From Bosea sp. 124 (GTDB taxonomy: Bacteria; Pseudomonadota; Alphaproteobacteria; Rhizobiales; Beijerinckiaceae), in assembly GCF_003046175.1 (NCBI RefSeq), contig NZ_PZZM01000001.1:2559001-2623000 (forward strand): DNA of 64,000 bases. The letters run 5' to 3'. Position numbers and translations under genes: made by a program. Shown here piece after piece: positions 1-64,000 of this stretch; positions within the stretch are counted from its first letter, which is position 1, and the number at the start of each line of letters is the position of its first letter. The notes under the pieces are model-generated. The model was given only the letters and a program-made list of their open reading frames with translations. It had not been told where the DNA came from and did not search any database.

Positions 1-3
1 GGA

Positions 4-1509
4 TTGATTAACGAAGCTAAAATTCAATTAGACATTGGAACGGAGCATTTAACTATCCCGTTCATTGATTTATCTGTGACGCGATCGAAACCAACTATGG
101 CGGCTGTTGACGCCGCATTGAGCCACGCGCCCAGCGAAGCCTACGCCAATCAGCGCGCTCGGGGCTTCAAGCTATTGAGATTTGCGCCACTTCTGGAAGC
201 CGAATATCTAAGTCAAATGCGGCTTGATCAGCGCATCAGTGCACTCATCTGCACAAGCACTGCACTGGTAATTTGGGTCGCTTTTGCAGTATTTGACGTT
301 ACGCGGCTGAGCCTTAAAGCTGAGTTTGTCGCTCTCAACATTGATGCCATTATCGTAATCTGTTTACGTGTCCTGACGATGACGGTACTGGCGGCTCTGC
401 TGACGTGCCTCATCAGTTCGCGGCTACTGAAGATCTATGGATGTCTTTCCTTTTTATGCTTGGTAATGATTGGCGCTACCGCCGCAATTAATGCCAACGT
501 GTACAAATTGCGCGGTTTACCGCAAGCGGATTTGGCCGAATTTGCCATCATCATGGCCGTCTTTCTGCCTATAGGAATGACCTTTAGGCAGAGCCTTATG
601 GCTGCAACCTCTATTGCCCTCACGGTCACCCTGGCGGGGTGGATCATGCTTGACGCTCAGAGCATGGCCGCACATCTGCGGTTTTCTGCCATGCTGTTTT
701 TTGCGGCATTTGTAGGCGCAGTGGGAGCCTATCTGCGGGAATATGCTCAGCGGGACAAATTTCTCCTGCGCCGGCTGTTGCATCATCTCGCAATGCACGA
801 CCCGTTGACGGGTATAGGAAATCGTCGACATTTCGAGGAACAGGTAGTCGCCGCATTGCAGCAAGCGCGCCGGGAAGGGGCAGCAGTTACGCTTGCTGTC
901 CTCGATATCGATCATTTCAAGAGCTACAATGATCGATACGGACATCATGCCGGCGATTTGGCCCTCAAGCAAGTTGCACAGTGCATTGCGCACTGTCTCC
1001 GACGACCTCTGGATATTGCAGGGAGAATGGGCGGGGAGGAGTTCGGGGTGTTGCTATACGGGGCGGACTACGATGACGGTCACGGTGTCATAAAGAGGAT
1101 CGTTACATCGGTCGCCGATCTCAATATTCACCATGGCGCCTCGTCAACGGCCGACCGCCTGACCGTTAGCATCGGAGCAGCTTTGTTCGATGGCTCTGGA
1201 GACCTCGAAAGTCTCTACCGCCGCGCAGACGCAGTTCTTTATAACGCAAAGGCGGCGGGTCGAAACCAAGCACTTATGGAGAAGCGGAGGGCGCTGATTA
1301 ACTTGGCGTCGCGAGCCCACGGCTTTGGCGCAACGCCTAAGCTCAGCCCAGCAACTCGATCATCGCAGCGTGTTGGCTCGCCGACAGGTAGCGATTTAGC
1401 TGCAAATCGGATACGGCACCTCAGTCGCATGCGACTGGCCTGTCGGGTCAGACTTGCGGCATCCAAGGTTGAGCTAGCTAGCTCCCGACGAGAGGCGGCT
1501 CCGCAGTGA
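4..1509 (+). CDS. Membrane-anchored GGDEF diguanylate cyclase
   Basis: Makes cyclic-di-GMP from two GTP at the inner membrane. The protein has about five or six hydrophobic segments between residues 78 and 243, then a GGDEF domain: HDPLTGIGNRR around 265-275, DIDHFKSYND at 301-310, and active-site GGEEF at 343-347. An RPLD motif five residues before GGEEF matches the inhibitory I-site, so product inhibition is likely. The reading frame is open from base 4 with a TTG, so the true start may lie left of the window or at ATG 97. The C-terminal 80 residues after the domain are basic, serine/arginine-rich and unassigned. The signal sensed is unknown. Confidence 0.9.
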   Translation: MINEAKIQLDIGTEHLTIPFIDLSVTRSKPTMAAVDAALSHAPSEAYANQRARGFKLLRFAPLLEAEYLSQMRLDQRISALICTSTALVIWVAFAVFDVTRLSLKAEFVALNIDAIIVICLRVLTMTVLAALLTCLISSRLLKIYGCLSFLCLVMIGATAAINANVYKLRGLPQADLAEFAIIMAVFLPIGMTFRQSLMAATSIALTVTLAGWIMLDAQSMAAHLRFSAMLFFAAFVGAVGAYLREYAQRDKFLLRRLLHHLAMHDPLTGIGNRRHFEEQVVAALQQARREGAAVTLAVLDIDHFKSYNDRYGHHAGDLALKQVAQCIAHCLRRPLDIAGRMGGEEFGVLLYGADYDDGHGVIKRIVTSVADLNIHHGASSTADRLTVSIGAALFDGSGDLESLYRRADAVLYNAKAAGRNQALMEKRRALINLASRAHGFGATPKLSPATRSSQRVGSPTGSDLAANRIRHLSRMRLACRVRLAASKVELASSRREAAPQ

Positions 1510-1523
1510 TGCGGAGCCGTTTT
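1497..1523 (+). terminator. Rho-independent terminator of the GGDEF gene
   Basis: A perfect 9-bp stem (GGCTCCGCA / TGCGGAGCC) with a GTGA loop contains the stop codon of the cyclase and is followed by GTTTTCG. It sits between two convergent genes and could serve both. Confidence 0.8.
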
Positions 1524-1546
1524 CGTTTCAAATCTGAGCCGTTGCC

Positions 1547-1846
1547 CTAGGGATCGATGTGTTCGGGCATGTCCTTTAACTGGTCCTTTGTCCAGTTCGT
1601 GACCGCGTGAACATCTCCTTCTTCGTCCCGCATGAACTCCAACCGGCTCACGGGAACGGCGACCGGCTTTGCGCCAATACCGAGGAAGCCGCCCACATCG
1701 ATGACGATCTGGATATTCGGCCCGATCCCGTGAACGTGCGACACCGAGCCGATCTCTTCATCGCCCGGCCCATAAATCGTCGCGCCATCGAGAATATCGG
1801 CCGTTAGCTCGATAGGGGTCAGGCGGGTATGCTTGGAGTGGTCCAT
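1547..1846 (-). CDS. PRC-barrel domain protein
   Basis: A 99-residue single-domain PRC-barrel protein. The pattern of an early strand (L-T-A-D-I-L-D-G), a central G-P-x-x-Q-I-V-I-D-V-G-G-F-L-G-I-G segment and a C-terminal T-K-D-Q-L-K helix is typical of small stress-associated PRC proteins in Hyphomicrobiales. A good ribosome site (GAGGAG) precedes the ATG. An EcfG-type promoter lies 29-54 bp upstream, so expression under general stress is inferred. It resembles the gene split by IS66 at 14.4/17.1 kb (shared GGFLG-G core). The molecular role is not known. Confidence 0.85.
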   Translation of the reverse strand: MDHSKHTRLTPIELTADILDGATIYGPGDEEIGSVSHVHGIGPNIQIVIDVGGFLGIGAKPVAVPVSRLEFMRDEEGDVHAVTNWTKDQLKDMPEHIDP

Positions 1847-1874
1847 GGCAAACTCCTCGTGCTTGAACCGATTG

Positions 1875-1900
1875 AACGAGTAGCGGGATCAGAACGTTCC
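1875..1900 (-). promoter_or_regulatory. EcfG-type general-stress promoter
   Basis: On the minus strand reads GGAAC-N17-CGTT, an exact match to the alphaproteobacterial EcfG consensus. The -10 element lies about 29 bp before the PRC-barrel start codon. Confidence 0.75.
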
Positions 1901-2008
1901 GCGACCGTTGCCATTCCCCTGATGAAGACGAACAGCGGCCGTGAAAAGGCCCGGCACTCTAACGAGCGTCGAGCCAGATGAAGCGAGCCGTCGCTGGCCT
2001 CGGTTCTT

Positions 2009-2200
2009 TCAACTTTGGCCCGTACCTGCAGACGATATCTCGTCCCGGTGCGACTGGGGTTTGTCCGCTTCGCCGGTATCCTTCTCGGCGTGAGGATCGA
2101 TCGAAACCTGGGTCGTAGTTTGTGCGCCTGGATCTCCTTGGATCGATTTCACACGCGCTTGCTCTTCCGGAGAGAGTTTGTTGCCATCGCCATCTCGCAT
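2009..2200 (-). CDS. Small hydrophilic protein, unknown
   Basis: A 63-residue, highly polar protein without hydrophobic core segments, probably disordered. The ATG at 2200 is chosen over an upstream ATG because GGAGG stands six bases before it. It is preceded by an EcfG-type promoter, so it probably belongs to the stress regulon. No family recognised. Confidence 0.6.
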   Translation of the reverse strand: MRDGDGNKLSPEEQARVKSIQGDPGAQTTTQVSIDPHAEKDTGEADKPQSHRDEISSAGTGQS

Positions 2201-2233
2201 GGGTGCCTCCTTACAATGACCCCCATTGCTCCC

Positions 2234-2258
2234 AACAGGATGGCACGACCTGAGTTCC
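2234..2258 (-). promoter_or_regulatory. EcfG-type promoter (TGTT variant)
   Basis: Minus strand GGAAC-N16-TGTT, with the -10 element 34 bp before the start of the 63-residue protein. The same TGTTG variant occurs at 5037 and 18618. Confidence 0.6.
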
Positions 2259-2286
2259 AATCCGCTGGCCGTCTGCGTTCTACTGC

Positions 2287-2481
2287 TCAGCCGCTTTTCA
2301 GCACCGGAACGGCGCGCCAGTCGAAGTACTCGCCCCAGCCCCGTCCGCTAATGCGGTAGATGCGGACCTTGAAGCGCTGCTCCAAGCGCCCGTCCATGAT
2401 CCGAATCTCTCCCGTGGGAAGCCAAATGCCGAGGGCGTCGGGGAAGGTCTGCCCTCTCTGTCTCCATCGCGCGGCGCTCAT
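2287..2481 (-). CDS. Small hypothetical protein
   Basis: 64 residues, with a compact beta-rich look (W-L-P-T-G-E-I-R-I, V-R-I-Y-R-I, W-G-E-Y-F-D-W). Its ATG overlaps the stop codon of the gene upstream as ATGA (2478-2481), so the two are translationally coupled. No family recognised. Confidence 0.55.
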   Translation of the reverse strand: MSAARWRQRGQTFPDALGIWLPTGEIRIMDGRLEQRFKVRIYRISGRGWGEYFDWRAVPVLKSG

Positions 2482-2828
2482 GGCAGGCCGCGCCCGAGCG
2501 ACATCTGAGCGTCATGACGGCCAGAGTCGGCAAGGCCGTTGTCGCTCTCTTCGCCTTCATCGCCGAGGGCATCGAGATGGAAGCCGGCGCCATGTGTCTC
2601 GATGGCTGTCTGCTCGTGGTCGGCTTCGCCGTCCAGCCGGTCGAGAGCATCGATCAGCCCAGCGATGACAGCCTCAATGCGGCGGCGTGCCTGAAAGTTG
2701 ATGGCGGGCGATTGAGCCAGGCGGCGGTTGCTCGCCAGAACCTGCGCCAAGCGCTCACCCACGGCTGCGAGCAAGGCCGGGTCACCTACGAAGCGAAGTC
2801 CGTCATCAGCGAGCTTCGATCGACGCAC
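2478..2828 (-). CDS. Hypothetical protein with acidic Asp/Glu-rich C-terminus
   Basis: About 116 residues from a GTG at 2828; the true start is uncertain because the frame stays open upstream to 3005. The segment IEAVIAGLIDALDRLDGE followed by an acidic tail ending in DNGLADSG resembles small uncharacterised proteins common in rhizobial prophages. It ends in an ATGA overlap with the 64-residue gene. The facing rightward gene begins almost at the same point, so the two start codons nearly abut. Confidence 0.5.
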   Translation of the reverse strand: MRRSKLADDGLRFVGDPALLAAVGERLAQVLASNRRLAQSPAINFQARRRIEAVIAGLIDALDRLDGEADHEQTAIETHGAGFHLDALGDEGEESDNGLADSGRHDAQMSLGRGLP

Positions 2829-2831
2829 TCC

Positions 2832-3221
2832 ATGTGGAACTGGCAAATCCGGCAGCTTTCGGAGAAGGCGCTCCCCGGATTTATCTGGGAGGCGCGGTCC
2901 CAAGCGAAGGCCGAGCCCGAAGACCAGTTCATCTGGGAGGCAATCGCGGCAGAGGGGGAGCGCCGGCTTGAACTGCAGCGCATACGCCGCACCGGCAAGG
3001 GACAATGGATTGCGGTTCTACAAATCTTCAAGCACGAGCATATCGCGTCAATGGACGAAATCTTCGAGGAGCATCGGGAGTGTGAGGGAGAGCGTGCGGC
3101 GATTGAGACGCTGAAGGCGATGCTTGTCGAACATCACGACAAAGTCGGGCCGGCCATGTCGATCGAGGCAAAGACAATGCCCGCGCTGGAATGGGCACTA
3201 ATGAACGGGCGGCCTCTTTGA
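2832..3221 (+). CDS. Hypothetical protein, charged C-terminal half
   Basis: About 129 residues if the ATG at 2832 is the start. The frame is open further upstream to 2514, but that part lies opposite the leftward gene and looks like its mirror. The second half (D-E-I-F-E-E-H-R-E-C-E-G-E-R-A-A-I-E-T-L-K) is helical and charged and reads like real protein. No family recognised. Confidence 0.4.
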   Translation: MWNWQIRQLSEKALPGFIWEARSQAKAEPEDQFIWEAIAAEGERRLELQRIRRTGKGQWIAVLQIFKHEHIASMDEIFEEHRECEGERAAIETLKAMLVEHHDKVGPAMSIEAKTMPALEWALMNGRPL

Positions 3222-3248
3222 GCGACTGGCGCGGCCCCGCAGCCGTTG

Positions 3249-3273
3249 TGAACAGAAGACGCCAGCGTGCGTT
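3249..3273 (+). promoter_or_regulatory. Weak EcfG-like promoter before BLUF gene
   Basis: TGAAC-N16-CGTT, one mismatch in the -35. The -10 ends only 8 bp before the BLUF start codon, so any transcript would be nearly leaderless; no ribosome site is visible there. Confidence 0.35.
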
Positions 3274-3281
3274 GAGCGCTC

Positions 3282-3713
3282 ATGGAAACGGTTGAAATTC
3301 AACGCCTCGTATATGCTTCGACGTTCAATTTGGGGAGGATCGACAGTGCGCCGGTTGCCCTACGGGACATCCTGTCAGCGTCCCGGCGCAACAATTCCCG
3401 AGACGGCATCACCGGCTATCTCATCTTCGATGGAGAAACGTTCCTCCAGATTCTGGAGGGACCAAAAGCAGCGGTTGAAGCGACCGCTGCACGAATCGAA
3501 GCCGACAAGCGGCACCGTGCGATGAGCGTGCTGGGCTTCCGGCCTTCGTCGGATCGGCTCTTCCCGAATTGGTCGATGGCTGGATACCTCCGCTCACCTA
3601 CCCATCAGGAGGTTTTCGCGCGTCATGGCTTCGCTGGAAAAATCGATCGCAGCACGTTGTCGGAACACCGAGTGGTGAGCATGGCTGTGGAGTTGTCGAA
3701 TGTCGCCGTCTGA
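3282..3713 (+). CDS. BLUF-domain blue-light sensor
   Basis: A 143-residue protein that is almost entirely a BLUF domain binding FAD. The flavin-pocket residues can be placed: Tyr11 in L-V-Y-A-S, Asn37/38 in R-R-N-N, Gln56 in F-L-Q-I-L-E-G, and Trp97/Met99 in N-W-S-M-A-G. There is no output domain beyond a short tail of about 40 residues, so it must signal by binding a partner. No ribosome site precedes the ATG. It lies beside other likely stress genes. Confidence 0.9.
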   Translation: METVEIQRLVYASTFNLGRIDSAPVALRDILSASRRNNSRDGITGYLIFDGETFLQILEGPKAAVEATAARIEADKRHRAMSVLGFRPSSDRLFPNWSMAGYLRSPTHQEVFARHGFAGKIDRSTLSEHRVVSMAVELSNVAV

Positions 3714-3904
3714 AGCCCGGTAGAGAACTCCCTTCACACGGGAGTGGTCACAGGTTCCGAACACTTGGCTGGGATCGGGGGAATATGTCGGCGCGCATTG
3801 AACCAGCTTGTCGCGGGCGCCGACAACATCATGTGCTCGGCCATCAGGCGCAGCGAGCGCGGCAAAGCGCCTCTCCGCCCAGCTCTGCGAAAGGAGACGG
3901 GACG

Positions 3905-4606
3905 ATGCCTCGCGATACGCTTCCACCGCCAAAATCTCCGCTCGAAGGTGAACTGCGCTTGAAATGGGAGCTTCATTTCGCAGCAAATCACTTTCAACGC
4001 ATCTTCAATGTCAGCCTGTTCCCCTTCATTGGTCGGGTCGTGAAGGTGTTCTCGCCCCCGGCTTCGGCTGGCCTGCTGTTTGAGTTCCGCGAGGGCATGC
4101 GGGAGTCCTTCGCAACCCTCGTGGACAGGCGCGCATTTCCGCCCGCGACACTCAATGAAGCCATCCGGGCGGTCGTGCCTGGCTACCGTGGAGTCATTCC
4201 CGACAATCCTGGGGTATCACATCGTGATGCATGGTGGCGGCAAGCTGCGGCCGGCGCGGCCATTGGCCAGAGCTTTCGGGAAGAAGGGACCAGTACGGGT
4301 CTGCATATCGCTTTCAACAAGACCCTTTGCGATGTGCATGTCGATCGAAACGGGTTTGTGATCAGCCGCGACGGCTTCACACATTGGGATCTGAACGGGC
4401 TTCTGCGCCACCTGACGATCGATTTGGCGGGCGACAAAGCGACCTGGGCGGTGCACTCGGCTGTTGTGCTCGATCGTCGCCGACGACCCATTATTCAGGC
4501 CACGCTTGGTCCTTGGTTCGCGGTAGATCTCCCGTCACGGGATGCAAATGACCGCACGGCTGTGAAGGTCGGCATTCAGATATCAGGCACGTTCGGAAGT
4601 CGCTGA
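3905..4606 (+). CDS. Hypothetical protein, 233 aa
   Basis: Start ATG at 3905 follows GGAG; the longer open frame upstream overlaps the BLUF gene and has no ribosome site. The protein is soluble, without signal peptide or membrane segment. It contains a His/Asp-rich stretch (L-H-I-A-F-N-K-T-L-C-D-V-H-V-D, then F-T-H-W-D-L) that could be a metal or ligand pocket, but I do not recognise the family. The 190 bases before it hold no gene. Confidence 0.65.
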   Translation: MPRDTLPPPKSPLEGELRLKWELHFAANHFQRIFNVSLFPFIGRVVKVFSPPASAGLLFEFREGMRESFATLVDRRAFPPATLNEAIRAVVPGYRGVIPDNPGVSHRDAWWRQAAAGAAIGQSFREEGTSTGLHIAFNKTLCDVHVDRNGFVISRDGFTHWDLNGLLRHLTIDLAGDKATWAVHSAVVLDRRRRPIIQATLGPWFAVDLPSRDANDRTAVKVGIQISGTFGSR

Positions 4607-4656
4607 CCCGGCGATCTGGACATAATCAGCAGCAATGGCGAGCGGCACACCCCGCG

Positions 4657-4839
4657 CTATGCCCAGTCCTCACCGTCGTCCTCATGCCGGGCGTCCCACT
4701 TCTCGATCGCTTCGATGAGCCCAAACAACTCGGCCTCCTCCTCCGATCCCTCAGGTGGCGTGCCAAGCTCTGCGACGCGCTCGACGGCGCGCTCGTAGTC
4801 GTCGGGACAGCGAACGATGGCCTTCTTGATCTCGATCAT
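4657..4839 (-). CDS. HigA N-terminal-like small protein (1)
   Basis: 60 residues with the pattern Y-E-x-A-V-E-R-V-A-E-L-G-T-P-P-E-G-S-E-E-E-A-E-L-F-G-L-I-E-A-I-E, which matches the N-terminal segment of HigA-type antitoxins but lacks their DNA-binding helix-turn-helix. No toxin gene is adjacent. The ATG overlaps the stop of a related 54-residue gene as ATGA, so the pair are coupled paralogs. Confidence 0.6.
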   Translation of the reverse strand: MIEIKKAIVRCPDDYERAVERVAELGTPPEGSEEEAELFGLIEAIEKWDARHEDDGEDWA

Positions 4840-5000
4840 CTGCGGGCTCCCTTCATAGCGGCACCACTCGTCTCGTACTCGACCATTGCAGCGCTGATCT
4901 CGAAGAACTCATCCTGCTCTGGGCCCTCGGCAGGATTATCGCCGAGGGCCTTCAGGCGCTCAATGGCAGCCTCGTACTCGTCGCTAGTCTCAATCGTCAT
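4836..5000 (-). CDS. HigA N-terminal-like small protein (2)
   Basis: 54 residues beginning MTIETSDEYEAAIERLKALG and ending GARR. It shares the Y-E-A-A-I-E-R-L-x-x-L-G-x-x-P-x-E-G layout with the next gene, to which it is joined by an ATGA overlap at 4836-4839. An EcfG-type promoter lies 37-61 bp upstream, so both are probably stress-induced. No DNA-binding domain is present. Confidence 0.55.
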   Translation of the reverse strand: MTIETSDEYEAAIERLKALGDNPAEGPEQDEFFEISAAMVEYETSGAAMKGARR

Positions 5001-5036
5001 GGTGGGCCTGCTCGGAACTGTAGCGTCGCTCCCAGC

Positions 5037-5061
5037 AACAGATCTCGGGGCGGATCGTTCC
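5037..5061 (-). promoter_or_regulatory. EcfG-type promoter (TGTT variant)
   Basis: Minus strand GGAAC-N16-TGTTG, 37 bp before the start of the HigA-like pair. Confidence 0.6.
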
Positions 5062-5116
5062 TGAAAGCGGCCCGCATCGAACTCATCCGTCCTCAGGGAA
5101 CTCGCGCCAACCGATC

Positions 5117-5392
5117 CTATTTATCCTCGTCGCGGGCATCGGCAGTCATCGCGTGCTCGATCTCATCAACGGGCACCATGACGCCGCCAAAATGCGAGTG
5201 GAACGCCCTGGCAAACCGTGGATCTTCGAAAGCCACCCGGACGATGGATTCTGTTGCCATCGGATCGCGAACTCGAAATCCGATCTGCCATTCCGCGCAC
5301 CAGCTCTCGATGCGACGTAGGCGCTCGGGCGCGGTCTGCCGGTCAACCTTCATCTCGACCTGATGCGACCAGGAAGGAGCCATCGCCATCAT
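5117..5392 (-). CDS. Hypothetical protein, third gene of SOS operon
   Basis: 91 residues from ATG 5392, which overlaps the stop of the gene before as ATGA; a second ATG follows at 5389. Soluble alpha/beta character (R-L-R-R-I-E-S-W-C-A-E-W-Q-I-G-F-R-V-R, then S-I-V-R-V-A-F-E-D-P-R-F-A). It is the last member of the operon behind the LexA box. No family recognised. Confidence 0.6.
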   Translation of the reverse strand: MMAMAPSWSHQVEMKVDRQTAPERLRRIESWCAEWQIGFRVRDPMATESIVRVAFEDPRFARAFHSHFGGVMVPVDEIEHAMTADARDEDK

Positions 5393-5646
5393 TCCTCTCC
5401 TGCGTCGATGTCCATGCGATAGAGCCCATGGAACTTGTCGGGCTCGTTGCTGCCGGCAGCCACGTTGAGTTGGCTGTGGGCGAGGTGGAGGGCGAAGTTC
5501 AGCACGTCGAGGGCGATATAGACTTGGCTGCTGATGGGAATCTCTCCGCACCATCGCCTCACGGTGGAATGAAAGTCGCGGGTTACGGTCTGCATCTCAC
5601 GAGCCTTACCCGGTGACATGCTGCGCTTGGATCGCTGAACCATCAC
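5389..5646 (-). CDS. Hypothetical protein, second gene of SOS operon
   Basis: 85 residues, soluble, with a C-terminal helical part (Y-I-A-L-D-V-L-N-F-A-L-H-L-A-H). Coupled by ATGA overlaps to both neighbours (5643-5646 upstream, 5389-5392 downstream), which supports all three as real genes. Function unknown. Confidence 0.6.
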   Translation of the reverse strand: MMVQRSKRSMSPGKAREMQTVTRDFHSTVRRWCGEIPISSQVYIALDVLNFALHLAHSQLNVAAGSNEPDKFHGLYRMDIDAGEE

Positions 5647-5900
5647 GCCTCGTCCTCGGATAGATCAGGCCGCGCCCCCTCGGAAAACAGCCCACGCAGG
5701 AAGCCGCGCGAGCAGGATCGATCGGCATCCGCCACGAGCCGCTCGCTCTCCGCAAGCAGCGCCAGATAGCTGCGCGCCAGCGCTCGGAATGCAGCGCGCT
5801 CGAAGCCCTCGTGTTCCTCCAGCAGGTCCTCGATCAGTGCGGTGATTTCCGCATCGAAGGACGTATCGTCCTGCCTCTGGTCCGCTGGCTGTGCCGACAT
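5643..5900 (-). CDS. Acidic hypothetical protein, first gene of SOS operon
   Basis: 85 residues, acidic and helical (D-A-E-I-T-A-L-I-E-D-L-L-E-E-H-E-G-F-E-R-A-A). ATG 5900 is preferred to ATG 5909 because an AAGGA sequence then sits nine bases upstream. A LexA-type GAAC-N7-GAAC box lies 21-35 bp upstream, so SOS control of the three-gene operon is inferred. Function unknown. Confidence 0.6.
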   Translation of the reverse strand: MSAQPADQRQDDTSFDAEITALIEDLLEEHEGFERAAFRALARSYLALLAESERLVADADRSCSRGFLRGLFSEGARPDLSEDEA

Positions 5901-5920
5901 TGTTCGCATCCTTGTGATGA

Positions 5921-5935
5921 GAACAAAGAAAGAAC
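5921..5935 (-). promoter_or_regulatory. LexA (SOS) box
   Basis: Minus strand GTTCTTTCTTTGTTC, an exact GTTC-N7-GTTC direct repeat with an all A/T-C spacer, the known alphaproteobacterial LexA operator. It lies just upstream of the three-gene operon at 5117-5900. Confidence 0.65.
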
Positions 5936-6080
5936 ATAGCGTTCGCCTGAGTCAACGCCGAATGTCAGCGCCTGCCCAAAAACGTCACCAAATGACTTGA
6001 CGTGAATTGAGGTAACATATTGAGAGTGCTGGTAATTTTCATCGTTTCGAGTATGCTGTCTGCCGGCAATGGAGGCCGAC

Positions 6081-6266
6081 ATGCATTCCACTCGACCACG
6101 CCGAACCGAAAAACTGTTCGTCGCTGCGGAGCCTGATCTTCGCGCTGCGATTGAGCGCGAGGCCGTCCGTCGCGACACGTCGATGTCCAGCACAATCCGC
6201 GCGCTCATCCGGGCTCAGCTTGCCCGCGGGCAAGAAAACTTTCAGGCCACCGGAGTCGTATCGTGA
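6081..6266 (+). CDS. Ribbon-helix-helix DNA-binding protein
   Basis: 61 residues. R-R-T-E-K-L-F-V-A-A-E-P-D-L-R-A-A-I-E-R-E-A-V-R-R-D-T-S-M-S-S-T-I-R-A fits a CopG/Arc-type ribbon-helix-helix: short N-terminal strand followed by two helices. GGAGG stands five bases before ATG 6081, which is preferred over the upstream ATG at 6069. Divergent from the SOS operon; it may regulate it or itself. No partner toxin gene is visible. Confidence 0.7.
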   Translation: MHSTRPRRTEKLFVAAEPDLRAAIEREAVRRDTSMSSTIRALIRAQLARGQENFQATGVVS

Positions 6267-6303
6267 TGCGTGCCGCGCCAGGCCATCGAGACGGGCTAGC
6301 GAT

Positions 6304-6918
6304 ATGAGTTCGTATTCATGGCCTTTGTCGCGACAGACCGCGCTCGACATCAACGGCAACGTGGTCCCTGGGGCGCGGCTTCAGTTCTTCGTCGCGGGCA
6401 CGTCCACACCGCTTGTCGCCTTTTCCGATGGGAATAGGACGGCGCCTTTGCCGGCATACCCCAATTGTATCCAAGCGGACGCGAACGGGCGCTGGCCTCG
6501 TGTCTTCCTGCCGTACACGGACTATCGCGAGCGCGCCCTGAGCCCGACCGGCTCCCTGCTGTGGGATGACGATTTGATCGCCAACCCTGCGCCTGCGGAA
6601 GCCGGGGGCGGCGATGCGGTCCCGGATGCGGAGTTGGTCAAAACCGGCTTCATCAAGTTTGAGTTGGGCGAGGGGGCTAGGCCCCAGACAAGCTGCCACG
6701 ATGGAGGCCGCCCTGATGACGGAGACGGCCATGTTGAGATTGCAGAACGCAATCGGCGGCAATTCAAGCACCGCGCGGCAGCTTGCCGAAATGGCCATGT
6801 CTGGCGCTCCGGCCACCGCAGTAGGCGGCGTCACAGGATATTATCAGGGTGGCAATGCCGGTGCCGTTGCAGGCGCCATCGCAGCCAACGCACTTCGCCG
6901 TGGCCGCATGAAACTTGA
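6304..6918 (+). pseudogene. Phage tail-fibre-like N-terminus, fused out of frame
   Basis: The first 120 or so residues match the common N-terminal module of phage tail/appendage proteins: D-I-N-G-N-V-V-P-G-A-R-L-Q-F-F-V-A-G-T-S-T-P-L, A-D-A-N-G-R-W-P-R-V-F-L-P, and G-S-L-L-W-D-D-D-L-I. Past about base 6690 the translation becomes arginine/histidine-rich and reads as the wrong frame of the next gene. The sequence therefore looks like a deletion scar joining a tail gene to another phage gene. Confidence 0.65.
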
Positions 6919-7153
6919 TGCCGGGCTGGCGCAGCAAATCGCAAAAATGCTTGCCTCCGATGACGTGGCACAGCTTAAGCGCGTAACCAGCATGGCGACT
7001 CGCAGCCCCGCAGTGATGAAACTCCTGGACGGCATTGCGGAGGAAGCCGGTCAGATTGCCGGCCTCGGTTCAGGACGGCCACTTGAGGTAACGATCCGGC
7101 CGGGGGGTGCGCCGGTAAATCTGCCAGCAGCAGCAAATGAAGAACAGCGATAG
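6716..7153 (+). pseudogene. C-terminal fragment of a phage structural protein
   Basis: 145 residues from ATG 6716, in another frame than the tail fragment. Segments such as N-A-I-G-G-N-S-S-T-A-R-Q-L-A-E-M, a Gly/Ala-rich hydrophobic stretch (G-G-N-A-G-A-V-A-G-A-I-A-A-N-A-L), and A-Q-Q-I-A-K-M-L-A-S-D-D look like the C-terminal end of a large virion or internal protein; this is inference from general character. It may still be translated, but the N-terminal bulk is missing. Confidence 0.5.
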
Positions 7154-7215
7154 GCCCCACGGATGAGCCGGCAGCATCAGCACGGCCGCCATCAGCGCGG
7201 CTTCCAAACTGGCCC

Positions 7216-7392
7216 TCATTTGCTACCGAGCCGACGCTTGATGGTCTCGTCAACGGACAGCACGACCGCTCCAATCAAGCAGAGGGTGAAGGCGTACGGG
7301 CCGAGCCAACCGAAATTGATTGAATGGAGGACGAAAGGAACGACGACCGCAGCTGCGATGAGCAATCCGCCAGCCTTCTTCGTATCCACCAT
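7216..7392 (-). CDS. Small two-segment membrane protein
   Basis: 58 residues: a hydrophobic segment at 8-24, a second at 31-47, then a basic tail (I-K-R-R-L-G-S-K). GGAG precedes ATG 7392. Its place among phage remnants, and its holin-like size and topology, are suggestive, but no family is recognised. Confidence 0.6.
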   Translation of the reverse strand: MVDTKKAGGLLIAAAVVVPFVLHSINFGWLGPYAFTLCLIGAVVLSVDETIKRRLGSK

Positions 7393-7512
7393 GCTCAAAG
7401 CTCCGCTCCGATCTGGAGACTGCCTTTTCCCCCGCCTTCCGGCAAGGGGAGGCGGTCTGCTGACGCTGGCTAGCTTCGGCATGATCGTGTGGGTGATGAT
7501 GCGGGGCCTGGC

Positions 7513-7947
7513 ATGAGCGAGGAGACGCGAAAAAACGTGAGAAATACGCGCGGCAAGCCCTTCGCGCCCGGCAATGCTGGCAGGCCCAAGGGCGCACGGC
7601 ATAGGACGACGCTCGCGATCGAGGCCCTGCTAGAGGGCGAAGCCAAGACGTTGACGCGCAAGGCAATCGACCTTGCCAAGGCGGGCGACATGCAGGCCTT
7701 GCGCCTGTGCATGGATCGCCTGGCGCCGCCTCGGAAAGACCGATCCGTAACGTTCGACCTGCCCCCCATCGAGACGCTGGAGGATCTGCCGAAAGCGACC
7801 CGTGCCCTCATGGCTGCCGTCGCGACGGGCGAGCTGACACCGGCAGAGGCGGCCGAGCTGGGCAAGCTGGTGGACGCCCATGTGAAGGCTATCGAGGTGA
7901 CGGACCTGAACCGCAGGCTAGAGGCGCTGGAGGGGATGAAGGCATGA
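7513..7947 (+). CDS. DUF5681-domain protein (phage packaging-associated)
   Basis: 144 residues. The N-terminal G-K-P-F-A-P-G-N-A-G-R-P-K-G-A-R-H-R-T segment is the hallmark of DUF5681, a family found near phage terminase genes and often likened to small terminase subunits. It is followed by helices with A-G-D-M-Q-A-L-R-L-C-M-D-R-L. The C-terminus ends in L-N-R-R-L-E-A-L-E, echoed at the N-termini of the next five proteins. Stop and next start overlap as ATGA. No large terminase is present. Confidence 0.8.
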   Translation: MSEETRKNVRNTRGKPFAPGNAGRPKGARHRTTLAIEALLEGEAKTLTRKAIDLAKAGDMQALRLCMDRLAPPRKDRSVTFDLPPIETLEDLPKATRALMAAVATGELTPAEAAELGKLVDAHVKAIEVTDLNRRLEALEGMKA

Positions 7948-8186
7948 GCAACACAACGCTATCGCGCCGGCTGGCGAAGCTGGAAAGCCAGAGGTTGGCA
8001 TCGGGCGGGATTCCGATCTGGTGCGACGACCCGAGTGACATGCCCGCTACCATCGCCGCCATGATCGAGGCAGGGGAAATCGCCGAGGCTGACATTTGCC
8101 GCTGCGTTCACTGGACCCAGGCGCAGGCCGGCCCCGGCATCCTCGGCCATGAGGGCGCCCTGGCCCTACTGGATGACGCGGCATGA
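7944..8186 (+). CDS. RLAKLE-motif small protein 1
   Basis: 80 residues beginning with L-S-R-R-L-A-K-L-E-S. The rest is acidic, with P-I-W-C-D-D-P-S-D-M-P-A and a C-x-C pair near the middle. ATGA overlaps with both neighbours show it is read as part of a coupled series. No known family. Confidence 0.65.
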   Translation: MSNTTLSRRLAKLESQRLASGGIPIWCDDPSDMPATIAAMIEAGEIAEADICRCVHWTQAQAGPGILGHEGALALLDDAA

Positions 8187-8386
8187 GCCGCCCGTTGCAT
8201 CAGCGGCTCGCCAGACTGGAGAGCAAGGCTAAGGCACAGCGCATCGGCTCGGCCGTCATCCTGTGCGGCACACAGGAGGAAACCGAACAGCAGGAGCGCG
8301 ACGCCATCGCCACCGGCCGGATGAAAACCGGCGACCCTGTTTTGCGCATCGTCCTGTGCGCCCCGGCAGAGAGGATGGCGGCATGA
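8183..8386 (+). CDS. RLAKLE-motif small protein 2
   Basis: 67 residues beginning L-H-Q-R-L-A-R-L-E-S-K, followed by a strand (A-V-I-L-C-G-T-Q) and a second strand (V-L-R-I-V-L-C-A-P). Coupled by ATGA on both sides. Confidence 0.65.
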   Translation: MSRPLHQRLARLESKAKAQRIGSAVILCGTQEETEQQERDAIATGRMKTGDPVLRIVLCAPAERMAA

Positions 8387-8598
8387 TGAAACTGGCAACG
8401 CGCATCGCGAAGCTGGAGGCCGTCAAGGCGGGCCGCTCGCATCTGCGTGTGGTGGAACGGCACGTCATCGGCGACGCCAGCCACGCCGAGCGGCAAGCCC
8501 GCATCAAGGCCGTCGTGGCGGCCAGCTCAGGCGGCAACGTGTTTCATGTGTTCCGCGTCATCGTGGAGCCGATTGAGGAACGGGCAACCGTCCAATGA
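8383..8598 (+). CDS. RLAKLE-motif small protein 3
   Basis: 71 residues beginning L-A-T-R-I-A-K-L-E-A, then R-V-V-E-R-H-V-I and V-F-H-V-F-R-V-I-V-E-P strands. Coupled by ATGA on both sides (8383-8386 and 8595-8598). Confidence 0.65.
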   Translation: MMKLATRIAKLEAVKAGRSHLRVVERHVIGDASHAERQARIKAVVAASSGGNVFHVFRVIVEPIEERATVQ

Positions 8599-8840
8599 AC
8601 CGCGACCTTGCAAAACGGCTGGTAAAACTGGAGGCCAGGCACGGCCGGGATGAACTGTCCCGCCTGTCTGATGCCGCCCTGATGGAGCGTATCGAGGCTG
8701 CCGAGCGCCAGCTAAAGGCCACCTGCGGCGATGGCTGGGAAGCCGAGTATCGCGACCATCTGGCCGAGAGCGCGCCGCATCTCCTGGCCGCTTGGGATGC
8801 CCGAAACGAGCCCACCAACGCACGGGAGACGATCCAATGA
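8595..8840 (+). CDS. RLAKLE-motif small protein 4
   Basis: 81 residues, nearly all helical: N-terminal L-A-K-R-L-V-K-L-E-A-R, then L-S-D-A-A-L-M-E-R-I-E-A-A-E-R-Q-L. Coupled by ATGA on both sides. Confidence 0.65.
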   Translation: MNRDLAKRLVKLEARHGRDELSRLSDAALMERIEAAERQLKATCGDGWEAEYRDHLAESAPHLLAAWDARNEPTNARETIQ

Positions 8841-9043
8841 GAGACAACCTTGCAAGGCGCATCGCCAAGCTCGAAAACGACGAAGCCCGCACCGGCATTC
8901 GCTACGTCGTCAGCTCGCACATGCTTTCGCACGAGGAATGGCAGGCCCGGCTTGGCGCCGACATCATGCTCGTGACCGACGAGCGGGATGGCGACCCCGT
9001 CCTGACGGAAGCCGAATGGGTGGCGCGACATTGCTTAACCTAA
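8837..9043 (+). CDS. RLAKLE-motif small protein 5
   Basis: 68 residues beginning L-A-R-R-I-A-K-L-E-N, then R-Y-V-V-S-S and D-I-M-L-V-T-D-E-R-D-G-D-P-V-L-T. Starts in an ATGA overlap and is the last of the coupled series; the 126 bases after it show no gene. Confidence 0.65.
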   Translation: MRDNLARRIAKLENDEARTGIRYVVSSHMLSHEEWQARLGADIMLVTDERDGDPVLTEAEWVARHCLT

Positions 9044-9169
9044 GGGTAACCTTGAACCGGCATCATTCTCAGACTTCTGGCGAGACTACCTTACCCCGTC
9101 GTGCTGTTCCCCCGGCACGGCGGGGTATCTGTCTGGCCCCGATGCTCGTCGATCCTGCGAAGGCCCGTC

Positions 9170-9421
9170 TCAGTCGTCCGGGAGGGGCATCACGGGCACG
9201 AACCGGCCACTGTCGTGCTCGAACACGTACCGGGCAGTCGGCCGTGCACCGACACTGCGAGCCAGCCCATCGAACGTCGTGGCGGCATCCTGGGCACAGC
9301 CGAACAGGCCAACAAAGGCTCCGTCTGCCCGGACAGCCCAGCCGCTACGAGTAAGCGCATCCCGCAGTTCTTGGCCAAGCTCAGGCGGGTCGATTTCATA
9401 GCGGACACCGAAGATGAGCAT
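9170..9421 (-). CDS. Small hypothetical protein
   Basis: 83 residues of mixed alpha/beta character (F-G-V-R-Y-E-I-D, G-L-F-G-C-A-Q-D-A-A-T-T-F-D-G-L, R-Y-V-F-E-H-D-S-G). It has a balanced composition but only a weak ribosome site. No family recognised. Confidence 0.5.
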   Translation of the reverse strand: MLIFGVRYEIDPPELGQELRDALTRSGWAVRADGAFVGLFGCAQDAATTFDGLARSVGARPTARYVFEHDSGRFVPVMPLPDD

Positions 9422-9524
9422 GGGTCTAGCGCTTTGCTTTGGACCGATTAGTGACCGCAGTCCCGTGGCTTCGGAATTGGCCTGCCTCGCGCTTGTCGCT
9501 TGGCAGAGGCGTGGTTGGCCGGAG

Positions 9525-9638
9525 TTATCCGAACAGTGGCAAGACCACGATGGCCCCGATCACAACCACAATAGCAACTCGGATTAGAAGCCCGTTGGTT
9601 CGAGCCATTTTGGCTTCTGATGATGCTGGCACAGGCAT
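9525..9638 (-). CDS. Microprotein with one membrane helix
   Basis: 37 residues from ATG 9638, preceded by AAGGGAG eight bases upstream. After ten polar residues it has one strongly hydrophobic segment (L-L-I-R-V-A-I-V-V-V-I-G-A-I-V-V-L-P-L). Probably a bitopic inner-membrane peptide; function unknown. Confidence 0.5.
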   Translation of the reverse strand: MPVPASSEAKMARTNGLLIRVAIVVVIGAIVVLPLFG

Positions 9639-9819
9639 GCCGCTACTCCCTTGCCCCCCGAGCGATACTCACGCGCAGGTCGTGGAGCTGCAATTGGAAT
9701 CCTGAGTATGACCAATTTCCGCGCCACGCGTGTCTGAAAGGCTACGTGGTCCGTTAGCGGCGGCATCGAAGGCGCGCTTTTTGAAGCGCTACCAGCAGAG
9801 TTCGCAACGGTGACCCAAA
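9639..9819. other. Intergenic, nothing recognised
   Basis: No coding frame with convincing composition, no RNA gene and no clear terminator seen in this stretch between two membrane microprotein genes. Confidence 0.5.
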
Positions 9820-9963
9820 GTGAAGCAAAGCGAAACGTTCTGGGGCAAGCCCAATAATTTCCGTCCGTCGAGGTCAACGAAGCTGGTCGGTCTAACGATC
9901 CAATTCGGCTTGGTCATCTACATCGCGCTGATGGCATGCCGGTTGATCGAGGCAGTGAGATGA
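9820..9963 (+). CDS. Membrane microprotein, GTG start
   Basis: 47 residues beginning VKQSETFWGKPNNFRP, with one membrane segment (L-T-I-Q-F-G-L-V-I-Y-I-A-L-M-A-C). An in-frame stop just upstream limits the start to GTG 9820. The stop overlaps the next start as ATGA, which is the main support for its being real. Confidence 0.45.
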   Translation: MKQSETFWGKPNNFRPSRSTKLVGLTIQFGLVIYIALMACRLIEAVR

Positions 9964-10169
9964 TTAGAAGGCTATCGGGCTTTCGACGCACAATACGACG
10001 CGAGAGGCTCAAGAAGCTGATCGCGGAAAAGGACGCTGCGAGGCACAAGGCTTTGCGCGCGTCCGATGCCCCCTCGCAGGGGTCGCGCGATGACAGCTCG
10101 CAATCGGCTCTCGCATGCCAAAGCTCCAACGACAACTGGACGAGCGCCAGCCGTGAGATTTCGGACTGA
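9960..10169 (+). CDS. Small basic protein, unknown
   Basis: 69 residues, strongly basic N-terminal half (R-R-L-S-G-F-R-R-T-I-R-R-E-R-L-K-K-L) and a serine-rich polar tail. Coupled to the membrane microprotein by ATGA. No family recognised. Confidence 0.45.
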   Translation: MIRRLSGFRRTIRRERLKKLIAEKDAARHKALRASDAPSQGSRDDSSQSALACQSSNDNWTSASREISD

Positions 10170-10315
10170 TGACTGATCACGTAGCTCCGCCTGCCCTTAG
10201 CGACGCGCTTGGCTGATTTGAGGGCAAGCCAGAACTGGACCTCGCCGCATTGCATTTGATGATCGTGTCGCAGGACATTGGCGACCTCGACCTGCCGAGA
10301 GCGGCCCGCCGCTAG
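10169..10315 (+). pseudogene. Possible third microprotein gene with in-frame TGA
   Basis: Begins in a TGATG overlap with the previous stop, MTDHVAPPALSDALG, then TGA at 10214, and continues in frame as F-E-G-K-P-E-L-D-L-A-A-L-H-L-M-I-V to TAG at 10315. The protein-like continuation suggests a TGG-to-TGA nonsense change. Low certainty. Confidence 0.3.
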
Positions 10316-10365
10316 ACAAGTGCGTCGATGTGTAGTGTGTTGATTTCCTTTACGGGAGGTCGTCA

Positions 10366-10632
10366 ATGCACACCAATTCCATATGTGCCTTCGCGTTCGC
10401 CATCTGCATGTTGGGCAGCATCTCGGGCGCCCAGGCCCAGGAAGGCTGCAAGACCGCAAATTCGTCTTGCTCGCAGATGAATGCCAGCTGCGAACAGAAG
10501 TGCCAGAACGGCAACAACCCCGGCGCCTGCGTCGCAAGGCTGTGCGCCGTCAGCTATTCCGGTTGCAAGGCCAATGGCGTTTGGAAAGGTGCGGCGGCGA
10601 CGGCCTGCTGGAAGACGAACAATCGGTCCTGA
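10366..10632 (+). CDS. Secreted cysteine-rich small protein
   Basis: 88 residues with a clear Sec signal peptide ending at A-Q-A-Q (about residue 25), preceded by GGGAGG. The mature part of about 63 residues carries eight cysteines, enough for four disulfides in the periplasm or outside. No enzyme motif; the family is not recognised. Confidence 0.7.
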   Translation: MHTNSICAFAFAICMLGSISGAQAQEGCKTANSSCSQMNASCEQKCQNGNNPGACVARLCAVSYSGCKANGVWKGAAATACWKTNNRS

Positions 10633-10852
10633 CCTGACTATTGGGCCTTGCACATCTCCTCAGCGGTAGTGCCGCAACCAATCGGAGGGCTAGTGAAGTC
10701 CCGGTAGCTATTTGAAGTGCTGGCCAAGGTCTTAGAGGCATGTCGCCACATCGGCGTGGACGTCACGGGGATCGACTCTGCTGACGGAACAGGGCTACCG
10801 TGCAGGCATTAGGCGGTCCAGACCGCGACAAGTGATTTTGGAACCCCAGCAC

Positions 10853-11272
10853 ATGCAATCGATGCAGCCCCGGTCGAGGGTGCTCATCCTCGAAGACGAG
10901 CCGATCATCGCATTGGACGTCGAAGGCATCCTGACCGATGCTGGGTTCGAGTTGGCGGGCACATTGGCAACCTGCGCCAGTGCCATGGAATGGCTGAAGG
11001 CAAACCAGGGGGACGTAGCGCTTCTTGACGTCGACCTCCAGGACGGGTCGTGCGAACTCGTCGCGCAGCGCCTCCACGACATGGGCATCCCGTTCGTGGT
11101 TTTCTCCGGAAGCGAGCCGACCGAGAGCGCGATCGACCCCGTGTTCCTAAAGGGCACCTGGCTTGGCAAGCCGGCGACCAGCGTCAAGATTGTTGCCGCC
11201 GTGACGAAGGCCCTGTCTAGTCGATTCCTTCAAGAACCTTCAGCAGATCCCGTTCAGCATACGGCTTTCTGA
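10853..11272 (+). CDS. Single-domain response regulator
   Basis: About 139 residues, only a receiver domain: acidic pair in L-E-D-E-P, phosphoacceptor Asp in L-L-D-V-D-L, hydroxyl residue in V-V-F-S-G-S, and Lys in L-G-K-P-A. A GTG start at 10832 is possible instead. No output domain, so it probably shuttles phosphate or binds a partner. Its last 56 bases overlap the end of the facing receiver gene. It probably works with the HWE kinase downstream. Confidence 0.85.
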   Translation: MQSMQPRSRVLILEDEPIIALDVEGILTDAGFELAGTLATCASAMEWLKANQGDVALLDVDLQDGSCELVAQRLHDMGIPFVVFSGSEPTESAIDPVFLKGTWLGKPATSVKIVAAVTKALSSRFLQEPSADPVQHTAF

Positions 11273-11570
11273 GGAAGACCGTCCTCTCCGGCATGTCTGT
11301 GACCAACGGCGTAACGCGTCCCGACGCCAAGATCAGGACCGCCGGTGGCCAACGCTTGCGGATGGCATGGATCAACTTCAGGCCGTCCATCGATCCGGGC
11401 ATCTCAATATCCGAGAACACCGCGCGGATCTCAGGACGCGCCTCCAGCAGCAGGATAGCATCGTCGGCGTTCGAGGCCTCGACGGCCTCGTAGCCGGCGT
11501 CCTCGATCATCACGACCGTATTCATACGGATGATGGGCTCGTCTTCGACGACTAAAACCAGGATTGTCAT
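11217..11570 (-). CDS. Single-domain response regulator
   Basis: 117-residue receiver domain with V-V-E-D-E-P, phosphoacceptor in F-S-D-I-E-M-P-G, and L-R-K-P-Y. Points away from the HWE kinase gene, from which it is separated by about 170 bp. It converges on and overlaps the previous receiver gene by 56 bp at the 3' ends, an arrangement that could couple their expression negatively. Confidence 0.9.
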   Translation of the reverse strand: MTILVLVVEDEPIIRMNTVVMIEDAGYEAVEASNADDAILLLEARPEIRAVFSDIEMPGSMDGLKLIHAIRKRWPPAVLILASGRVTPLVTDMPERTVFLRKPYAERDLLKVLEGID

Positions 11571-11743
11571 TGGGGCTTTCGGCTGTGTCAGTTAGCCAAC
11601 TGATGCCGAAGGTGCTTGTTGCCCCCGGATAGAAAGAATTGTCCCGATTATCATTTTCAATTCGTTAAGTGTCGCCCAGGTTCTACGATGCGGCCCGCCT
11701 AAGACATTTCGCAGATGCGGCATATCCGCTACAGACCGAGAAC

Positions 11744-12766
11744 ATGACCATTCCGCGTCAGGAAATTGCTGTGCCGTCAACCAATCCAAATTCGTGGAGC
11801 GCTACGGCCCTGCGTCGAGCCATTGGCGCGGCTGGCGTCACGCTGTGGTCGTGGAATGTCGAAACCGACGCGTTCGCCATGGACGAGCGGGGCTTCGAGC
11901 TGTGGGACGTCGAGCACGCTGATAGCGTGAAGTTCGAGGACCTGTCGGCGCGCATCCATCCGGCCGACCGCGACAGGGTTCGGGCGGCCTTCACAGCGAC
12001 GCGCGCCATCGTCGGCGCCTACGAAATCGATTTTCGGCTGATCATCGGCGAGGACATCCGCTGGGTGTCGGCACGCGGCATTGGTGACGATTCCGGCCTG
12101 CACGACCAGCTTGCCTACGGCATCTTCCTCGATGTCACGGGACGTAAGCAGGCGGAGGAGGGGCATGAGCTTCTCGCAGGCGAGATGAGCCACCGCGTCA
12201 AGAACCTGCTGGCCATCGCCTCGGGGTTGACCCAGATCTCCTCGCGATCAACCACAACTGCCAAAGAGATGGCCGTCGAGCTCACTGCCCGGCTTAGTTC
12301 CTTGGGGCGGGCCCACGATCTGGTGCGTCCGCTTCCCGGGCATCAGGGTCAGGCCGCGCTGCTGGGCGACCTGCTGTCCGTCCTGCTCTCACCATATGAG
12401 GACATGGGTGCCTTCAGCGGCCGCATTCGCGTGGCCGTTCCTCGCATGGGCGTCGGCGAAGGAGCCGCCACGACGCTGGCGCTGGTCATCCATGAGTTGG
12501 CGACGAACTCGCTGAAGTACGGCGCGTTGTCGGCCGAGGCCGGCACACTCGACATCTCCGGGTCTAACGAGGGCGACGACATCAAGATTGTCTGGACCGA
12601 GCGCGGGGGACCTGCAGTGGAGGCGGTCGAGCGTCCAAAGGGATACGGCAGCCGCCTCGTCGAGCGCAGCGTATCCGGTCAGTTGGCCGGCTCGATCGAA
12701 TATGACTGGTCCGAAGGCGGCTTGATCGTCACCCTAAGGATTCGGGCTTCCAAGCTGGCCAATTAG
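11744..12766 (+). CDS. PAS-HWE family histidine kinase
   Basis: 340 residues from ATG 11744. A PAS fold occupies about 25-135 (ending in I-F-L-D-V-T-G-R-K-Q-A-E), followed by the dimerisation box E-M-S-H-R-V-K-N-L-L-A-I with phosphoacceptor His150. The ATPase domain has H-E-L-A-T-N-S-L-K-Y-G and a W-T-E motif, the HWE hallmark, and the G-box G-Y-G-S-R-L-V-E-R. No membrane segment, so a cytosolic sensor. It is likely to phosphorylate the neighbouring single-domain receivers; such kinases often feed the general stress response. Confidence 0.9.
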   Translation: MTIPRQEIAVPSTNPNSWSATALRRAIGAAGVTLWSWNVETDAFAMDERGFELWDVEHADSVKFEDLSARIHPADRDRVRAAFTATRAIVGAYEIDFRLIIGEDIRWVSARGIGDDSGLHDQLAYGIFLDVTGRKQAEEGHELLAGEMSHRVKNLLAIASGLTQISSRSTTTAKEMAVELTARLSSLGRAHDLVRPLPGHQGQAALLGDLLSVLLSPYEDMGAFSGRIRVAVPRMGVGEGAATTLALVIHELATNSLKYGALSAEAGTLDISGSNEGDDIKIVWTERGGPAVEAVERPKGYGSRLVERSVSGQLAGSIEYDWSEGGLIVTLRIRASKLAN

Positions 12767-12847
12767 CCTGCCTGACCGCTTCAAGCACTGCCACCTCGCT
12801 CTTTGGCTGTCAGAGGAAACAGTGTTACCGCCGATTCGTTCCGAGTT

Positions 12848-12872
12848 GGAACTGCTTGACCATGCGCCGGTT
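12848..12872 (+). promoter_or_regulatory. EcfG-like promoter (GGTT variant)
   Basis: GGAAC-N16-GGTT, one mismatch in the -10, ending 34 bp before the next start codon. Confidence 0.45.
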
Positions 12873-12906
12873 GAAACGAGGTCGGTCTGTTGCGTGAGGT
12901 GATGCC

Positions 12907-13146
12907 ATGGTTGCGATGTGGAGGCCGCCGGAACGGTTCCAGAGCCCTGCGTTCATAAAGCGCGCGCTGTATAGCGAAAGCTGCCGCGACGAGGAAGGGA
13001 ACCCGTTTAATGTGGTGGTGTGGCGCGAGTGGCCCGGCCTATCAACGACGTCCTATACTCTGGAGGATGGGACGCCCGTCCAGTATGAAGACGAATGCGT
13101 CTTCAGGATCGTCACCACTGGAAAATTGCTAACGCGGTGCGATTGA
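12907..13146 (+). CDS. Small hypothetical protein
   Basis: 79 residues, beta-rich (F-N-V-V-V-W-R-E-W, S-Y-T-L-E-D-G-T-P-V-Q-Y, C-V-F-R-I-V-T-T-G). The pattern D-G-T-P-V and a possible EcfG-type promoter suggest a stress-induced small protein. Family not recognised. Confidence 0.6.
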   Translation: MVAMWRPPERFQSPAFIKRALYSESCRDEEGNPFNVVVWREWPGLSTTSYTLEDGTPVQYEDECVFRIVTTGKLLTRCD

Positions 13147-13267
13147 TGCGGTGGAACACGCATTTTGAATGAAATCGCAGGAATCGCTTCCTGTGGATTG
13201 CCGCTAAATGCGCGTCGAACTCGCACAGCAGCGGCTAAAGTAACATGGCTTGGGGAGAGGAGGTAAT

Positions 13268-13471
13268 ATGGCCGGAGAGGCAAGTAATCCCAAAATTTGG
13301 AACCGTTCTCACGTAGATTTGAGCAAAGATAGCGAAGTTCAGTATTGGACCGAGACGCTTGGACTGTCGAAAATCCAGCTAATCCAGGTCATTCTGAAAG
13401 TCGGCACGAGCGCAAAGGCCGTGTTCCGCGAAGTCGATCGGATGCGTGAGACGAGCAGTCTCATTAGCTAA
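13268..13471 (+). CDS. DUF3606 domain protein
   Basis: 67 residues. The core V-D-L-S-K-D-S-E-V-Q-Y-W-T-E-T-L-G-L-S-K-x-Q-L plus V-G-T-S-A-K-A-V matches DUF3606, a small helical family of unknown function frequent in Hyphomicrobiales. A strong ribosome site (GGAGAGGAGG) fixes the ATG at 13268. It has no EcfG motif of its own. Confidence 0.85.
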   Translation: MAGEASNPKIWNRSHVDLSKDSEVQYWTETLGLSKIQLIQVILKVGTSAKAVFREVDRMRETSSLIS

Positions 13472-13637
13472 ATTGCCGGCCAATCTCTCTGAAGCCGGCC
13501 TTGGTTGGTCAGGAAATCACGTCACTTTGCGCCCTCGCGCAAGTGCGTCTCCCTGAAGGAGCGGCGTGGTCCCCGCGACTGTTTCTTGGGTCGACCGGGG
13601 CCCGCGGCCCTGGCGAACAGCTAGAAGGGAGGCGGAC

Positions 13638-14165
13638 TTACAGCTTGCCGGCCTTCCACATCGTCACGGCAGGCGTGTAGGAGTCGCCAGCGGAACACTG
13701 GGCCAGAATGCAGACATTCATCTCGGACTCGCTCATGTAGCCAAACGGCCCCCACGTTCCGACAGAGATGTCTTCGGTGGCGCCTTGAACGCGAGCCCCG
13801 AGGATCATCGAGAGCGTCATGAGCAGAGCCACGTTCACGCCAGCGTTGCAGCCCCATAGCGTGACCGTCGCGTCCTTGAGGAGATAGGGCTTCAGCTTTC
13901 TGAGTTGCGGCTCGAAAAGCGAAATATTGTCGAGACCGATCTTGTCGTTTCCGAAGTTCATTCGGTATCGCGTGCCATGACCGGATATAATCAAGTGCGA
14001 GACCAGTTGCTTCTGATACCCGCACTGCACGGCGGTGTGGGCGACGATTTCAATGACGTTCCGGATCGGAATGTGACTGCGGATGACCTTTGCTTCTTCC
14101 TTCACGGCTCCGGTGCCGTCGTAGACAGATTTCGGATCGCTGAGAAAATAGAGAACGAGGCCCAT
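13638..14165 (-). CDS. Caspase-like / DUF4347-like protein
   Basis: 175 residues, start ATG 14165 behind GGGAGG. The layout H-L-I-I-S-G-H-G-T (His63), then about 40 residues, then V-T-L-W-G-C-N-A-G (Cys106) and L-G-A-R-V-Q-G-A-T matches DUF4347/CHAT-like proteins of the caspase (clan CD) fold with a His-Cys dyad. Here the domain stands alone, without the large repeat region usual for DUF4347 proteins. It could be a protease, perhaps a processing or defence effector; activity is inferred only. No partner gene is adjacent except the IS66-disrupted gene. Confidence 0.55.
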   Translation of the reverse strand: MGLVLYFLSDPKSVYDGTGAVKEEAKVIRSHIPIRNVIEIVAHTAVQCGYQKQLVSHLIISGHGTRYRMNFGNDKIGLDNISLFEPQLRKLKPYLLKDATVTLWGCNAGVNVALLMTLSMILGARVQGATEDISVGTWGPFGYMSESEMNVCILAQCSAGDSYTPAVTMWKAGKL

Positions 14166-14240
14166 GCGTAGATCCTCCCTCTTGATAGAGCTTGGTCGCC
14201 GCCGCTCGGGCAAAGGTTCAAATTTTGTCGAGAGCACTCC

Positions 14241-14465
14241 AGGCTGAACGACGGCCAGCGGCTAGATGGCCTTTGCGCACACCTTGCCACCCTGCTCTCG
14301 ACCGCTGCCTTCGCACAGACCGCGCCCACACTGGCCCAAGCGCCGGAGTTCACTGCAGTGAGCCAAGCTTCAGCGCTCGGAAACAGCCTCAAAGGCCTGA
14401 ATGTGAAGAATGCTGGCGATGAGACAGTGGGAGAAATCGAGGACTTGGTCGTCATCGGAAATAAC
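14241..14465 (+). pseudogene. 5' part of secreted PRC-barrel gene, cut by IS66
   Basis: The frame reads a Sec signal-like segment (L-A-T-L-L-S-T-A-A-F-A-Q), then L-K-G-L-N-V-K-N-A-G-D-E-T-V-G-E-I-E-D-L-V-V-I-G-N-N at the insertion point, which is the start of a PRC-barrel. No clear start codon is left in this frame, so the 5' end may also be damaged. It continues in frame at 16993. Confidence 0.75.
14458..14465. repeat. IS66 target-site duplication, left copy
   Basis: gaaataac, identical to 16985-16992. An 8-bp duplication is typical of IS66. Confidence 0.9.
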
Positions 14466-14485
14466 GTAAGCGCCCTGCCGGGGCC

Positions 14486-16051
14486 CTACGGATTTGGGGT
14501 TGAGGTTTTCCGGAAGCGCCATGGCATGAGATCTTCGACGGCGCTTTGTGGGTGGCCGTTGATGACGGCGTCGAGGGTTTCAGCGAGATAGGCGACGGGA
14601 TTGACGTCGTTGAGCTTGCATGTGGCGACGAGGGACGAGAGCAGTGCCCAGTTTTCGGCGCCGACCTCGTGGCCGGCGAACAGAGCATTTTTTCGGGTCA
14701 GGCAGACGGGCCTGATCGCGTTTTCAACCGGGTTGGTGTCGAGCTCGAGGCGGCCATCGTCAAGGAAGCGGGTGAGCCCCTCCCAGTGGGCGAGCCCGTA
14801 GCGGATGTCTTCGGCCAGCCTGGAGCCGGAGGAGATCAGCGACAGTTGCTTCTCGAACCACGGTTTCAGGGCGGTGATGATCGGCGTGGAATGCTCCCGC
14901 CGGGCGGCAAGCCGCAGTTGCGGCGAGACACCGCGAACCGTTGCCTCGATGGCATAGAGCGCCGCGATCTGGCGTATCGCCGCCTCGGCGATCGGCGATT
15001 TGGTGTTGCGCGCCAGCTTGACGAAGCGTCGGCGCAGATGAGCCCAGCAATGGACGAGCCTCCATGGCCCCTGCGGCCTCTCCAGGCGCGTCAGCCGATC
15101 GTAGCCCTCATAGGCGTCGACCTGCAGGAACTGCCCGCGGAAGCCCTGAAGGAAGCGTTCGGCATGCTCGCCACTGCGTCCCGGCGCATAGTGGAACAGC
15201 ACGATGGGCGGGCCCTGGCCGCCATGGCCGCGGTCATCGGAAGCGATCGCCCAGAAGAAGCCCTTCCTGACCTTGCCGCGTCCGGGATCGAGCACCGGTG
15301 CGGTGGTCTCGTCCATGAACAGACGACCCGCCGCGGCCAGATGCCAGCGCATGCGCTCGGCGATGGGCTTGAGATGGAAGCAGGCCCGGCCGGCCCAGTT
15401 GCCCAGTGTCGCGCGATCGAGCCGGATGCCCTGGCGCGCATAGATCTCGGCCTGCCGATAGAACGGCAGGTGATCGCCGAACTTGGCGACGATGACCTGG
15501 GCGATCAGCGCCTCGGTCGGCAGGCCGCCCGGCACCACATGCTCGGGAGCATGGGCCTGCACGACCGCGCCCGAGCAGCGGCGGCAAGCATATTTCGGGC
15601 GGCGGGTGACCAGCACGCGCAACTGCGCCGGCACCACGTCCAGCCGCTCGCTGACGTCCTCGCCGATCCTGGACATCTCGCCGCAGCCGCACGGACACAG
15701 CCTGCTCTGCGGCTCGATGATCCGCTCCACCCGCGGCAGATGGGCCGGCAGGTGACCGCGGTTGCGCCGGTGAGAAGCACAGGCGCCGTCCGGGCGGCCC
15801 TCGATGATCCGCTGCGCCTTCTCATGGGCGGCATCGAGCACGCCCTGGGCGATTTCGACGTCCTCCAGCGGTAGATGGTATTGCTCGCCGGAGAGCTTCT
15901 CGGATCGGGAGCCGAACTTCTCGCGCTGGAGGTCGCTGACGATGCTCTCCAGCCGCCGCCGCGCTTCCTCGGACTGAGCCAGGGCCTCTTGCGTCTGCGC
16001 CAGCTCGGCCTTCAGACGCTCGACCTCACCATGGAGAACTGCGACGTTCAT
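14486..16051 (-). CDS. tnpC: IS66 family transposase TnpC
   Basis: 521-residue DDE transposase. N-terminal coiled coil (E-V-E-R-L-K-A-E-L-A-Q-T-Q-E), zinc-binding cysteines (C-P-C-G-C-G-E and C-R-R-C), then the catalytic acids in F-M-D-E-T-T, Q-V-D-A-Y-E-G-Y and D-T-N-P-V-E-N-A-I-R-P. Full length for the family. It starts 68 bp after tnpB. Confidence 0.97.
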   Translation of the reverse strand: MNVAVLHGEVERLKAELAQTQEALAQSEEARRRLESIVSDLQREKFGSRSEKLSGEQYHLPLEDVEIAQGVLDAAHEKAQRIIEGRPDGACASHRRNRGHLPAHLPRVERIIEPQSRLCPCGCGEMSRIGEDVSERLDVVPAQLRVLVTRRPKYACRRCSGAVVQAHAPEHVVPGGLPTEALIAQVIVAKFGDHLPFYRQAEIYARQGIRLDRATLGNWAGRACFHLKPIAERMRWHLAAAGRLFMDETTAPVLDPGRGKVRKGFFWAIASDDRGHGGQGPPIVLFHYAPGRSGEHAERFLQGFRGQFLQVDAYEGYDRLTRLERPQGPWRLVHCWAHLRRRFVKLARNTKSPIAEAAIRQIAALYAIEATVRGVSPQLRLAARREHSTPIITALKPWFEKQLSLISSGSRLAEDIRYGLAHWEGLTRFLDDGRLELDTNPVENAIRPVCLTRKNALFAGHEVGAENWALLSSLVATCKLNDVNPVAYLAETLDAVINGHPQSAVEDLMPWRFRKTSTPNP

Positions 16052-16119
16052 CCACTATTTCGAGCACGGATCCGCCGTCTGCGCCATGCCTGGCACGGAC
16101 CTGAGTCAGTCTGCCGCAC

Positions 16120-16473
16120 TCACCCGGCGAGCTGCGGACGCCGAACTCTCTCAGGCCGAACCAAGCGCCAATCCAGCCCCTCGAACAACGCCGCAAACAT
16201 CGCCGGTGACAGTCTCATCACGCCGTCGCGAACCTGCGGCCACACGAACTTCGAGCCCTCCAGGCGCTTGTGCACCAGCACCAGCCCGGTGCGATCCCAG
16301 ACTAAAATCTTGATCCGGTCGGCCCTTTTGGCGCGGAAGACGAAGGCCGCGCCACTATAGGGATCAAGGCCGAGGACCTCCTGCGCCGCCGCGGCCAGCC
16401 CGTCGAGGCCGCGCCGGAAGTCGACAGGTCGCGTCGCCATGTAGATCTTCAGATCGGCGCCCGGCGCAATCAT
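16120..16473 (-). CDS. tnpB: IS66 accessory protein TnpB
   Basis: 117 residues with the family signature A-T-R-P-V-D-F-R-R-G-L-D-G-L, F-V-F-R-A-K-R-A-D-R-I-K-I-L-V-W-D and G-L-V-L-V-H-K-R-L-E. Required for IS66 transposition together with TnpA. ATGA overlap with tnpA. Confidence 0.95.
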   Translation of the reverse strand: MIAPGADLKIYMATRPVDFRRGLDGLAAAAQEVLGLDPYSGAAFVFRAKRADRIKILVWDRTGLVLVHKRLEGSKFVWPQVRDGVMRLSPAMFAALFEGLDWRLVRPERVRRPQLAG

Positions 16474-16883
16474 CGCGAGGCCCGCACCGCACGGATCACC
16501 TGCGCCAACCGCTCGACCTCGACCGTCGTGCGGATCACCATGCCGTCGATCACGATCTCAACCTTCGCCAGCGTCGATTTCGGCGGCTTCGTCGGCGGTC
16601 GGGGCGACGGCGCTTCTTCCACCAGCAGCGGCGCGAACAGCGGCTCCCGGCTCTCCGGAAGGGCCAACTGTCCCTGACGAAGGCGACGCCGCCAATCATA
16701 AACCTGCCAGCGCGTCGCGCCATGCTTGCGGGCAACCGCCGTCACCTGCGACCCCGGCATCAGGCTCTCCGCCGCGATCCGCGCCTTCTCCGACGCCGAG
16801 CGAACCCGCCGACCCGTCGGACCCTCAACAACCTCAAGTCGGCCTACGTAGCCAGGTGTCGAGACGTCCAAATGGACGTCCAT
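16470..16883 (-). CDS. tnpA: IS66 accessory protein TnpA
   Basis: 137 residues from ATG 16883 behind GGGAG. A helix-turn-helix (S-Q-V-T-A-V-A-R-K-H-G-A-T-R-W-Q-V-Y-D-W) binds element ends in this family. First gene of the element operon. Confidence 0.9.
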   Translation of the reverse strand: MDVHLDVSTPGYVGRLEVVEGPTGRRVRSASEKARIAAESLMPGSQVTAVARKHGATRWQVYDWRRRLRQGQLALPESREPLFAPLLVEEAPSPRPPTKPPKSTLAKVEIVIDGMVIRTTVEVERLAQVIRAVRASR

Positions 16884-16984
16884 TTTGCCGTCCGCTCCCA
16901 CCCAAGCCCTCCGTCTCTCGCGATCAGAGGACTCTTGGCACATTCACCTCCCGCCCCACACGAGGGGACCGGCGTGGCGCTTAC

Positions 16985-16992
16985 GAAATAAC
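16985..16992. repeat. IS66 target-site duplication, right copy
   Basis: gaaataac, identical to 14458-14465. Confidence 0.9.
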
Positions 16993-17181
16993 CTTGCTTC
17001 CTATATTCTCTCGTTAGGTGGGTTCCTCGGCATGGGCACGCATTATGTCGCAGTGGCGCCCGGTTCCATCGCAGTTACTTGGAACGAGTCGGACAACAAG
17101 TGGCATGCCCGCATCAACGCGACCAAGGATCAGCTCAAGGCCGCTCCTCAGTTCAAATATGAAGGCCGTTTTGCGAAGTAG
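16993..17181 (+). pseudogene. 3' part of PRC-barrel gene, cut by IS66
   Basis: Continues the 14241-14465 fragment in frame once the element and one duplication copy are removed: L-A-S-Y-I-L-S-L-G-G-F-L-G-M-G-T-H-Y-V-A-V-A, then W-H-A-R-I-N-A-T-K-D-Q-L-K. This is the second half of a PRC-barrel, related to the intact gene at 1547-1846. Confidence 0.8.
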
Positions 17182-17221
17182 GCGACCGCACGCAACGCCA
17201 CATCAGCCTGATTTCGAGATT

Positions 17222-17248
17222 GGCCTCCGTGAGAGCGGGGGCCTTTTT
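17222..17248 (+). terminator. Rho-independent terminator
   Basis: 8-bp stem (GGCCTCCG / CGGGGGCC with one G-T pair), six-base loop, then TTTTT. It is the terminator of the disrupted PRC-barrel gene. Confidence 0.8.
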
Positions 17249-17340
17249 CGCGATTAATTCGCGATCCGGAACAACGGCGCAGCCGAGCAGTCTCTACTAG
17301 GCGCGGGTGCAGGTGGGCTCGCCCAAACCGGAGCCGTAGG

Positions 17341-17586
17341 ATGAGCAATCACGAAGATACCGATATCCGCGTGACGAAGGCGCGCGCGGATCAGCAAAGC
17401 GAAGGGGCTGGTGGGGACGCCATTCGGCCTATGCGGGCCGATACACACTCGAATATCGATCCGGCCGTTGAAACACCGATCGAAGGACGCCAGGGATTCT
17501 TGGGCAGGCCTGTCCTGGCGGTTCTCGTCGGCGGCTTGCTGCTCGTCGGCGTCGCTTGGCTCATCGTCCACTACGCGACGCGCTAA
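17341..17586 (+). CDS. Small membrane protein with C-terminal helix
   Basis: 81 residues: about 50 polar residues, then one membrane segment (V-L-A-V-L-V-G-G-L-L-L-V-G-V-A-W-L-I-V) near the C-terminus, so tail-anchored in the inner membrane. Stop TAA and next ATG overlap by one base. Function unknown. Confidence 0.7.
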   Translation: MSNHEDTDIRVTKARADQQSEGAGGDAIRPMRADTHSNIDPAVETPIEGRQGFLGRPVLAVLVGGLLLVGVAWLIVHYATR

Positions 17587-17873
17587 TGATGATCAGAGCT
17601 ACTTTAGCCAGCCTGGCAGGCACACTCATCGCGCGAGATGCCGCGAAAGGGAATATCCCTGAGAGCCTGACCGTGCCTTTGACCCTGCTGGCTACGAGGC
17701 TTCCGGCCCCGGCATTGATCGCGGGGGCGATAGGCTACGGCATCTATCGGCTTAACGTCGAAGGGCGGGCCAAACGGGCGAAGGATGTGACGCCGAAGCG
17801 ACGTGGTAAACCCGCTGCCAAATCCGCAAAGTCCAAACCCCGCCCATCACGGCGGGCGAAGACAACGCGTTGA
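17586..17873 (+). CDS. Small protein with basic C-terminal tail
   Basis: 95 residues. A moderately hydrophobic middle (L-P-A-P-A-L-I-A-G-A-I-G-Y-G-I-Y) is followed by a lysine/arginine/proline-rich tail of about 35 residues that could bind nucleic acid or membrane lipid. Coupled to the previous gene (TAATG). The 150 bases after it hold no convincing gene. Confidence 0.65.
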   Translation: MMIRATLASLAGTLIARDAAKGNIPESLTVPLTLLATRLPAPALIAGAIGYGIYRLNVEGRAKRAKDVTPKRRGKPAAKSAKSKPRPSRRAKTTR

Positions 17874-18023
17874 AGACACGGCGCGCAACTATGCCTGCGG
17901 GGCGATCCCGCAACCAGCAGACGCGACCATAATGAAGCCCGCCAGCGACCACGTTTGCGTCGCGACGGGCCATCTCTTCGAGTTCAGCAACGACGACTTG
18001 GTCATTGACCTTTGACGGACCTA

Positions 18024-18584
18024 TCAGGCTGCCTCGCGCTCGTGCCGTCCCTCTAGGATCTCCTCAATAATCTTCGCGACAAATGCCGGCAGGTCGTCGG
18101 GCTTGCGTGAGGTGACCACGCCTTTGTCCGAGATGACTTCGGCATCCTGCCAGTTTGCACCAGCGTTGATGAGATCCTGCTTGATCGTCTTGTAGGAGGT
18201 AAGCTTACGACCCTTGGCAATGCCAGTGTCGATCAGCAGCCATGGCGCGTGGCAGACCGCCGCGACGACCTTGCCTTGATCGAAGAAGGCCTTGATCAGC
18301 GCCAGCGCAGCATCGTTGCCGCGTAAGGTGTCGGGGTTCATCTGTCCGCCTGGCAGCACGATGGCGTCATAGCTGGCGGCATCGACCGCATCGAGCGCCT
18401 TGTCGACCTTGACCGCGCATCCCCAATCCTTGTTGTCCCATCCCTTGATTTCACCGCTCTCTGGCGACGCGACATGCACTGTTGCGCCGGCTTCTTTGAG
18501 TTTTGCCTGCGGCACTTCCAACTCGGACTGTTCGAAGCCGTTGGTGGCGAGGATGAGAATGTTCTTGCCTGCGAGTTGGCTCAT
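18024..18584 (-). CDS. DJ-1/PfpI family protein (YhbO/PfpI type)
   Basis: 186 residues, full length for stress-related PfpI proteins, proposed to act as deglycases or chaperones. The nucleophile elbow is A-V-C-H-A-P-W, with the acidic residue in N-G-F-E-Q-S-E and the usual G-x-V-x-T-S-R-K-P-D-D-L-P-A-F near the C-terminus. An EcfG-type promoter lies 34-58 bp upstream, so expression under general stress is likely. Confidence 0.92.
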   Translation of the reverse strand: MSQLAGKNILILATNGFEQSELEVPQAKLKEAGATVHVASPESGEIKGWDNKDWGCAVKVDKALDAVDAASYDAIVLPGGQMNPDTLRGNDAALALIKAFFDQGKVVAAVCHAPWLLIDTGIAKGRKLTSYKTIKQDLINAGANWQDAEVISDKGVVTSRKPDDLPAFVAKIIEEILEGRHEREAA

Positions 18585-18617
18585 AGGAACTCTCCTTTGC
18601 TGAAGGGATGACCAACC

Positions 18618-18642
18618 AACAGCGGGGGCGGCGATGCGTTCC
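18618..18642 (-). promoter_or_regulatory. EcfG-type promoter (TGTT variant)
   Basis: Minus strand GGAAC-N16-TGTTG, upstream of the PfpI gene. Confidence 0.65.
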
Positions 18643-18707
18643 GAATTGTATGGCGATCTATCTGACGATGCCTGTCAGTGGCCACATTTCGCCGCGTCGC
18701 GTAGGAT

Positions 18708-18863
18708 TCACATTTTCAGGCCGTAGAGCCAGCCGATGAGCACGCTTAACGCCATGGCTAGGGGCACCCACACCCAAGGCTCTTTCACTGCTTCAACCAT
18801 TCCCGCCGGATAGCCTGCCTGCACGGGTAGAGCGAGATGGCGATCTGTCGCGCGAAACCGCAT
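18708..18863 (-). CDS. Small membrane protein
   Basis: 51 residues from ATG 18863, or 30 from ATG 18800. One membrane segment near the C-terminus (V-W-V-P-L-A-M-A-L-S-V-L-I-G-W-L-Y-G). Ribosome sites are weak for both starts. Function unknown. Confidence 0.45.
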   Translation of the reverse strand: MRFRATDRHLALPVQAGYPAGMVEAVKEPWVWVPLAMALSVLIGWLYGLKM

Positions 18864-18911
18864 CGTGATTGTTGCGCCTTGCGACATTCTCGCGTTGATG
18901 AAGAATTGACG

Positions 18912-18942
18912 GGCCGGTCACCGCCAAGGATGACCGGCCTTT
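18912..18942 (-). terminator. Hairpin after the glycine-rich gene
   Basis: Perfect 9-bp stem (GGCCGGTCA / TGACCGGCC) with a 10-base loop. It lies 35 bp past the stop of the glycine-rich gene; T-runs are short, so it may act as a weak terminator or 3' end stabiliser. Confidence 0.5.
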
Positions 18943-18976
18943 AGGGCTCGCACGTCAGCAAGTAGGCTCAGGAGCG

Positions 18977-19918
18977 TCAGTTTGATGCGGCTCCGCCGCC
19001 AGCATTGCCCCCACCGGCGCCCCCGGCCTGACCTGCGCCGGTACCGGCTGCCGCAGCGCTCCCCCCGCCAGCGCCACCCGCTGCAGCTCCCACGCCTGCG
19101 CCGAGTCCACCACCATTCAGACCCGCACCCACGCCAACGCCGCCGACATTGGCTCCGACGCCGAGCCCGCCGGCTCCGACGCCAACACCGGCTCCGACGC
19201 CAAGTCCGCCGAGTCCGGCTCCCAGACCTGCGCCAAGGCCACTGCTGTTAGCACCAGCGGCCAGCCCGGCGCCGACACTCCCGCCGAGATTTGCACCGGC
19301 ACCGACGCCAACGCCTGCGTTGCTAATCCCGGCGCCCGCCCCAACGCCGGTGTTCGTACCACCGAGGTTCGTGCCAGCGTTCAGGCCAGCCCCAATGCCG
19401 CTACCACCGACGCTCGCGCCGAGGCCGGCGTTCACGGTGTTGCCGCCAATGTCGGCTCCAACGCCCAAGCCGGTGCCGATCCCGCTTGCGCCAACGCTGG
19501 CGCCCGCCCCGACGTTTGCGCCGATGCCTCCAGCACCGAGACCTGCGCCGAGGCCGACGCCGAGCCCCCCGCCGACACCACCCGTGCCGCCTGGCGTGCC
19601 ACCCCCAGCGCCGACCCCGCTATTTCCGCCACCTGGCGAGCCGTTGCCACCTCCGGCACCGCCGCCCATCCCCCCTCCCAGGCTCCCCGACATGCCAGCG
19701 CCGGAGCCGCCGCCGACAGAGTTACCCGAACCGGGGCCGAGATTGCTGTATTGCAGAAGGACGCGAGACATGATGCGGGCAGAAAGCTTCACGCAGTCAG
19801 ACCGCGCCTTGCCAGTCATCCCATCGCAGACGTCGCTTTCGTAAGAATTTGCTGGCGCTGATATTGCGCCTGCGAGAAGGACGCAGCCGATGATGCTTGC
19901 ACTATGCTTATAGTTCAT
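18977..19918 (-). CDS. Secreted glycine-rich repeat protein
   Basis: 313 residues, start ATG 19918 behind GGAGG. Signal peptide ([15 protein letters not shown]), then a short domain with two cysteines ([15 protein letters not shown]), then about 230 residues of low-complexity Gly/Ala/Val/Asn/Ser repeats of the form G-[VLI]-G-A-[GN]. The repeats could fold as a beta-roll or stay disordered at the cell surface. No enzymatic motif. Confidence 0.75.
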
Positions 19919-20073
19919 TGCAGCCTCCGAGCGTTTAACCCCCCAACGGAGATACGCGAGCAGCATGAACTCGGTTTCAGAGCCAACCGATTCGAGGCTT
20001 ACGCTCAGCAAATGCGATTGATAAATTCGTCAGTTTCCACCGGGCAGCCCGGGCATAACGATGCGGGTCACGC

Positions 20074-20283
20074 TCATTGCCGGACCTGAGAGGTGGCCGG
20101 GCGCGCACGGGATGACAAATAGCGCGCGACGGCCAATTCCAGCGAAGCACGCTCCCGACCTAACGACGAATGCTCTGCCGCTTTCTCCAGATCGCGCAAA
20201 CGGGCCACTGCCTCGCGGAACTGGTCCGAGTTAGTGATTGCGAAGTCAACGCACTGCAAGCGGAGGTCTGAACTCTGGCGCAT
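20074..20283 (-). CDS. Small hypothetical protein
   Basis: 69 residues, helical, with D-Q-F-R-E-A-V-A-R-L-R-D-L-E-K-A-A-E-H-S-S-L-G-R-E-R-A-S-L-E-L-A-V-A-R-Y. This two-helix layout recalls the HigA N-terminal-like proteins at 4657-5000. No family assigned. The 180 bases before the primase end show nothing else. Confidence 0.55.
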   Translation of the reverse strand: MRQSSDLRLQCVDFAITNSDQFREAVARLRDLEKAAEHSSLGRERASLELAVARYLSSRARPATSQVRQ

Positions 20284-20466
20284 GGCACCCTCCCTTCGCG
20301 TAGTCTCTGCCGTCTCACCTCGATATCAACGTCAAATGACACGCTTTCGGTGCGTCGTGAGGATCTAGAATTTGAAGGTTGGGCGCCGATGCTTCACATA
20401 CGCGCCTATCGGCGGGACGCGATCGGTCACGCGACCGACGCTGGCCGCGACGCCAACGCGCATCGC

Positions 20467-22218
20467 CTAAGCAGCCTGCCCCAACGCTCGATAGCTGCCG
20501 GTCACTGCCTCGAATCGCCGCTCCTGCCCCATGAACCAGAACTCGACCTGGCCAGGCGCGCCGCACATCGGCTGGCGCCTGATCTTTTTCGCTGAGACGA
20601 TGGTCTTCCGAGCCTCGTAGTCGCGGTATACGACGATGCCGGCATCGGCCTTGTTGCGCCAATGGGCCGAGCCCGAGATGTCATAGAGGCCGGGCTGTGG
20701 CTCCTTTCCGCCACCGGGGTTCTGAAGCTTGGTCGGATGCGCGACGACGACGACCGTCACGTCATGGACGCGGCCGAACAGCTTGCACTTGCTGATGAGC
20801 TGCGAGACGAACTCGGTCTCTGACTGGTTGGACGGGCGCGAAGCCTCCAACTCGTTGTAGGGGTCGATGATCAGGCCCCGGATGCCTTTCCGAAGAACGG
20901 CGCTACGCGCCCTCTCCAGCACCCAATCGATGCTGGGGGTATGCTCCCCTGCGTCGATGAAGAGAAAACGACTCCGCAGCCACGCTAGAGTCATGGAGAG
21001 GCCTTCGTCGTCCAGTCGAGCATTCGGTCCGGGGTGGAATGGCCGCCTTGCCTTGATCTCGCACAGATCGGCGATGTGGTTCGGCGTGCCGGTCTCTGGC
21101 GAAAAAACGGCCCATCGCCAATCGTGCAGTTCCGCCATGGAGACTGCAACCTGATCGAGCCATCGGCTTTTCCCATGGTTGGGAATGCCGGTGACCACGA
21201 CGAACTGGCCAGGGATGATCTTGAACGCCTGATCCAGATCCGGACCCATTCCGCAGGTGAGCGGCTGCGGGCCATCACCACGGTACATTTCCCAAACGGC
21301 ATCGGAGAAGTCGTCCACATCGTGCAAACCGTCGATAGGCCAGGGCTCAGCGTTGGCGACGCACTCGCGCAGCACCTCCCTGCCGTGATCCATCAGACAC
21401 TCGTTGGCGTCCTTGGTCTGAGCGTCGCCGGCTGTGGGAAAGCGAACGCGCCAGCAGCGGTCCTTGCCAAGACGGCGCGCTAGCTCCTGCGCCAGCAACT
21501 CGCCGGGACCGTCCATGTCCGTGGCGATCAGGATTCTGCCGGCAGCCTCCAACTCGGCAGCATGCGTGGCCAGAGGCTCGTAGCGCTTGTCCGACTGCTC
21601 GGGCTTGTCCGGCGCCCCGTTCGGCAGGCTCACCACATTGGGAAGATCCGCCTCGATCATGGCGAGCACGTCCATCTCGCCTTCGACAAAGATCAGATCC
21701 TTGCCGGACTCGATCGCGTCGGCGTTGTACAGAACCGGCTCGGGCTGCTTCTCCTGACGAAAGTTCTTGGCTGCGTCGCGGTACTTCACGTTCCGGAGCA
21801 TGCCCGCCCACTCGTAGGGGAAGGCGATGCAGTCAGCTTCCGCGTCGATCTGGGGGAACCACTGGCGCGAGCGATAGATGCCCATCCGCTCCACCGTGGC
21901 AGCGGTGATCCCGCGCGACGCGAACCACGCCAGGAGCTTGTCGGGCCGCTGCGGATTCTCGACGCGGGCAGGGCGATTGAACATGCGGACCTCTTTGCGA
22001 TGGCGAGGATGGAAGTCGCTGCCGCCGACGCCGCCCGTCCAGGGGCAATGGTGGCAGTCCCATTTCACGCGGTCGTCAAACACCGTGACGGACAGGCACG
22101 GGTCGGTTTTCTTCTTCCGGCCCGCTGAGCAGCGCGGGCACGGCAGCTTGTGATTGCCGAGCCTGTAGGAGCGAAGCCGGATGCCCTCGGCTGCAAGTTC
22201 GTGAGTGAGGTTCGCCAT
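20467..22218 (-). CDS. Phage-type primase-helicase (T7 gp4/Twinkle-like)
   Basis: 583 residues. N-terminal zinc finger (C27-P-R-C30 and C55-H-H-C58), then a Toprim domain (F-V-E-G-E-M-D around 177-183, A-T-D-M-D at 232-236), then a RecA-like DnaB helicase domain with Walker A G-I-P-N-H-G-K-S at 344-351 and Walker B-like G-L-I-I-D-P-Y. It primes and unwinds DNA at the element's replication fork. Starts in a TGATG overlap with the DUF1376 gene, a typical replication pair in prophages. Confidence 0.92.
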   Translation of the reverse strand: MANLTHELAAEGIRLRSYRLGNHKLPCPRCSAGRKKKTDPCLSVTVFDDRVKWDCHHCPWTGGVGGSDFHPRHRKEVRMFNRPARVENPQRPDKLLAWFASRGITAATVERMGIYRSRQWFPQIDAEADCIAFPYEWAGMLRNVKYRDAAKNFRQEKQPEPVLYNADAIESGKDLIFVEGEMDVLAMIEADLPNVVSLPNGAPDKPEQSDKRYEPLATHAAELEAAGRILIATDMDGPGELLAQELARRLGKDRCWRVRFPTAGDAQTKDANECLMDHGREVLRECVANAEPWPIDGLHDVDDFSDAVWEMYRGDGPQPLTCGMGPDLDQAFKIIPGQFVVVTGIPNHGKSRWLDQVAVSMAELHDWRWAVFSPETGTPNHIADLCEIKARRPFHPGPNARLDDEGLSMTLAWLRSRFLFIDAGEHTPSIDWVLERARSAVLRKGIRGLIIDPYNELEASRPSNQSETEFVSQLISKCKLFGRVHDVTVVVVAHPTKLQNPGGGKEPQPGLYDISGSAHWRNKADAGIVVYRDYEARKTIVSAKKIRRQPMCGAPGQVEFWFMGQERRFEAVTGSYRALGQAA

Positions 22219-22943
22219 CACATCCTCCACGAGTTCGGATCGTGGGAGGCGACGACCTGTTGTCCGCGAAGTGCTGCCTCGATCCATGCGACTGGATCGA
22301 GCGGGTTCGCGTCGCGGGCATCCTCCAAAACCCGCAGAACGCGGCGACAATCGTCACGTGACGATTTCAGCCATTTGCCGATGAGAGGTCGCGCGGACGC
22401 GGTAGGCTTGCCGGTCAGCCTCGCGACGATCGGAACGCCATCGCGAAAAAGCTGGGTCCGCCAGTCAGGTGGGTTGGTCTCTGGCGAAAGCAACTTCAGG
22501 GCGGTTTCGCCCGTAGCTTTAGCTACGGAGTATGTGGTTGTGGTTGGTTCAGCATTGCTTCGATTTTCAGGAGGCATTGCTGAAGCATTGCTTCGCCTCG
22601 AATTGCCCGACGCTTTGCCCCCGCAACGTCCTGCATTTGCTCGCTTTTCGTACTTTTCCTGCGCCTCGGACATCTCACGTTCGACACGGGAATGACGCCA
22701 TCCCTCTTTGAAGAACGAAGCCAGGGTGTCCCTGCATGAGGTCCACTCTTCCGGCGTCAAACGTGCGATCCGTTGAAGCATTGCTTCGTCGGTCGGAAGG
22801 CTTCCATGGATCCAGTAGTGAGAGATCAGGAGCAGATACGCGCCGTGCTGCGCGGCGCTCAGATGCAGCGTGTCGGCGAGGTAGTCGGCGACGTAGAACG
22901 CCATCCACGGCCGGCGGTTAGGGAGGGGAGAGGGCGCGCTCAT
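22218..22943 (-). CDS. DUF1376 (YdaU-type) replication protein
   Basis: 241 residues. The N-terminal W-M-A-F-Y-V-A-D-Y-L-A-D-T-L-H-L-S-A-A-Q-H-G-A-Y-L-L-L-I-x-x-Y-W core defines DUF1376, a winged-helix-like domain of phage replication initiators. A linker rich in Ser/Asn/Arg leads to a C-terminal helical part. Coupled at both ends (ATGA at 22940, TGATG at 22218). Confidence 0.88.
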   Translation of the reverse strand: MSAPSPLPNRRPWMAFYVADYLADTLHLSAAQHGAYLLLISHYWIHGSLPTDEAMLQRIARLTPEEWTSCRDTLASFFKEGWRHSRVEREMSEAQEKYEKRANAGRCGGKASGNSRRSNASAMPPENRSNAEPTTTTYSVAKATGETALKLLSPETNPPDWRTQLFRDGVPIVARLTGKPTASARPLIGKWLKSSRDDCRRVLRVLEDARDANPLDPVAWIEAALRGQQVVASHDPNSWRM

Positions 22944-23167
22944 GGCGCACCCCCGTTCTTGTCGGCAAAGACCTCGGGCACCGTGTCGAGCATCGCCTTC
23001 ACACACGCGCCGAACTTCTCCAGCGAGCGTTGCAGGGCGATGTCGTCGTTGGTCGCGAGATGGTCGGTCGCATGATCGAGATGAAGCGATGCCATGGACA
23101 TCGTCGTCATCAGGAAGGCGCGGGGCTGGTATGCCCCGTCGCGATTGATGAAGGGAATGGCGCTCAC
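22940..23167 (-). CDS. Small hypothetical phage protein
   Basis: 75 residues, soluble, helical C-terminal half (A-L-Q-R-S-L-E-K-F-G-A-C-V-K-A-M-L-D-T-V). ATGA overlaps with both neighbours. Unknown function in the replication module. Confidence 0.65.
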   Translation of the reverse strand: MSAIPFINRDGAYQPRAFLMTTMSMASLHLDHATDHLATNDDIALQRSLEKFGACVKAMLDTVPEVFADKNGGAP

Positions 23168-23448
23168 GACGCCACCCGATCGATTACAGTGACGGGCACG
23201 CTGAGCCGATAGCGACCATGCGTTCCCTGATACGGCCCCGAGTGCTTCTCATCGGTGGTGACGATGCCGACACCATCGCGGCGCAGGCGATAGATGTAAT
23301 GGCTCCACCTCGGCGCGGGCCTTTCGAAGCTGGTGACGCCTCGGTCGCCGGCCTCGATCAACTCGTTTAGCGTCCAGGCGAAGCGCCCGACGAACTTCCG
23401 GGGGACAGGGTCATCCGCGATGCGGACGGTAATGCTCGTGATGCTCAC
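23164..23448 (-). CDS. Small winged-helix-like protein
   Basis: 94 residues. R-F-A-W-T-L-N-E-L-I-E-A-G-D-R-G-V-T, then H-Y-I-Y-R-L-R-R-D-G-V-G-I-V-T and H-G-R-Y-R-L fit the helix-helix-strand pattern of the small winged-helix proteins seen beside phage replication genes. Coupled at both ends by ATGA. Likely a DNA-binding accessory; inferred from pattern only. Confidence 0.6.
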   Translation of the reverse strand: MSITSITVRIADDPVPRKFVGRFAWTLNELIEAGDRGVTSFERPAPRWSHYIYRLRRDGVGIVTTDEKHSGPYQGTHGRYRLSVPVTVIDRVAS

Positions 23449-23648
23449 GACCGCACCTCCCTCAGCAGGCCAGCATGAGCGGCGATGACGAGCGCGAGGG
23501 GCTCGGAGACGGATACGCGGGCAAGGATTTTCTTGATCGCGAAGGCTGTGGTGCTATTGTCGGAATTGCTTGCTGGACAGCTAAGCGAAATTCCGAGGCC
23601 GGTACCGCTCTGACCAGCGGCCGGCCTCATCTCGTTGTGGTGCATCAA
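23445..23648 (-). CDS. Small hypothetical protein
   Basis: 67 residues, with A-F-A-I-K-K-I-L-A-R-V-S-V-S-E-P-L-A-L-V-I-A-A-H-A-G-L. Coupled by ATGA to the next gene. It directly follows the excisionase-like gene. Function unknown. Confidence 0.55.
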   Translation of the reverse strand: MMHHNEMRPAAGQSGTGLGISLSCPASNSDNSTTAFAIKKILARVSVSEPLALVIAAHAGLLREVRS

Positions 23649-23649
23649 A

Positions 23650-23838
23650 TCACGCGGCCTCCAGTTCGGCCACGGGAAGAGACGAGAGCCAGGCCTTGAA
23701 GTCCTCCGCCAGAATGAGGGTTTTGCGGCCTGACTTTCGGGCTTTGAGCTTGCCTTCCTTCAGCAAGCGGTAGACTTGGCGTTCGCTCATGCTGCCTTCA
23801 CGAGCAACATCGCAAACGGTCAAAGCGGCTTTGTGCAT
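23650..23838 (-). CDS. Excisionase-like helix-turn-helix protein
   Basis: 62 residues. L-T-V-C-D-V-A-R-E-G-S-M-S-E-R-Q-V-Y-R-L-L-K-E-G-K-L-K-A-R-K-S-G-R-K-T-L-I is the MerR-like HTH_17 fold of phage excisionases (Xis). Such proteins bend attachment-site DNA and direct the integrase to excise. The integrase gene lies 1 kb upstream in the same orientation. Confidence 0.8.
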   Translation of the reverse strand: MHKAALTVCDVAREGSMSERQVYRLLKEGKLKARKSGRKTLILAEDFKAWLSSLPVAELEAA

Positions 23839-23937
23839 GGGATGCTCCAGCGCACCCGACCCGCGACTGCGTCATGCAGTGGCTTTGTGATGCGCTGGAT
23901 AAGCGTGACACGGCCCAAAAAACGCCGTCGAGAGACG

Positions 23938-23969
23938 AAAAAATCCGCAAATCCCGCCAAAAATCCGCA
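23938..23969. repeat. AAAAATCCGCA direct repeats
   Basis: Two copies of AAAAATCCGCA about 22 bp apart, upstream of the excisionase-like gene, followed by another TCCGC. The helical spacing (about two turns) suits cooperative protein binding, perhaps by the excisionase-like protein. Confidence 0.35.
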
Positions 23970-23988
23970 TCCGCGTTTTCGTGCGGAA

Positions 23989-24786
23989 TTACCGACTTCC
24001 TGATGGGCGTCCTCTCATCCGATGGCCTTTGACCATCTCCCGCGCACCAGCTCTATTGATGGCGTAATTATCCGTGAAGAACTTCACCGTTTCGTCAAAT
24101 CCAAGCACAGCTTCAGTTCCACTTTCCCGGGCTGTTTGAATTTCCGACCACTTACGTCGGGCAGCAGCTGGGGATCTATCAGGAGATTGGGCGGTTCGGA
24201 TTTTATCGGTGGAATCCTTCGTCTCCAGCAGCCGCTCTGCCCCCATTTTGTTTTGAGCTGAAGCCTCAATCGGCGGTTGATCTATTGCGAGTATGGCCGC
24301 CTTGGTTTGAGTGAGCCAGGCAAGGAATTGGTCCCGATCGACAATTGCTTCAAACCAATCCCCATCGTTCCGATTTGCGAAAATGACTTCGAGAGACGGG
24401 TTGGCTGGAGTGTCGTCGATCTTGTCCCCATGGAGGTAGCTGAAACCCCGCGCCCGATAGAAGTAAGTATGCGGTATAATCTCAAAGGGACTGGCCTGCG
24501 AACGACGGCCCGTTATCGCCACATCCCCACGAAAGCACGCTTCACTTAGCATTTGGTCGAAGCGTGAAAATAGGCCGACATCTCTATCCATGACATCGTC
24601 AGCCGGAATGTCGGATATTAATGCGTAAATGGAATCCGAAGCAGGGAAATCATCCCGTTGTTCGATGTCGTGAACTTCCTTCAGAGAAGCGGTCGCGTTT
24701 GACCAGCTCCAGCCCGTAAAAGCCCATGTTACGGCCTCTTGAAGCCGGATGTGCTTGCCTTCCGGCAGCCCCATTTTAACAACCAT
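23989..24786 (-). CDS. Unknown cargo protein between integrase and excisionase
   Basis: 265 residues from ATG 24786 (GGAG upstream). Soluble; segments include E-A-V-T-W-A-F-T-G-W-S-W, D-S-I-Y-A-L-I-S-D-I-P-A-D-D, and I-P-H-T-Y-F-Y-R-A-R-G-F-S-Y. The base composition is visibly poorer in GC than the integrase and primase genes around it, a sign of separate acquisition. Cargo at this spot in integrative elements is often a defence or fitness gene, but I recognise no family. Confidence 0.6.
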   Translation of the reverse strand: MVVKMGLPEGKHIRLQEAVTWAFTGWSWSNATASLKEVHDIEQRDDFPASDSIYALISDIPADDVMDRDVGLFSRFDQMLSEACFRGDVAITGRRSQASPFEIIPHTYFYRARGFSYLHGDKIDDTPANPSLEVIFANRNDGDWFEAIVDRDQFLAWLTQTKAAILAIDQPPIEASAQNKMGAERLLETKDSTDKIRTAQSPDRSPAAARRKWSEIQTARESGTEAVLGFDETVKFFTDNYAINRAGAREMVKGHRMRGRPSGSR

Positions 24787-24884
24787 CTTGCCGCGCTCCG
24801 CGACGCACGGTTTGGAGCATGGGGAAATGGGGCGGTGCTTCCCCACTTTTCGGCCGGCCAGCCTATCCCCATGCGTCTCGATAC

Positions 24885-26138
24885 CTATCCGGCCGTATTT
24901 GCTCGGATAGGTGTGATGTTGTTGCCCTTCGCCTTTGGCGTTCCGACGAAGCGCGCCCAAGCGTCCATAATCTTGCGGCGCTTTTCCAGCGCGTCGCCCC
25001 GGCGATAAGCGCGCTCGGTCTCGTCGCCAACGACGTGGGCCAGCGCGGCCTCTGCAATCTCGCGGGGGAAGGCAGTCTGCTCGCCGCACCAGTCTCGAAA
25101 ACTCGATCGGAAGCCGTGCGGCGTGAATTGCTCCATTTGCATGCGGCGCATCAACATGAGGATAGCGTGAGAAGAGAGCGGTCGTCCCTTTCGGGCGCCG
25201 GCAAATACAAACTCGCTGGTGCTGCTCTGTTGCAGAGACCGCGCGATATTGAGCGAGCGTCCGACTAGCGGGACGCGGTGAACCCGCCCGGCTTTCATCC
25301 TGTCAGCTGGAACGGTCCAGACGCCACGGTCGAAGTCGATCTCATCCCATTTCGCGCCGCGGATCTCTCCGGTGCGCGAGGCGGTAAGGATCAGGAACTC
25401 AAGCGCGCGGGCAGCAGTAGCATCACGTTCGCGCAGGCTTTGGACGAAGGCGGGTACGTCATCGTAAGCCATGGCGGCGTGATGGCCGCGGGCTAGCCTT
25501 GATCGCTTCGGAAGGAGCTTGTCGAGATGGCCGCGCCACCGCGCAGGGTTCTCGCCAGTGCGTTTCCCCTTGGCCTTCGCGGCATCAAGTACGCGCTCGA
25601 TACGGCCGCGAACACGCGACGCGGTTTCCGCTTTCGCCTTCCAGATCGGCTTCAGAACGTCGAGCACCTGCTCGGTCCCGACCTTATCGATACGGAGAGG
25701 CCAGAGTGAGGCTGCGTGCGTCTTGAGCGATGAGGACCATTGCGCCTGATGCTTGGCGTTCCGGAAGCCGGCCTTGATGTCTTCGATGAGTGTCTCGGCG
25801 AACTCTCCAAAGGTGGGCGTCGCATGCAAGCCGGCCTCGGTCGCTGCGATGGCATCCTTTCGAGCCTGGATCGGATCACTGCCCGCATCGATGAGCTTGC
25901 GAGCTGCTGCCGCCTTGTCGCGAGCTTCCGCCAGCGTGACGGCGTCCAGCCCGCCGAGGCCCATCTCTTTCCGGCCAGATCCCCAGCGGAACATAAACAG
26001 CCAGCGTTTCGCACCGCTGGCGTCGACCCATAGATAAAGGCCGCCGCCGTCGCTGTGCCGCCCCGGCGCCGTCAGTGTGGCGACGCCTCGTGCTGTGAGC
26101 TTGTTGACCTGGCGCCCCACCGTCACCCCACTTTTCAC
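24885..26138 (-). CDS. Tyrosine site-specific integrase (P4 type)
   Basis: 417 residues. N-terminal DUF4102-type arm-binding domain (D-G-G-G-L-Y-L-W-V-D), SAM-like core, and a catalytic domain with Arg255 in T-A-S-R-T-G-E, H341-x-x-R344, His368 in A-L-A-H-V-V-G and nucleophile Tyr378 in E-R-A-Y-R-R-G-D. Catalyses integration and excision of the mobile element; it marks the right edge of the accessory region. Confidence 0.95.
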   Translation of the reverse strand: MKSGVTVGRQVNKLTARGVATLTAPGRHSDGGGLYLWVDASGAKRWLFMFRWGSGRKEMGLGGLDAVTLAEARDKAAAARKLIDAGSDPIQARKDAIAATEAGLHATPTFGEFAETLIEDIKAGFRNAKHQAQWSSSLKTHAASLWPLRIDKVGTEQVLDVLKPIWKAKAETASRVRGRIERVLDAAKAKGKRTGENPARWRGHLDKLLPKRSRLARGHHAAMAYDDVPAFVQSLRERDATAARALEFLILTASRTGEIRGAKWDEIDFDRGVWTVPADRMKAGRVHRVPLVGRSLNIARSLQQSSTSEFVFAGARKGRPLSSHAILMLMRRMQMEQFTPHGFRSSFRDWCGEQTAFPREIAEAALAHVVGDETERAYRRGDALEKRRKIMDAWARFVGTPKAKGNNITPIRANTAG

Positions 26139-26464
26139 CCCACCGGGCGACTGTCATTTCATGACATTAAGGGGCGCAAACTGGCAACAACATTCCGGTT
26201 ATGTTCGTCGGATGTCCCCAGAGCGTTCATGCTCTGACACGTCGTGGCAGTTCAATTACGCGGACTCCCTGTCCGCCATCATCCCGCTAAGGGATTGATC
26301 CAAAAAGAGTTCTGAAAAATCAGTGGCTTGCAGCCGCCCGAGTAGTGCGCGACGGCTCTCGCAATCAAGCTGATGCGTCAGATTTCGGATGACGCGCGCC
26401 GCGCGGTGAGCCCGGTGCTCATGACTGATCGCCGCGCCGAGATGTGGCGCCCAGGAGGGTGCCG
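26139..26464. other. Element/chromosome junction region, no gene
   Basis: 326 bases between the integrase and the acid-sugar kinase without a convincing coding frame. It holds a hairpin GCGGAC-TCCCT-GTCCGC at 26261-26277 followed by CA, giving an end GTCCGCCA like a tRNA 3' terminus, so an attachment site may lie here. Confidence 0.4.
26261..26279. other. Candidate attachment-site core
   Basis: GCGGACTCCCTGTCCGCCA: a short palindrome ending like an acceptor stem plus CCA, about 120 bp beyond the integrase start. No full tRNA folds here and no second copy was noticed, so this is tentative. Confidence 0.25.
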
Positions 26465-27772
26465 TCAGCTCGCCATCGGATCGAGGAAGAAGCGGTCCCC
26501 GCCTGCCTGTCCGCCCTTGAGGATGACCTCGACACCGTTCAATTCGTCGGTCGAGAGCAGCCGGCAGGTATGGCTTGCCTGCTGCCCGATCGACGAGGCG
26601 ATCTCAAGCGCATAGGCCCCGCAGCTGCGCATCGCGAAGCTCGAACTGTCGCCCCCGGCGAAGATGACGCGGCGCAGCCCCGCTTCGCGAACCGCTTGCC
26701 GGAACAGGCCGGCCAGAGCGTGGCCGACCGCAGGCGCCCGGTCGAGATCGAAAGCCTGCGTGACCTCGCCGCGCGCTGTGTAGACCGCGACCGAGCGCCC
26801 GGCCTGAAGCGCAGCGATCATGCCGGGAGCGAGCGCATCCGTTGCGCGCTGCGCTTCGTCCGCTCCGGTGAGGCGTTCGACCGGCAAGTGGATCATCGTC
26901 CAGCCCTCGGCCTCCACTGCGGCCAGCTGCGCTGCTGTCTGAGCCGCGCAACTGCCCGAGAGCACGAGGCCGGGCCCTTCATGCGCTTCCGCCGAAAGCT
27001 TCGAGACGCGGCCGAGCTGCGCCGCCACCGCGCCGCCCAGCCCCTGCGGCAGGCCCTGTGCGGCGAGGCTGAAGACATTCCGCCGCTGCGCCAGCTGCCA
27101 GATCGCGCCGCTGACATGTTCGAGCTGCCGGTTGTCGATCGTGTCGAGAACGACCGGCACGCCGCCTTCGGAACGCTTTGCGATCAGTTCCGCGAGAGGG
27201 GCCATATCCCGAGCCAGCTCGGGCAGCATTATCGCAGCCGTCGCCGCGACGCCGAGATTGGCGAGATGGCGGCGCAGATCGGCCTCGTTCATCGGCGTCG
27301 ACGGGTGCTCGACCAGCGCCGGATTGCGGTCCAGCCGCAGGATTTCGCCGCGATGGCGCGAGAAATGAGTGGCAAAGGCGGTATAGCGGCCGAAATCCGG
27401 CGTCGCGGGCAGGACGGGAAGGAGTGCGTCAGGCCAGACGCGGAGTGCCTCTTCGATCGCCACGGAAAAATTCCCCGTCTCTGGCGCGGAATCGAAGGTC
27501 GAGCAGATCTTGTACTGGTTAAGACGGGTTCCAAGCGAGCCGAACAGCGCAAAGGCGGCTCTGAGCAGAGCCCGCATCTCGCCTGGTGCGCGTGACCGGG
27601 CGACGCCAGCGATACCGACGACATCGAGCGCAGCCGCTTCCTTGCGGACACGTTCGGGATCTGCCGGTTCGAAATAGAGCCGGCAGCGCAGCCCGTATTT
27701 GTGGAACTGCGCGAGATTCTCCGAGGCTCCGGTGAAGTCGTCGCCATAGAAGCAGATGACGGGCCCGCTCAT
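26465..27772 (-). CDS. Four-carbon acid sugar kinase family protein (DUF1537)
   Basis: 435 residues, full length. N-terminal F-Y-G-D-D-F-T-G-A-S-E-N substrate motif and C-terminal nucleotide-binding part with F-A-G-G-D-S-S-S-F-A and L-K-G-G-Q-A-G-G. The family phosphorylates acid sugars or their oxo derivatives with ATP (DtnK, OtnK, LtnK, OiaK). Together with the RuBisCO-like gene nearby, a kinase for an oxo-acid sugar such as 3-oxo-isoapionate is plausible, but not shown. ATGA overlap with the regulator gene. Confidence 0.9.
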   Translation of the reverse strand: MSGPVICFYGDDFTGASENLAQFHKYGLRCRLYFEPADPERVRKEAAALDVVGIAGVARSRAPGEMRALLRAAFALFGSLGTRLNQYKICSTFDSAPETGNFSVAIEEALRVWPDALLPVLPATPDFGRYTAFATHFSRHRGEILRLDRNPALVEHPSTPMNEADLRRHLANLGVAATAAIMLPELARDMAPLAELIAKRSEGGVPVVLDTIDNRQLEHVSGAIWQLAQRRNVFSLAAQGLPQGLGGAVAAQLGRVSKLSAEAHEGPGLVLSGSCAAQTAAQLAAVEAEGWTMIHLPVERLTGADEAQRATDALAPGMIAALQAGRSVAVYTARGEVTQAFDLDRAPAVGHALAGLFRQAVREAGLRRVIFAGGDSSSFAMRSCGAYALEIASSIGQQASHTCRLLSTDELNGVEVILKGGQAGGDRFFLDPMAS

Positions 27773-28536
27773 GACCTCAGCTCCGCCTTGTCGTCCCGGC
27801 TCTCCACTTGCTCGAGCATCTTGCGGAAATGCTCCATATTGGCCTCGACGCCGTAGCATTCGCGCGCGCCGCCGGAATTTCGGGTCTCGATCATCGTGTA
27901 CATGATCTCGTGCAGCCGGACGGTGTCGGCGAGGCCGCCGCTGGCATGCGAACGGCGCAGCCAGCCCGACACCATGTTCAGCACGAAATTCGCGAGCGTC
28001 GCCACGAGCTCGTTCTGGGCGGCGCGGTAGATCGCCCGGTGGAAATCGAGATCGGCTTCGAGCGCCGCGTCGAAGTCGATCGGTTTCGCGGCGACGAGCA
28101 GGCGCAATCGTTCGATGCAGGCACGCATCGCCGCGAGATCCTCATCAGTCCGCCTTTGCGCTGCAAGCTCTGCGCAACTGCGCTCGAACAGCGTGCGGAC
28201 CTCCATCAGCTTCTGCGGGGTCGTGTCCTTGAGATAGATCTCGAACAGCAGGAGCTGGCCTAAGGAAGCCTGTGCGCCGGCACTGACGAAGGTCCCGTGG
28301 CCGTGTTTCACGACCAGGATGCCCGCCGCCGCCAGCACCTTGACCGCTTCGCGTACCGGGGTGCGGCTCAGGCCGAGTTCTCGCGCCAGTTCGATCTCTG
28401 GTGGCAGTTGCGAGCCGGGTTTAAGGCTGCCGTCGGCGATGCGCTGCTTGATGTGTTCGAGCACGGTTTCGAGTCGGCTGAGCGGTTTCCTGCCCTTTCC
28501 CGCGGTCGTTTCCCGGCGGCTTGTCGCGTCGTCCAT
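27769..28536 (-). CDS. FCD-domain GntR family regulator
   Basis: 255 residues. Winged helix-turn-helix (L-P-P-E-I-E-L-A-R-E-L-G-L-S-R-T-P-V-R-E-A-V-K-V-L) at about 40-90, then a helical FCD ligand domain with the metal-binding pattern D-L-D-F-H-R-A-I and later H-E-I-M-Y. It probably represses the divergent catabolic operon and its own operon with the kinase, released by an acid-sugar intermediate. Confidence 0.92.
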   Translation of the reverse strand: MDDATSRRETTAGKGRKPLSRLETVLEHIKQRIADGSLKPGSQLPPEIELARELGLSRTPVREAVKVLAAAGILVVKHGHGTFVSAGAQASLGQLLLFEIYLKDTTPQKLMEVRTLFERSCAELAAQRRTDEDLAAMRACIERLRLLVAAKPIDFDAALEADLDFHRAIYRAAQNELVATLANFVLNMVSGWLRRSHASGGLADTVRLHEIMYTMIETRNSGGARECYGVEANMEHFRKMLEQVESRDDKAELRS

Positions 28537-28568
28537 GATCTCACCCGATGGCGGGCCGACGGGTCCGC

Positions 28569-28618
28569 ATGATGTCGATTCCTTTAGCTTGACAGGCCGG
28601 CGGAAGGCAAGACATCAT
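28569..28618. promoter_or_regulatory. Divergent promoter region with inverted repeat
   Basis: ATGATGTC (28569-28576) and GACATCAT (28611-28618) form a perfect inverted repeat enclosing a TTGACA (28589-28594). The sequence ATCATACC after the right arm recurs at 29473 before the RuBisCO-like gene. Likely sites for the GntR regulator. Confidence 0.45.
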
Positions 28619-28674
28619 ACCTTTAACGATAAGCGAGCCGACAAAGAGCGGCGAGCAGACAGGGTTGGAAACGG

Positions 28675-29436
28675 ATGACCGAGATTGCGCCGGAATTTGC
28701 CGGCCGCGTCGCTTTGGTGACCGGCGGGGCAAGAGGCATCGGCCGCGCCTGCTGCCTGCGCCTTGCCGAAGGCGGAGCGAAGATCGCGCTCAACTATGCC
28801 GCCAACCACAGTGCTGCGGCTGAGACCAAGGCCATGGTCGAGGCGCAGGGTGGCGTCTGCGAACTCTTTCCGGCCGATGTCGGCGACGAGGCGGCCTTTA
28901 CAGGTGTGGTCGCCGCGGTGCGCAGCAAGCTCGGCCCGATCTCCTATTTCGTCGCCAATGCCGGCACTACCGGCCCGCTCCATCACTCGGAGCTGACGCT
29001 CGACACCTTCCGCGAAACCGTCAGGGTCAATCTCGACGGCGTTTTCATCGGCATCCAGCATGTCAAGGACGACATGCTTGCCCAGGGCCATGGCAGCATC
29101 GTTTGCCTGAGTTCGATTGCGGCGCTGCGGCCACGCGCCCGCCAGATCGACTACGCCGCGGCCAAGGCCGGCGTGATCGCGCTGGTGCGTTGCTACGCCG
29201 AGGCCCTGGCGCCGGCGGTACGCGTCAACGCCGTCGCGCCCGGCCTGACCGAGACCGACATGCTCGGCCAGCTCGACCAGTCGCTGCTGCCGGCCCGCGT
29301 CGCAGCGATTCCGCTCAAGCGCTACGGCAAGGCGAGCGAGCCGGCCGAGGCGATCGCCTTCCTGCTGTCCGACCGCGCCTCGTTCATTACCGGCCATACG
29401 ATGGTTGTGAGCGGCGGCGATGTCATGACGCCGTGA
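28675..29436 (+). CDS. SDR family oxidoreductase
   Basis: 253 residues. NAD(P) motif T-G-G-A-R-G-I-G, N-A-G at about 98, catalytic S-S in L-S-S-I-A-A-L and Y-A-A-A-K. C-terminal substrate loop closes with F-I-T-G-H-T-M-V-V-S-G-G-D. First gene of the rightward catabolic operon; probably oxidises a hydroxyl of the sugar acid or a branch sugar. Exact substrate unknown. Confidence 0.9.
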   Translation: MTEIAPEFAGRVALVTGGARGIGRACCLRLAEGGAKIALNYAANHSAAAETKAMVEAQGGVCELFPADVGDEAAFTGVVAAVRSKLGPISYFVANAGTTGPLHHSELTLDTFRETVRVNLDGVFIGIQHVKDDMLAQGHGSIVCLSSIAALRPRARQIDYAAAKAGVIALVRCYAEALAPAVRVNAVAPGLTETDMLGQLDQSLLPARVAAIPLKRYGKASEPAEAIAFLLSDRASFITGHTMVVSGGDVMTP

Positions 29437-29489
29437 AGCGTCACACCAAATCTCGCGCTGCAACATAAAGATCATACCTCGTACCAAAC

Positions 29490-30746
29490 ATGACCGAGAT
29501 CCGTGCCCACTACCTGATCGAGACGCCGCTGCCGGTGGAGCAGGCCGCCGCTGCCATTGCCGGCGAGCAGTCGACCGGCACATTCATGAAGCTCGCCTCC
29601 GAGACCGATGCCGTGACGGCGCGGGCAGGGGCGCGGGTCGCTCGTATCGAGCGCCTCGCCGAAGTGCCGGTGCCCAGTCTGCCCGGAGCGCGCGCCTCCG
29701 CGCGAGCGCGCTACACCCAGGCGAGGATCGAGATTGTCTGGCCTTACGCCAGTATCGGGCCGGACCTGCAGACGCTGATGGCGACGGTCTGCGGCAATCT
29801 CGGCGAATTGAGCGAGCTCTCCGGCATCCGCCTGCTGGACGTCGACCTGCCGCCGGAGCTCATCGCGGCCTTCCCCGGCCCCCGCTTCGGCATCACCGGG
29901 ACGCGTGAGCGTTTCAAGCTCGACGGGCTGCCCGCCATCGGCACCATCGTCAAGCCGAGCATCGGCCTGCTGCCGGACGAGACCGCTCAGATCGTCACAC
30001 AATTCGCCGAAGGCGGGATCGACTTCATCAAGGACGATGAGCTGACGTCGAATCCGCTCTTCGCGCCGCTCGACGCGCGGATCGCAGCGGTGATGGCGGC
30101 GGTCGACCGCCATGCCGACCGGACTGGCCGGCGCATCATGTATGCCTTCAACATCACCGGCGATCTCGACCAGATGCGCCGCGGCGCCGAGGCGATCCTG
30201 AAGGCCGGCGGCGATTGCGCCATGCTCAGCCTCAACTGGATGGGGACGCCGGCCGTGCTGGCGCTGCGCCGCGAGTTCCCGCTCTTCATCCATGGCCATC
30301 GCAATGGCTGGGCGCTGTTCTCGCGCGCGCCGATGCTTGGCTTCGACTACCGCGTCTACCAGAAGCTGCATCGCCTCGCCGGCGTCGACCACATCCATGT
30401 CAACGGCCTGCGCAGCAAGTTCGCCGAGAGCGACGAGTCGGTTCTGGCTTCTGCCCGCGCCTGCCTGACGCCGCTGCATGATGGTGATCCACGTGTGATG
30501 CCGGTGCTGTCGAGCGCGCAGACCGTGCTGCAGGTCCACGACACCTATTCGGCGCTCGGCACGACGGACCTGATCTACGCCTGCGGTGGCGGCATCGTCG
30601 GCCATCCTGACGGCATTGCCGCTGGCACGCGCGCGTTGCGCGCAGCTTGGGAAGCGGCTCGAGCCGGCATCCCGCTCGCAGTCGCAGCCAGAGAGATGCC
30701 CGCGCTGAAGCGGGCGATCGAGACCTTCGAGCGGCACGCGAAATGA
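29490..30746 (+). CDS. RuBisCO-like protein (form IV)
   Basis: 418 residues. Keeps core RuBisCO features: catalytic-loop lysine in G-T-I-V-K-P-S-I-G-L (K155) and the metal-carbamate motif G-G-I-D-F-I-K-D-D-E (K181, D183, E184). It lacks the small subunit and Calvin-cycle neighbours, so carbon fixation is not expected. RuBisCO-like proteins next to DUF1537 kinases include OiaX and OiaT, which decarboxylate or hydrolyse 3-oxo-isoapionate 4-phosphate. That is the best guess here, though subgroup assignment needs a tree. Confidence 0.9.
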   Translation: MTEIRAHYLIETPLPVEQAAAAIAGEQSTGTFMKLASETDAVTARAGARVARIERLAEVPVPSLPGARASARARYTQARIEIVWPYASIGPDLQTLMATVCGNLGELSELSGIRLLDVDLPPELIAAFPGPRFGITGTRERFKLDGLPAIGTIVKPSIGLLPDETAQIVTQFAEGGIDFIKDDELTSNPLFAPLDARIAAVMAAVDRHADRTGRRIMYAFNITGDLDQMRRGAEAILKAGGDCAMLSLNWMGTPAVLALRREFPLFIHGHRNGWALFSRAPMLGFDYRVYQKLHRLAGVDHIHVNGLRSKFAESDESVLASARACLTPLHDGDPRVMPVLSSAQTVLQVHDTYSALGTTDLIYACGGGIVGHPDGIAAGTRALRAAWEAARAGIPLAVAAREMPALKRAIETFERHAK

Positions 30747-30782
30747 CCGCTCGATCTGGGATTCATCGGAGACGGAGAACAC

Positions 30783-31577
30783 ATGTCTAGACGCCTGGAG
30801 AACAAGATTGCGCTGGTCTTCGGTGCCGGCTCGGTCGGCGAGGGCTGGGGCAACGGCAAGGCCTCTGCCGTGCTCTATGGGCGCGAGGGCGCCAAGGTCG
30901 CCTGCGTCGATCTCAATCTCGCCGCGGCCGAGCGCACGCGCGAGATCATCGAGAGCGAGGGCGGAACCGCCCTGGCGCTGCAGGCGGACGTGGTGAACCT
31001 CGATCGCGTGCGCGAGGTCGTCGACACGGTGCAGTCGACCTGGGGCCGTATCGACGTGCTGCACAACAATGTCGGCATGAATATCGAGGGCGGCCCGGTC
31101 GAGACTACGGAAGAACAATGGGATCGCGTCATGGACGTGAATCTGAAGAGCATGTTTTTCGCTTGCAAATGTGTCCTGCCGATCATGGAAGAGCAGGGTT
31201 CAGGTTCGATCGTGAATATCTCGTCTCTGGCTTCGATCCGCTGGATGCACTTCAACTATATTTCGTACTACGCCTCGAAGGCAGCGGTGAACCACTTCAC
31301 CCGGGCAATCGCGATGCAATATGCCGAGAAGGGCATCCGGGCGAACACCGTGCTGCCCGGCCTGATGGATACGCCGCACATCTACGAGGCGATGAAGGCG
31401 CACTACACCGACTTCACCGAGATGCAGCGCAAGCGTGCCGAGGTGACGCCGATGAAGCGCATGGGCGACGGCTGGGATATCGCGCATGCGGCGCTCTTCC
31501 TAGCCTCCGACGAGTCGAAATACATCACCGGCATCGATCTTTGCGTCGATGGCGGCCTGCACTGCAAGACGCATTGA
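30783..31577 (+). CDS. SDR family oxidoreductase
   Basis: 264 residues. The glycine motif is stretched (G-A-G-S-V-G-E-G-W-G-N-G), then N-N-V-G-M-N, catalytic Ser in I-S-S-L-A-S and Y-Y-A-S-K. Distinct from the SDR at 28675, so two different oxidation steps are likely. AGACGG-GAGA precedes the start. Substrate unknown. Confidence 0.9.
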   Translation: MSRRLENKIALVFGAGSVGEGWGNGKASAVLYGREGAKVACVDLNLAAAERTREIIESEGGTALALQADVVNLDRVREVVDTVQSTWGRIDVLHNNVGMNIEGGPVETTEEQWDRVMDVNLKSMFFACKCVLPIMEEQGSGSIVNISSLASIRWMHFNYISYYASKAAVNHFTRAIAMQYAEKGIRANTVLPGLMDTPHIYEAMKAHYTDFTEMQRKRAEVTPMKRMGDGWDIAHAALFLASDESKYITGIDLCVDGGLHCKTH

Positions 31578-31587
31578 GGAGCCGGCC

Positions 31588-32496
31588 GTGACGACCAGTT
31601 CTCAATCGCCAAAGATCGGCTTCATCGGCCTCGGTGTCATGGGGCGCCGCATGGCGCTCAACCTACGCAAGGCCGGCTTCGACCTTGCCGTCCACGACTT
31701 CAACCGCGCCGCTGTCGCCGAGCTTGTCGCGGCCGGAGCGAGCGATGCTGGCTCGATCGCCGGCGCCGGCGCCGCCGACATCGTCATCACGATGCTGCCC
31801 GATACGCCCGATGTCGAAGCCGTGGTGCTCGGCGAGGGCGGGCTCGCAGCTTCGATGCGCCCGCACAGCGTCCTGATCGACATGAGTTCGATCTCGCCGA
31901 CGGCGACCCGTGCCATGGCCGAGACGCTGGCGGCGAGGGGCGTCGCCATGCTCGATGCCCCGGTCAGCGGCGGTTACCAGGGCGCGGAGAACGCGACGCT
32001 GTCGATCATGATCGGCGGCGACGCTGGCGTGCTCGAACGATGCCGCCCGGTCCTGGAGGCAATGGGCAAGACCATCAGCCATATTGGCGGGCCGGGTGCC
32101 GGCCAGGTCTGCAAGGTCTGCAACCAGGTCGCGGTCGCGATCAATATCCAGGCCGTCGCGGAGGCGATGACGCTGGCGCGCAAGAACGGTGTCGATCCGG
32201 ACAAGATCCGGACGGCGCTGCTTGGCGGCTTTGCCCAGAGCAAGGCTCTCGACCTGCATGGCCAGCGTGTGCTCGACGGCAACTTTGCCGCCGGCTTCCG
32301 TGTCACCTTGCAGCGCAAGGACCTCAAGCTCGCGCTCGAGAATGGCAGCGCCACCGGCACGGCTCTTCCCGTCACGGCGTTGGTCCAGCAGCTCTACGGT
32401 GTGCTCGCCAATACCGGCCGCGCCGATCTCGACAATTCCTCGCTGGCGCTCTTGATGCAGGAGATGTCGGGCATCGCGCCGGAGGGCAGGGGATGA
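31588..32496 (+). CDS. Beta-hydroxyacid dehydrogenase (GarR/LtnD-like)
   Basis: 302 residues from GTG 31588, which follows GAGGA; an upstream ATG would overlap the SDR. Rossmann motif G-F-I-G-L-G-V-M-G-R-R-M, substrate motif D-A-P-V-S-G-G and catalytic lysine in G-A-G-Q-V-C-K-V-C-N-Q. The family oxidises or reduces beta-hydroxy acids such as tartronate semialdehyde or threonate. ATGA overlap with the next gene. Confidence 0.9.
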   Translation: MTTSSQSPKIGFIGLGVMGRRMALNLRKAGFDLAVHDFNRAAVAELVAAGASDAGSIAGAGAADIVITMLPDTPDVEAVVLGEGGLAASMRPHSVLIDMSSISPTATRAMAETLAARGVAMLDAPVSGGYQGAENATLSIMIGGDAGVLERCRPVLEAMGKTISHIGGPGAGQVCKVCNQVAVAINIQAVAEAMTLARKNGVDPDKIRTALLGGFAQSKALDLHGQRVLDGNFAAGFRVTLQRKDLKLALENGSATGTALPVTALVQQLYGVLANTGRADLDNSSLALLMQEMSGIAPEGRG

Positions 32497-32921
32497 ACAC
32501 AGCCCAACCCGATTTCGTCATGCTGCGCGAGGTCGTCGAGATCGTCGGTACGCGTCGCGTCGTCGCCGTCGATACGATCGCGCATGTGAAGCCCGAGGAT
32601 GCCGGCCAGGTGGTGATGACCGGCTCGCATGGCGGCATCAGCTCCGGCGAATATGCCGGCAAGGTGCCGATCGCGGCGGTGTTCTTCAACGATGCCGGCA
32701 TCGGCAAGGAGGACGCCGGCATCGCCTCGCTGCCCTATCTCGAGGCGCGGGGCATCATCGCCGGCACGGTCTCGCATGACAGCGCGCTGATCGGCAACGC
32801 GCTGGAGACCTGGCAATCGGGCGTCGTGTCCGCCCTCAATCCATTGGCGGAAAAGGCCGGCTTCGCGCTCGGTGAGCCGGCAAACCAGGCCGTCCGCCGC
32901 GTCTTCGGAGGCCGGCCATGA
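32493..32921 (+). CDS. Uncharacterised protein A of a tandem paralogous pair
   Basis: 142 residues, soluble. Key segments: T-G-S-H-G-G-I-S-S-G, V-F-F-N-D-A-G-I-G-K-E-D-A-G, G-T-V-S-H-D-S-A-L-I-G and W-Q-S-G-V-V-S-A. The same blocks occur in the next protein, so the two arose by duplication and probably form a heteromer. Conserved His, Asp, Asn and Lys suggest an active site or metal site. ATGA overlaps with both neighbours place it firmly in the RuBisCO-like catabolic operon. No known function. Confidence 0.8.
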   Translation: MNTAQPDFVMLREVVEIVGTRRVVAVDTIAHVKPEDAGQVVMTGSHGGISSGEYAGKVPIAAVFFNDAGIGKEDAGIASLPYLEARGIIAGTVSHDSALIGNALETWQSGVVSALNPLAEKAGFALGEPANQAVRRVFGGRP

Positions 32922-33313
32922 GGAATGAGACCGTTGGCGAGATCGCTGGCCATCGCGTCGTGCTGATGGATTCGATCTCGCTGATCGCACCGCAGGACGA
33001 GGGGGCGATCATCATTTGCGGCTCGCATGGCGGGTTGATCTCGGGCGCCTTCGCGGCGCTGCATCCGCCGCATCTGGTCGTCTTCAACGATGCCGGGGGC
33101 GGCAAGGCTTGTGCCGGACGCGCCTCGCTCGCGATGCTCGATGCGAAGGGCATCGCCTGCGCCACCACCTCGCACGACACGGCCCGGATCGGTGACGCGC
33201 AGGATGCCTGGCTGAGCGGCGTGCTCAGCGCCGTGGGCGATGCCGCACGGCGGAAGGGCCTCAGGGCCGGCCAGAGCGTCAAGGAAGCTGCGGAGGTTGC
33301 CGGCAACGCATAG
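32918..33313 (+). CDS. Uncharacterised protein B of a tandem paralogous pair
   Basis: 131 residues. Shares with protein A: I-C-G-S-H-G-G-L-I-S-G, V-V-F-N-D-A-G-G-G-K-A-C-A-G, T-T-S-H-D-T-A-R-I-G and W-L-S-G-V-L-S-A. Differences cluster between the blocks (for example Gly for Ile in the D-A-G-x-G-K motif). Start overlaps protein A's stop as ATGA. Function unknown; a two-subunit enzyme is the simplest reading. Confidence 0.8.
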   Translation: MRNETVGEIAGHRVVLMDSISLIAPQDEGAIIICGSHGGLISGAFAALHPPHLVVFNDAGGGKACAGRASLAMLDAKGIACATTSHDTARIGDAQDAWLSGVLSAVGDAARRKGLRAGQSVKEAAEVAGNA

Positions 33314-33407
33314 TCCGGCGCACCGAAGCGAGTGGAACGACGAAAACAACAAGCCACAAGCAAAAGCCAACACAGGCAAGAAAAGACCAACACAGGGAGG
33401 AATAGCG

Positions 33408-34385
33408 ATGCTCAACACCAAGCTTACGGCGTCTGTCCTGGCGCTCGGACTGTTGCTTGCTGCGCCGGCGGCCAAGGCCGTCGAACTCAGCTTCGCAATG
33501 CACACCTCGCCGCCAGGACCCGAATTCCAGGCGGTCGACAAGTTCGTCGAACTGGTCAAGGAGCGGAGCAAGGGTCAGATCAACGTCAAGATCTTCCATT
33601 CCGCGGTGCTCGGCGGCGAGCGCGACAATCTCGAACAGCTTACCGTGAACGAAGTCCAGATGACGCTGTTTGGCGATACGCTGCCGAATGTCGTCGCGCC
33701 GCCCTATGCCGCGACCGTCGTGCCCTTCGTGTTTCCCGGCCCAGAAGAGATTTTCGAGTTCTGGGCGAGTTCGGCCGGTGCCGAGGGCAAGAAGCTGATC
33801 AAGGACAAGGCCAAGCTCGATCTCGTGGCCTTCTTCCGTCGCGGCGACCGTCACCTTTCCGCCAAGAAGGCAATCCGGACGCCCGACGATCTGAAGGGGC
33901 TCAAGTTGCGCGTTCCGGAAATTCCCTCCTGGGTCCGGGTGTGGTCAGAGCTCGGTGCCCGGCCGACGCCCGTCGCCTGGCCGGAGGTTTTCAGCGGCCT
34001 GCAGATGGGTGTGATCGAGGCGCAGGAAAATCCCTGCTTCAACGTCAACCAGGCCAAGCTCTACGAGGTTCAAACGCACCTGATTTATACGGCGCATGTC
34101 CCGGCCGTCTGGCACTGGACGATCAGCTCGCGCTTCCTCGACAGCCTGAGTCCGGAACTGCGCACGGCCGTCGTCAGCTCGGCCGTCGACGCCGCCAAAT
34201 ACGGCGACGAGGTCACCAAGCAGCAGATCGACGGCGTCTGCAACGCGCTGGTCGAGAAGAACAAGATGACCGCGATCAAGGTCGATCGCGCGCCCTTCAT
34301 CGCCAAGGCTCGCCCCGCCATCGATGAACTCTCGAAGGGCTGGGCGCCGAGCGTCGTCCAGGCCGTCTCCAAGTACCTGAAGTGA
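33408..34385 (+). CDS. TRAP transporter substrate-binding protein (DctP type)
   Basis: 325 residues with a Sec signal peptide (A-L-G-L-L-L-A-A-P-A-A-K-A). Carries the DctP features L-G-G-E-R-D-N-L-E-Q, D-L-K-G-L-K-L-R-V-P and Q-M-G-V-I-E-A-Q-E-N, with the conserved arginine in L-K-L-R-V-P that binds a substrate carboxylate. GGGAGG precedes ATG 33408. Delivers the acid substrate to the permease encoded next. Confidence 0.94.
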   Translation: MLNTKLTASVLALGLLLAAPAAKAVELSFAMHTSPPGPEFQAVDKFVELVKERSKGQINVKIFHSAVLGGERDNLEQLTVNEVQMTLFGDTLPNVVAPPYAATVVPFVFPGPEEIFEFWASSAGAEGKKLIKDKAKLDLVAFFRRGDRHLSAKKAIRTPDDLKGLKLRVPEIPSWVRVWSELGARPTPVAWPEVFSGLQMGVIEAQENPCFNVNQAKLYEVQTHLIYTAHVPAVWHWTISSRFLDSLSPELRTAVVSSAVDAAKYGDEVTKQQIDGVCNALVEKNKMTAIKVDRAPFIAKARPAIDELSKGWAPSVVQAVSKYLK

Positions 34386-34391
34386 GCGCGC

Positions 34392-34425
34392 GCCGCGGCG
34401 AGGGGCGATTGCTTCTCGCCGCGGC
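34392..34425 (+). other. Intercistronic hairpin after TRAP binding-protein gene
   Basis: Perfect 11-bp stem (GCCGCGGCGAG / CTCGCCGCGGC), 12-base loop, no T-run. Likely shields the 3' end of the binding-protein mRNA and lowers downstream permease expression. Confidence 0.65.
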
Positions 34426-34454
34426 CCGGAATGCAAGGCAGCCTGGAGAACGTG

Positions 34455-34958
34455 ATGGCCCCGGTAAAAGGTATCCGAAGGACGATCTACGTCGTCTTTG
34501 AAACACTCGCGATTTCTGCATTCCTGATCATGATCACGTCTTCGGTCTTGCAGGTCTTCTTCCGCTATATCCTGAATGCACCGCTGCAATGGACGGAGGA
34601 GCTGGCGCGTCTCACCTGCGTCCTCACTACCTATTTCGGCGGCGTCGTCATTCTGATCACCCGCGAGCATATCCGGGTCGACATCATCGACGGCTATGTC
34701 TCCGGACGCTCGGCCGATGTCGTCGCCATGCTCGTTGACCTTCTGATCTCCTGGTTCCTGATCTCCGTCGCCTATGGCTGCTGGCTCCTGACCAACGCGA
34801 CCTGGGAGACCTTCACCGCGACCATGGACTGGTTCCGCACGGGCTATGTCTACGCCGCCGTCGGCATCTCGATGCTCGTCATGACCTTTCTCATGTTGCT
34901 CGACATGTTCGAGCGAGCGATGCACATGGCCGGCCGCGCCAGGGGAGCCGAACAATGA
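34455..34958 (+). CDS. TRAP transporter small permease (DctQ type)
   Basis: 167 residues from ATG 34455 (GGAG upstream; an ATG at 34431 is possible). Four membrane segments, with the typical Q-W-T-E-E-L-A-R motif between helices 1 and 2 and R-E-H-I-R-V-D after helix 2. ATGA overlap with the large permease gene. Confidence 0.93.
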   Translation: MAPVKGIRRTIYVVFETLAISAFLIMITSSVLQVFFRYILNAPLQWTEELARLTCVLTTYFGGVVILITREHIRVDIIDGYVSGRSADVVAMLVDLLISWFLISVAYGCWLLTNATWETFTATMDWFRTGYVYAAVGISMLVMTFLMLLDMFERAMHMAGRARGAEQ

Positions 34959-36244
34959 TCCTGGCGCTTTTCATCGGCGGCTTGCTCGCTCTCTTCGTGA
35001 TCGGCGTTCCGGCGGCCTTCGCGCTGGGCCTGTCCTCGCTGATCGTCACGCTCGTGGAGCGCGGCATCAACGGTATCCCCTACACCATCCTCGCCCAGCG
35101 CATGGTCTACGGCGTCAACAGCTTCCCGCTGCTGGCAATCCCGTTCTTCATCCTGGCCGGCAAGATCATGAATACCGGCGGCATCACCGATCGCATCTAC
35201 GAGTTTGCCGATCGCCTCGCCGGCCACATGCGCGGCGGACTTGGCCAGGTCAATATCGCGGCCTCGATCATCTTCTCCGGCATGTCCGGTTCGGCGGTCG
35301 CGGATGCGGTCGGCGTCGGCCAGGTCGAGATCCGGGCGATGCGGCAGGCCGGCTACCCCGACGATTTCTCGGTCGGCGTCACTGCGGCCTCCGCGACGAT
35401 CGGCCCGATCATTCCGCCCAGCATCCCGCTGATCATCTACGCGGTGGTCGCGAATGTCTCGGCGACCGCGCTGCTCATCGCCGGTATCCTGCCGGGATTG
35501 CTGATGGGCGGGTTGATGATGCTGCTGGTCTGGTGGCAGGCGCATCGCCGCAAGCTGCCGACCGAGAAATGGCAGGGCTTCGCGGCGCTGGTCCGCAGCT
35601 TCTTCAGGGCGCTCCCGCCGCTGTTCACGCCCGCCATCATCATCGGCGGCATGATGAGCGGCGTCTTCACCCCGACCGAAGCCGCTGCCATCGCTGCCGT
35701 CTACGCGATCATCATCGCCATGCTGGTCTATCGCGAGATCACGCTGGCGCAATTGTTCCAGGTCCTGCGCGAGACCATGCGCGAGACGGCCGGCATCATG
35801 ATGATCCTCGCCGCGGCCGCGCTCTATGGCTGGCTGCTGGTCTTCACCCAGATCCCGCAGCAGCTCGTCGCGCTCGTCGGCGGGCTCGATCTTTCCCCGG
35901 TGATGCTGCTGCTGGCGATCAACGTCTTCCTGCTGGTCATCGGTCTGTTCATGGAGACCAACGCCGCGATCACCATCTTCACGCCGATGCTGCTGCCGCT
36001 GGCCGTCGCGGTCGGGGTCGACCCGGTGCATTTCGGGATCATGATGGTGCTCAACCTGATGATCGGTCTGCTGACTCCTCCGGTCGGCATGGTGCTCTTC
36101 GCTGTCGCGAAGGTCGCGAACGTGCCGATAAACAAGGCGCTGGTGGCCATCGCGCCGTTCTACGTGCCGCTGGTGATCGCCCTGCTGTTGATCACCTATA
36201 TCCCGGAAATATCCTTGATCCTGCCGCGGCTGCTGCTGAATTAG
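34955..36244 (+). CDS. TRAP transporter large permease (DctM type)
   Basis: 429 residues with about 12 membrane segments. Signature segments include P-F-F-I-L-A-G-K-I-M-N, F-S-G-M-S-G-S-A-V-A-D-A, P-P-S-I-P-L-I-I-Y and L-M-I-G-L-L-T-P-P-V-G-M. Sodium-coupled translocation subunit of the transporter. Confidence 0.95.
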   Translation: MILALFIGGLLALFVIGVPAAFALGLSSLIVTLVERGINGIPYTILAQRMVYGVNSFPLLAIPFFILAGKIMNTGGITDRIYEFADRLAGHMRGGLGQVNIAASIIFSGMSGSAVADAVGVGQVEIRAMRQAGYPDDFSVGVTAASATIGPIIPPSIPLIIYAVVANVSATALLIAGILPGLLMGGLMMLLVWWQAHRRKLPTEKWQGFAALVRSFFRALPPLFTPAIIIGGMMSGVFTPTEAAAIAAVYAIIIAMLVYREITLAQLFQVLRETMRETAGIMMILAAAALYGWLLVFTQIPQQLVALVGGLDLSPVMLLLAINVFLLVIGLFMETNAAITIFTPMLLPLAVAVGVDPVHFGIMMVLNLMIGLLTPPVGMVLFAVAKVANVPINKALVAIAPFYVPLVIALLLITYIPEISLILPRLLLN

Positions 36245-36270
36245 GCCGAGCCAAAGTGTCGGAGGTGACC

Positions 36271-37065
36271 ATGCCGTCACAAGCCTTCTCGAATCCGCTG
36301 CGGCGGAAGCTGAAATCCGGTGAGCCGACAGTCGGGCTCTGGGCCACGCTCGAGAGTGCGACTGTCACCGAGGTCGCCGCCGAACTCGGCGTCGACTGGG
36401 TCTGCGTCGACATGGAGCATGGCAGCCTCGGCTATCGCGACGTGGTCGACCATCTCCGCGCCGCGAAGGGCAGCGACCTCGCGGTGATCGTGCGCGTCCC
36501 GACCGCCTCGGTCGATACGATCAAGCGCGCGCTCGATCTTGGTGCCCACGGGGTGCTGCTGCCGCTGATACGCGAGCCTGCGGAACTCGCCGAGGCTTTT
36601 GGCCATGCGCGCTATCCGACCTCCGGCAAGCGCGGACTCGGCCATGAGCGCGCCTTGCGCTGGGGCATGGCGATGGAGAGCTACGTCGCCGTTGCGAACG
36701 AGGAGACCATGGTCATTCCCGTGATCGAGACCGCCGAGGCCTCGGCCAACATCGCCGACATCCTTGCCGTGCCTGGGCTGGAGGCGATTTTCTTCGGCCC
36801 GTCCGATCTCTCGCAGAGCTTCGGCCATCTCGCGGTCTGGGAAGGACCGGGCATTGCCGAGGACATCCTGCGCATGAAGCGCCTGGCGGACGAGCGCGGC
36901 ATTGCCTCCGGCATCATCGGTACGAGCGCCGACGACATCGCCAAGCGTCGGCAGCAGGGATTTGGCATGATCGGGCTGGGCTCGGATGTCGGATTGATGA
37001 TCCGGGAATTGCGTCAATTGCTGGCGCCATTCCGAGATGTCGCGGAGCGCAAGGGCGGCTACTGA
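36271..37065 (+). CDS. HpcH/HpaI family aldolase
   Basis: 264 residues, start ATG 36271 behind GGAGG. TIM-barrel features: G-L-W-A-T-L-E-S, the metal-binding V-C-V-D-M-E-H-G, R-V-P-T-A-S, P-V-I-E-T-A-E-A and F-G-P-S-D-L-S. Class II aldolases of this family split 2-oxo-3-deoxy acids into pyruvate or a related oxoacid and an aldehyde. Last gene of the operon, so probably the final carbon-carbon cleavage of the pathway. Confidence 0.92.
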   Translation: MPSQAFSNPLRRKLKSGEPTVGLWATLESATVTEVAAELGVDWVCVDMEHGSLGYRDVVDHLRAAKGSDLAVIVRVPTASVDTIKRALDLGAHGVLLPLIREPAELAEAFGHARYPTSGKRGLGHERALRWGMAMESYVAVANEETMVIPVIETAEASANIADILAVPGLEAIFFGPSDLSQSFGHLAVWEGPGIAEDILRMKRLADERGIASGIIGTSADDIAKRRQQGFGMIGLGSDVGLMIRELRQLLAPFRDVAERKGGY

Positions 37066-37275
37066 TCGCTGGATGCGAACGGCATCGGCTCGCTCACAGT
37101 GCGTTGTCCGATGCCGGTCAGTTCAGCGAATGGACGTGGATCGCGACGCGCTCCGACGTGCCCGGCTCTGTCGTGCCTGCTTGTCCCTTCCGAGCACGTC
37201 CGCGAACCGGCTGGATCGCCGCCGTTCCGCATCTGGCCAAGTCTGGAACGCGCGGTGCTTCGGCCAGAGCCTGAT

Positions 37276-37302
37276 CCGATCAGGTTGAATCGACCTGATC
37301 GG
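37276..37302. terminator. Dyad between convergent operons
   Basis: Perfect 9-bp stem CCGATCAGG / CCTGATCGG with a 9-base loop, placed between the convergent aldolase and second DctM genes. No T-run; could be a bidirectional, factor-assisted terminator. The surrounding 295 bases (37066-37360) show no gene. Confidence 0.5.
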
Positions 37303-37360
37303 TGAATTCGCCTTTCAGCGATCAATAGCGCACGCGTCCGCTGCAGGTCTCGGCTGCGCC

Positions 37361-38644
37361 TCAGTTCAACACCAGATTCGGCAGCCACAGCACGGTTTGC
37401 GGAAACAGCGTTATCACGACCAGCACGGCCAGACCCACTGCCAGGAACGGCAGCACCTCGCGAATGACGCTCTCGATCTTCACCTGGGCGAAGTTCCCGC
37501 AGATATACAGCAGAATGCCGACGGGCGGCGTGAGCAGGCCCAGCATCAGGTTGAACACCAGCACCAGCCCGAAATGCACGAGGTCGATGCCGACGGCTTC
37601 GACGATTGGGATGAGGACCGGGACCAGGATGATCATCGCCGCGATCGCCTCCATGAAGCAGCCGACCACGAGCAGCAGCAGGTTGATCAGCAGGAGGATG
37701 ACGAGGGGGTTGTCCGAGATGGCGGCGATCGCGGTGGCGATCTGGCGGGGCAGGCCGCTGATCGCCATCAGCCAGCCGAAGCCCGCGGCGAAGGCGATGA
37801 TGATCATCACCACGGCGGAATCGAGCCCACTCTGGACGCAGATGCCCCAGAGCTGGCGCCATGAGAGTTCGCGATGCACCACCATCGAGACAAAGAGCGC
37901 ATAGAGCACAGCGATCGCCGCGCTCTCCGTGACCGTAACGATGCCGCCGGTCACGCCGAAGAGGATGACGAAGGGCATCATCAGCGCCCAGATCGCCTTG
38001 ACGCCAGCCGACATGAGTTGCCGCATCGGAACGGCTTCGTGCACCGGATACCGGCGTGCGCGGGCGACGAAATAGACTGCGACCGCCAGCCCGGCGCCCA
38101 GCAGCAGCCCGGGCACGACGCCGCCGAGGAAGAGCGCGGCGACCGAGACACCCTTGCCGACGGACAGCGCATAGATGACCAGCGGAATCGAGGGCGGGAT
38201 GATCGGTCCCATCACCGATGCCGACGCCGTGATCGCGGCGGCCAGTCCAGGCGCGTAGCCTGAGCGCTTCATGCCCGGAATCAGAACCTTGCCCAGCGCC
38301 GTCGCATCGGCCACCGCCGAGCCTGAGACGCCGGAGAAGACCATGCACGACATCACGGTCGTCAGGCCGAGCCCGCCCGAAAAGCGACCGACGCAGGCAT
38401 TGGCGAAACTGATGATGCGGACGGTGATGCCACCCACATTCATGATGTTCCCGGCCAGGATGAAGAACGGGATTGCAAGCAGCGAATAGGAATCCGCGCC
38501 GATCAGGGCCCGCTGCACAAAGACTGAATAGGGCAGGGACGGGTGGTTGGCGATCGTGACGATCGCTGCCAGTGCCATGGCGAATGCGATCGGCAGTCCG
38601 ATCAGCATCAGCCCGGTGAAGCTCAGCATAAGGACGCCGGCCAC
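37361..38644 (-). CDS. TRAP transporter large permease (DctM type), second system
   Basis: 427 residues, about 12 membrane segments, with P-F-F-I-L-A-G-N-I-M-N, F-S-G-V-S-G-S-A-V-A-D-A, P-P-S-I-P-L-V-I-Y and L-M-L-G-L-L-T-P-P-V-G-I. Paralog of the 34955 permease, but not a recent copy. Last gene of a leftward operon. Confidence 0.95.
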   Translation of the reverse strand: MAGVLMLSFTGLMLIGLPIAFAMALAAIVTIANHPSLPYSVFVQRALIGADSYSLLAIPFFILAGNIMNVGGITVRIISFANACVGRFSGGLGLTTVMSCMVFSGVSGSAVADATALGKVLIPGMKRSGYAPGLAAAITASASVMGPIIPPSIPLVIYALSVGKGVSVAALFLGGVVPGLLLGAGLAVAVYFVARARRYPVHEAVPMRQLMSAGVKAIWALMMPFVILFGVTGGIVTVTESAAIAVLYALFVSMVVHRELSWRQLWGICVQSGLDSAVVMIIIAFAAGFGWLMAISGLPRQIATAIAAISDNPLVILLLINLLLLVVGCFMEAIAAMIILVPVLIPIVEAVGIDLVHFGLVLVFNLMLGLLTPPVGILLYICGNFAQVKIESVIREVLPFLAVGLAVLVVITLFPQTVLWLPNLVLN

Positions 38645-38657
38645 GGTCGAATCTCCT

Positions 38658-39173
38658 CTAGAGGTGGACCTCGCCGGTCGGATCGCGCTTCTGCGGATCG
38701 AACAGTTTTTCGATCCAGAACAGAATGATCAGCGCGCCGCAGAACGGGGCAGCGAAATAGAACCAGGCGGGGGTGATCTCGAGGGCACCGAAGGTCTGTC
38801 CCAGCGTTCCGATCGAGATCTGCAGTCCGAACCAGAGCATCATCACCGCGATCAGAAGCATCAGGGCCTGGTTGACCCAGAATATCGCGGTCTGGAACCT
38901 CTGCGGCAGCATCAGCACGAACATGTCGATCGCGATGTGCAGCATCTGCCGGTAGAGTACGGTCGCGCCTGCGAAGACTGACCAGACGAACAGGATGCGG
39001 CAGACCTGCTCTGTCCAGGAGAGCGGGTTGTTGAGGCCGTAGCGATACCACACGGCGACAACCGTGATGACGACGATGGCCGCGAGCGAACCGCCGACGA
39101 TGACGCGGCTGACCCATTCGCAAACGTCGCAGAGGGCGCGCCAGAGCGCGGTAAATCCGTTGCGGGGCTGCAT
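38658..39173 (-). CDS. TRAP transporter small permease (DctQ type), second system
   Basis: 171 residues from ATG 39173. Four membrane segments and the S-W-T-E-Q-V-C-R motif that corresponds to the conserved tryptophan-glutamate of the family. 13 bp before the large permease gene. Confidence 0.92.
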   Translation of the reverse strand: MQPRNGFTALWRALCDVCEWVSRVIVGGSLAAIVVITVVAVWYRYGLNNPLSWTEQVCRILFVWSVFAGATVLYRQMLHIAIDMFVLMLPQRFQTAIFWVNQALMLLIAVMMLWFGLQISIGTLGQTFGALEITPAWFYFAAPFCGALIILFWIEKLFDPQKRDPTGEVHL

Positions 39174-39198
39174 GGCAAACCAGATTCGAGGGCGTGGT

Positions 39199-39222
39199 GG
39201 GCCGGGCCTCGCGGCCCGGCCC
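39199..39222 (-). other. Intercistronic hairpin after second TRAP binding-protein gene
   Basis: Perfect 10-bp all-GC stem (GGGCCGGGCC / GGCCCGGCCC) with a tetraloop, between binding-protein and small-permease genes. No T-run, so read-through and mRNA protection are likely. Confidence 0.65.
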
Positions 39223-39240
39223 GACATCGGCTGAATCAGT

Positions 39241-40236
39241 TCAGGCGATGCCTCTGATCTTCTCGATCCAGCCCTTCACATGGGCGAATTCGGCTTCCAT
39301 GCCCTCTAGGCTCTTGCGGAACGCATCCTTGTCGACCTCGTTGATCGCGATCTTCTTCGCCTTGACGAGTTCGAGGATACGGTTGTCGTCCGCGATCACC
39401 TTCGGCCGCAGGTCATCTTCCATTTCCCGCGCGGCCTGGACGACGAGCTTGCGCTGCTCCTCTGTGAGCCCGCGAAAACTCGCCTCCGACAGGACCATCA
39501 TATTGTCCTGCATCATGTGTTCGGTCAGGGCGAGGTTGCGGTTCACGTCGAAGATGCCGCTGTTGTAGGTCAGCGCCATCGGATTCTCCTGACCCTCGAT
39601 CACGCCCGACTTCAGCGCCTGGAAGACCTCCGGGAAGGCGAGAGGCGTCGGCGAGGCGCCGAAGCGTTCGAAGGTGCGCCGCCACATCGTCGTTTCCGGT
39701 ACGCGGATCTTCAGGCCCTTGAGGTCGGCCGGCGTCTTGACGACGCGGTTGGAGGAGAGTGTTCGCGGCATCCGCGGGATCGCCCCGACCGGCCGCAGCT
39801 TGGCCTGTTTGCCGACCTCATCGCCGTATTCGACCATAATAGCGGTCATGACCTTGTCCTTATGGGCCACGTCCTTGAAGAGATAAGGATAGGTCCAGAC
39901 CTCGGCCGGTTTGTACCAGCCACCCAAAATCGCAGCGCCGGGCGTCGCGACATGGATGGCGCCCTGCAGCAGCCCCTCGACGTTCTCGCGTTCGCCACCA
40001 AGCGCGCCGGCATGGTGCGCCGTGATGTTGATCTGGCCCTTGGTCAGGGCCTTCACCCGCGCCGCGAAGACATCGAGGCTCAGCGCGATGAAATCGGTCG
40101 GCGGTGTCGCGGAGGCGCCGATCCATTCGATCTGCTGGGCGCGCAGCACGGACGGCATGGCGATCGTGCCGGCTGCCGCCGCTGCCGCGCCGAGAACGGC
40201 GCGTCGGCTCGGATTGCTAATGAATTTCGTCGTCAT
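39241..40236 (-). CDS. TRAP transporter substrate-binding protein, second system
   Basis: 331 residues. The N-terminus has a twin-arginine style signal (S-R-R-A-V-L-G-A-A-A-A-A-A-G) ending at L-R-A-Q. DctP features: L-G-G-E-R-E-N-V-E, D-L-K-G-L-K-I-R-V-P, S-G-V-I-E-G-Q-E-N-P. Export through Tat would be unusual but is known for some TRAP binding proteins. Confidence 0.93.
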   Translation of the reverse strand: MTTKFISNPSRRAVLGAAAAAAGTIAMPSVLRAQQIEWIGASATPPTDFIALSLDVFAARVKALTKGQINITAHHAGALGGERENVEGLLQGAIHVATPGAAILGGWYKPAEVWTYPYLFKDVAHKDKVMTAIMVEYGDEVGKQAKLRPVGAIPRMPRTLSSNRVVKTPADLKGLKIRVPETTMWRRTFERFGASPTPLAFPEVFQALKSGVIEGQENPMALTYNSGIFDVNRNLALTEHMMQDNMMVLSEASFRGLTEEQRKLVVQAAREMEDDLRPKVIADDNRILELVKAKKIAINEVDKDAFRKSLEGMEAEFAHVKGWIEKIRGIA

Positions 40237-40258
40237 GATTGTCCCTCCCTGGACATCT

Positions 40259-40281
40259 CCGGACCCGTTTTCGGGTTCCGG
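40259..40281 (-). other. Hairpin between dehydrogenase and TRAP binding-protein genes
   Basis: Stem CCGGA-CCCG / CGGGTTCCGG with one bulge and a TTTT loop, upstream of the binding-protein gene. It could end part of the dehydrogenase transcript or mark a processing site. Confidence 0.45.
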
Positions 40282-40305
40282 TCGGCTCGTGACTGCAGGC
40301 TGGAC

Positions 40306-41646
40306 TCAGGCCCGGAAGACGGTCTCCATCTCGCGCCGGACCTTCACGGCCTGGTTGTTGGGATCGTAGTCGACATCGCTCCATTTCAGGCGCTGGCCCG
40401 CAGCGACATCGACCTTGAGCTTGACGTTATGGGCGAGCCCGAGCGGCAGATAGCCCTCGGCAAGCGAGGTCGCCGCCGGCGTCTGCTTGCCCCAGACGCA
40501 GAAGCCGCCTTCGCCATCCAGCATCTCGCCGGCCTTGAGTGCGCGCTTGGCCGTGGCGACGACGTCGGAGTTGAAGCAGATCGGCGCGCCCGTAGGTTCA
40601 TGACGCAGAGCGGCCGAGGCGACCGAGATGCCCAATTCGAGGCCGATCATGTGGATCGGCCGGTAAAGGCAAGCGTATTTGCCGCTCTTGTCGGGCAGCA
40701 TCGAGTATTCCCGGAAGCACTCCTCGCTATAGGCGCTGTCGCTCTCGAACACGACATAGGTGCCCATCACCAGGCTGTGCGGCACATCGCTGCCGTCGCG
40801 GTACACGGACGAGGTCACCTCGGTCACGCCGGCTTTCTCAAGCACGCCACCATCGGCTTTGGGCTTGCAGATCTCGGCATGCTCGAAGCGCGTCGCGGGT
40901 GGGAAGGACAGACCGTCGGCCTGGGCATGCAGCCCGGTGGCGTTGCAGACGGCGGTCATCTCGATGCCGGACTTGGTCCCGTCGACGAAGGAATTGAACA
41001 TCTTGGGGTTGATCGACTGGCGATCGCGGATCTTCATGTACTTGTCGAGGATGTCCCAGACGGTGTCCGGCGTGGACTGATGGTAGGTCGGATGGTAGCG
41101 CGTGCCCTTGCCTGCCGATACGACCCGGAAGCCGGCCGCGCGCGCCCAATCGACGTGGTCGGCGATCAGCGCCGGCTGGTCGCCCCAGGCCAGCGAATAG
41201 ACGACGCCCGCCTGCTTCGCCTTGCGCGCCAACAGCGGCCCTGCGACCGCATCGGCCTCGACATTGACCATCACGATGTGCTTGCCGTGGTCGATCGCGC
41301 GCATGGCGAAGCGAATGCCGGCGCCGGGATCGCCTGTCGCCTCGATGATGACCTCGATGCCGGGATGATCGATCAGCGAATCGGCGTTGTCGGTGATCAG
41401 GGTCGAGCCGTTCTTGATCGCGTCGTCGATCGAACGGGCGCCGTGTTGCTCGTCAGGCCAGCAGGCCAGCTTGAGCTGGGAGCGCGCCCGGGCCGTGTTG
41501 AGGTCGGCCACGCCGACGACCTGCATGCCGGCGGTGTTCCTGACCTGTGACAGGAACATGGTGCCGAACTTGCCCGCGCCGATCACCGCGACCGTGACCG
41601 GCTTGCCGGCCGCCTTGCGTTCCAGAAGTTTGCTATGCAGATTCAC
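40306..41646 (-). CDS. SAF-domain NAD(P)-dependent oxidoreductase
   Basis: 446 residues from GTG 41646, behind GAGGAAGG. N-terminal Rossmann fold (V-A-V-I-G-A-G-K-F-G-T-M-F) similar to homoserine dehydrogenase or Gfo/Idh/MocA enzymes, a middle catalytic domain (V-D-G-T-K-S-G-I-E-M), and a C-terminal SAF part (A-T-A-K-R-A-L-K-A-G-E-M-L-D-G-E-G-G). This family is often wrongly named after FlgA. It leads the second TRAP operon, so it probably oxidises the imported acid. Substrate unknown. Confidence 0.82.
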   Translation of the reverse strand: MNLHSKLLERKAAGKPVTVAVIGAGKFGTMFLSQVRNTAGMQVVGVADLNTARARSQLKLACWPDEQHGARSIDDAIKNGSTLITDNADSLIDHPGIEVIIEATGDPGAGIRFAMRAIDHGKHIVMVNVEADAVAGPLLARKAKQAGVVYSLAWGDQPALIADHVDWARAAGFRVVSAGKGTRYHPTYHQSTPDTVWDILDKYMKIRDRQSINPKMFNSFVDGTKSGIEMTAVCNATGLHAQADGLSFPPATRFEHAEICKPKADGGVLEKAGVTEVTSSVYRDGSDVPHSLVMGTYVVFESDSAYSEECFREYSMLPDKSGKYACLYRPIHMIGLELGISVASAALRHEPTGAPICFNSDVVATAKRALKAGEMLDGEGGFCVWGKQTPAATSLAEGYLPLGLAHNVKLKVDVAAGQRLKWSDVDYDPNNQAVKVRREMETVFRA

Positions 41647-41831
41647 GTGCGGTGGCCTTCCTCGCTGGGCCGATCTCGCCGATCGACGTCTCGTTATGAG
41701 GTGCGAGCAAGGAGGCCGTATGCGCTTGTGCGCATCGGCTGGCGCCGCTTGCGGCGCGTTGACCTCCCTACAGGCGGCAGCTTCGTTTGATGAGCTGCAA
41801 TCCTCGTAAGTAAGGCGTAGCATGAGCCCGG

Positions 41832-41844
41832 GTGATTGAATCAC
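41832..41844. promoter_or_regulatory. Palindrome in divergent LysR/dehydrogenase region
   Basis: gTGATTGAATCAc, perfect around a central G, 38 bp before the LysR gene. A plausible LysR binding site controlling both directions. Confidence 0.45.
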
Positions 41845-41881
41845 GAAAAAGACGGCGTCAATCGATGAGCGAGATTCGTCA

Positions 41882-42799
41882 ATGATCGGTGGAATGCCAC
41901 CTCTTCAATGGCTTATGACCTTTCGTTGCGTCATGGAGGCGGGAAGCTTCGTCGGTGCGGCCAAACTTCTCAACCTGACGCCGTCGGCCATCAGCCACCA
42001 GATGCGTGCCCTGGAGGGCATGCTGGGGCGGCCTCTCTTCCTGCGGGTCAAGCGCCGCGTGGTGCCGACAGAGGACGCGCTGACCTATTCCGCCTCGATC
42101 GGAGAGAGTTTCGCGCGGCTGATGACGGCGACGAACCGCGTCGCCGCCGGAGCCGGCGTGCGGCGCCTGCCCATTCATGCCGCTCCGAGTTTCGCGGCGC
42201 TGTGGTTGGTCCCGCGCCTTGGCCAGTTCCTGCACGAGCATCCGTCGATCGACGTCGCGATCTTCGCTGGGCACGAACCGGCGCGTCTTGGCCAGGACGG
42301 CATCCTGATCGACATTCAGTATGCCCGACCTGTGCCCGAGGACTGCGTGTCGGTGCCGTTTGCCCAGGAATCGATCGTGCCGCTCGCGAGCGCCGCGTTC
42401 ATCGCGAGGCACAGGCTCAAAACCCCGGCTGACATCAACCGGGTGCCGCTCATCCACTCCCTGCGCTGCGTCGTGCAGTGGGACCAATGGTCGGCGCGAT
42501 ACGCGCCTTCCGTCGCACTCAATCGTCGTGGCCCGCAGTTCGATCGCGCCCATCTCGCCCTGGCGGTGGCCGCAGACGGGCTCGGGCTTGCGCTGGAATC
42601 GGACCTTCAGGCGCACGCCCTGCTCGACCGGGGCGAGCTCGTCATGCCGTTCGGCCCGCTTGGCATCGAAGCGGTGGCCCATCGTCTCATCTATCGGCGT
42701 GCCGACGAGAAGAACCCGGAAATCATGGCCTTCGTCGAATGGCTGACGCGCACCATGGACGACAGATGGAAACCGGCTTCACGCTGGCCTGCCGCCTGA
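41882..42799 (+). CDS. LysR family transcriptional regulator (GcvA-like)
   Basis: 305 residues. N-terminal winged helix (F-V-G-A-A-K-L-L-N-L-T-P-S-A-I-S-H-Q-M-R-A-L-E) and a substrate domain with A-P-S-F-A-A-L-W-L-V-P-R-L typical of the GcvA group. Divergent from the SAF dehydrogenase/TRAP operon, which it most likely controls. Confidence 0.92.
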   Translation: MIGGMPPLQWLMTFRCVMEAGSFVGAAKLLNLTPSAISHQMRALEGMLGRPLFLRVKRRVVPTEDALTYSASIGESFARLMTATNRVAAGAGVRRLPIHAAPSFAALWLVPRLGQFLHEHPSIDVAIFAGHEPARLGQDGILIDIQYARPVPEDCVSVPFAQESIVPLASAAFIARHRLKTPADINRVPLIHSLRCVVQWDQWSARYAPSVALNRRGPQFDRAHLALAVAADGLGLALESDLQAHALLDRGELVMPFGPLGIEAVAHRLIYRRADEKNPEIMAFVEWLTRTMDDRWKPASRWPAA

Positions 42800-42959
42800 G
42801 AAGTGGCCCTCCCTGACGCCGGCTTCCAAGCCTTTGGAGGATGCTCAGGCAAGCCGTCACATGCCGCGAGCTCACGCGTCTTCGGTCAGGCAAGCACGCA
42901 AGGCCAGATGGTGGCGCGTATCAAAGCGGCCGGAAGGGTTCCATCCTTCAAGCCGTATC

Positions 42960-43748
42960 TCAGCCACGCTGGCCGAACAGGCCATGGAAGCGCCCGAGGA
43001 AACTGCGCAGGCGTTCGTTTTCCGGATTATCGAAAACCTCGCCTGGTGGCCCCGCCTGCGCCACGCGCCCCTGGTCAAGGAAGACGACATGGTCAGAGAC
43101 ATCGCGCACGAACAGCATCTCGTGGCTGACGAGCAGCATGGTCATGCCGGATTCGGCCAGCGACTTCATGACGCCGAGCACCTCGGCGACCAGCTCCGGG
43201 TCGAGCGCGGAGGTGACTTCGTCGAACAGCAGCAGGCGCGGCTGCATCGCCACCGCACGGGCGATCGCGACGCGCTGCTGCTGGCCCCCCGAGAGCTGAT
43301 AGGGGTAGTGGCCGCCGCGCTCGCCGAGCCCGACGCGGCCGAGCCAGTGGCCAGCGATATCCTTCGCCTCGGTCTTGTCCTTGCCGAGCACCTTGACCAA
43401 CCCGAGCATGATGTTCTCGGCCGCAGTGAGATGCGGAAACAGATTGAACTGCTGGAACACCATGCCGATGCGGGCGCGCTGGGCCGAGACCTTCGTCTCG
43501 CTGAGCCGCCTGCGCTTACCGCCGCTCTCGGTATAGCCGATCGGGTCGCCATCGAGCAGGATCTCGCCGCCATCATGCTCTTCGAGCAGGTTGACGCAGC
43601 GCAGGAAGGTCGTCTTGCCCGAGCCGGAGGCGCCGATCAGCGAGACGACCTGCCCCTGCCGGACGGTCAGGTCGATGCCCTTCAGGACCTCGACCTTGCC
43701 GAAGCTCTTGTGGACATGGGTGGCTTGCAGCAAAGCTGGATCGCTCAT
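42960..43748 (-). CDS. Polar amino-acid ABC transporter ATP-binding protein (GlnQ type)
   Basis: 262 residues. Walker A G-A-S-G-S-G-K-T, signature L-S-G-G-Q-Q-Q-R, Walker B L-L-L-F-D-E-V-T-S-A-L-D-P-E and switch histidine in V-S-H-E. Closely matches the GlnQ/HisP class. Last gene of the transporter operon. Confidence 0.95.
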   Translation of the reverse strand: MSDPALLQATHVHKSFGKVEVLKGIDLTVRQGQVVSLIGASGSGKTTFLRCVNLLEEHDGGEILLDGDPIGYTESGGKRRRLSETKVSAQRARIGMVFQQFNLFPHLTAAENIMLGLVKVLGKDKTEAKDIAGHWLGRVGLGERGGHYPYQLSGGQQQRVAIARAVAMQPRLLLFDEVTSALDPELVAEVLGVMKSLAESGMTMLLVSHEMLFVRDVSDHVVFLDQGRVAQAGPPGEVFDNPENERLRSFLGRFHGLFGQRG

Positions 43749-43759
43749 CGCGGTTCCGT

Positions 43760-44440
43760 TCAGTAGCGCAGATAGGAGGTGCGGCGTTCGAGCGCCGCGC
43801 CGAGCTGCGCGAGCGTGAAATTGATGATCAGGTAAAGCACCGTGGTCAGCAGGTAGAATTCGACGATCATGTAGTTGCGCGCCATCTGCTGCTGTGCCGA
43901 CAGCAGCAGCTCGACGACGCCGATGATCGAGAGCAGCGTCGTGCCCTTGACGATTTCGAGCCCCGTATTGACCCAGGGTGGCAGCATGCGGCGGAAAGCC
44001 TGCGGCAGGATCACGTAGAACAGGCGCTTGCGGAAGGTCAGGCCGATCGCCTTGGCCGCTTCCATCTGGCCGGCGGGCACGGACTCGACCGCACCGCGGA
44101 AATTCTCGGCGACATGGGCGGTGGCAAAGGCGCCGAGCGCAATGACGCCGGCCCAGAAGGCTGCAATGTTGATGCCGAACAGCGCCAGCCCGTAATAGGT
44201 GAACAGGATCAGCACCAGCAGCGGAATGCCGCGCATCACGTCGACGTAAAGCCGCGCCAGCATCCGCAGCCACCACCAGCCATAGGCCAGCGCCACGCCC
44301 ATCGCGATGCCGCAGACCGAGGCCATGACGATGCTCAGCACGGAACTCAGCATGGTGATGCCGAGGCCGCTGGCGAGGGATGAGCGGGCCTGCCAGGCTT
44401 CGAACCAGAACGTGCCGGGAGCAAGCGAGAAATCCAGCAT
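43760..44440 (-). CDS. Amino-acid ABC transporter permease (HisM/GlnP type)
   Basis: 226 residues, about five membrane segments, with the EAA loop E-A-A-K-A-I-G-L-T-F and R-G-I-P-L-L-V-L-I. Sits 11 bp before the ATPase gene. Confidence 0.94.
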   Translation of the reverse strand: MLDFSLAPGTFWFEAWQARSSLASGLGITMLSSVLSIVMASVCGIAMGVALAYGWWWLRMLARLYVDVMRGIPLLVLILFTYYGLALFGINIAAFWAGVIALGAFATAHVAENFRGAVESVPAGQMEAAKAIGLTFRKRLFYVILPQAFRRMLPPWVNTGLEIVKGTTLLSIIGVVELLLSAQQQMARNYMIVEFYLLTTVLYLIINFTLAQLGAALERRTSYLRY

Positions 44441-44449
44441 CTCGCTCTC

Positions 44450-45118
44450 CTAGCGGATCGACGCATAGCGGCGCTCGACGAGCCGCAATACGGTGGCGAT
44501 GAGATAGGCGGTGACGAGATAGAGCGCGCTCGCCGTCAGCCAGACCTCCATCACGCGGAAGGTGTTGGCGTTGATCTGGCGGGCGACGAAGGTGAGTTCC
44601 GGCACGGCGATGGCGGCGGCGAGCGAGGTGTCCTTGAACAGCGAGATCAGATTGTTGCTGATCGAGGGCAGGGTGATGCGGAACATCACCGGCAGCACGA
44701 CATAGACCTGGCGCTGCCACGGCCGCAGCCCGATCGCCTTGGCCGCCTCGACATATTGTTTCGGGATCGAGGCCAGCCCGGCCCGGAAGACCTCGGCCAT
44801 ATAGGCCCCGGCATAGAGCGAGAGCGACAGCACGAAGCTTTGGGTCTTGTCGAGGAAGGTGATGTCGAATTCGGGCAGGCCGAAATAGAGGAAGAAGATC
44901 AGCAGCAGTAGCGGCGTGCAGCGGATGAACTCGACATAGAGCCAGGCCGGAACCGACAGCCATTTGCGCGGCGAGAGGCGGGCATAGGCGGTCAGCAACC
45001 CGACGATGCAGCCGATCGCCAGCGAGATCACGGCCAACGTCAGGCCGAGCATCAGCGCGCCCGTCAGCTTGTCCCAGTTCCGCGCGATGACGGACCAGTC
45101 GAAATGATAGTCGATCAT
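44450..45118 (-). CDS. Amino-acid ABC transporter permease (HisQ type)
   Basis: 222 residues from ATG 45118. About five membrane segments, F-I-R-C-T-P-L-L-L-L-I-F-F and EAA loop V-E-A-A-K-A-I-G-L-R-P. Pairs with the other permease as a heterodimer. Confidence 0.94.
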   Translation of the reverse strand: MIDYHFDWSVIARNWDKLTGALMLGLTLAVISLAIGCIVGLLTAYARLSPRKWLSVPAWLYVEFIRCTPLLLLIFFLYFGLPEFDITFLDKTQSFVLSLSLYAGAYMAEVFRAGLASIPKQYVEAAKAIGLRPWQRQVYVVLPVMFRITLPSISNNLISLFKDTSLAAAIAVPELTFVARQINANTFRVMEVWLTASALYLVTAYLIATVLRLVERRYASIR

Positions 45119-45156
45119 GTGGTGGCGGGGTTTCCCGGCAAGCGTTTTCCGGAAGA

Positions 45157-45180
45157 CGGCGGGCCGTGTGCGACCCGCCG
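45157..45180 (-). other. Hairpin after amino-acid binding-protein gene
   Basis: 7-bp GC stem (CGGCGGG / CCCGCCG) with a 10-base loop between binding-protein and permease genes; no T-run. Confidence 0.5.
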
Positions 45181-45213
45181 CTTCAGTCAACGGTTAGGAG
45201 AAGTCCTGGGGTG

Positions 45214-45243
45214 AGGCGAATTCCTGGGTCAGGCGAATTCCTG
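45214..45243. repeat. 17-bp tandem duplication at a stop codon
   Basis: AGGCGAATTCCTG occurs at 45214-45226 and 45231-45243, period 17 bp. The right copy encodes the last residues Q-E-F-A and stop of the binding protein; the left copy lies just past the stop. Confidence 0.7.
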
Positions 45244-46152
45244 CGGAAAACCGACCTTCGGAATCGGCAGCTCGATGCCGAACCATTTCTTGTAAGATGC
45301 TGCGAAATAATCGAAATCGACGCCGACCATTGCTTCCTTGTAGACCGTGTTGACCCAATTCAGCCAGGTCGGGTCACCGGGTTTCACGGCAGAGGCATAG
45401 GAATTGGGCATCCAGCCGAAGCCTGAATCGGCGAAGCGCCCCGGCGCCTGCTGCATCAGCCAGCGCATCGCCGACTGGTCCTGCATCGAGGCATCGACCC
45501 GGCGCGCATTCAGGGCCTGCATCGCCGAATCCGGGCTGTCGAAGGCGTCGACCTTGGCCTCGGGCAGCGCCATGTGGACCCATTGTTCGAGGAAGACGTT
45601 CTGCATGCCGCCGACGGTGACCGCCTTGCCGGCCGCCTTCATCTCGGCATAGTCCTTGTACTTGCCGCCGCGCGCCAGCAGCATCAGGCCGACGCCCTCG
45701 CGGTAGTAGGGAATGGTGAAGTCGACCTGCTGGGCGCGGCCCGCCGTCACGGTCATCCATTGCACGACGATATCGACCTTGTCGGTCACGAGGCTCGGGA
45801 TGCGCGCATCCGAGCCCTGCAGCACGAACTCGACCTTTTCCGGATCGTCGAACAGGTTCTTGGCGAGCAGCCGCGCGAGGTCGATGTCCATGCCGACGAG
45901 CTTGCCGGTCGCGTCCTGGAAGTGCCAGGGCGGGTTGGTGCTGCCGGTCCCGACGATCAGCTTGCCGCGTTCCTTGATGGTGTAGAGCTTGCTCTTGCTG
46001 ACCGTCTGCGCCAGCGCCGCGGCCGGGGCCAGGAGGCTCGCGGCGGCTGCCCCGCCGATGGCCGCGCCCGCGAGGCCGAGCCCGAACAGGCTGCGCCGTT
46101 CCACCGTCAAACCCGCGTCGTTCTCCGAAGACCGATCATCCTGGCTGCCCAT
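45229..46152 (-). CDS. Amino-acid ABC transporter substrate-binding protein
   Basis: 307 residues from ATG 46152. Long N-terminus with a twin-arginine-like E-R-R-S-L-F-G-L-G-L-A-G and cleavage near A-L-A-Q. Then the family-3 pattern G-K-L-I-V-G-T-G-S-T-N-P-P-W-H-F and G-M-D-I-D-L-A-R-L-L-A. Ligand is probably a polar amino acid or related compound. Confidence 0.92.
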   Translation of the reverse strand: MGSQDDRSSENDAGLTVERRSLFGLGLAGAAIGGAAAASLLAPAAALAQTVSKSKLYTIKERGKLIVGTGSTNPPWHFQDATGKLVGMDIDLARLLAKNLFDDPEKVEFVLQGSDARIPSLVTDKVDIVVQWMTVTAGRAQQVDFTIPYYREGVGLMLLARGGKYKDYAEMKAAGKAVTVGGMQNVFLEQWVHMALPEAKVDAFDSPDSAMQALNARRVDASMQDQSAMRWLMQQAPGRFADSGFGWMPNSYASAVKPGDPTWLNWVNTVYKEAMVGVDFDYFAASYKKWFGIELPIPKVGFPQEFA

Positions 46153-46228
46153 CGCGCTCTCCACATGCTCGTGCGCTCGACCTGCCGGTGCGGCAGATGG
46201 CCACGTCAGCGAGAGGGGCAAAAAATGG

Positions 46229-46252
46229 GCCAGCTGTCAATTTTGCCAGCTG
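46229..46252. promoter_or_regulatory. Direct repeat GCCAGCTG in promoter region
   Basis: GCCAGCTG at 46229-46236 and 46245-46252, each containing the CAGCTG palindrome, 16 bp apart, between the PLP enzyme gene and the transporter operon. Possible operator. Confidence 0.35.
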
Positions 46253-46291
46253 CATTGCACCGCACTCTTTTGCGGGTAGGCCAGACCGACA

Positions 46292-47434
46292 TCAGGCGTG
46301 GCAGAGGACATGGTCGCAGAGCTGCGCCACTGCCAGGATATTGTCGGGATCGGCTACCGTATGCGTGTGCGCCGGCATGTCCTGATAAACCTTGGCGTCC
46401 TTGAAACCATGGCCGGTGATCAGGCAGATGACCTTCGCATCCCGTGCAAGGGTGCCCGTTGCCAACAGTTTCGGAAGCGCCGCGATCGGGCTCGCGCCCG
46501 TCGGCTCGGCATAGATGCCCTCGCTGCTGGCGAGCTGCGCCATCGCGGTGCGCAATTCGGCATCGCTGACTGCGACCGCCGACCCGCCGCTCTCTCGGAT
46601 CAGGCGCAGCGTATAGGTGCCGTCGCGCTCATAGCCGATGAGCGGGTCGCTGATCCCTGAGGCGATCGTCTGCGGCGTGCCCCAGGCGGTGACGATATCG
46701 TCACCTGCCTCGAAAGCGCGCACGATCGGGGCGCAGCCTTCCGCTTGGACCGCGACGAGCCGCGTCGTCTGCCCCTGCTCGATCAACCCCTGCCAGACGC
46801 CCTTGACCAGCGGGCCGCTGCCAGTCGGGATCAGGACATGATCGGGCGCCCCGCCCAGTTGCCCGGCGATTTCGCGCCCGACGGCGGTCAGCCCCGCGAC
46901 CGCATAGGGATTGATGAAGGTCGTCGTCAGATTGGCGAAGCCGTGCTGCTCGGCCAATGCGAGGGCGAGGTCGTAGGAGCGGCTGTAATGCCCCTCGACC
47001 AGAAGCAGCGTCGCGCCATAGGCGGCAATCTGCGTCACCTTGCCGAGCGGGGTGTGTGCGGGAACGATGATGACGGCCGGGATGCCGGCGCGTGCCGCAT
47101 AGGCCGCCGTGGCCGCACCCGCATTGCCGGAGGAGGCGCAGACGACCCGCCCGACGCCGAGCGACAGGGCACGCGCCATGGCTGCCGAGACGAGCCGGTC
47201 CTTGAACGAACCGGAAGGATTGCGCGTCTCGTCCTTCAGCCAGACTTCGCCGACGAAGCCGGGCAACGACGCCTCGATCCTGCGGGCGCGCAGCAGCGGC
47301 GTGACCTGCTCGCCGAGCGAAACCGGCATCAACCCGTCATCGCCGACCGTCTCGAGGATGCCGCCGCAGTTCGCGCAGCGATACAAAAGCTCTGGCGGAT
47401 AGGCGCTATGGCAATCGACGCAGTGCAGGTTCAT
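46292..47434 (-). CDS. Threonine synthase-like PLP-dependent enzyme
   Basis: 380 residues. N-terminal zinc ribbon (C-V-D-C ... C-A-N-C), PLP lysine in N-P-S-G-S-F-K-D-R, and phosphate-binding A-S-S-G-N-A-G-A-A and P-T-G-S-G-P-L. Belongs to fold-type II near threonine synthase and diaminopropionate or cysteate-type lyases. Because it neighbours an amino-acid transporter rather than thrB or hom, a catabolic eliminase role is equally possible. ATG 47446 is an alternative start. Confidence 0.85.
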   Translation of the reverse strand: MNLHCVDCHSAYPPELLYRCANCGGILETVGDDGLMPVSLGEQVTPLLRARRIEASLPGFVGEVWLKDETRNPSGSFKDRLVSAAMARALSLGVGRVVCASSGNAGAATAAYAARAGIPAVIIVPAHTPLGKVTQIAAYGATLLLVEGHYSRSYDLALALAEQHGFANLTTTFINPYAVAGLTAVGREIAGQLGGAPDHVLIPTGSGPLVKGVWQGLIEQGQTTRLVAVQAEGCAPIVRAFEAGDDIVTAWGTPQTIASGISDPLIGYERDGTYTLRLIRESGGSAVAVSDAELRTAMAQLASSEGIYAEPTGASPIAALPKLLATGTLARDAKVICLITGHGFKDAKVYQDMPAHTHTVADPDNILAVAQLCDHVLCHA

Positions 47435-47446
47435 GTCGGCCCTCAT

Positions 47447-47803
47447 CACCTGCTGTTCTAAGGGGAAGGCGCAAGGCTGCAAATGTCGCCTTGATCGTGA
47501 TGGTTTCGCCGAAGGCATCGAAAATTCAAACCAGCGCTCGCCCAACTGAGGGCGCAGGGCCGTCTTCAGCGGCTTTGGGACAAGTGTGGCCGCGAGTAGG
47601 CATCCGGAAAGCCGCCGAGCCGCTCCCGGTCCAGTGGATCGTCAATGCAGATGGATGCAGCTTCCGCCTGGCCGCCGTGAGCAGCGATGCGTGGAAGGGA
47701 AACCGTCTGGATGTCCCGCCTCGGCCTTCTTTTGGAAGCACCCCGGCGCTCCGGCAGGATGTCGATTGCAGGCGGTTTCCGGGCGGTCGGCCGCAAGCCC
47801 GGC
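47447..47803. other. Intergenic, no gene recognised
   Basis: 357 bases between the PLP enzyme and the NrsF-like gene. Several open frames exist on both strands, but none has protein-like composition or a ribosome site; no RNA gene or terminator was recognised. Confidence 0.5.
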
Positions 47804-48445
47804 CTACCAGCGCACCAGGCGCGGAAAGCTGACGGCTCCGAAGGCTGCCATTATCGCCATGGCGAGCGGATACCAGCTTGCGAGGAACGGCACCGTATCC
47901 TCCGGGCAATGTAGGCTATAGGCGATGGTCGCCAGACCGGCCGAGGCGAGGCCGGCGCAGGCGCCCGTCAGCCGCCCGTTCACCGGCGCGCCGCTCCTGG
48001 CCAACAGAAGCAGGACGGCAAAGGGACACAGCGCGCAAAGCGTCACGGCAATGAGGCAGATCTGCCAGTACCGGCCGAATGTCAGCGCGCTCCACTGATT
48101 GGCCGGGACTTGGGCCAGGACGAGCGCCGCCCAGCCGAACACGAAAGCGAGAGGAACCGCGACCAGCAGCGCCAGCCGCAGCGGTTTCAGGCCGGGCCGC
48201 AGGCTGCTCTGGAAGGCTGCGAGCGCGATCGTCGCGACGCTCGCGCCGAGCAGGGCCTTGGCCAACACCGGGCGCGTCATCCAGGCCGTGGCGAGATCGG
48301 CCCGGGCGCCGAGGATCAGCAGGATGAGCATCGCCGTGGCGGCGAGCGCGATGAGCGCGGCCAGCCAGGTGGCGCGGCGCAGCCGGCCGGTATCCACCGG
48401 CCGGTGGCTCGCGGTCATGAGGGTGATCAGGTCGTCGGTTTGCAT
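47804..48445 (-). CDS. NrsF-like anti-sigma factor (DUF1109)
   Basis: 213 residues from ATG 48445, with about six membrane segments. The D-x-L-I-x-x-L start, the periplasmic loop H-C-P-E-D-T-V-P-F with cysteine and a final W-Y-P-L-A fit DUF1109/NrsF. In Caulobacter such proteins hold SigF inactive at the membrane until metal or oxidative stress. Own SigF-type promoter 35-60 bp upstream. Confidence 0.85.
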   Translation of the reverse strand: MQTDDLITLMTASHRPVDTGRLRRATWLAALIALAATAMLILLILGARADLATAWMTRPVLAKALLGASVATIALAAFQSSLRPGLKPLRLALLVAVPLAFVFGWAALVLAQVPANQWSALTFGRYWQICLIAVTLCALCPFAVLLLLARSGAPVNGRLTGACAGLASAGLATIAYSLHCPEDTVPFLASWYPLAMAIMAAFGAVSFPRLVRW

Positions 48446-48479
48446 GTCAAATCTTGCCGTGGGCTCTGGTTCAGGGGAG

Positions 48480-48505
48480 TTCGCGGCAAGCCGGCGAAAG
48501 GTTAC
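48480..48505 (-). promoter_or_regulatory. SigF-type ECF promoter before nrsF-like gene
   Basis: Minus strand GTAACC-N16-CGAA, the pattern reported for Caulobacter SigF. It lies between the sigma and anti-sigma genes, so the anti-sigma gene has its own feedback promoter. Confidence 0.6.
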
Positions 48506-48564
48506 GGCAGGGCGGCGGGCCTCCAAGAGGAGGTCGTCTTGTCGGGGTCGTCATCGTGAGGTCG

Positions 48565-49212
48565 TCATGGCAGTCCTCGCCTGCCGCGTCGCGACAGGAA
48601 TTTGGCCATCGCCTGCAGGCCGCGATGGATCGCGACCTTGGCGGCGGTCTCGGTCATGCCGGCGGCGGTCGCCGCTTCGGCCACGCTCGCACCCTGGAGC
48701 TTGACCCTGTCGATCAGGTTGCGCGTGCGTTCCGGCAGGGCCGCCATCGCACGGGCCAGGTCGAGCCTGGCGTCCGAGGCGGCATTGTCCGGCGCAGCCA
48801 GTTGGCTGGCCTCCTCGTCGATCGGCAGGTTGGCGGCATGGCGGCCGGTACGGCGCAGATGATCGACCAGCTTGTAGCGGGCGATGGCATGGGCCCAGGC
48901 GGTGACGGGGCTCGCGGGATCATAGGTATGGCGCGAGAGATGCAGCGCCAGCAGCGTCTCCTGCAGCACATCCTCGGCCTCGCTCGCCTCGCTGCGCCCG
49001 ACACGGGCGAGCATCTGGCGCAGATAACCGCGCAGCCTCGCGCTGATCAGATCGAGGAAGAGCCGGTAGGCGGCGGCATCCCCGCCGAGCGCGGCGAGGA
49101 AGATCGGGCGCAGGTGCGTTTCGAGTTCGGCGAGCGACAAGGGGCCTGAGTGCTTCTTGCGGATGCGGGATGGGTTCCACCCCATTCCGTCGCATGCCGT
49201 TCCTGTGCTCAC
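48565..49212 (-). CDS. ECF sigma factor (SigF-like, NrsF-paired)
   Basis: Up to 215 residues from GTG 49212; ATG 49185 is an alternative. Region 2 (A-E-D-V-L-Q-E-T-L-L-A-L-H, A-W-A-H-A-I-A-R-Y-K-L-V-D) and region 4 (L-P-E-R-T-R-N-L-I-D, G-A-S-V-A-E-A-A-T-A-A-G-M-T-E-T-A-A-K-V-A-I-H-R-G) are clear. Paired with the membrane anti-sigma downstream. Confidence 0.92.
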   Translation of the reverse strand: MSTGTACDGMGWNPSRIRKKHSGPLSLAELETHLRPIFLAALGGDAAAYRLFLDLISARLRGYLRQMLARVGRSEASEAEDVLQETLLALHLSRHTYDPASPVTAWAHAIARYKLVDHLRRTGRHAANLPIDEEASQLAAPDNAASDARLDLARAMAALPERTRNLIDRVKLQGASVAEAATAAGMTETAAKVAIHRGLQAMAKFLSRRGRRGLP

Positions 49213-49305
49213 AAGCCTGTGACAGGTCGGTGAAGCGCCGGCCGGACTCGGCTAGCCTCACTGTGATGAGTCGCAGCTTTGACCCTGCCGGCGGGAGCGT
49301 CGAAC

Positions 49306-50205
49306 ATGCCGTCGGGAAGGCGTTTCACGATCGGGCTCGCGGCCTTCGCCGCCCTCGCTTTGTCCGCGCTCGCAGCGGCCGGGGCTTCGCCGGCCGCGTT
49401 CGAACCCGTCGATGGCTGCCCGGTTGAAGGCGGCTGCCGGGTCGAGGGCGGCCATTACCGCATCGTCCTGCCGCAGAAGCCGGCCGGCGCGCGCGCCGGT
49501 GCGATCATGTTCTTCCATGGCTGGCAGGGCTCGGCCGAGGAGGCGATTTCGGATGCCGGCCTGCTCGCGCTGGCCCGTCGCCTCGGTGTTGCGCTGATCG
49601 CGCCGGACGGGATGGGCAAAACCTGGTCCTATCCCGGCTCGCCCGGGCATCATCGCGACGAGTTCGCCTTTGTCGGCCGGGTGCTGGACGATGTCGCGCA
49701 ACGCTTTCCGGTCGACCCCGGCCGCATCATGGCGAGCGGCTTCTCGCAGGGCGGCTCGATGGTCTGGTATCTGGCCTGCCAGATGCCGACGCGTTTTGCC
49801 GGTTTCGTGCCGATCGCCGGCGCCTTCTGGGAGCCATTGCCGCTGGATTGCGCCGGGCCGCGTCCGAAGCTGATCCATGTCCATGGCACGAGCGACATGA
49901 CGGTGCCCCTCGCCGGGCGCGCGCTGCGCTCCGGCTACAGGCAGGGCGACGTGTTCAGGAGCCTCGCCATCCTCGCGCCGAATGGCTGCACCGCGCCCTT
50001 GGCAACGCAGGCGCAGGAGGCCGTATCGCCACCCGGCCTGGCCTGCCGGCTGGCGACAGGCTGTGGCGGCAGCGCCCGCCTCGAACTGTGCCTGCATTCC
50101 GGCGGCCATATCGCGGATCCGGTTTGGATCGAACGCGCCTGGTCTCTCCTGATGGCGCCCGAGGCGGTCCCTGCAACCGCGGGAGTGCGGCTCACGATCC
50201 CGTGA
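49306..50205 (+). CDS. Secreted PHB-depolymerase/LpqC-like esterase
   Basis: 299 residues with a Sec signal peptide (A-A-F-A-A-L-A-L-S-A-L-A-A-A-G-A). Alpha/beta hydrolase: oxyanion region F-F-H-G-W-Q-G, nucleophile elbow G-F-S-Q-G-G-S, acid in H-G-T-S-D, and His in H-S-G-G-H. Several cysteine pairs fit a periplasmic location. Hydrolyses an ester or polyester; substrate unknown. Confidence 0.87.
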   Translation: MPSGRRFTIGLAAFAALALSALAAAGASPAAFEPVDGCPVEGGCRVEGGHYRIVLPQKPAGARAGAIMFFHGWQGSAEEAISDAGLLALARRLGVALIAPDGMGKTWSYPGSPGHHRDEFAFVGRVLDDVAQRFPVDPGRIMASGFSQGGSMVWYLACQMPTRFAGFVPIAGAFWEPLPLDCAGPRPKLIHVHGTSDMTVPLAGRALRSGYRQGDVFRSLAILAPNGCTAPLATQAQEAVSPPGLACRLATGCGGSARLELCLHSGGHIADPVWIERAWSLLMAPEAVPATAGVRLTIP

Positions 50206-50209
50206 CGCT

Positions 50210-50235
50210 GTAACCAAAGCGCGCTGCCGCGCGAT
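50210..50235 (+). promoter_or_regulatory. SigF-type ECF promoter candidate
   Basis: GTAACC-N16-CGAT, one base off the motif before the nrsF-like gene, 44 bp before the ThDP enzyme start codon. Confidence 0.45.
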
Positions 50236-50278
50236 CTCTCCCGCGGGGCTGCAAAAGCGAGACCGCCCGGGAGAAGCC

Positions 50279-51916
50279 ATGCGTCACGACCTGAATGCGC
50301 CGGAAGCCGGCACCACCGATGCCGCCACGGGCGCGGATCTGCTGGCGGCGCGGTTGGCCGCGGCGGGGGCGACCCATGCCTTCGGCATTCCGGGCGGCGA
50401 AGTACTGGCGCTGGTCGACGCGCTGGAGCGCGCCGGCATCCGCTTCCTGCTCGCCAAGCATGAGAACGCCGCCGGCTTCATGGCCGAAGGACTCTGGCAT
50501 GCGACGGGAGCGCTGCCGGTGCTCGTCGCGACGCTCGGTCCCGGCGTCGCCAATGCGGTCACCGTCGTTGCCCATGCGCAGCAGGATCGCGTGCCGCTCA
50601 TCTTCATCACCGGCTGTGTCGATCAGGCGCTGGCCGAGAGCTACACGCATCAGGTCTTCGATCATCAGGCGGTGCTGCGCCCGCTGGTGAAGGCGAGTTT
50701 TCGCGCCGCACCGGGCACTGAAGATCTCGTCATCGAAAAGGCCGTCGCGCTGGCCCTGCGCGGCCGGCCTGGCCCGGTCCATATCGACCTGCCGATTGCC
50801 GTGGCGGAAGCCCGCACGGCAGGGCGGGCGGCTTTGGCGCAGCCGCGGCGACAGGCCGCGCGTCCCGCCGATCTCTCCACCGCGCGCAGCATGATCGCCG
50901 ATGCCCGCAGGCCGCTGGTCATCGCCGGGCTCGACCTCGTCAACCAGGGTGGTGCAGCCGCGCTCGACGCCTTCCTGACGCGGACCGGCGCAGCGCTGCT
51001 GACGACCTACAAGGCCAAGGGCCTCGTGCCCGAGGGCGATCCGCGTGTCATCGGCGGTGTCGGTTTGTCGCCCAAGGCCGATGCCATCGTGAAGCCGCTG
51101 ATCGAGGCGGCCGACCTGATCGTGCTTGCGGGCTACGACCCGATCGAGATGCGCCAGGGCTGGCGCCAGCCCTGGCCGGCGGGCAAGCAGGTCATCGACA
51201 TCGTCGCGGAGGACATGCCGCATGGCATGCATGGCGCGAGCCTGCTGCTTGAAGGCGATGTCGGCGCGATCCTGACCGATCTCTGCGAAGGCCCGACGCC
51301 GAGCGGCCGCTGGCCGGGCGGCGAGCCGGCAGCGGTTCGCGAGAGCTTCCGCGCGGCCTTCGCCGCGCCCTCCGCATGGGGGCCGCATGCGGTGTTCGAG
51401 ACGCTGCGCGAGGCTGCGCCGGCCGGCACGATCGCCACCGCCGATTCGGGCGCCCATCGCATTCTGCTGAGCCAGATCTGGTGCTGCGACGGGCCGCGCC
51501 TGCTGCTGCAATCGACCGGGCTGTGCACGATGGGCTGCGCGCTGCCGCTTGCGACCGGCGCGGCGCTCGGTTCGGGCCGACCGACATTGTGTTTCGTCGG
51601 CGATGCCGGGCTCGAAATGGTGCTCGGCGAACTGGCGACGCTGCGCGATCTCCAGCTCCCTGTCGTCGTAACCGTGCTGGTCGACGAGAGCCTCGGGCTG
51701 ATCGCGCTGAAGCAGCGCCAGCTCGGGCTGAAGCGCGCCGGCGTCGATTTCGGCGCGACCGATTTCGCTGCCGTGGCGCAGGCGCTGGGCGGGCATGGCG
51801 TCGCGATCTCAGACCGCGAGAGCCTGAAGCGCGAGGCGCAGATGGCGTTCGGGCGTGCGGGCTTCACGCTGCTCGCCTGCCGGATCAACGCCTTGGATTA
51901 TGAGGGAGCCTTCTGA
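50279..51916 (+). CDS. Thiamine diphosphate-dependent enzyme (acetolactate synthase-like)
   Basis: 545 residues. N-terminal PYR domain with catalytic glutamate in A-K-H-E-N-A-A-G-F-M-A-E-G, a central domain, and C-terminal PP domain with G-D-A-G-L-E-M-V-L-G-E-L. The usual paired asparagines near the end of the ThDP motif are replaced by V-D-E, so metal binding may differ. Family covers acetolactate synthases, decarboxylases and sulfoacetaldehyde acetyltransferase; substrate cannot be fixed. TGATG overlap with the OpgC-like gene. Confidence 0.85.
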   Translation: MRHDLNAPEAGTTDAATGADLLAARLAAAGATHAFGIPGGEVLALVDALERAGIRFLLAKHENAAGFMAEGLWHATGALPVLVATLGPGVANAVTVVAHAQQDRVPLIFITGCVDQALAESYTHQVFDHQAVLRPLVKASFRAAPGTEDLVIEKAVALALRGRPGPVHIDLPIAVAEARTAGRAALAQPRRQAARPADLSTARSMIADARRPLVIAGLDLVNQGGAAALDAFLTRTGAALLTTYKAKGLVPEGDPRVIGGVGLSPKADAIVKPLIEAADLIVLAGYDPIEMRQGWRQPWPAGKQVIDIVAEDMPHGMHGASLLLEGDVGAILTDLCEGPTPSGRWPGGEPAAVRESFRAAFAAPSAWGPHAVFETLREAAPAGTIATADSGAHRILLSQIWCCDGPRLLLQSTGLCTMGCALPLATGAALGSGRPTLCFVGDAGLEMVLGELATLRDLQLPVVVTVLVDESLGLIALKQRQLGLKRAGVDFGATDFAAVAQALGGHGVAISDRESLKREAQMAFGRAGFTLLACRINALDYEGAF

Positions 51917-53103
51917 TGGCGGAGCTTCACCCGAAGGCCAAGCGACCGCGCGACGAGCGGCTGGATTTCTTCCGTGGCCTGACCATGCTGATCATCTTCG
52001 TGGCGCATCTGCCGGAGAACAGCTGGAACGCCTTCATTCCAGCCCGGTTCGGCTTTTCCTCGGGCGCGGAGCTCTTCGTGTTCTGCTCGGGGATCGCGAG
52101 CGCGCTTGCCTTCGGCAGCGTCTTCGTCCGGCGCGGCCTGTGGCTGGGCACGGCGCGCATCGCCTACCGGATCTGGCAGGTCTACTGGGCGCAGCTCGGT
52201 CTGGTGCTGGCGCTGATCGCGCTCACGGCGCTGCTCGACAAGGTTTTCGGCCTGGCCGAACTCGCTGCGCGCTTCCCACCCCTGCTGAGCGACCCGGAGG
52301 GCGCGCTGCTCGGCCTGGCGACGCTGAGCTGGCAGCCGGATTATCTCGACATCCTGCCGATGTATCTCGTCATTTTGGCGCTGGTGCCGGTGACGATGGC
52401 GCTGCGCCGGATTCATGCCGCCCTGCCGTTCCTGCTGTGCGGGCTGCTCTATGCGCTGGTCTGGATCAGCGATCTCAATCTGACCGGCAATCCCTGGAAC
52501 GGCGCCGGATGGTTCCTCAACCCCTTCGCCTGGCAGTTCATCTTCTTCACCGGCTTCTTCATCGCCATGAAATGGCTGCCGATACCCGCGCTCGGGGACC
52601 GGCGGCTGATGCTCGCCTCCGCCCTGTTCATCGGGCTGAGCGTGCCGCTCTCCTTCTGGGGCATCCTGGAGCATTGGCCGGCGGCGCAGGGGCTGCGCGA
52701 CCTGCTCATCCCCGCCAGCGAGAAGAGCAATCTCCACATCCTCCGGGTGCTGCACTTCCTGGCTCTGGCCTATCTGGTGCTGAGCCTGCTCGAACCCTTC
52801 CGCCAGCGCCTGGACAGCGGCTTCGGCCATCTCCTGATCCTGATCGGCCGGCAAGCCCTCGCGACCTTCCTCGCCAGCGTCGTGCTGGCGCGGCTCGCCG
52901 GCACCGCAGCCGACATGCTCGGGCGCGGCGAGGGGGCGGTCGCCCTGCTCAATCTCGTCGGCTTCACCCTGATCTTGTGCGTCGCGGTCGTCGTCGGCTG
53001 GTTCAAGAGCGCGCCATGGGCCGGCCCGGCGCCGAAGTCCGCGCCGGACAGGCAGGTCGATGCCGGCCTCGGGCTGCCAACACAGGTCCGTGAAGCGAGT
53101 TGA
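51916..53103 (+). CDS. OpgC-domain membrane protein
   Basis: 395 residues, about ten membrane segments, with the opening R-L-D-F-F-R-G-L-T-M-L-I-I-F and H-L-P-x-N-S-W typical of OpgC/acyltransferase-3 relatives. OpgC proteins succinylate osmoregulated periplasmic glucans. Coupled to the ThDP enzyme gene, an unusual partner. Confidence 0.88.
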   Translation: MAELHPKAKRPRDERLDFFRGLTMLIIFVAHLPENSWNAFIPARFGFSSGAELFVFCSGIASALAFGSVFVRRGLWLGTARIAYRIWQVYWAQLGLVLALIALTALLDKVFGLAELAARFPPLLSDPEGALLGLATLSWQPDYLDILPMYLVILALVPVTMALRRIHAALPFLLCGLLYALVWISDLNLTGNPWNGAGWFLNPFAWQFIFFTGFFIAMKWLPIPALGDRRLMLASALFIGLSVPLSFWGILEHWPAAQGLRDLLIPASEKSNLHILRVLHFLALAYLVLSLLEPFRQRLDSGFGHLLILIGRQALATFLASVVLARLAGTAADMLGRGEGAVALLNLVGFTLILCVAVVVGWFKSAPWAGPAPKSAPDRQVDAGLGLPTQVREAS

Positions 53104-53175
53104 TCTCCGTTTGATCGAGCCCGCGCGAACTTCCCTTGTGAGCGTCCGGATCGGGCGCTGGAACGGAGCAGCTCC

Positions 53176-54576
53176 ATGTATCACGACTCGTTGTATCACG
53201 ACCTGTCCGGTGACCGCATCACTGTCGGCAACGACGCCGCGAGGCTGGCCTGGAACGACACGCTGGAAGCGCTGCTGGCCCACGCCGCCGCGACGCCCGA
53301 CCATCTCGCGCGGACCTTCGCGGCCGATCCGGATTTCGCCCTCGCGCACGCCGCCAAGGGGCTGATGCTGTTGTCGCTGGCGCGGCCCGAGCTTCTGGGT
53401 GCGGCGCGCGATGGCCTCAGGCGGGCGCAGGCCAGCATGGCGCAGCGCCCGGTGACGCGGCGCGAGCGCATGGTCGTCGAGGCGCTGGCGCTCTGGCTGG
53501 CGGAGGAGCCGCGCCAGGCAGCCCGGCGGCTGGAGGCAATTCTCGAAGCGCATCCCTTCGACGTGCTCGCGCTCAAGCTCTCCCACGGCATCCGCTTCAT
53601 GCTGGGCGACCAGGCGGAGATGCTGGCGACCTTGCGCCGTGTCGTGCCCGGGTTCGGCGAGGCTCATCCGCTCGCGGGCTACGTCAATGGCTGTTACGCC
53701 TTCGCGCTCGAGGAGCGCGGCTTCTATGCCGAAGCCGAACTGGCCGGCCGCCGTGCCGTGGCCCTGAGCCCGCGCGACGCCTGGGGCCGGCATGCGGTCG
53801 CGCATGTGCTCGAAATGACCGGGCGTGCCGATGAGGGCGTCGCCTGGCTCGGCGATGGCCGCGACTGGCGCCATGCCAATAATCTGCGATTCCACATCGT
53901 CTGGCACCTCGCGCTGTTCCGGTTGGAGCGCGGCGAGACCGCCGAGGTCCTGCGCCTCTATGACGAGGACATCCGTGGCGAGCAGACCGACGATTACCGC
54001 GACATCGCCAATGGTGCCTCGCTGCTGGCCCGGCTCGACTATGCCGGAATCGATGTCGGCACGCGCTGGGAGGAGCTGGCGGCCAAAGCCGAAGGCCGCA
54101 TCCATGACGGGCGCCTGGTCTTCGCCGACTTGCACTATGCCGTCTCGCTGCTTGGCGCCGGCCGGACCGATGGCGCCGAAGCCATCGCCCGGACGCTGGT
54201 CGAGGACGGCCAGACCCATCCCAGCAGCGAGCGGCGCGAGGCGGCACGCAAGGGCGCGCTGGCGGCCTTCGGCCTGATCGCCTTCCATGAGGGCGACCAT
54301 GCCGAAGCGGCTCGCCTGCTCGGGGCGGCGCGCGGCGGGCTGGTCGCTATCGGCGGCAGCCATGCGCAGCGCGACCTGTTCGAGCAGGCCTATATCGAAA
54401 GCCTGATCGGCTGCGGCCATCACGACCTCGCCAACCGGGTGCTGACCGAGCGCATCGCGAGGCGCGGCGGCTCGAACCGTTTCGCCGCCATGCGGCTGGC
54501 CCAGCTGCGCGCCAGCCCTGCCGGCCGCACCGCTGCGCTCGCCATGGCCGCGACGCCGCTGGCCATCGCCCATTGA
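53176..54576 (+). CDS. TTC38-like tetratricopeptide repeat protein
   Basis: 466 residues of helical repeats. The segment R-H-A-V-A-H-V-L-E-M-T-G-R-A-D-E-G-V-A-W-L is characteristic of the TTC38 family. Soluble, cytosolic, no catalytic motif; probably a protein-interaction scaffold of unknown role. Followed after 22 bp by a membrane protein gene. Confidence 0.85.
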   Translation: MYHDSLYHDLSGDRITVGNDAARLAWNDTLEALLAHAAATPDHLARTFAADPDFALAHAAKGLMLLSLARPELLGAARDGLRRAQASMAQRPVTRRERMVVEALALWLAEEPRQAARRLEAILEAHPFDVLALKLSHGIRFMLGDQAEMLATLRRVVPGFGEAHPLAGYVNGCYAFALEERGFYAEAELAGRRAVALSPRDAWGRHAVAHVLEMTGRADEGVAWLGDGRDWRHANNLRFHIVWHLALFRLERGETAEVLRLYDEDIRGEQTDDYRDIANGASLLARLDYAGIDVGTRWEELAAKAEGRIHDGRLVFADLHYAVSLLGAGRTDGAEAIARTLVEDGQTHPSSERREAARKGALAAFGLIAFHEGDHAEAARLLGAARGGLVAIGGSHAQRDLFEQAYIESLIGCGHHDLANRVLTERIARRGGSNRFAAMRLAQLRASPAGRTAALAMAATPLAIAH

Positions 54577-54598
54577 CCCTCGACAAGGACCAGACGCC

Positions 54599-55084
54599 AT
54601 GACCACCGCCACCATGACCGGCACCTTCGCCATCCCCTCCAGCCGTACCGTGATCAACCTCGCGCTCGGCGGCTTTGCCGCGCTCGGCTTCTGGGAGCTG
54701 TTCTCGGCGGTGCCGACCGCCTGGCTCGCGGAGTATCCGCTGGAGCCGCCGGAACTGGTCAAATCGCTGTTTGCGCATCAGCTCGGCCTGACGCTCTCGA
54801 CGCCGGTGGCCAAGCTCCTGCATTTCATGACCGGCTTCCTGTTCTATCCGCTCGGCTATTGGGTGCTGACGCGCGGGGTCAAGAGCTTCGGCATGCCGGC
54901 CGATGGCTGGATCTGGGGCGTGATCACCTATTTCATCGCGCTCGGATTCTTCGCGCCGCTGGCCGGCCAGCATTTCCTGCTCAGCGACGTGCCGCGCCTC
55001 TCCGCCATGAGCCTCGTCGGCCATGCCATCTACGGCTATGTCGCGGCCTATGTCTTCGAAGCGCTCGAAGCGCGCGACGCCTGA
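54599..55084 (+). CDS. Uncharacterised four-helix membrane protein
   Basis: 161 residues with about four membrane segments (L-A-L-G-G-F-A-A-L-G-F-W-E-L-F, L-L-H-F-M-T-G-F-L-F-Y-P-L-G-Y, I-T-Y-F-I-A-L-G-F-F-A, M-S-L-V-G-H-A-I-Y-G-Y). Contains intramembrane His and Tyr that could bind heme or quinone. Family not recognised. Confidence 0.7.
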   Translation: MTTATMTGTFAIPSSRTVINLALGGFAALGFWELFSAVPTAWLAEYPLEPPELVKSLFAHQLGLTLSTPVAKLLHFMTGFLFYPLGYWVLTRGVKSFGMPADGWIWGVITYFIALGFFAPLAGQHFLLSDVPRLSAMSLVGHAIYGYVAAYVFEALEARDA

Positions 55085-55110
55085 TCGGCACGACAGAAGG
55101 GAGTTCCGCC

Positions 55111-55590
55111 ATGTTCGACAGAAGACGCTTCATCGTGCTGGCCGGCGTCGCGGCTGCGCTGTCGCCAGGCCTCACCGTCGTCCGGGCGGATACGGCCAGG
55201 CCGGTCAACACGCTCGGCTCACGCGAGGGCATCGCCATTCGCGGCTATGATCCGGTCGCCTATTTCCACGAGGGCGGGCCGCGCCCCGGGAAGCCGGAGT
55301 TCCAGGTCGCTCATGGCGGTGCCATCTGGCGCTTCGCCAGCGCCGAGCACAGGGCCCTGTTCGTCGCCGACCCGGAGCGCTACATGCCGGCCTTCGGCGG
55401 CTTCTGCGCCTATGGCACCTCGCGCGGCTATCTGGTCAAGATCGAGCCGGAGGCCTGGTCGATCGTCGATGGAAAGCTCTACCTGAACTACGATCTCGGG
55501 GTTCGAAAGACGTGGTCGGGCGATACCAAGACCTACATCGCGCGCGCGGGCACGAACTGGCCGGGCCTGGTCTCGAAGGACATCCGGTAG
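55111..55590 (+). CDS. Secreted YHS-domain protein
   Basis: 159 residues from ATG 55111. Twin-arginine-like signal (D-R-R-R-F-I-V-L-A-G) cleaved near V-V-R-A. YHS core: I-A-I-R-G-Y-D-P-V-A-Y-F, W-R-F-A-S-A-E-H-R-A-L-F and Y-M-P-A-F-G-G-F-C-A-Y-G. YHS domains of this kind bind metal or act in metal handling in the periplasm. Confidence 0.9.
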   Translation: MFDRRRFIVLAGVAAALSPGLTVVRADTARPVNTLGSREGIAIRGYDPVAYFHEGGPRPGKPEFQVAHGGAIWRFASAEHRALFVADPERYMPAFGGFCAYGTSRGYLVKIEPEAWSIVDGKLYLNYDLGVRKTWSGDTKTYIARAGTNWPGLVSKDIR

Positions 55591-55681
55591 GCTGCCCCCG
55601 CGCGAGCCTGTGATGGCCCACAGACATGGGCCGCAGACATGGCCCACAAGACATGGCGGGGGTTGATCGCCGTTTTCGCTG

Positions 55682-56674
55682 TCAGACCCTGAGAACGACC
55701 TTGGCGGCGGAAATCCGGCCCGCATCGATGTCGGCGAAGGCGCTTGCTCCGAGGCCGAGAGGCCGTTCTTCGGTCCAGGAGAGATCGCCGAGCCTCCCTT
55801 CCGCCAGTGCCTGCACGGTCTGCGCGAAATCCGTCGGCGTATAGCAATAGACGCCTGCCAGGGTGATCTCCTGGAGCGTCAGCTTGCGGATGTCGATGCC
55901 GCCCTGGCCGGGCAGCAGACCGACATGGACGATCACACCGCCTGGGCGAGCCATGCGGCAGGCGGCTGCGCGGGTCGCATCCGCCCCGACCGCGTCGATG
56001 ACGAGGTCCGCGCTGCCATCCTCCGGCTCGTCGACCTCCGGTCGATACACCGCGAGCCCCTCTCTCGCGGACAGGGTCTCTCGCCGCAGTGGATTGGTCT
56101 CGCCGACGATCAGATCGCGCGCGCCGAACAGCCTGGCGACGAGCGCTGCGGCGAGCCCGATGGCGCCTCCGCCGAGCACGACGACCCGGCAGGTCGAGAG
56201 CGGCTGATGCAGGCGCTGCATGCCGGTCCGCACGGCATGCCATGAGACGGCGACAGGCTCGGCCAGCGCGGCATGGGCGATCGGCATCGCATCCGGGATC
56301 GGCGTCACGTTGCGGAGCGGAATCCGGACCAGTTCGGCAAAGGCACCAGGGCGCGGCGGCATCGAGATGATCTGGCGCGTGGGCGAGAGATGCCAGCGGC
56401 CCTCGATCGCATAGGGGCAGTCCGGATCGACCACCAGCGGGTTGATGGTCACGCGCTCGCCAGCGCGCGTGCCGGTGACGATCCGTCCGGCCGCCTCGTG
56501 ACCCAGAATCAGCGGCGGTGGACGGCGCGTGTCGAAGCCGTGATAGGCGTGCATGTCGGACCCGCAGATCCCGACCGCCTCGACCCTGACCAGAACCTCG
56601 TCGTCCAACGGCACGGGATCCGGCTCGTCCCGCAATTCGAGGCTGTGGGGGCCGGTGTAGACGAGCGCCTTCAT
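55682..56674 (-). CDS. Zinc-type MDR dehydrogenase lacking structural zinc site
   Basis: 330 residues. Catalytic zinc ligands in G-I-C-G-S-D-M-H and G-H-E-A-A-G, and a Rossmann motif V-L-G-G-G-A-I-G. The usual four-cysteine structural zinc lobe is reduced to a single cysteine (D-P-D-C-P-Y-A-I-E-G). Related to sorbitol/idonate dehydrogenases. Last gene of the HpsN-like operon; known hps clusters carry two further dehydrogenases of this kind (HpsO, HpsP), so a role on a dihydroxy substrate is plausible. Confidence 0.85.
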   Translation of the reverse strand: MKALVYTGPHSLELRDEPDPVPLDDEVLVRVEAVGICGSDMHAYHGFDTRRPPPLILGHEAAGRIVTGTRAGERVTINPLVVDPDCPYAIEGRWHLSPTRQIISMPPRPGAFAELVRIPLRNVTPIPDAMPIAHAALAEPVAVSWHAVRTGMQRLHQPLSTCRVVVLGGGAIGLAAALVARLFGARDLIVGETNPLRRETLSAREGLAVYRPEVDEPEDGSADLVIDAVGADATRAAACRMARPGGVIVHVGLLPGQGGIDIRKLTLQEITLAGVYCYTPTDFAQTVQALAEGRLGDLSWTEERPLGLGASAFADIDAGRISAAKVVLRV

Positions 56675-56687
56675 GCGGCGGAATCCC

Positions 56688-57458
56688 TCATTTCGCGGTG
56701 AACCCGCCATCCACCGTCAGCGTCTGGCCGGTGACATAGGCGGAGGCCGGCGCGGCGAGGAAGACCGTCGCGCCGGCGAGGTCCTCCAACTCGCCATTGC
56801 GGCCGATAGCCGTCTGCGCCGCATTGCGGGCCGAGCGCGCGCTGTCGGCGAACACCGCGGCGGTGAGCGGCGTCGGAAAGAAGCCGGGAGCAATGGCATT
56901 GCAGGTCACGCCCTGTCGCGACCATTCCTCCGCGATCGCGCGGGTCAGTTGCACCACGCCCCCTTTCGCGGCGCCATAGGGCGCGCAGTCGGGAAAGGCG
57001 CGGTAGCTTTGCAACGAGGCGATGTTGATGATGCGGCCATAACCGCGTTGCGCCATGGCCGGCGCGAAGGACTGCGTCAGCAGGAAGGGCGCGCGCAGAT
57101 GCACCGCCATGTGCAGGTCGAACGCCTCCGCCGTGACCTTCATGAAGGGTTGGCGCAGGTTCAGCCCGGCGACGTTGACCAGAATGTCGACATCGCGCCC
57201 CAGTTCTTTGCAGGCTGTGGCCAGCCTCTCGCCCGCGTCCGACGCGGCGAGATCGGCGGGAAGGACGTCGACCTGAAGCCCCTCGGCCTGAAGCCCCTCG
57301 GCCGCTTCGCGCAGGGCATCCTCGCGCCGTGCGACGATGACCAGACGCGCCCCGGCCAGGCCGAGCGCGCGTGCCATGGCGAGGCCGATGCCGCTGTTGC
57401 CACCCGTGACGAGCGCGGTCCGGCCCGTCAGATCGAAGAGAGTGGTCAGACGAAACAT
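56688..57458 (-). CDS. SDR family oxidoreductase
   Basis: 256 residues. T-G-G-N-S-G-I-G-L, N-V-A-G at about 96, catalytic Ser in I-A-S-L-Q-S, and Y-G-A-A-K. Carries a short internal repeat (E-G-L-Q-A-E-G-L-Q). Resembles gluconate 5-dehydrogenase-type SDRs. Two bases after the HpsN-like stop; 13 bp before the MDR gene. Confidence 0.9.
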   Translation of the reverse strand: MFRLTTLFDLTGRTALVTGGNSGIGLAMARALGLAGARLVIVARREDALREAAEGLQAEGLQVDVLPADLAASDAGERLATACKELGRDVDILVNVAGLNLRQPFMKVTAEAFDLHMAVHLRAPFLLTQSFAPAMAQRGYGRIINIASLQSYRAFPDCAPYGAAKGGVVQLTRAIAEEWSRQGVTCNAIAPGFFPTPLTAAVFADSARSARNAAQTAIGRNGELEDLAGATVFLAAPASAYVTGQTLTVDGGFTAK

Positions 57459-57460
57459 GC

Positions 57461-58858
<1,398 letters not shown>

Positions 58859-59908
58859 TCACTTCTTGTCGAATTCGGTGGCGAAGGCCTTCAGCCTGGC
58901 GTCCGCCGCCACGCGCTTGAGGAAATCGTCCGTCAGATAGCTCTTGGCGTCGGGGTTGGACGGAATCGTGCCGACCTCCGTGATGAACTTGCCGATTTCG
59001 GAGAACCAGCCGTCGACGGTCGAGGCCCCCGAGGCCCTCGCCATCAGCTTCATCTGCTCGTCGAGACCGAAGGTCGGCCGCAGCGCGAACTCCTGGTCCA
59101 TCGCTTTGGCCGTCACTTCGAGGCCGCCCTGCTTGTAGAACTCCAGAGCGAGCGTGCGTGCCTCGGCCGGATTGGCCTTGGCCCAAGACCAGCCGCGCAG
59201 GAAGACGGCGAGGAACTTCGCCACGTCGTCAGGCCGCTCCTTGGCGAAATCGGCCCGCACGATCAGGGCGCCGGGCACGATCGCGTCGGCATCAGCTCCC
59301 GAGCAGAGATATTTGGCGTTGGCGCGCTCTTCGAGCGTGTAGGTGTTGGGCGCCCAGACGCCCGCGACATCGCCGTTGTTCGAGGTGACCGCCGTGATGA
59401 TCTGGGCCTGGCCGAGATTGACGAACTGCATGTCGGCCTGCTGCAGCCCGAACTTCGTCAGGCATTTCCGCGCCGCATAATCCACCGTGGAGTTGGTGGT
59501 GAGCAGCAGCTTCTGGCCCTTGAGGAGCTTCGGGTCGGCCTTGATCGCATCGAACTTGTCGCCCCGGACCATCATGGCATTGGTCTTCGACTCGTCGTTG
59601 GTCAGTCCGATCGTCAGGATGTTGAAGCGCACCGCGCCGAGCACCGCCGGCACCGATCCGGTGCCGCCCACATCCCAGGACTTGGCCGCGGATGCCGCGA
59701 TCTGCGGCGCGCCGGCCGGGAAGGTCGAGAAGTTCGGCGTCAGGCCGACATCCTTCCACCAGCCCTTCACCGTCGCGTAGTGGAAGGGCAGCGCCCAGTA
59801 GAGCGAGGGCTGATAGCTGACGCCGATGGCGGTCTGGGCCTGTGCGGGCGATGCGGCGGCGCAAGCCAGCGACGCGGCGAAACCCAATCCTGCAATGATG
59901 CGCTTCAT
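58859..59908 (-). CDS. ABC substrate-binding protein (SsuA/TauA/NMT1 type)
   Basis: 349 residues with a Sec signal peptide (A-A-S-L-A-C-A-A-A-S-P-A-Q-A). NMT1/SsuA fold: V-S-Y-Q-P-S-L-Y-W-A-L-P-F, P-A-G-A-P-Q-I-A-A-S, D-V-G-G-T-G-S and V-W-A-P-N-T-Y-T. Such proteins bind sulfonates, taurine or pyrimidine-like ligands, in keeping with the HpsN-like enzyme. Confidence 0.88.
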   Translation of the reverse strand: MKRIIAGLGFAASLACAAASPAQAQTAIGVSYQPSLYWALPFHYATVKGWWKDVGLTPNFSTFPAGAPQIAASAAKSWDVGGTGSVPAVLGAVRFNILTIGLTNDESKTNAMMVRGDKFDAIKADPKLLKGQKLLLTTNSTVDYAARKCLTKFGLQQADMQFVNLGQAQIITAVTSNNGDVAGVWAPNTYTLEERANAKYLCSGADADAIVPGALIVRADFAKERPDDVAKFLAVFLRGWSWAKANPAEARTLALEFYKQGGLEVTAKAMDQEFALRPTFGLDEQMKLMARASGASTVDGWFSEIGKFITEVGTIPSNPDAKSYLTDDFLKRVAADARLKAFATEFDKK

Positions 59909-59938
59909 GTCTCTCTCCCTGTTGTCGTTAGCCCGGTC

Positions 59939-61195
59939 TCAGCCTGTCGCGGCCCGCCCGGTTTTCCCTGTCCCCGCACGGGCGGAGACGACGGTCTCGA
60001 TGGCCTCGCGCACGATGGCGGCGACGAGGTCGCAATCCTGATCGGTCAATGACACGGGCGTGCGGATGTCGCAGAGGCCAGCCAGTACGGCATGGGTCTG
60101 CTCCAGCGGGCCCTGCTCGCCGGCATAGCGCCAATGCCGTGGCGCGCTGGTGAAACCGCGTTGCTGGTCGGCGCCGAACCATTTGACCGGCAGCCCACGT
60201 GCGGCGCAGCAGGCGAGGAAGGCCGCCATCTCCCGGCTGTCGAAGCCGGGCAGCGAGAACTGGACGGATGTGGCCGCATAGCTTTCCTTCGCGGATCGCG
60301 CGGGCAGCCGGACATGGCGGGAGCGAGCGATGGCCTTGCCGATCCGATCATGGATCGCGTTCCAGCGACGGGCGCGGAGCGGCAGGTCCTTCAGTTGCGG
60401 GCGGAGCAGGGCGGCGGCCAGGGCCGTCATCCGCATGCTGAAATTCGGCGTGGTTTCTTCCCAGGCGGCCATGACCTCCGCCGACGGCGCGCTGAGATGC
60501 TGGGCATGCAGCATATAGCTGCCCGCGTGCAGGATGGCGCGGGCCGTGCGGTCGGGATCGTCCAGGAGGAGGAAGCCACCTTCTCCTGCGTTGAGGTGCT
60601 TGTAGGTTTGCGCGCTGAAGGCCGCGGCGGCGCCGAAGGTGCCGACCGTGCGACCCCCCCAGGCTGCGCAGAGCGCGTGGGCGCAGTCCTCGATCAGCAG
60701 CAGCTCGAGTTCGTCGCAGGCGGCGGCGACCGCATCCATGTCGGCGATATGACCGCGCATATGCGACAGCAGCAGGATGCGCGCCCCCGATGCGCGCGCC
60801 TTGCGCCGGAGATCGTCACAGTCGATCACATAGTCGGTGCCGATCTCGACCAGCACGGGCCGGGCACCAGCATGAACGATGGCACCGGGGACGGGCGCCA
60901 GAGTGAAGCTGTTGACCAGGACCGGGTCGCCCGGCCGCACGTCCAGCACCTTGAGCGCCAGGCACAGCGCCGCGCCGCCGGAATTCACCGCCACGCAATA
61001 GCGCCGTCCGACGAAGGCGGCGACCTCTTGTTCCAGCAGCGCGACGTCGTTCTGGTCGGCGCCCATCTCGCCATAGCGGAACAGGCGGCCCGAGCGCATG
61101 AGTTCGCAGGCGCGTACGATGCCGGCCTCCGGGATCGGCTCGGGCTCGGTCAGGTCGCGCGTCAGGCGCGGCAGCGGGGCGAGATCAGACGCCAT
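59939..61195 (-). CDS. DegT/DnrJ/EryC1/StrS-family PLP enzyme
   Basis: 418 residues. PLP lysine in Q-T-Y-K-H-L-N-A-G-E-G-G, N-S-G-G-A-A-L near 71, and the D-C-A-H-A acidic ligand of the ring. Family members are sugar aminotransferases or dehydratases in glycan synthesis; finding one inside a transport and catabolic operon is unusual. Overlaps the ATPase gene by 11 bp, so co-translated. Confidence 0.87.
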   Translation of the reverse strand: MASDLAPLPRLTRDLTEPEPIPEAGIVRACELMRSGRLFRYGEMGADQNDVALLEQEVAAFVGRRYCVAVNSGGAALCLALKVLDVRPGDPVLVNSFTLAPVPGAIVHAGARPVLVEIGTDYVIDCDDLRRKARASGARILLLSHMRGHIADMDAVAAACDELELLLIEDCAHALCAAWGGRTVGTFGAAAAFSAQTYKHLNAGEGGFLLLDDPDRTARAILHAGSYMLHAQHLSAPSAEVMAAWEETTPNFSMRMTALAAALLRPQLKDLPLRARRWNAIHDRIGKAIARSRHVRLPARSAKESYAATSVQFSLPGFDSREMAAFLACCAARGLPVKWFGADQQRGFTSAPRHWRYAGEQGPLEQTHAVLAGLCDIRTPVSLTDQDCDLVAAIVREAIETVVSARAGTGKTGRAATG

Positions 61196-61982
61196 GCGCG
61201 CCCTTCTCCTCCCGCAGCGACTTCCAGATCTGGGTGCGCAGATGGACGAAGGATTCCAGATCCATCACGTCCTCGATCCGTTCGAGCCGGTCCCAGTTCT
61301 CGGCCTGCCGGATCGAGCGGATGTCGAGCACCTCCTTGATGCGGCCCGGACGCCGCGTCATGACCGCGACGCGGTCGGCGAGATAGACCGCCTCCTCGAC
61401 CGCATGGGTGATGAACAGCACGGTGCGCGGGTTGACCCGCGCCAGCCTCACCAACTCCTCCTGCATGACGACGCGGGTCTGGGCGTCGAGCGCCCCGAAC
61501 GGCTCGTCCATCAGCAGCACTTCCGGATCGAGCACATAGGCGCGGGCGATGGCGACGCGCTGCTGCATGCCGCCGGACAGCTGGTGCGGAAACGCATCCG
61601 CATGGCTTTCCAAGTTCATCAATGTAAGGGCGCCCGCCACGAGCCCTTCGCGCTCCGCCTTCGGCAGGTTCTTGTTGCGCAGTCCGAGCTCGATGTTCTC
61701 GCGGACCGTCTTCCAGGGAAAAAGGGCGAACTGCTGGAACACCACGGCCCGGTCGGGCCCCGGCCGGGTTACCATCCTGCCGTTGACGCTGACGGTGCCG
61801 GCGCTCGGCGGCTCGAAGCCGGCGACCATCCGCAGGCAGGTCGTCTTGCCGCATCCGGACGGGCCGACGATCGCGACGAACTCCTTGTCCGCGATCTCGA
61901 GATTGATGTCGTCCAGCGCCTTCACCCCGCTCGAGGCGGGGCCGAAGACCTTGTCGACCTTGTCGAAACGGATCGATCCCAT
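61185..61982 (-). CDS. ABC transporter ATP-binding protein (SsuB/TauB type)
   Basis: 265 residues. Walker A G-P-S-G-C-G-K-T, signature L-S-G-G-M-Q-Q-R, Walker B L-L-M-D-E-P-F-G-A-L-D and switch H in I-T-H-A. Q-loop F-Q-Q-F-A-L-F-P-W typical of the nitrate/sulfonate/taurine class. Confidence 0.95.
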   Translation of the reverse strand: MGSIRFDKVDKVFGPASSGVKALDDINLEIADKEFVAIVGPSGCGKTTCLRMVAGFEPPSAGTVSVNGRMVTRPGPDRAVVFQQFALFPWKTVRENIELGLRNKNLPKAEREGLVAGALTLMNLESHADAFPHQLSGGMQQRVAIARAYVLDPEVLLMDEPFGALDAQTRVVMQEELVRLARVNPRTVLFITHAVEEAVYLADRVAVMTRRPGRIKEVLDIRSIRQAENWDRLERIEDVMDLESFVHLRTQIWKSLREEKGAHGV

Positions 61983-61993
61983 CGTCTTCGTCC

Positions 61994-62782
61994 TTATGCC
62001 TGGAGCCCGCGGCGGCGGCGAAGCCAGGCTTCGCCCTGCCGCAGCATCACGTCGATGAGCATGCCGACGAGGCCAATCGCCACCATGCCGGCCATGACGG
62101 TCGGCGTCGCGACGTTGGCCTGCGCCTGGACCATCATGAATCCGACGCCGGCCGCCGCCACGATCAGCTCAGCGCCGACGAGCGATTGCCAGCCGAGCCC
62201 GGCGGATACGCGCAGGCCGGAGACGATCGAGGGCGTGGCCGCGGGCAGGAGGATCTCGAGGATCATCCGCAGATGCCCCGTACCGAGCATCCGCGCGGCC
62301 TCGATCAGGCGCGGCTCGACGAAGCGCGCCCCGCGATAGGCATTGATCAGGCAGGGCGGGAAGGCGCCTGCAAAAATGATCAGGATCGGCCCGCCGATGC
62401 CGACGCCGAACCACAATGCCGCGAAAGGCACCCAGGCGATCGGCGCGATGAAGCGCAACGCGTCGAACAGCGGCGTGACGATGTCGTCGAGCCAGCGGAA
62501 CCAGCCCATCAGCAGGCCGAGCGGCACGCCGATCACGGCCGCGAGCAGGACACCATAGGCATAACGCTGGAAGCTCGAGGCGAGATGCTGCGGCAGCGTC
62601 GCGCCGGCGAAGGGCGTCGTCAGCAGGTGGATGAAGCGCGAGACGACATCGACCGGCGAAGGCAGGAACTGGCGCGGCACGATGCCGAGGACCGAGAGCG
62701 CCGCCCACAGGCCGATAAAACCGGTGAGCCCCAACACTCCCCAGGCCAGTTTTTCGCTCATGCGCAGCGGGGCGATCTGCAT
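61994..62782 (-). CDS. ABC transporter permease (SsuC type) 2
   Basis: 262 residues from ATG 62782, about six membrane segments, EAA loop I-E-A-A-R-M-L-G-T-G. Paralog of the permease encoded just upstream; together they likely form a heterodimer with one shared ATPase. Confidence 0.93.
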   Translation of the reverse strand: MQIAPLRMSEKLAWGVLGLTGFIGLWAALSVLGIVPRQFLPSPVDVVSRFIHLLTTPFAGATLPQHLASSFQRYAYGVLLAAVIGVPLGLLMGWFRWLDDIVTPLFDALRFIAPIAWVPFAALWFGVGIGGPILIIFAGAFPPCLINAYRGARFVEPRLIEAARMLGTGHLRMILEILLPAATPSIVSGLRVSAGLGWQSLVGAELIVAAAGVGFMMVQAQANVATPTVMAGMVAIGLVGMLIDVMLRQGEAWLRRRRGLQA

Positions 62783-62786
62783 GGTC

Positions 62787-63563
62787 TCAATCCCTGCCCG
62801 CGACGTTCCAGGCGAGCGCTCTGCGCTCGGCAAGGCCGAGAATTGCGGTCGTGCCCCAGCCGAGGACGCCGACCGTCACCATCCCCACCAGGATCATGCC
62901 CGGGTAGATGTCCTGCTGGGCCATGTTGAGCACGAAGCCGATGCCGGCCAGCGCTCCGACGAGCTCGGCCGCCACCAGCGTGGTCCAGGCCGCCTGCAGC
63001 GACAGGCGCAGGCCGGTGAAGATCATCGGCGAGGCGGCCGGCGCGATGATCTCGCTCGCGAGACGCCAACGCGGCGTGCCCAGCATCTGCGCGGCCTCGA
63101 TGATCGGCCGGTCGATGTTGCGAACGCCGGCGAAGGCATTGATCACCGAGGGCACGAAGGCGGCAAACCAGATCACCATGATCTTGGCGCCGTCGCCGAG
63201 GCCGAGCCAGAGGATGGCGAGCGGGATCCAGGCCAGCGGCGGGATCGGGCGGATGATCAGGAAGATCGGATTGATCGCGGCCTCGGCCCGCCGGTCCCAC
63301 CCCATCCAGAGGCCGAGCGGCACGCCGGTGGCGATCGCCACGAGGAAGCCCATCACGACCAGCTTGACGCTCTGAAGCGCGTGGCCGGCGAGCCCGCCGC
63401 CGGCATAGCCGCGCGTCGCGATCTGGCTCAACGACTGCCAGAAGTCGACAGGCGAGGGGAAGCGGCCGGGAGAGACGATGCCCGTTGCGGTCGTCAGCAT
63501 GAACCACAGCAGCAGCGCAGCCGCTACCGAGCCAAGGCTGACCCATCGCCGTCTTCCGATCAT
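62787..63563 (-). CDS. ABC transporter permease (SsuC type) 1
   Basis: 258 residues. ATG 63563 is chosen because GAGGA lies eight bases before it; the upstream ATG at 63605 falls inside a LacI-type operator. Six membrane segments, EAA loop I-E-A-A-Q-M-L-G-T-P. First gene of the leftward operon, four bases before the second permease gene. Confidence 0.92.
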   Translation of the reverse strand: MIGRRRWVSLGSVAAALLLWFMLTTATGIVSPGRFPSPVDFWQSLSQIATRGYAGGGLAGHALQSVKLVVMGFLVAIATGVPLGLWMGWDRRAEAAINPIFLIIRPIPPLAWIPLAILWLGLGDGAKIMVIWFAAFVPSVINAFAGVRNIDRPIIEAAQMLGTPRWRLASEIIAPAASPMIFTGLRLSLQAAWTTLVAAELVGALAGIGFVLNMAQQDIYPGMILVGMVTVGVLGWGTTAILGLAERRALAWNVAGRD

Positions 63564-63590
63564 GGCGTTCCTCAATGCGCTCTTCTTGAG

Positions 63591-63604
63591 TGAAAGCGCT
63601 TTCA
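63591..63604. promoter_or_regulatory. LacI-type operator O1
   Basis: TGAAAGCGCTTTCA, a perfect 14-bp palindrome with the central CG typical of LacI-family operators, 28 bp before the permease start. Confidence 0.8.
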
Positions 63605-63631
63605 TCGTAGGTTTTCAGATCGTGCGATGGA

Positions 63632-63637
63632 TGTCAA
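63632..63637 (-). promoter_or_regulatory. Putative -35 of the transporter operon
   Basis: TTGACA on the minus strand, with the -10 expected close to operator O1; no perfect -10 hexamer is seen at standard spacing. Confidence 0.35.
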
Positions 63638-63673
63638 TCTCTCTATCGATTTGCTGATCGATGTCCATTTTCC

Positions 63674-63703
63674 TTGCAGATGGTGTTGTATTCGTCTTAT
63701 TTT
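63674..63703 (+). promoter_or_regulatory. Putative promoter of the lacI-type gene
   Basis: TTGCAG-N18-TATTTT, ending three bases before operator O2, so repressor binding would block it. Confidence 0.4.
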
Positions 63704-63706
63704 GGA

Positions 63707-63720
63707 TGAAATAAATTTCA
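63707..63720. promoter_or_regulatory. LacI-type operator O2
   Basis: TGAAATAAATTTCA, arms palindromic around AA, sharing TGAAA-N4-TTTCA with O1. The centres are 116 bp apart, about 11 helical turns. Confidence 0.65.
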
Positions 63721-63732
63721 GGGAGGTCGAGG

Positions 63733-64000
63733 GTGAGCGGAGGGCGCGTCAAGCTGAGCGACGTTGCGCGCGATGCCGGCGTTTCGCCCGCGACCGTCTC
63801 GCGGGCGATCGCGCAGCCGGACCTGCTCTCGCCTGACACGCTGGCGAAGGTCAGGGCCAGTGCGCAGCGTCTGGGCTATCTGCCTGATGGCGCGGCGCGG
63901 GCCCTGGCCTCGGGGCGGTCGATGACGATCGGTGCGATCGTTCCGACACTGGACAGCGCCATCTTTGCGCGAGCCCTGCAAGCGATGCAGGCGACATTGG
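63733..64000 (+). CDS. LacI family transcriptional regulator (5' part)
   Basis: Starts at GTG 63733, seven bases after GGGAGG, and runs off the window after about 89 residues. N-terminal helix-turn-helix L-S-D-V-A-R-D-A-G-V-S-P-A-T-V-S-R-A-I and hinge A-A-R-A-L-A-S-G-R-S, then the start of the ligand domain (I-G-A-I-V-P-T-L-D-S). Likely represses the divergent transporter/HpsN-like operon and itself through O1 and O2. Confidence 0.92.
   Translation, partial: MSGGRVKLSDVARDAGVSPATVSRAIAQPDLLSPDTLAKVRASAQRLGYLPDGAARALASGRSMTIGAIVPTLDSAIFARALQAMQATL

Follow-up and report, generated by a model that had tools for sequence, protein, structure and literature searches.

What might two small, adjacent and mutually similar proteins contribute to an operon that encodes a RuBisCO-like protein (RLP)? 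The question is raised by genes A and B of Bosea sp. 124, which lie in the 64,000-nucleotide stretch of DNA analysed here (the window). A sequence-only reading had presented them as translationally coupled tandem paralogues of 142 and 131 residues, and these particulars, the coordinates and shared motifs included, all proved exact: both frames are open over their full length, and the proteins pair GSHGGISSG (A) with GSHGGLISG (B), FNDAGIGKEDAG with FNDAGGGKACAG, TVSHDSALIG with TTSHDTARIG, and WQSGVVSA with WLSGVLSA. BLASTP finds 55/124 residues identical between A and B (E 4e-34), so their likeness is not due to chance and the paralogy holds. The coupling is seen in the coordinates as two ATGA overlaps, one between the end of the HIBADH gene (32496) and the start of A (32493), the other between the end of A (32921) and the start of B (32918).

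An operon of the RLP/kinase kind

Rightward, the gene order is short-chain dehydrogenase (SDR), RLP, SDR, HIBADH-family dehydrogenase, A, B, TRAP transporter DctPQM and HpcH-type aldolase (Table 1). What had been called a RuBisCO-like/kinase operon does contain an RLP and a kinase gene, but the latter is read leftward together with a GntR gene, divergent from the remainder. Judged by profile scores, the window pathway is of the RLP/kinase kind, its RLP and kinase lying nearest to OiaX and OiaK although both score below the equivalog cut-offs of 700 bits; by the same measure the HIBADH protein is nearest to tartronate-semialdehyde reductase, again below the equivalog cut-off. Neither ApnO nor ApnL, both D-apiose genes, was found among the called window genes, and the window contains no PF01261 isomerase.

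Table 1. Genes of the operon and the evidence for each assignment
Feature	Position	Strand	Evidence
DUF1537-type sugar-acid kinase, OiaK/OtnK-like	26465..27772	-	SBD_N 140.5 bits, NBD_C 86.4; NF042436 OiaK 240.5 of 700
GntR/FCD regulator	27769..28536	-	PF00392, PF07729
Short-chain dehydrogenase 1	28675..29436	+	PF13561
RuBisCO-like protein (RLP), OiaX-like	29490..30746	+	PF00016 228.8 bits; NF042437 OiaX 436.8 of 700
Short-chain dehydrogenase 2	30783..31577	+	PF13561
Beta-hydroxyacid dehydrogenase (HIBADH family)	31588..32496	+	TIGR01505 329.9 bits (cut-off 340.75); ThreonDh 174.8 of 350
Protein A of the pair, DUF1805-like predicted fold	32493..32921	+	BLASTP, predicted fold, conservation counts
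Protein B of the pair, DUF1805-like predicted fold	32918..33313	+	BLASTP, predicted fold, conservation counts
TRAP solute-binding protein DctP	33408..34385	+	PF03480 on 33435-34385
TRAP small permease DctQ	34431..34958	+	inferred from place between DctP and DctM
TRAP large permease DctM	34955..36244	+	PF06808 428.7 bits
HpcH/HpaI-type aldolase	36256..37065	+	TIGR02311 152.5 of 368.8

A phage-type integrase gene (24885-26126, minus strand) directly adjoins the kinase end of the operon. A search of the window found no tRNA, and no match to the family of A and B was found in six genomes of the same genus; the integrase and the patchy presence within the genus hint at a possible island. Beyond the operon, a second TRAP transporter (37361-40236) is adjoined by a DRL-type oxidoreductase (40306-41646, minus strand; PF21135, 186.5 bits), which we take to be DXR-like.

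A DUF1805-like fold predicted for both proteins

A and B belong to a family, widespread but unnamed, whose distant relatives are the DUF1805 proteins, themselves uncharacterised. At E 0.001 the protein collection yields 200 homologues of A and 355 of B, the nearest named relatives being Bosea; for the 120 matches listed in each case, the source names are no more informative than ‘hypothetical protein’. The initial statement that the family has no function to its name therefore stands, in that profile scans match neither A nor B to a characterised family. To our knowledge, no substrate or activity has been described for any family member or for DUF1805, and a literature search on DUF1805, in which matches were mostly on author names, found no function.

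The predicted folds of A and B match that of TA1206 (1qw2; DUF1805/YunC, PF08827), so their fold is probably of the DUF1805-like alpha/beta type. Profile comparisons place the relationship far off: neither protein matches PF08827 at E 1 (the curated cut-off is 29.5 bits), and no family member was found above that cut-off. A PF08827 scan of 75 relatives gave 25 weak matches (best 5.5e-4), which alone is not specific, since an unrelated model, IMS, does as well on the same set (19/75, best 5.0e-4). A profile built from the relatives of A alone, in a test repeated with 20 shuffled controls, gave 2.0% against DUF1805. SHGG and NDAGxGK loops are a feature of A and B, in contrast to DUF1805 proteins, and C50 and C58, invariant in the close DUF1805 set, have no counterpart in the A/B-family consensus, which is devoid of conserved cysteine.

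Conserved residues divided between A and B

Family-wide, there is hardly any variation at Ser45, His46, Gly47, Asp67, Ala68, Gly69, Gly71, Ile100 and Gly110 (A numbering, used throughout this section), and Asn66 is strict save in the N halves of fused forms (21/29). Of the His, Asp, Asn and Lys that had been singled out as conserved, His46 and Asp67 thus bear this out, but the Lys and a second His vary: Lys72 is retained by A, by B and by almost all single members, but by only 8/29 fused N halves and 4/29 C halves; His95, present in 3/29 fused C halves, is missing from both halves of the RLP-linked fused protein L271 and from the RLP-linked singles L021 and L267, and is therefore not an essential residue of a shared chemistry.

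Other positions are lost reciprocally. Arg99 occurs in 0/6 A and 7/7 B sequences and in 55/62 singles outside the RLP-linked set; Asp105 is Glu in all six A sequences and is retained in 7/7 B and 58/62 of those singles; conversely, Ser50 is Ile in all seven B sequences and is kept in 6/6 A and 54/62 singles, and Glu53, common though not universal elsewhere, is absent from B. The fused forms have a comparable division at Asp105 (N half 27/29, C half 0/29). Such complementary loss would be expected when a homomeric site is split between two partners, and it fits a heteromer. The A-clade (n=6) and B-clade (n=7) tree sequences, moreover, all derive from loci with both genes. A heteromer, as first proposed, thus agrees with the constant pairing and the reciprocal losses, whereas the rest of the family is mostly single or fused.

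Single, tandem and fused members of the family

Matches were found in 47/385 genomes sampled from the class, 26/149 from the taxonomic family and 23/249 from the order (host counted in each), and the family also occurs on contigs of Rubrobacter, Chloroflexi, Calidithermus and Betaproteobacteria. Two family domains share one open frame in 24/30 of the best loci of the class-wide search. A family domain also lies at the C-terminal end of a 711-residue frame (L166 274-2409, L064 1-2406), the first part of which matches no Pfam or NCBIfam model; this could reflect a genuine fusion or an overlooked start.

Three trees were compared, with 6 A and 7 B tips (the A sequence of L006 was too short and was excluded). 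A and B are each a clade in all three. In the first tree only, they form an exclusive group with four singles (support 0.897), two from Rubrobacter, one from another actinobacterium and one from a Rhodospirillaceae; a larger FastTree tree and a short IQ-TREE run (computed without support values) do not join them exclusively, so the tandem and fused pairs may stem from one duplication or from more. The fused C halves form a separate clade, with 28/29 in the first tree (0.966) and with L271 included in the second (0.955).

Genomic settings

Neighbourhoods were surveyed in stretches of up to 18 kb with genes called by a custom script (Table 2). The 80 named loci are the best matches to relatives of B (175 found), not a random sample, and the ten without a called family gene were excluded from the counts; owing to apparent near-duplicates (L042/L044, L018/L020) and to L064/L166, probably one contig, the counts are not fully independent. 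The 40 controls are hand-placed 18-kb stretches from 17 alphaproteobacterial genomes with fused members; they are matched to the fused set and not to the singles, which are largely betaproteobacterial. Stretches were shorter than 12 kb at 16/67 single and 5/29 fused loci.

Table 2. Loci with a given neighbour, by form of the family gene
Neighbour	Single	Tandem	Fused	Control
RLP	13/67	4/7	0/29	0/40
Kinase	14/67	5/7	0/29	0/40
ApnO-like (PF16896)	13/67	0/7	0/29	0/40
HIBADH	1/67	6/7	0/29	1/40
DctM	7/67	7/7	9/29	3/40
ALS-like ThDP enzyme	2/67	0/7	21/29	0/40
E1alpha	2/67	0/7	17/29	0/40
BKACE	6/67	0/7	0/29	0/40
IlvD	5/67	0/7	0/29	1/40
HyuA	0/67	1/7	3/29	2/40
IclR	0/67	0/7	8/29	0/40

RLP and family occur together in 17 survey stretches. 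Another 12 stretches were sampled later, of which L260, L261, L263 and L265 were treated as repeats of L023, L006, L036 and L048; this sample added RLP and kinase beside the singles L264 and L267 and the fused L271, which has an ApnO-like gene too; the other five new stretches contained no RLP. RLP and kinase thus accompany each of the three forms, in one case for the fused form. The suggestion of an acid-sugar setting draws support from the RLP, kinase, dehydrogenase and TRAP genes of the window but does not extend to the whole family, as no RLP was detected at 54/67 single-gene loci (41/51 of those with at least 12 kb) or at any of the 29 fused loci of the survey.

Nor does an RLP require the family: at E 1e-60, five OiaX-like RLP loci were found in 4/385 genomes, and only that of the window carries it (15-20 kb examined). 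A second OiaX-like RLP and kinase in the host genome (L182; G000:C1:1394000-1413500, positions 8571-11825) is preceded by a TRAP transporter and a VOC/glyoxalase-type protein; the A/B family is absent from that stretch. L183, in 20 kb of which the family is likewise absent, resembles the five-enzyme D-apiose cluster named in an excerpt of PMC11747546. L185 is of similar type to L183. The large protein of L183 we take to be ApnL, and its dehydrogenase is presumed on the same footing. In L184, ApnO-like, kinase and RLP genes lie next to a gene for a PF01261 protein, another kinase gene and a HIBADH-like gene, with what is presumably OtnC between them; the PF01261 protein seems to belong to a distinct Otn-type set, which has a kinase of its own.

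A candidate isomerase and its alternatives

A and B are a real pair, coupled, kept together and placed next to a dehydrogenase, a kinase, an RLP and a TRAP importer. We consider it likely that they form a DUF1805-like heteromer with a function in this pathway, and they probably act as a mixed pair on one of its intermediates. The earlier proposal of an enzyme acting on such an intermediate accords with these neighbours. More tentatively, and with a probability of about one third, we hypothesize that A and B may be the two halves of an enediol-type isomerase, probably cofactor-free. The loops DS/T, SHGG, NDAGxG and xxARIG, which follow predicted strands, would form the active site, and His46/His37 (A/B) and Asp67/Asp58 would serve as general acid/base. 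Least certain is the reaction, which might move the oxo group of a 2-oxo-3-hydroxy acid to give a 3-oxo-2-hydroxy acid, or that of a ketol product; the isomerised beta-keto acid would then be open to the kinase and the RLP decarboxylase.

An isomerase is favoured because the window combines a dehydrogenase of the HIBADH type, a DUF1537 kinase and a decarboxylase-type RLP but contains no PF01261 protein, because the pair is coupled to that dehydrogenase, because other RLP settings include a VOC protein (L182) or a nearby PF01261 protein (L184), and because the fused gene overlaps an ALS-like gene by 4 bp (L146, L149, L151, L154), much as hydroxypyruvate isomerase (Hyi) adjoins glyoxylate carboligase (Gcl). 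Hyi sits beside both Gcl and tartronate-semialdehyde reductase, in the glyoxylate operon order gcl-hyi-glxR. A ThDP carboligase-type enzyme, an isomerase slot and a tartronate-semialdehyde-reductase-type enzyme recur in the A/B settings, but with the partners split between fused and tandem forms, and the ThDP enzyme of L153 is not Gcl (260.3 of 791 bits). The proposed slot, with a HIBADH-family dehydrogenase on one side and a DUF1537 kinase on the other, is also that of OtnI and Hyi; these are TIM-barrel proteins (PF01261), in contrast to A and B, which have no PF01261 match. In the L-threonate path LtnD, OtnI (2-oxo to 3-oxo), OtnK, OtnC, as an excerpt of PMC12540250 gives it, the slot of A and B would be that of OtnI.

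Several observations argue against an isomerase. A HIBADH-type enzyme could oxidise C3 directly, and the same excerpt (PMC12540250) describes a three-step L-threonate bypass without OtnI. The PF01261 protein of L184 apparently belongs elsewhere, Lys72 is mostly lost in fused halves, His95 is replaced in L021, L267 and L271, and most singles have no RLP in their stretch. The D-apiose pathway ApnL-ApnO-OiaK-OiaX has in common with the window an OiaX-like RLP and an OiaK-like kinase, and ApnO-like genes adjoin single members (L009, L010, L015, L027, L048, L060, L067); the window differs in its HIBADH gene, its want of detectable ApnO-like and ApnL-like genes, and RLP and kinase scores well below cut-off. 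In work by Carter from 2018, ApnO is said to deliver the 3-oxo acid, so that an isomerase is not obviously needed beside ApnO-like genes. These neighbours, and the fact that some family members lack Lys72 or His95, hold the reaction at the level stated.

Varied partners (RLP, ThDP enzymes, an ABC transporter), the lack of any activity found for DUF1805, and an IclR-type gene adjoining the fused gene (L152, L153, L155, L157, L162, L163; Pfam-confirmed in L153), a neighbour that no control has, would suit a protein with a ligand-binding or regulatory role instead of a catalytic one, as a sensor of an oxo acid or a modulator of an adjacent enzyme. We regard this as doubtful: polar residues are nearly invariant at strand ends, coupling to enzyme genes recurs, and no DNA-binding domain was found. 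It is improbable that A and B are a lactonase or other hydrolase, with the SDRs producing a sugar-acid lactone that the pair would open ahead of the pathway proper; the two SDRs, the alpha/beta-hydrolase genes near several singles and the absence from the called window genes of a relative of the large L183 protein speak for it, but TRAP importers suggest uptake of the acid itself, L060 carries both the family and a fragment related to that large protein, and the ALS/E1 operons that carry the fused form give no hint of a lactone. About as improbable is a role in beta-keto-acid decarboxylation or C-C hydrolysis, alongside the RLP or in its place, since the window RLP is already a decarboxylase-type enzyme and RLPs co-occur with the family, even if RLP, BKACE and ALS-like partners all handle or make beta-keto acids. 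A supporting role as accessory subunit or stabiliser, for an adjacent 6PGDH-type dehydrogenase (HIBADH, ApnO-like) or ThDP enzyme, as the overlaps with HIBADH and ALS-like genes and the ApnO-like adjacency might suggest, is unlikely given partners from unrelated enzyme families and many singles with neither partner.

If the isomerase reading is true, RuBisCO-like-protein catabolism would acquire a further step and the DUF1805 superfamily would become open to biochemical study, and the A/B pair and fused halves would illustrate a route from homomer to heteromer; the family in any case gains a likely fold, near-invariant residues and two testable pathway settings. A broader extension, which we consider unlikely, is an unnamed superfamily with a DUF1805-type fold whose members would isomerise oxo acids or ketols without metal or cofactor, replacing TIM-barrel isomerases in RLP and ThDP pathways, and in which an ancestral homomer became an asymmetric two-part enzyme, perhaps independently as tandem A+B and as the two halves of the fused form; its odds are lowered because the three-tree comparison did not uphold separate duplications.

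Minor features of the neighbourhoods

HyuA/HyuB-type genes lie beside the fused members of L146, L160 and L174, those of L146 being CapA/CapB-like (651 and 383 of 1000 bits); at 3/29 against 2/40, HyuA is hardly above the controls and its presence is possibly due to chance. Singles of L022, L029 (Zoogloeaceae) and L035 (Denitromonas) are part of a long conserved gene block. In L067 and L048 the family gene follows an ApnO-like gene and a LysR regulator, and overlaps an ABC-type ATPase gene by 4 bp. The singles of L055, L075, L082 and L073, some from Limnohabitans or Comamonadaceae, have a staphylococcal-nuclease-type gene directly downstream (PF00565 in L082).
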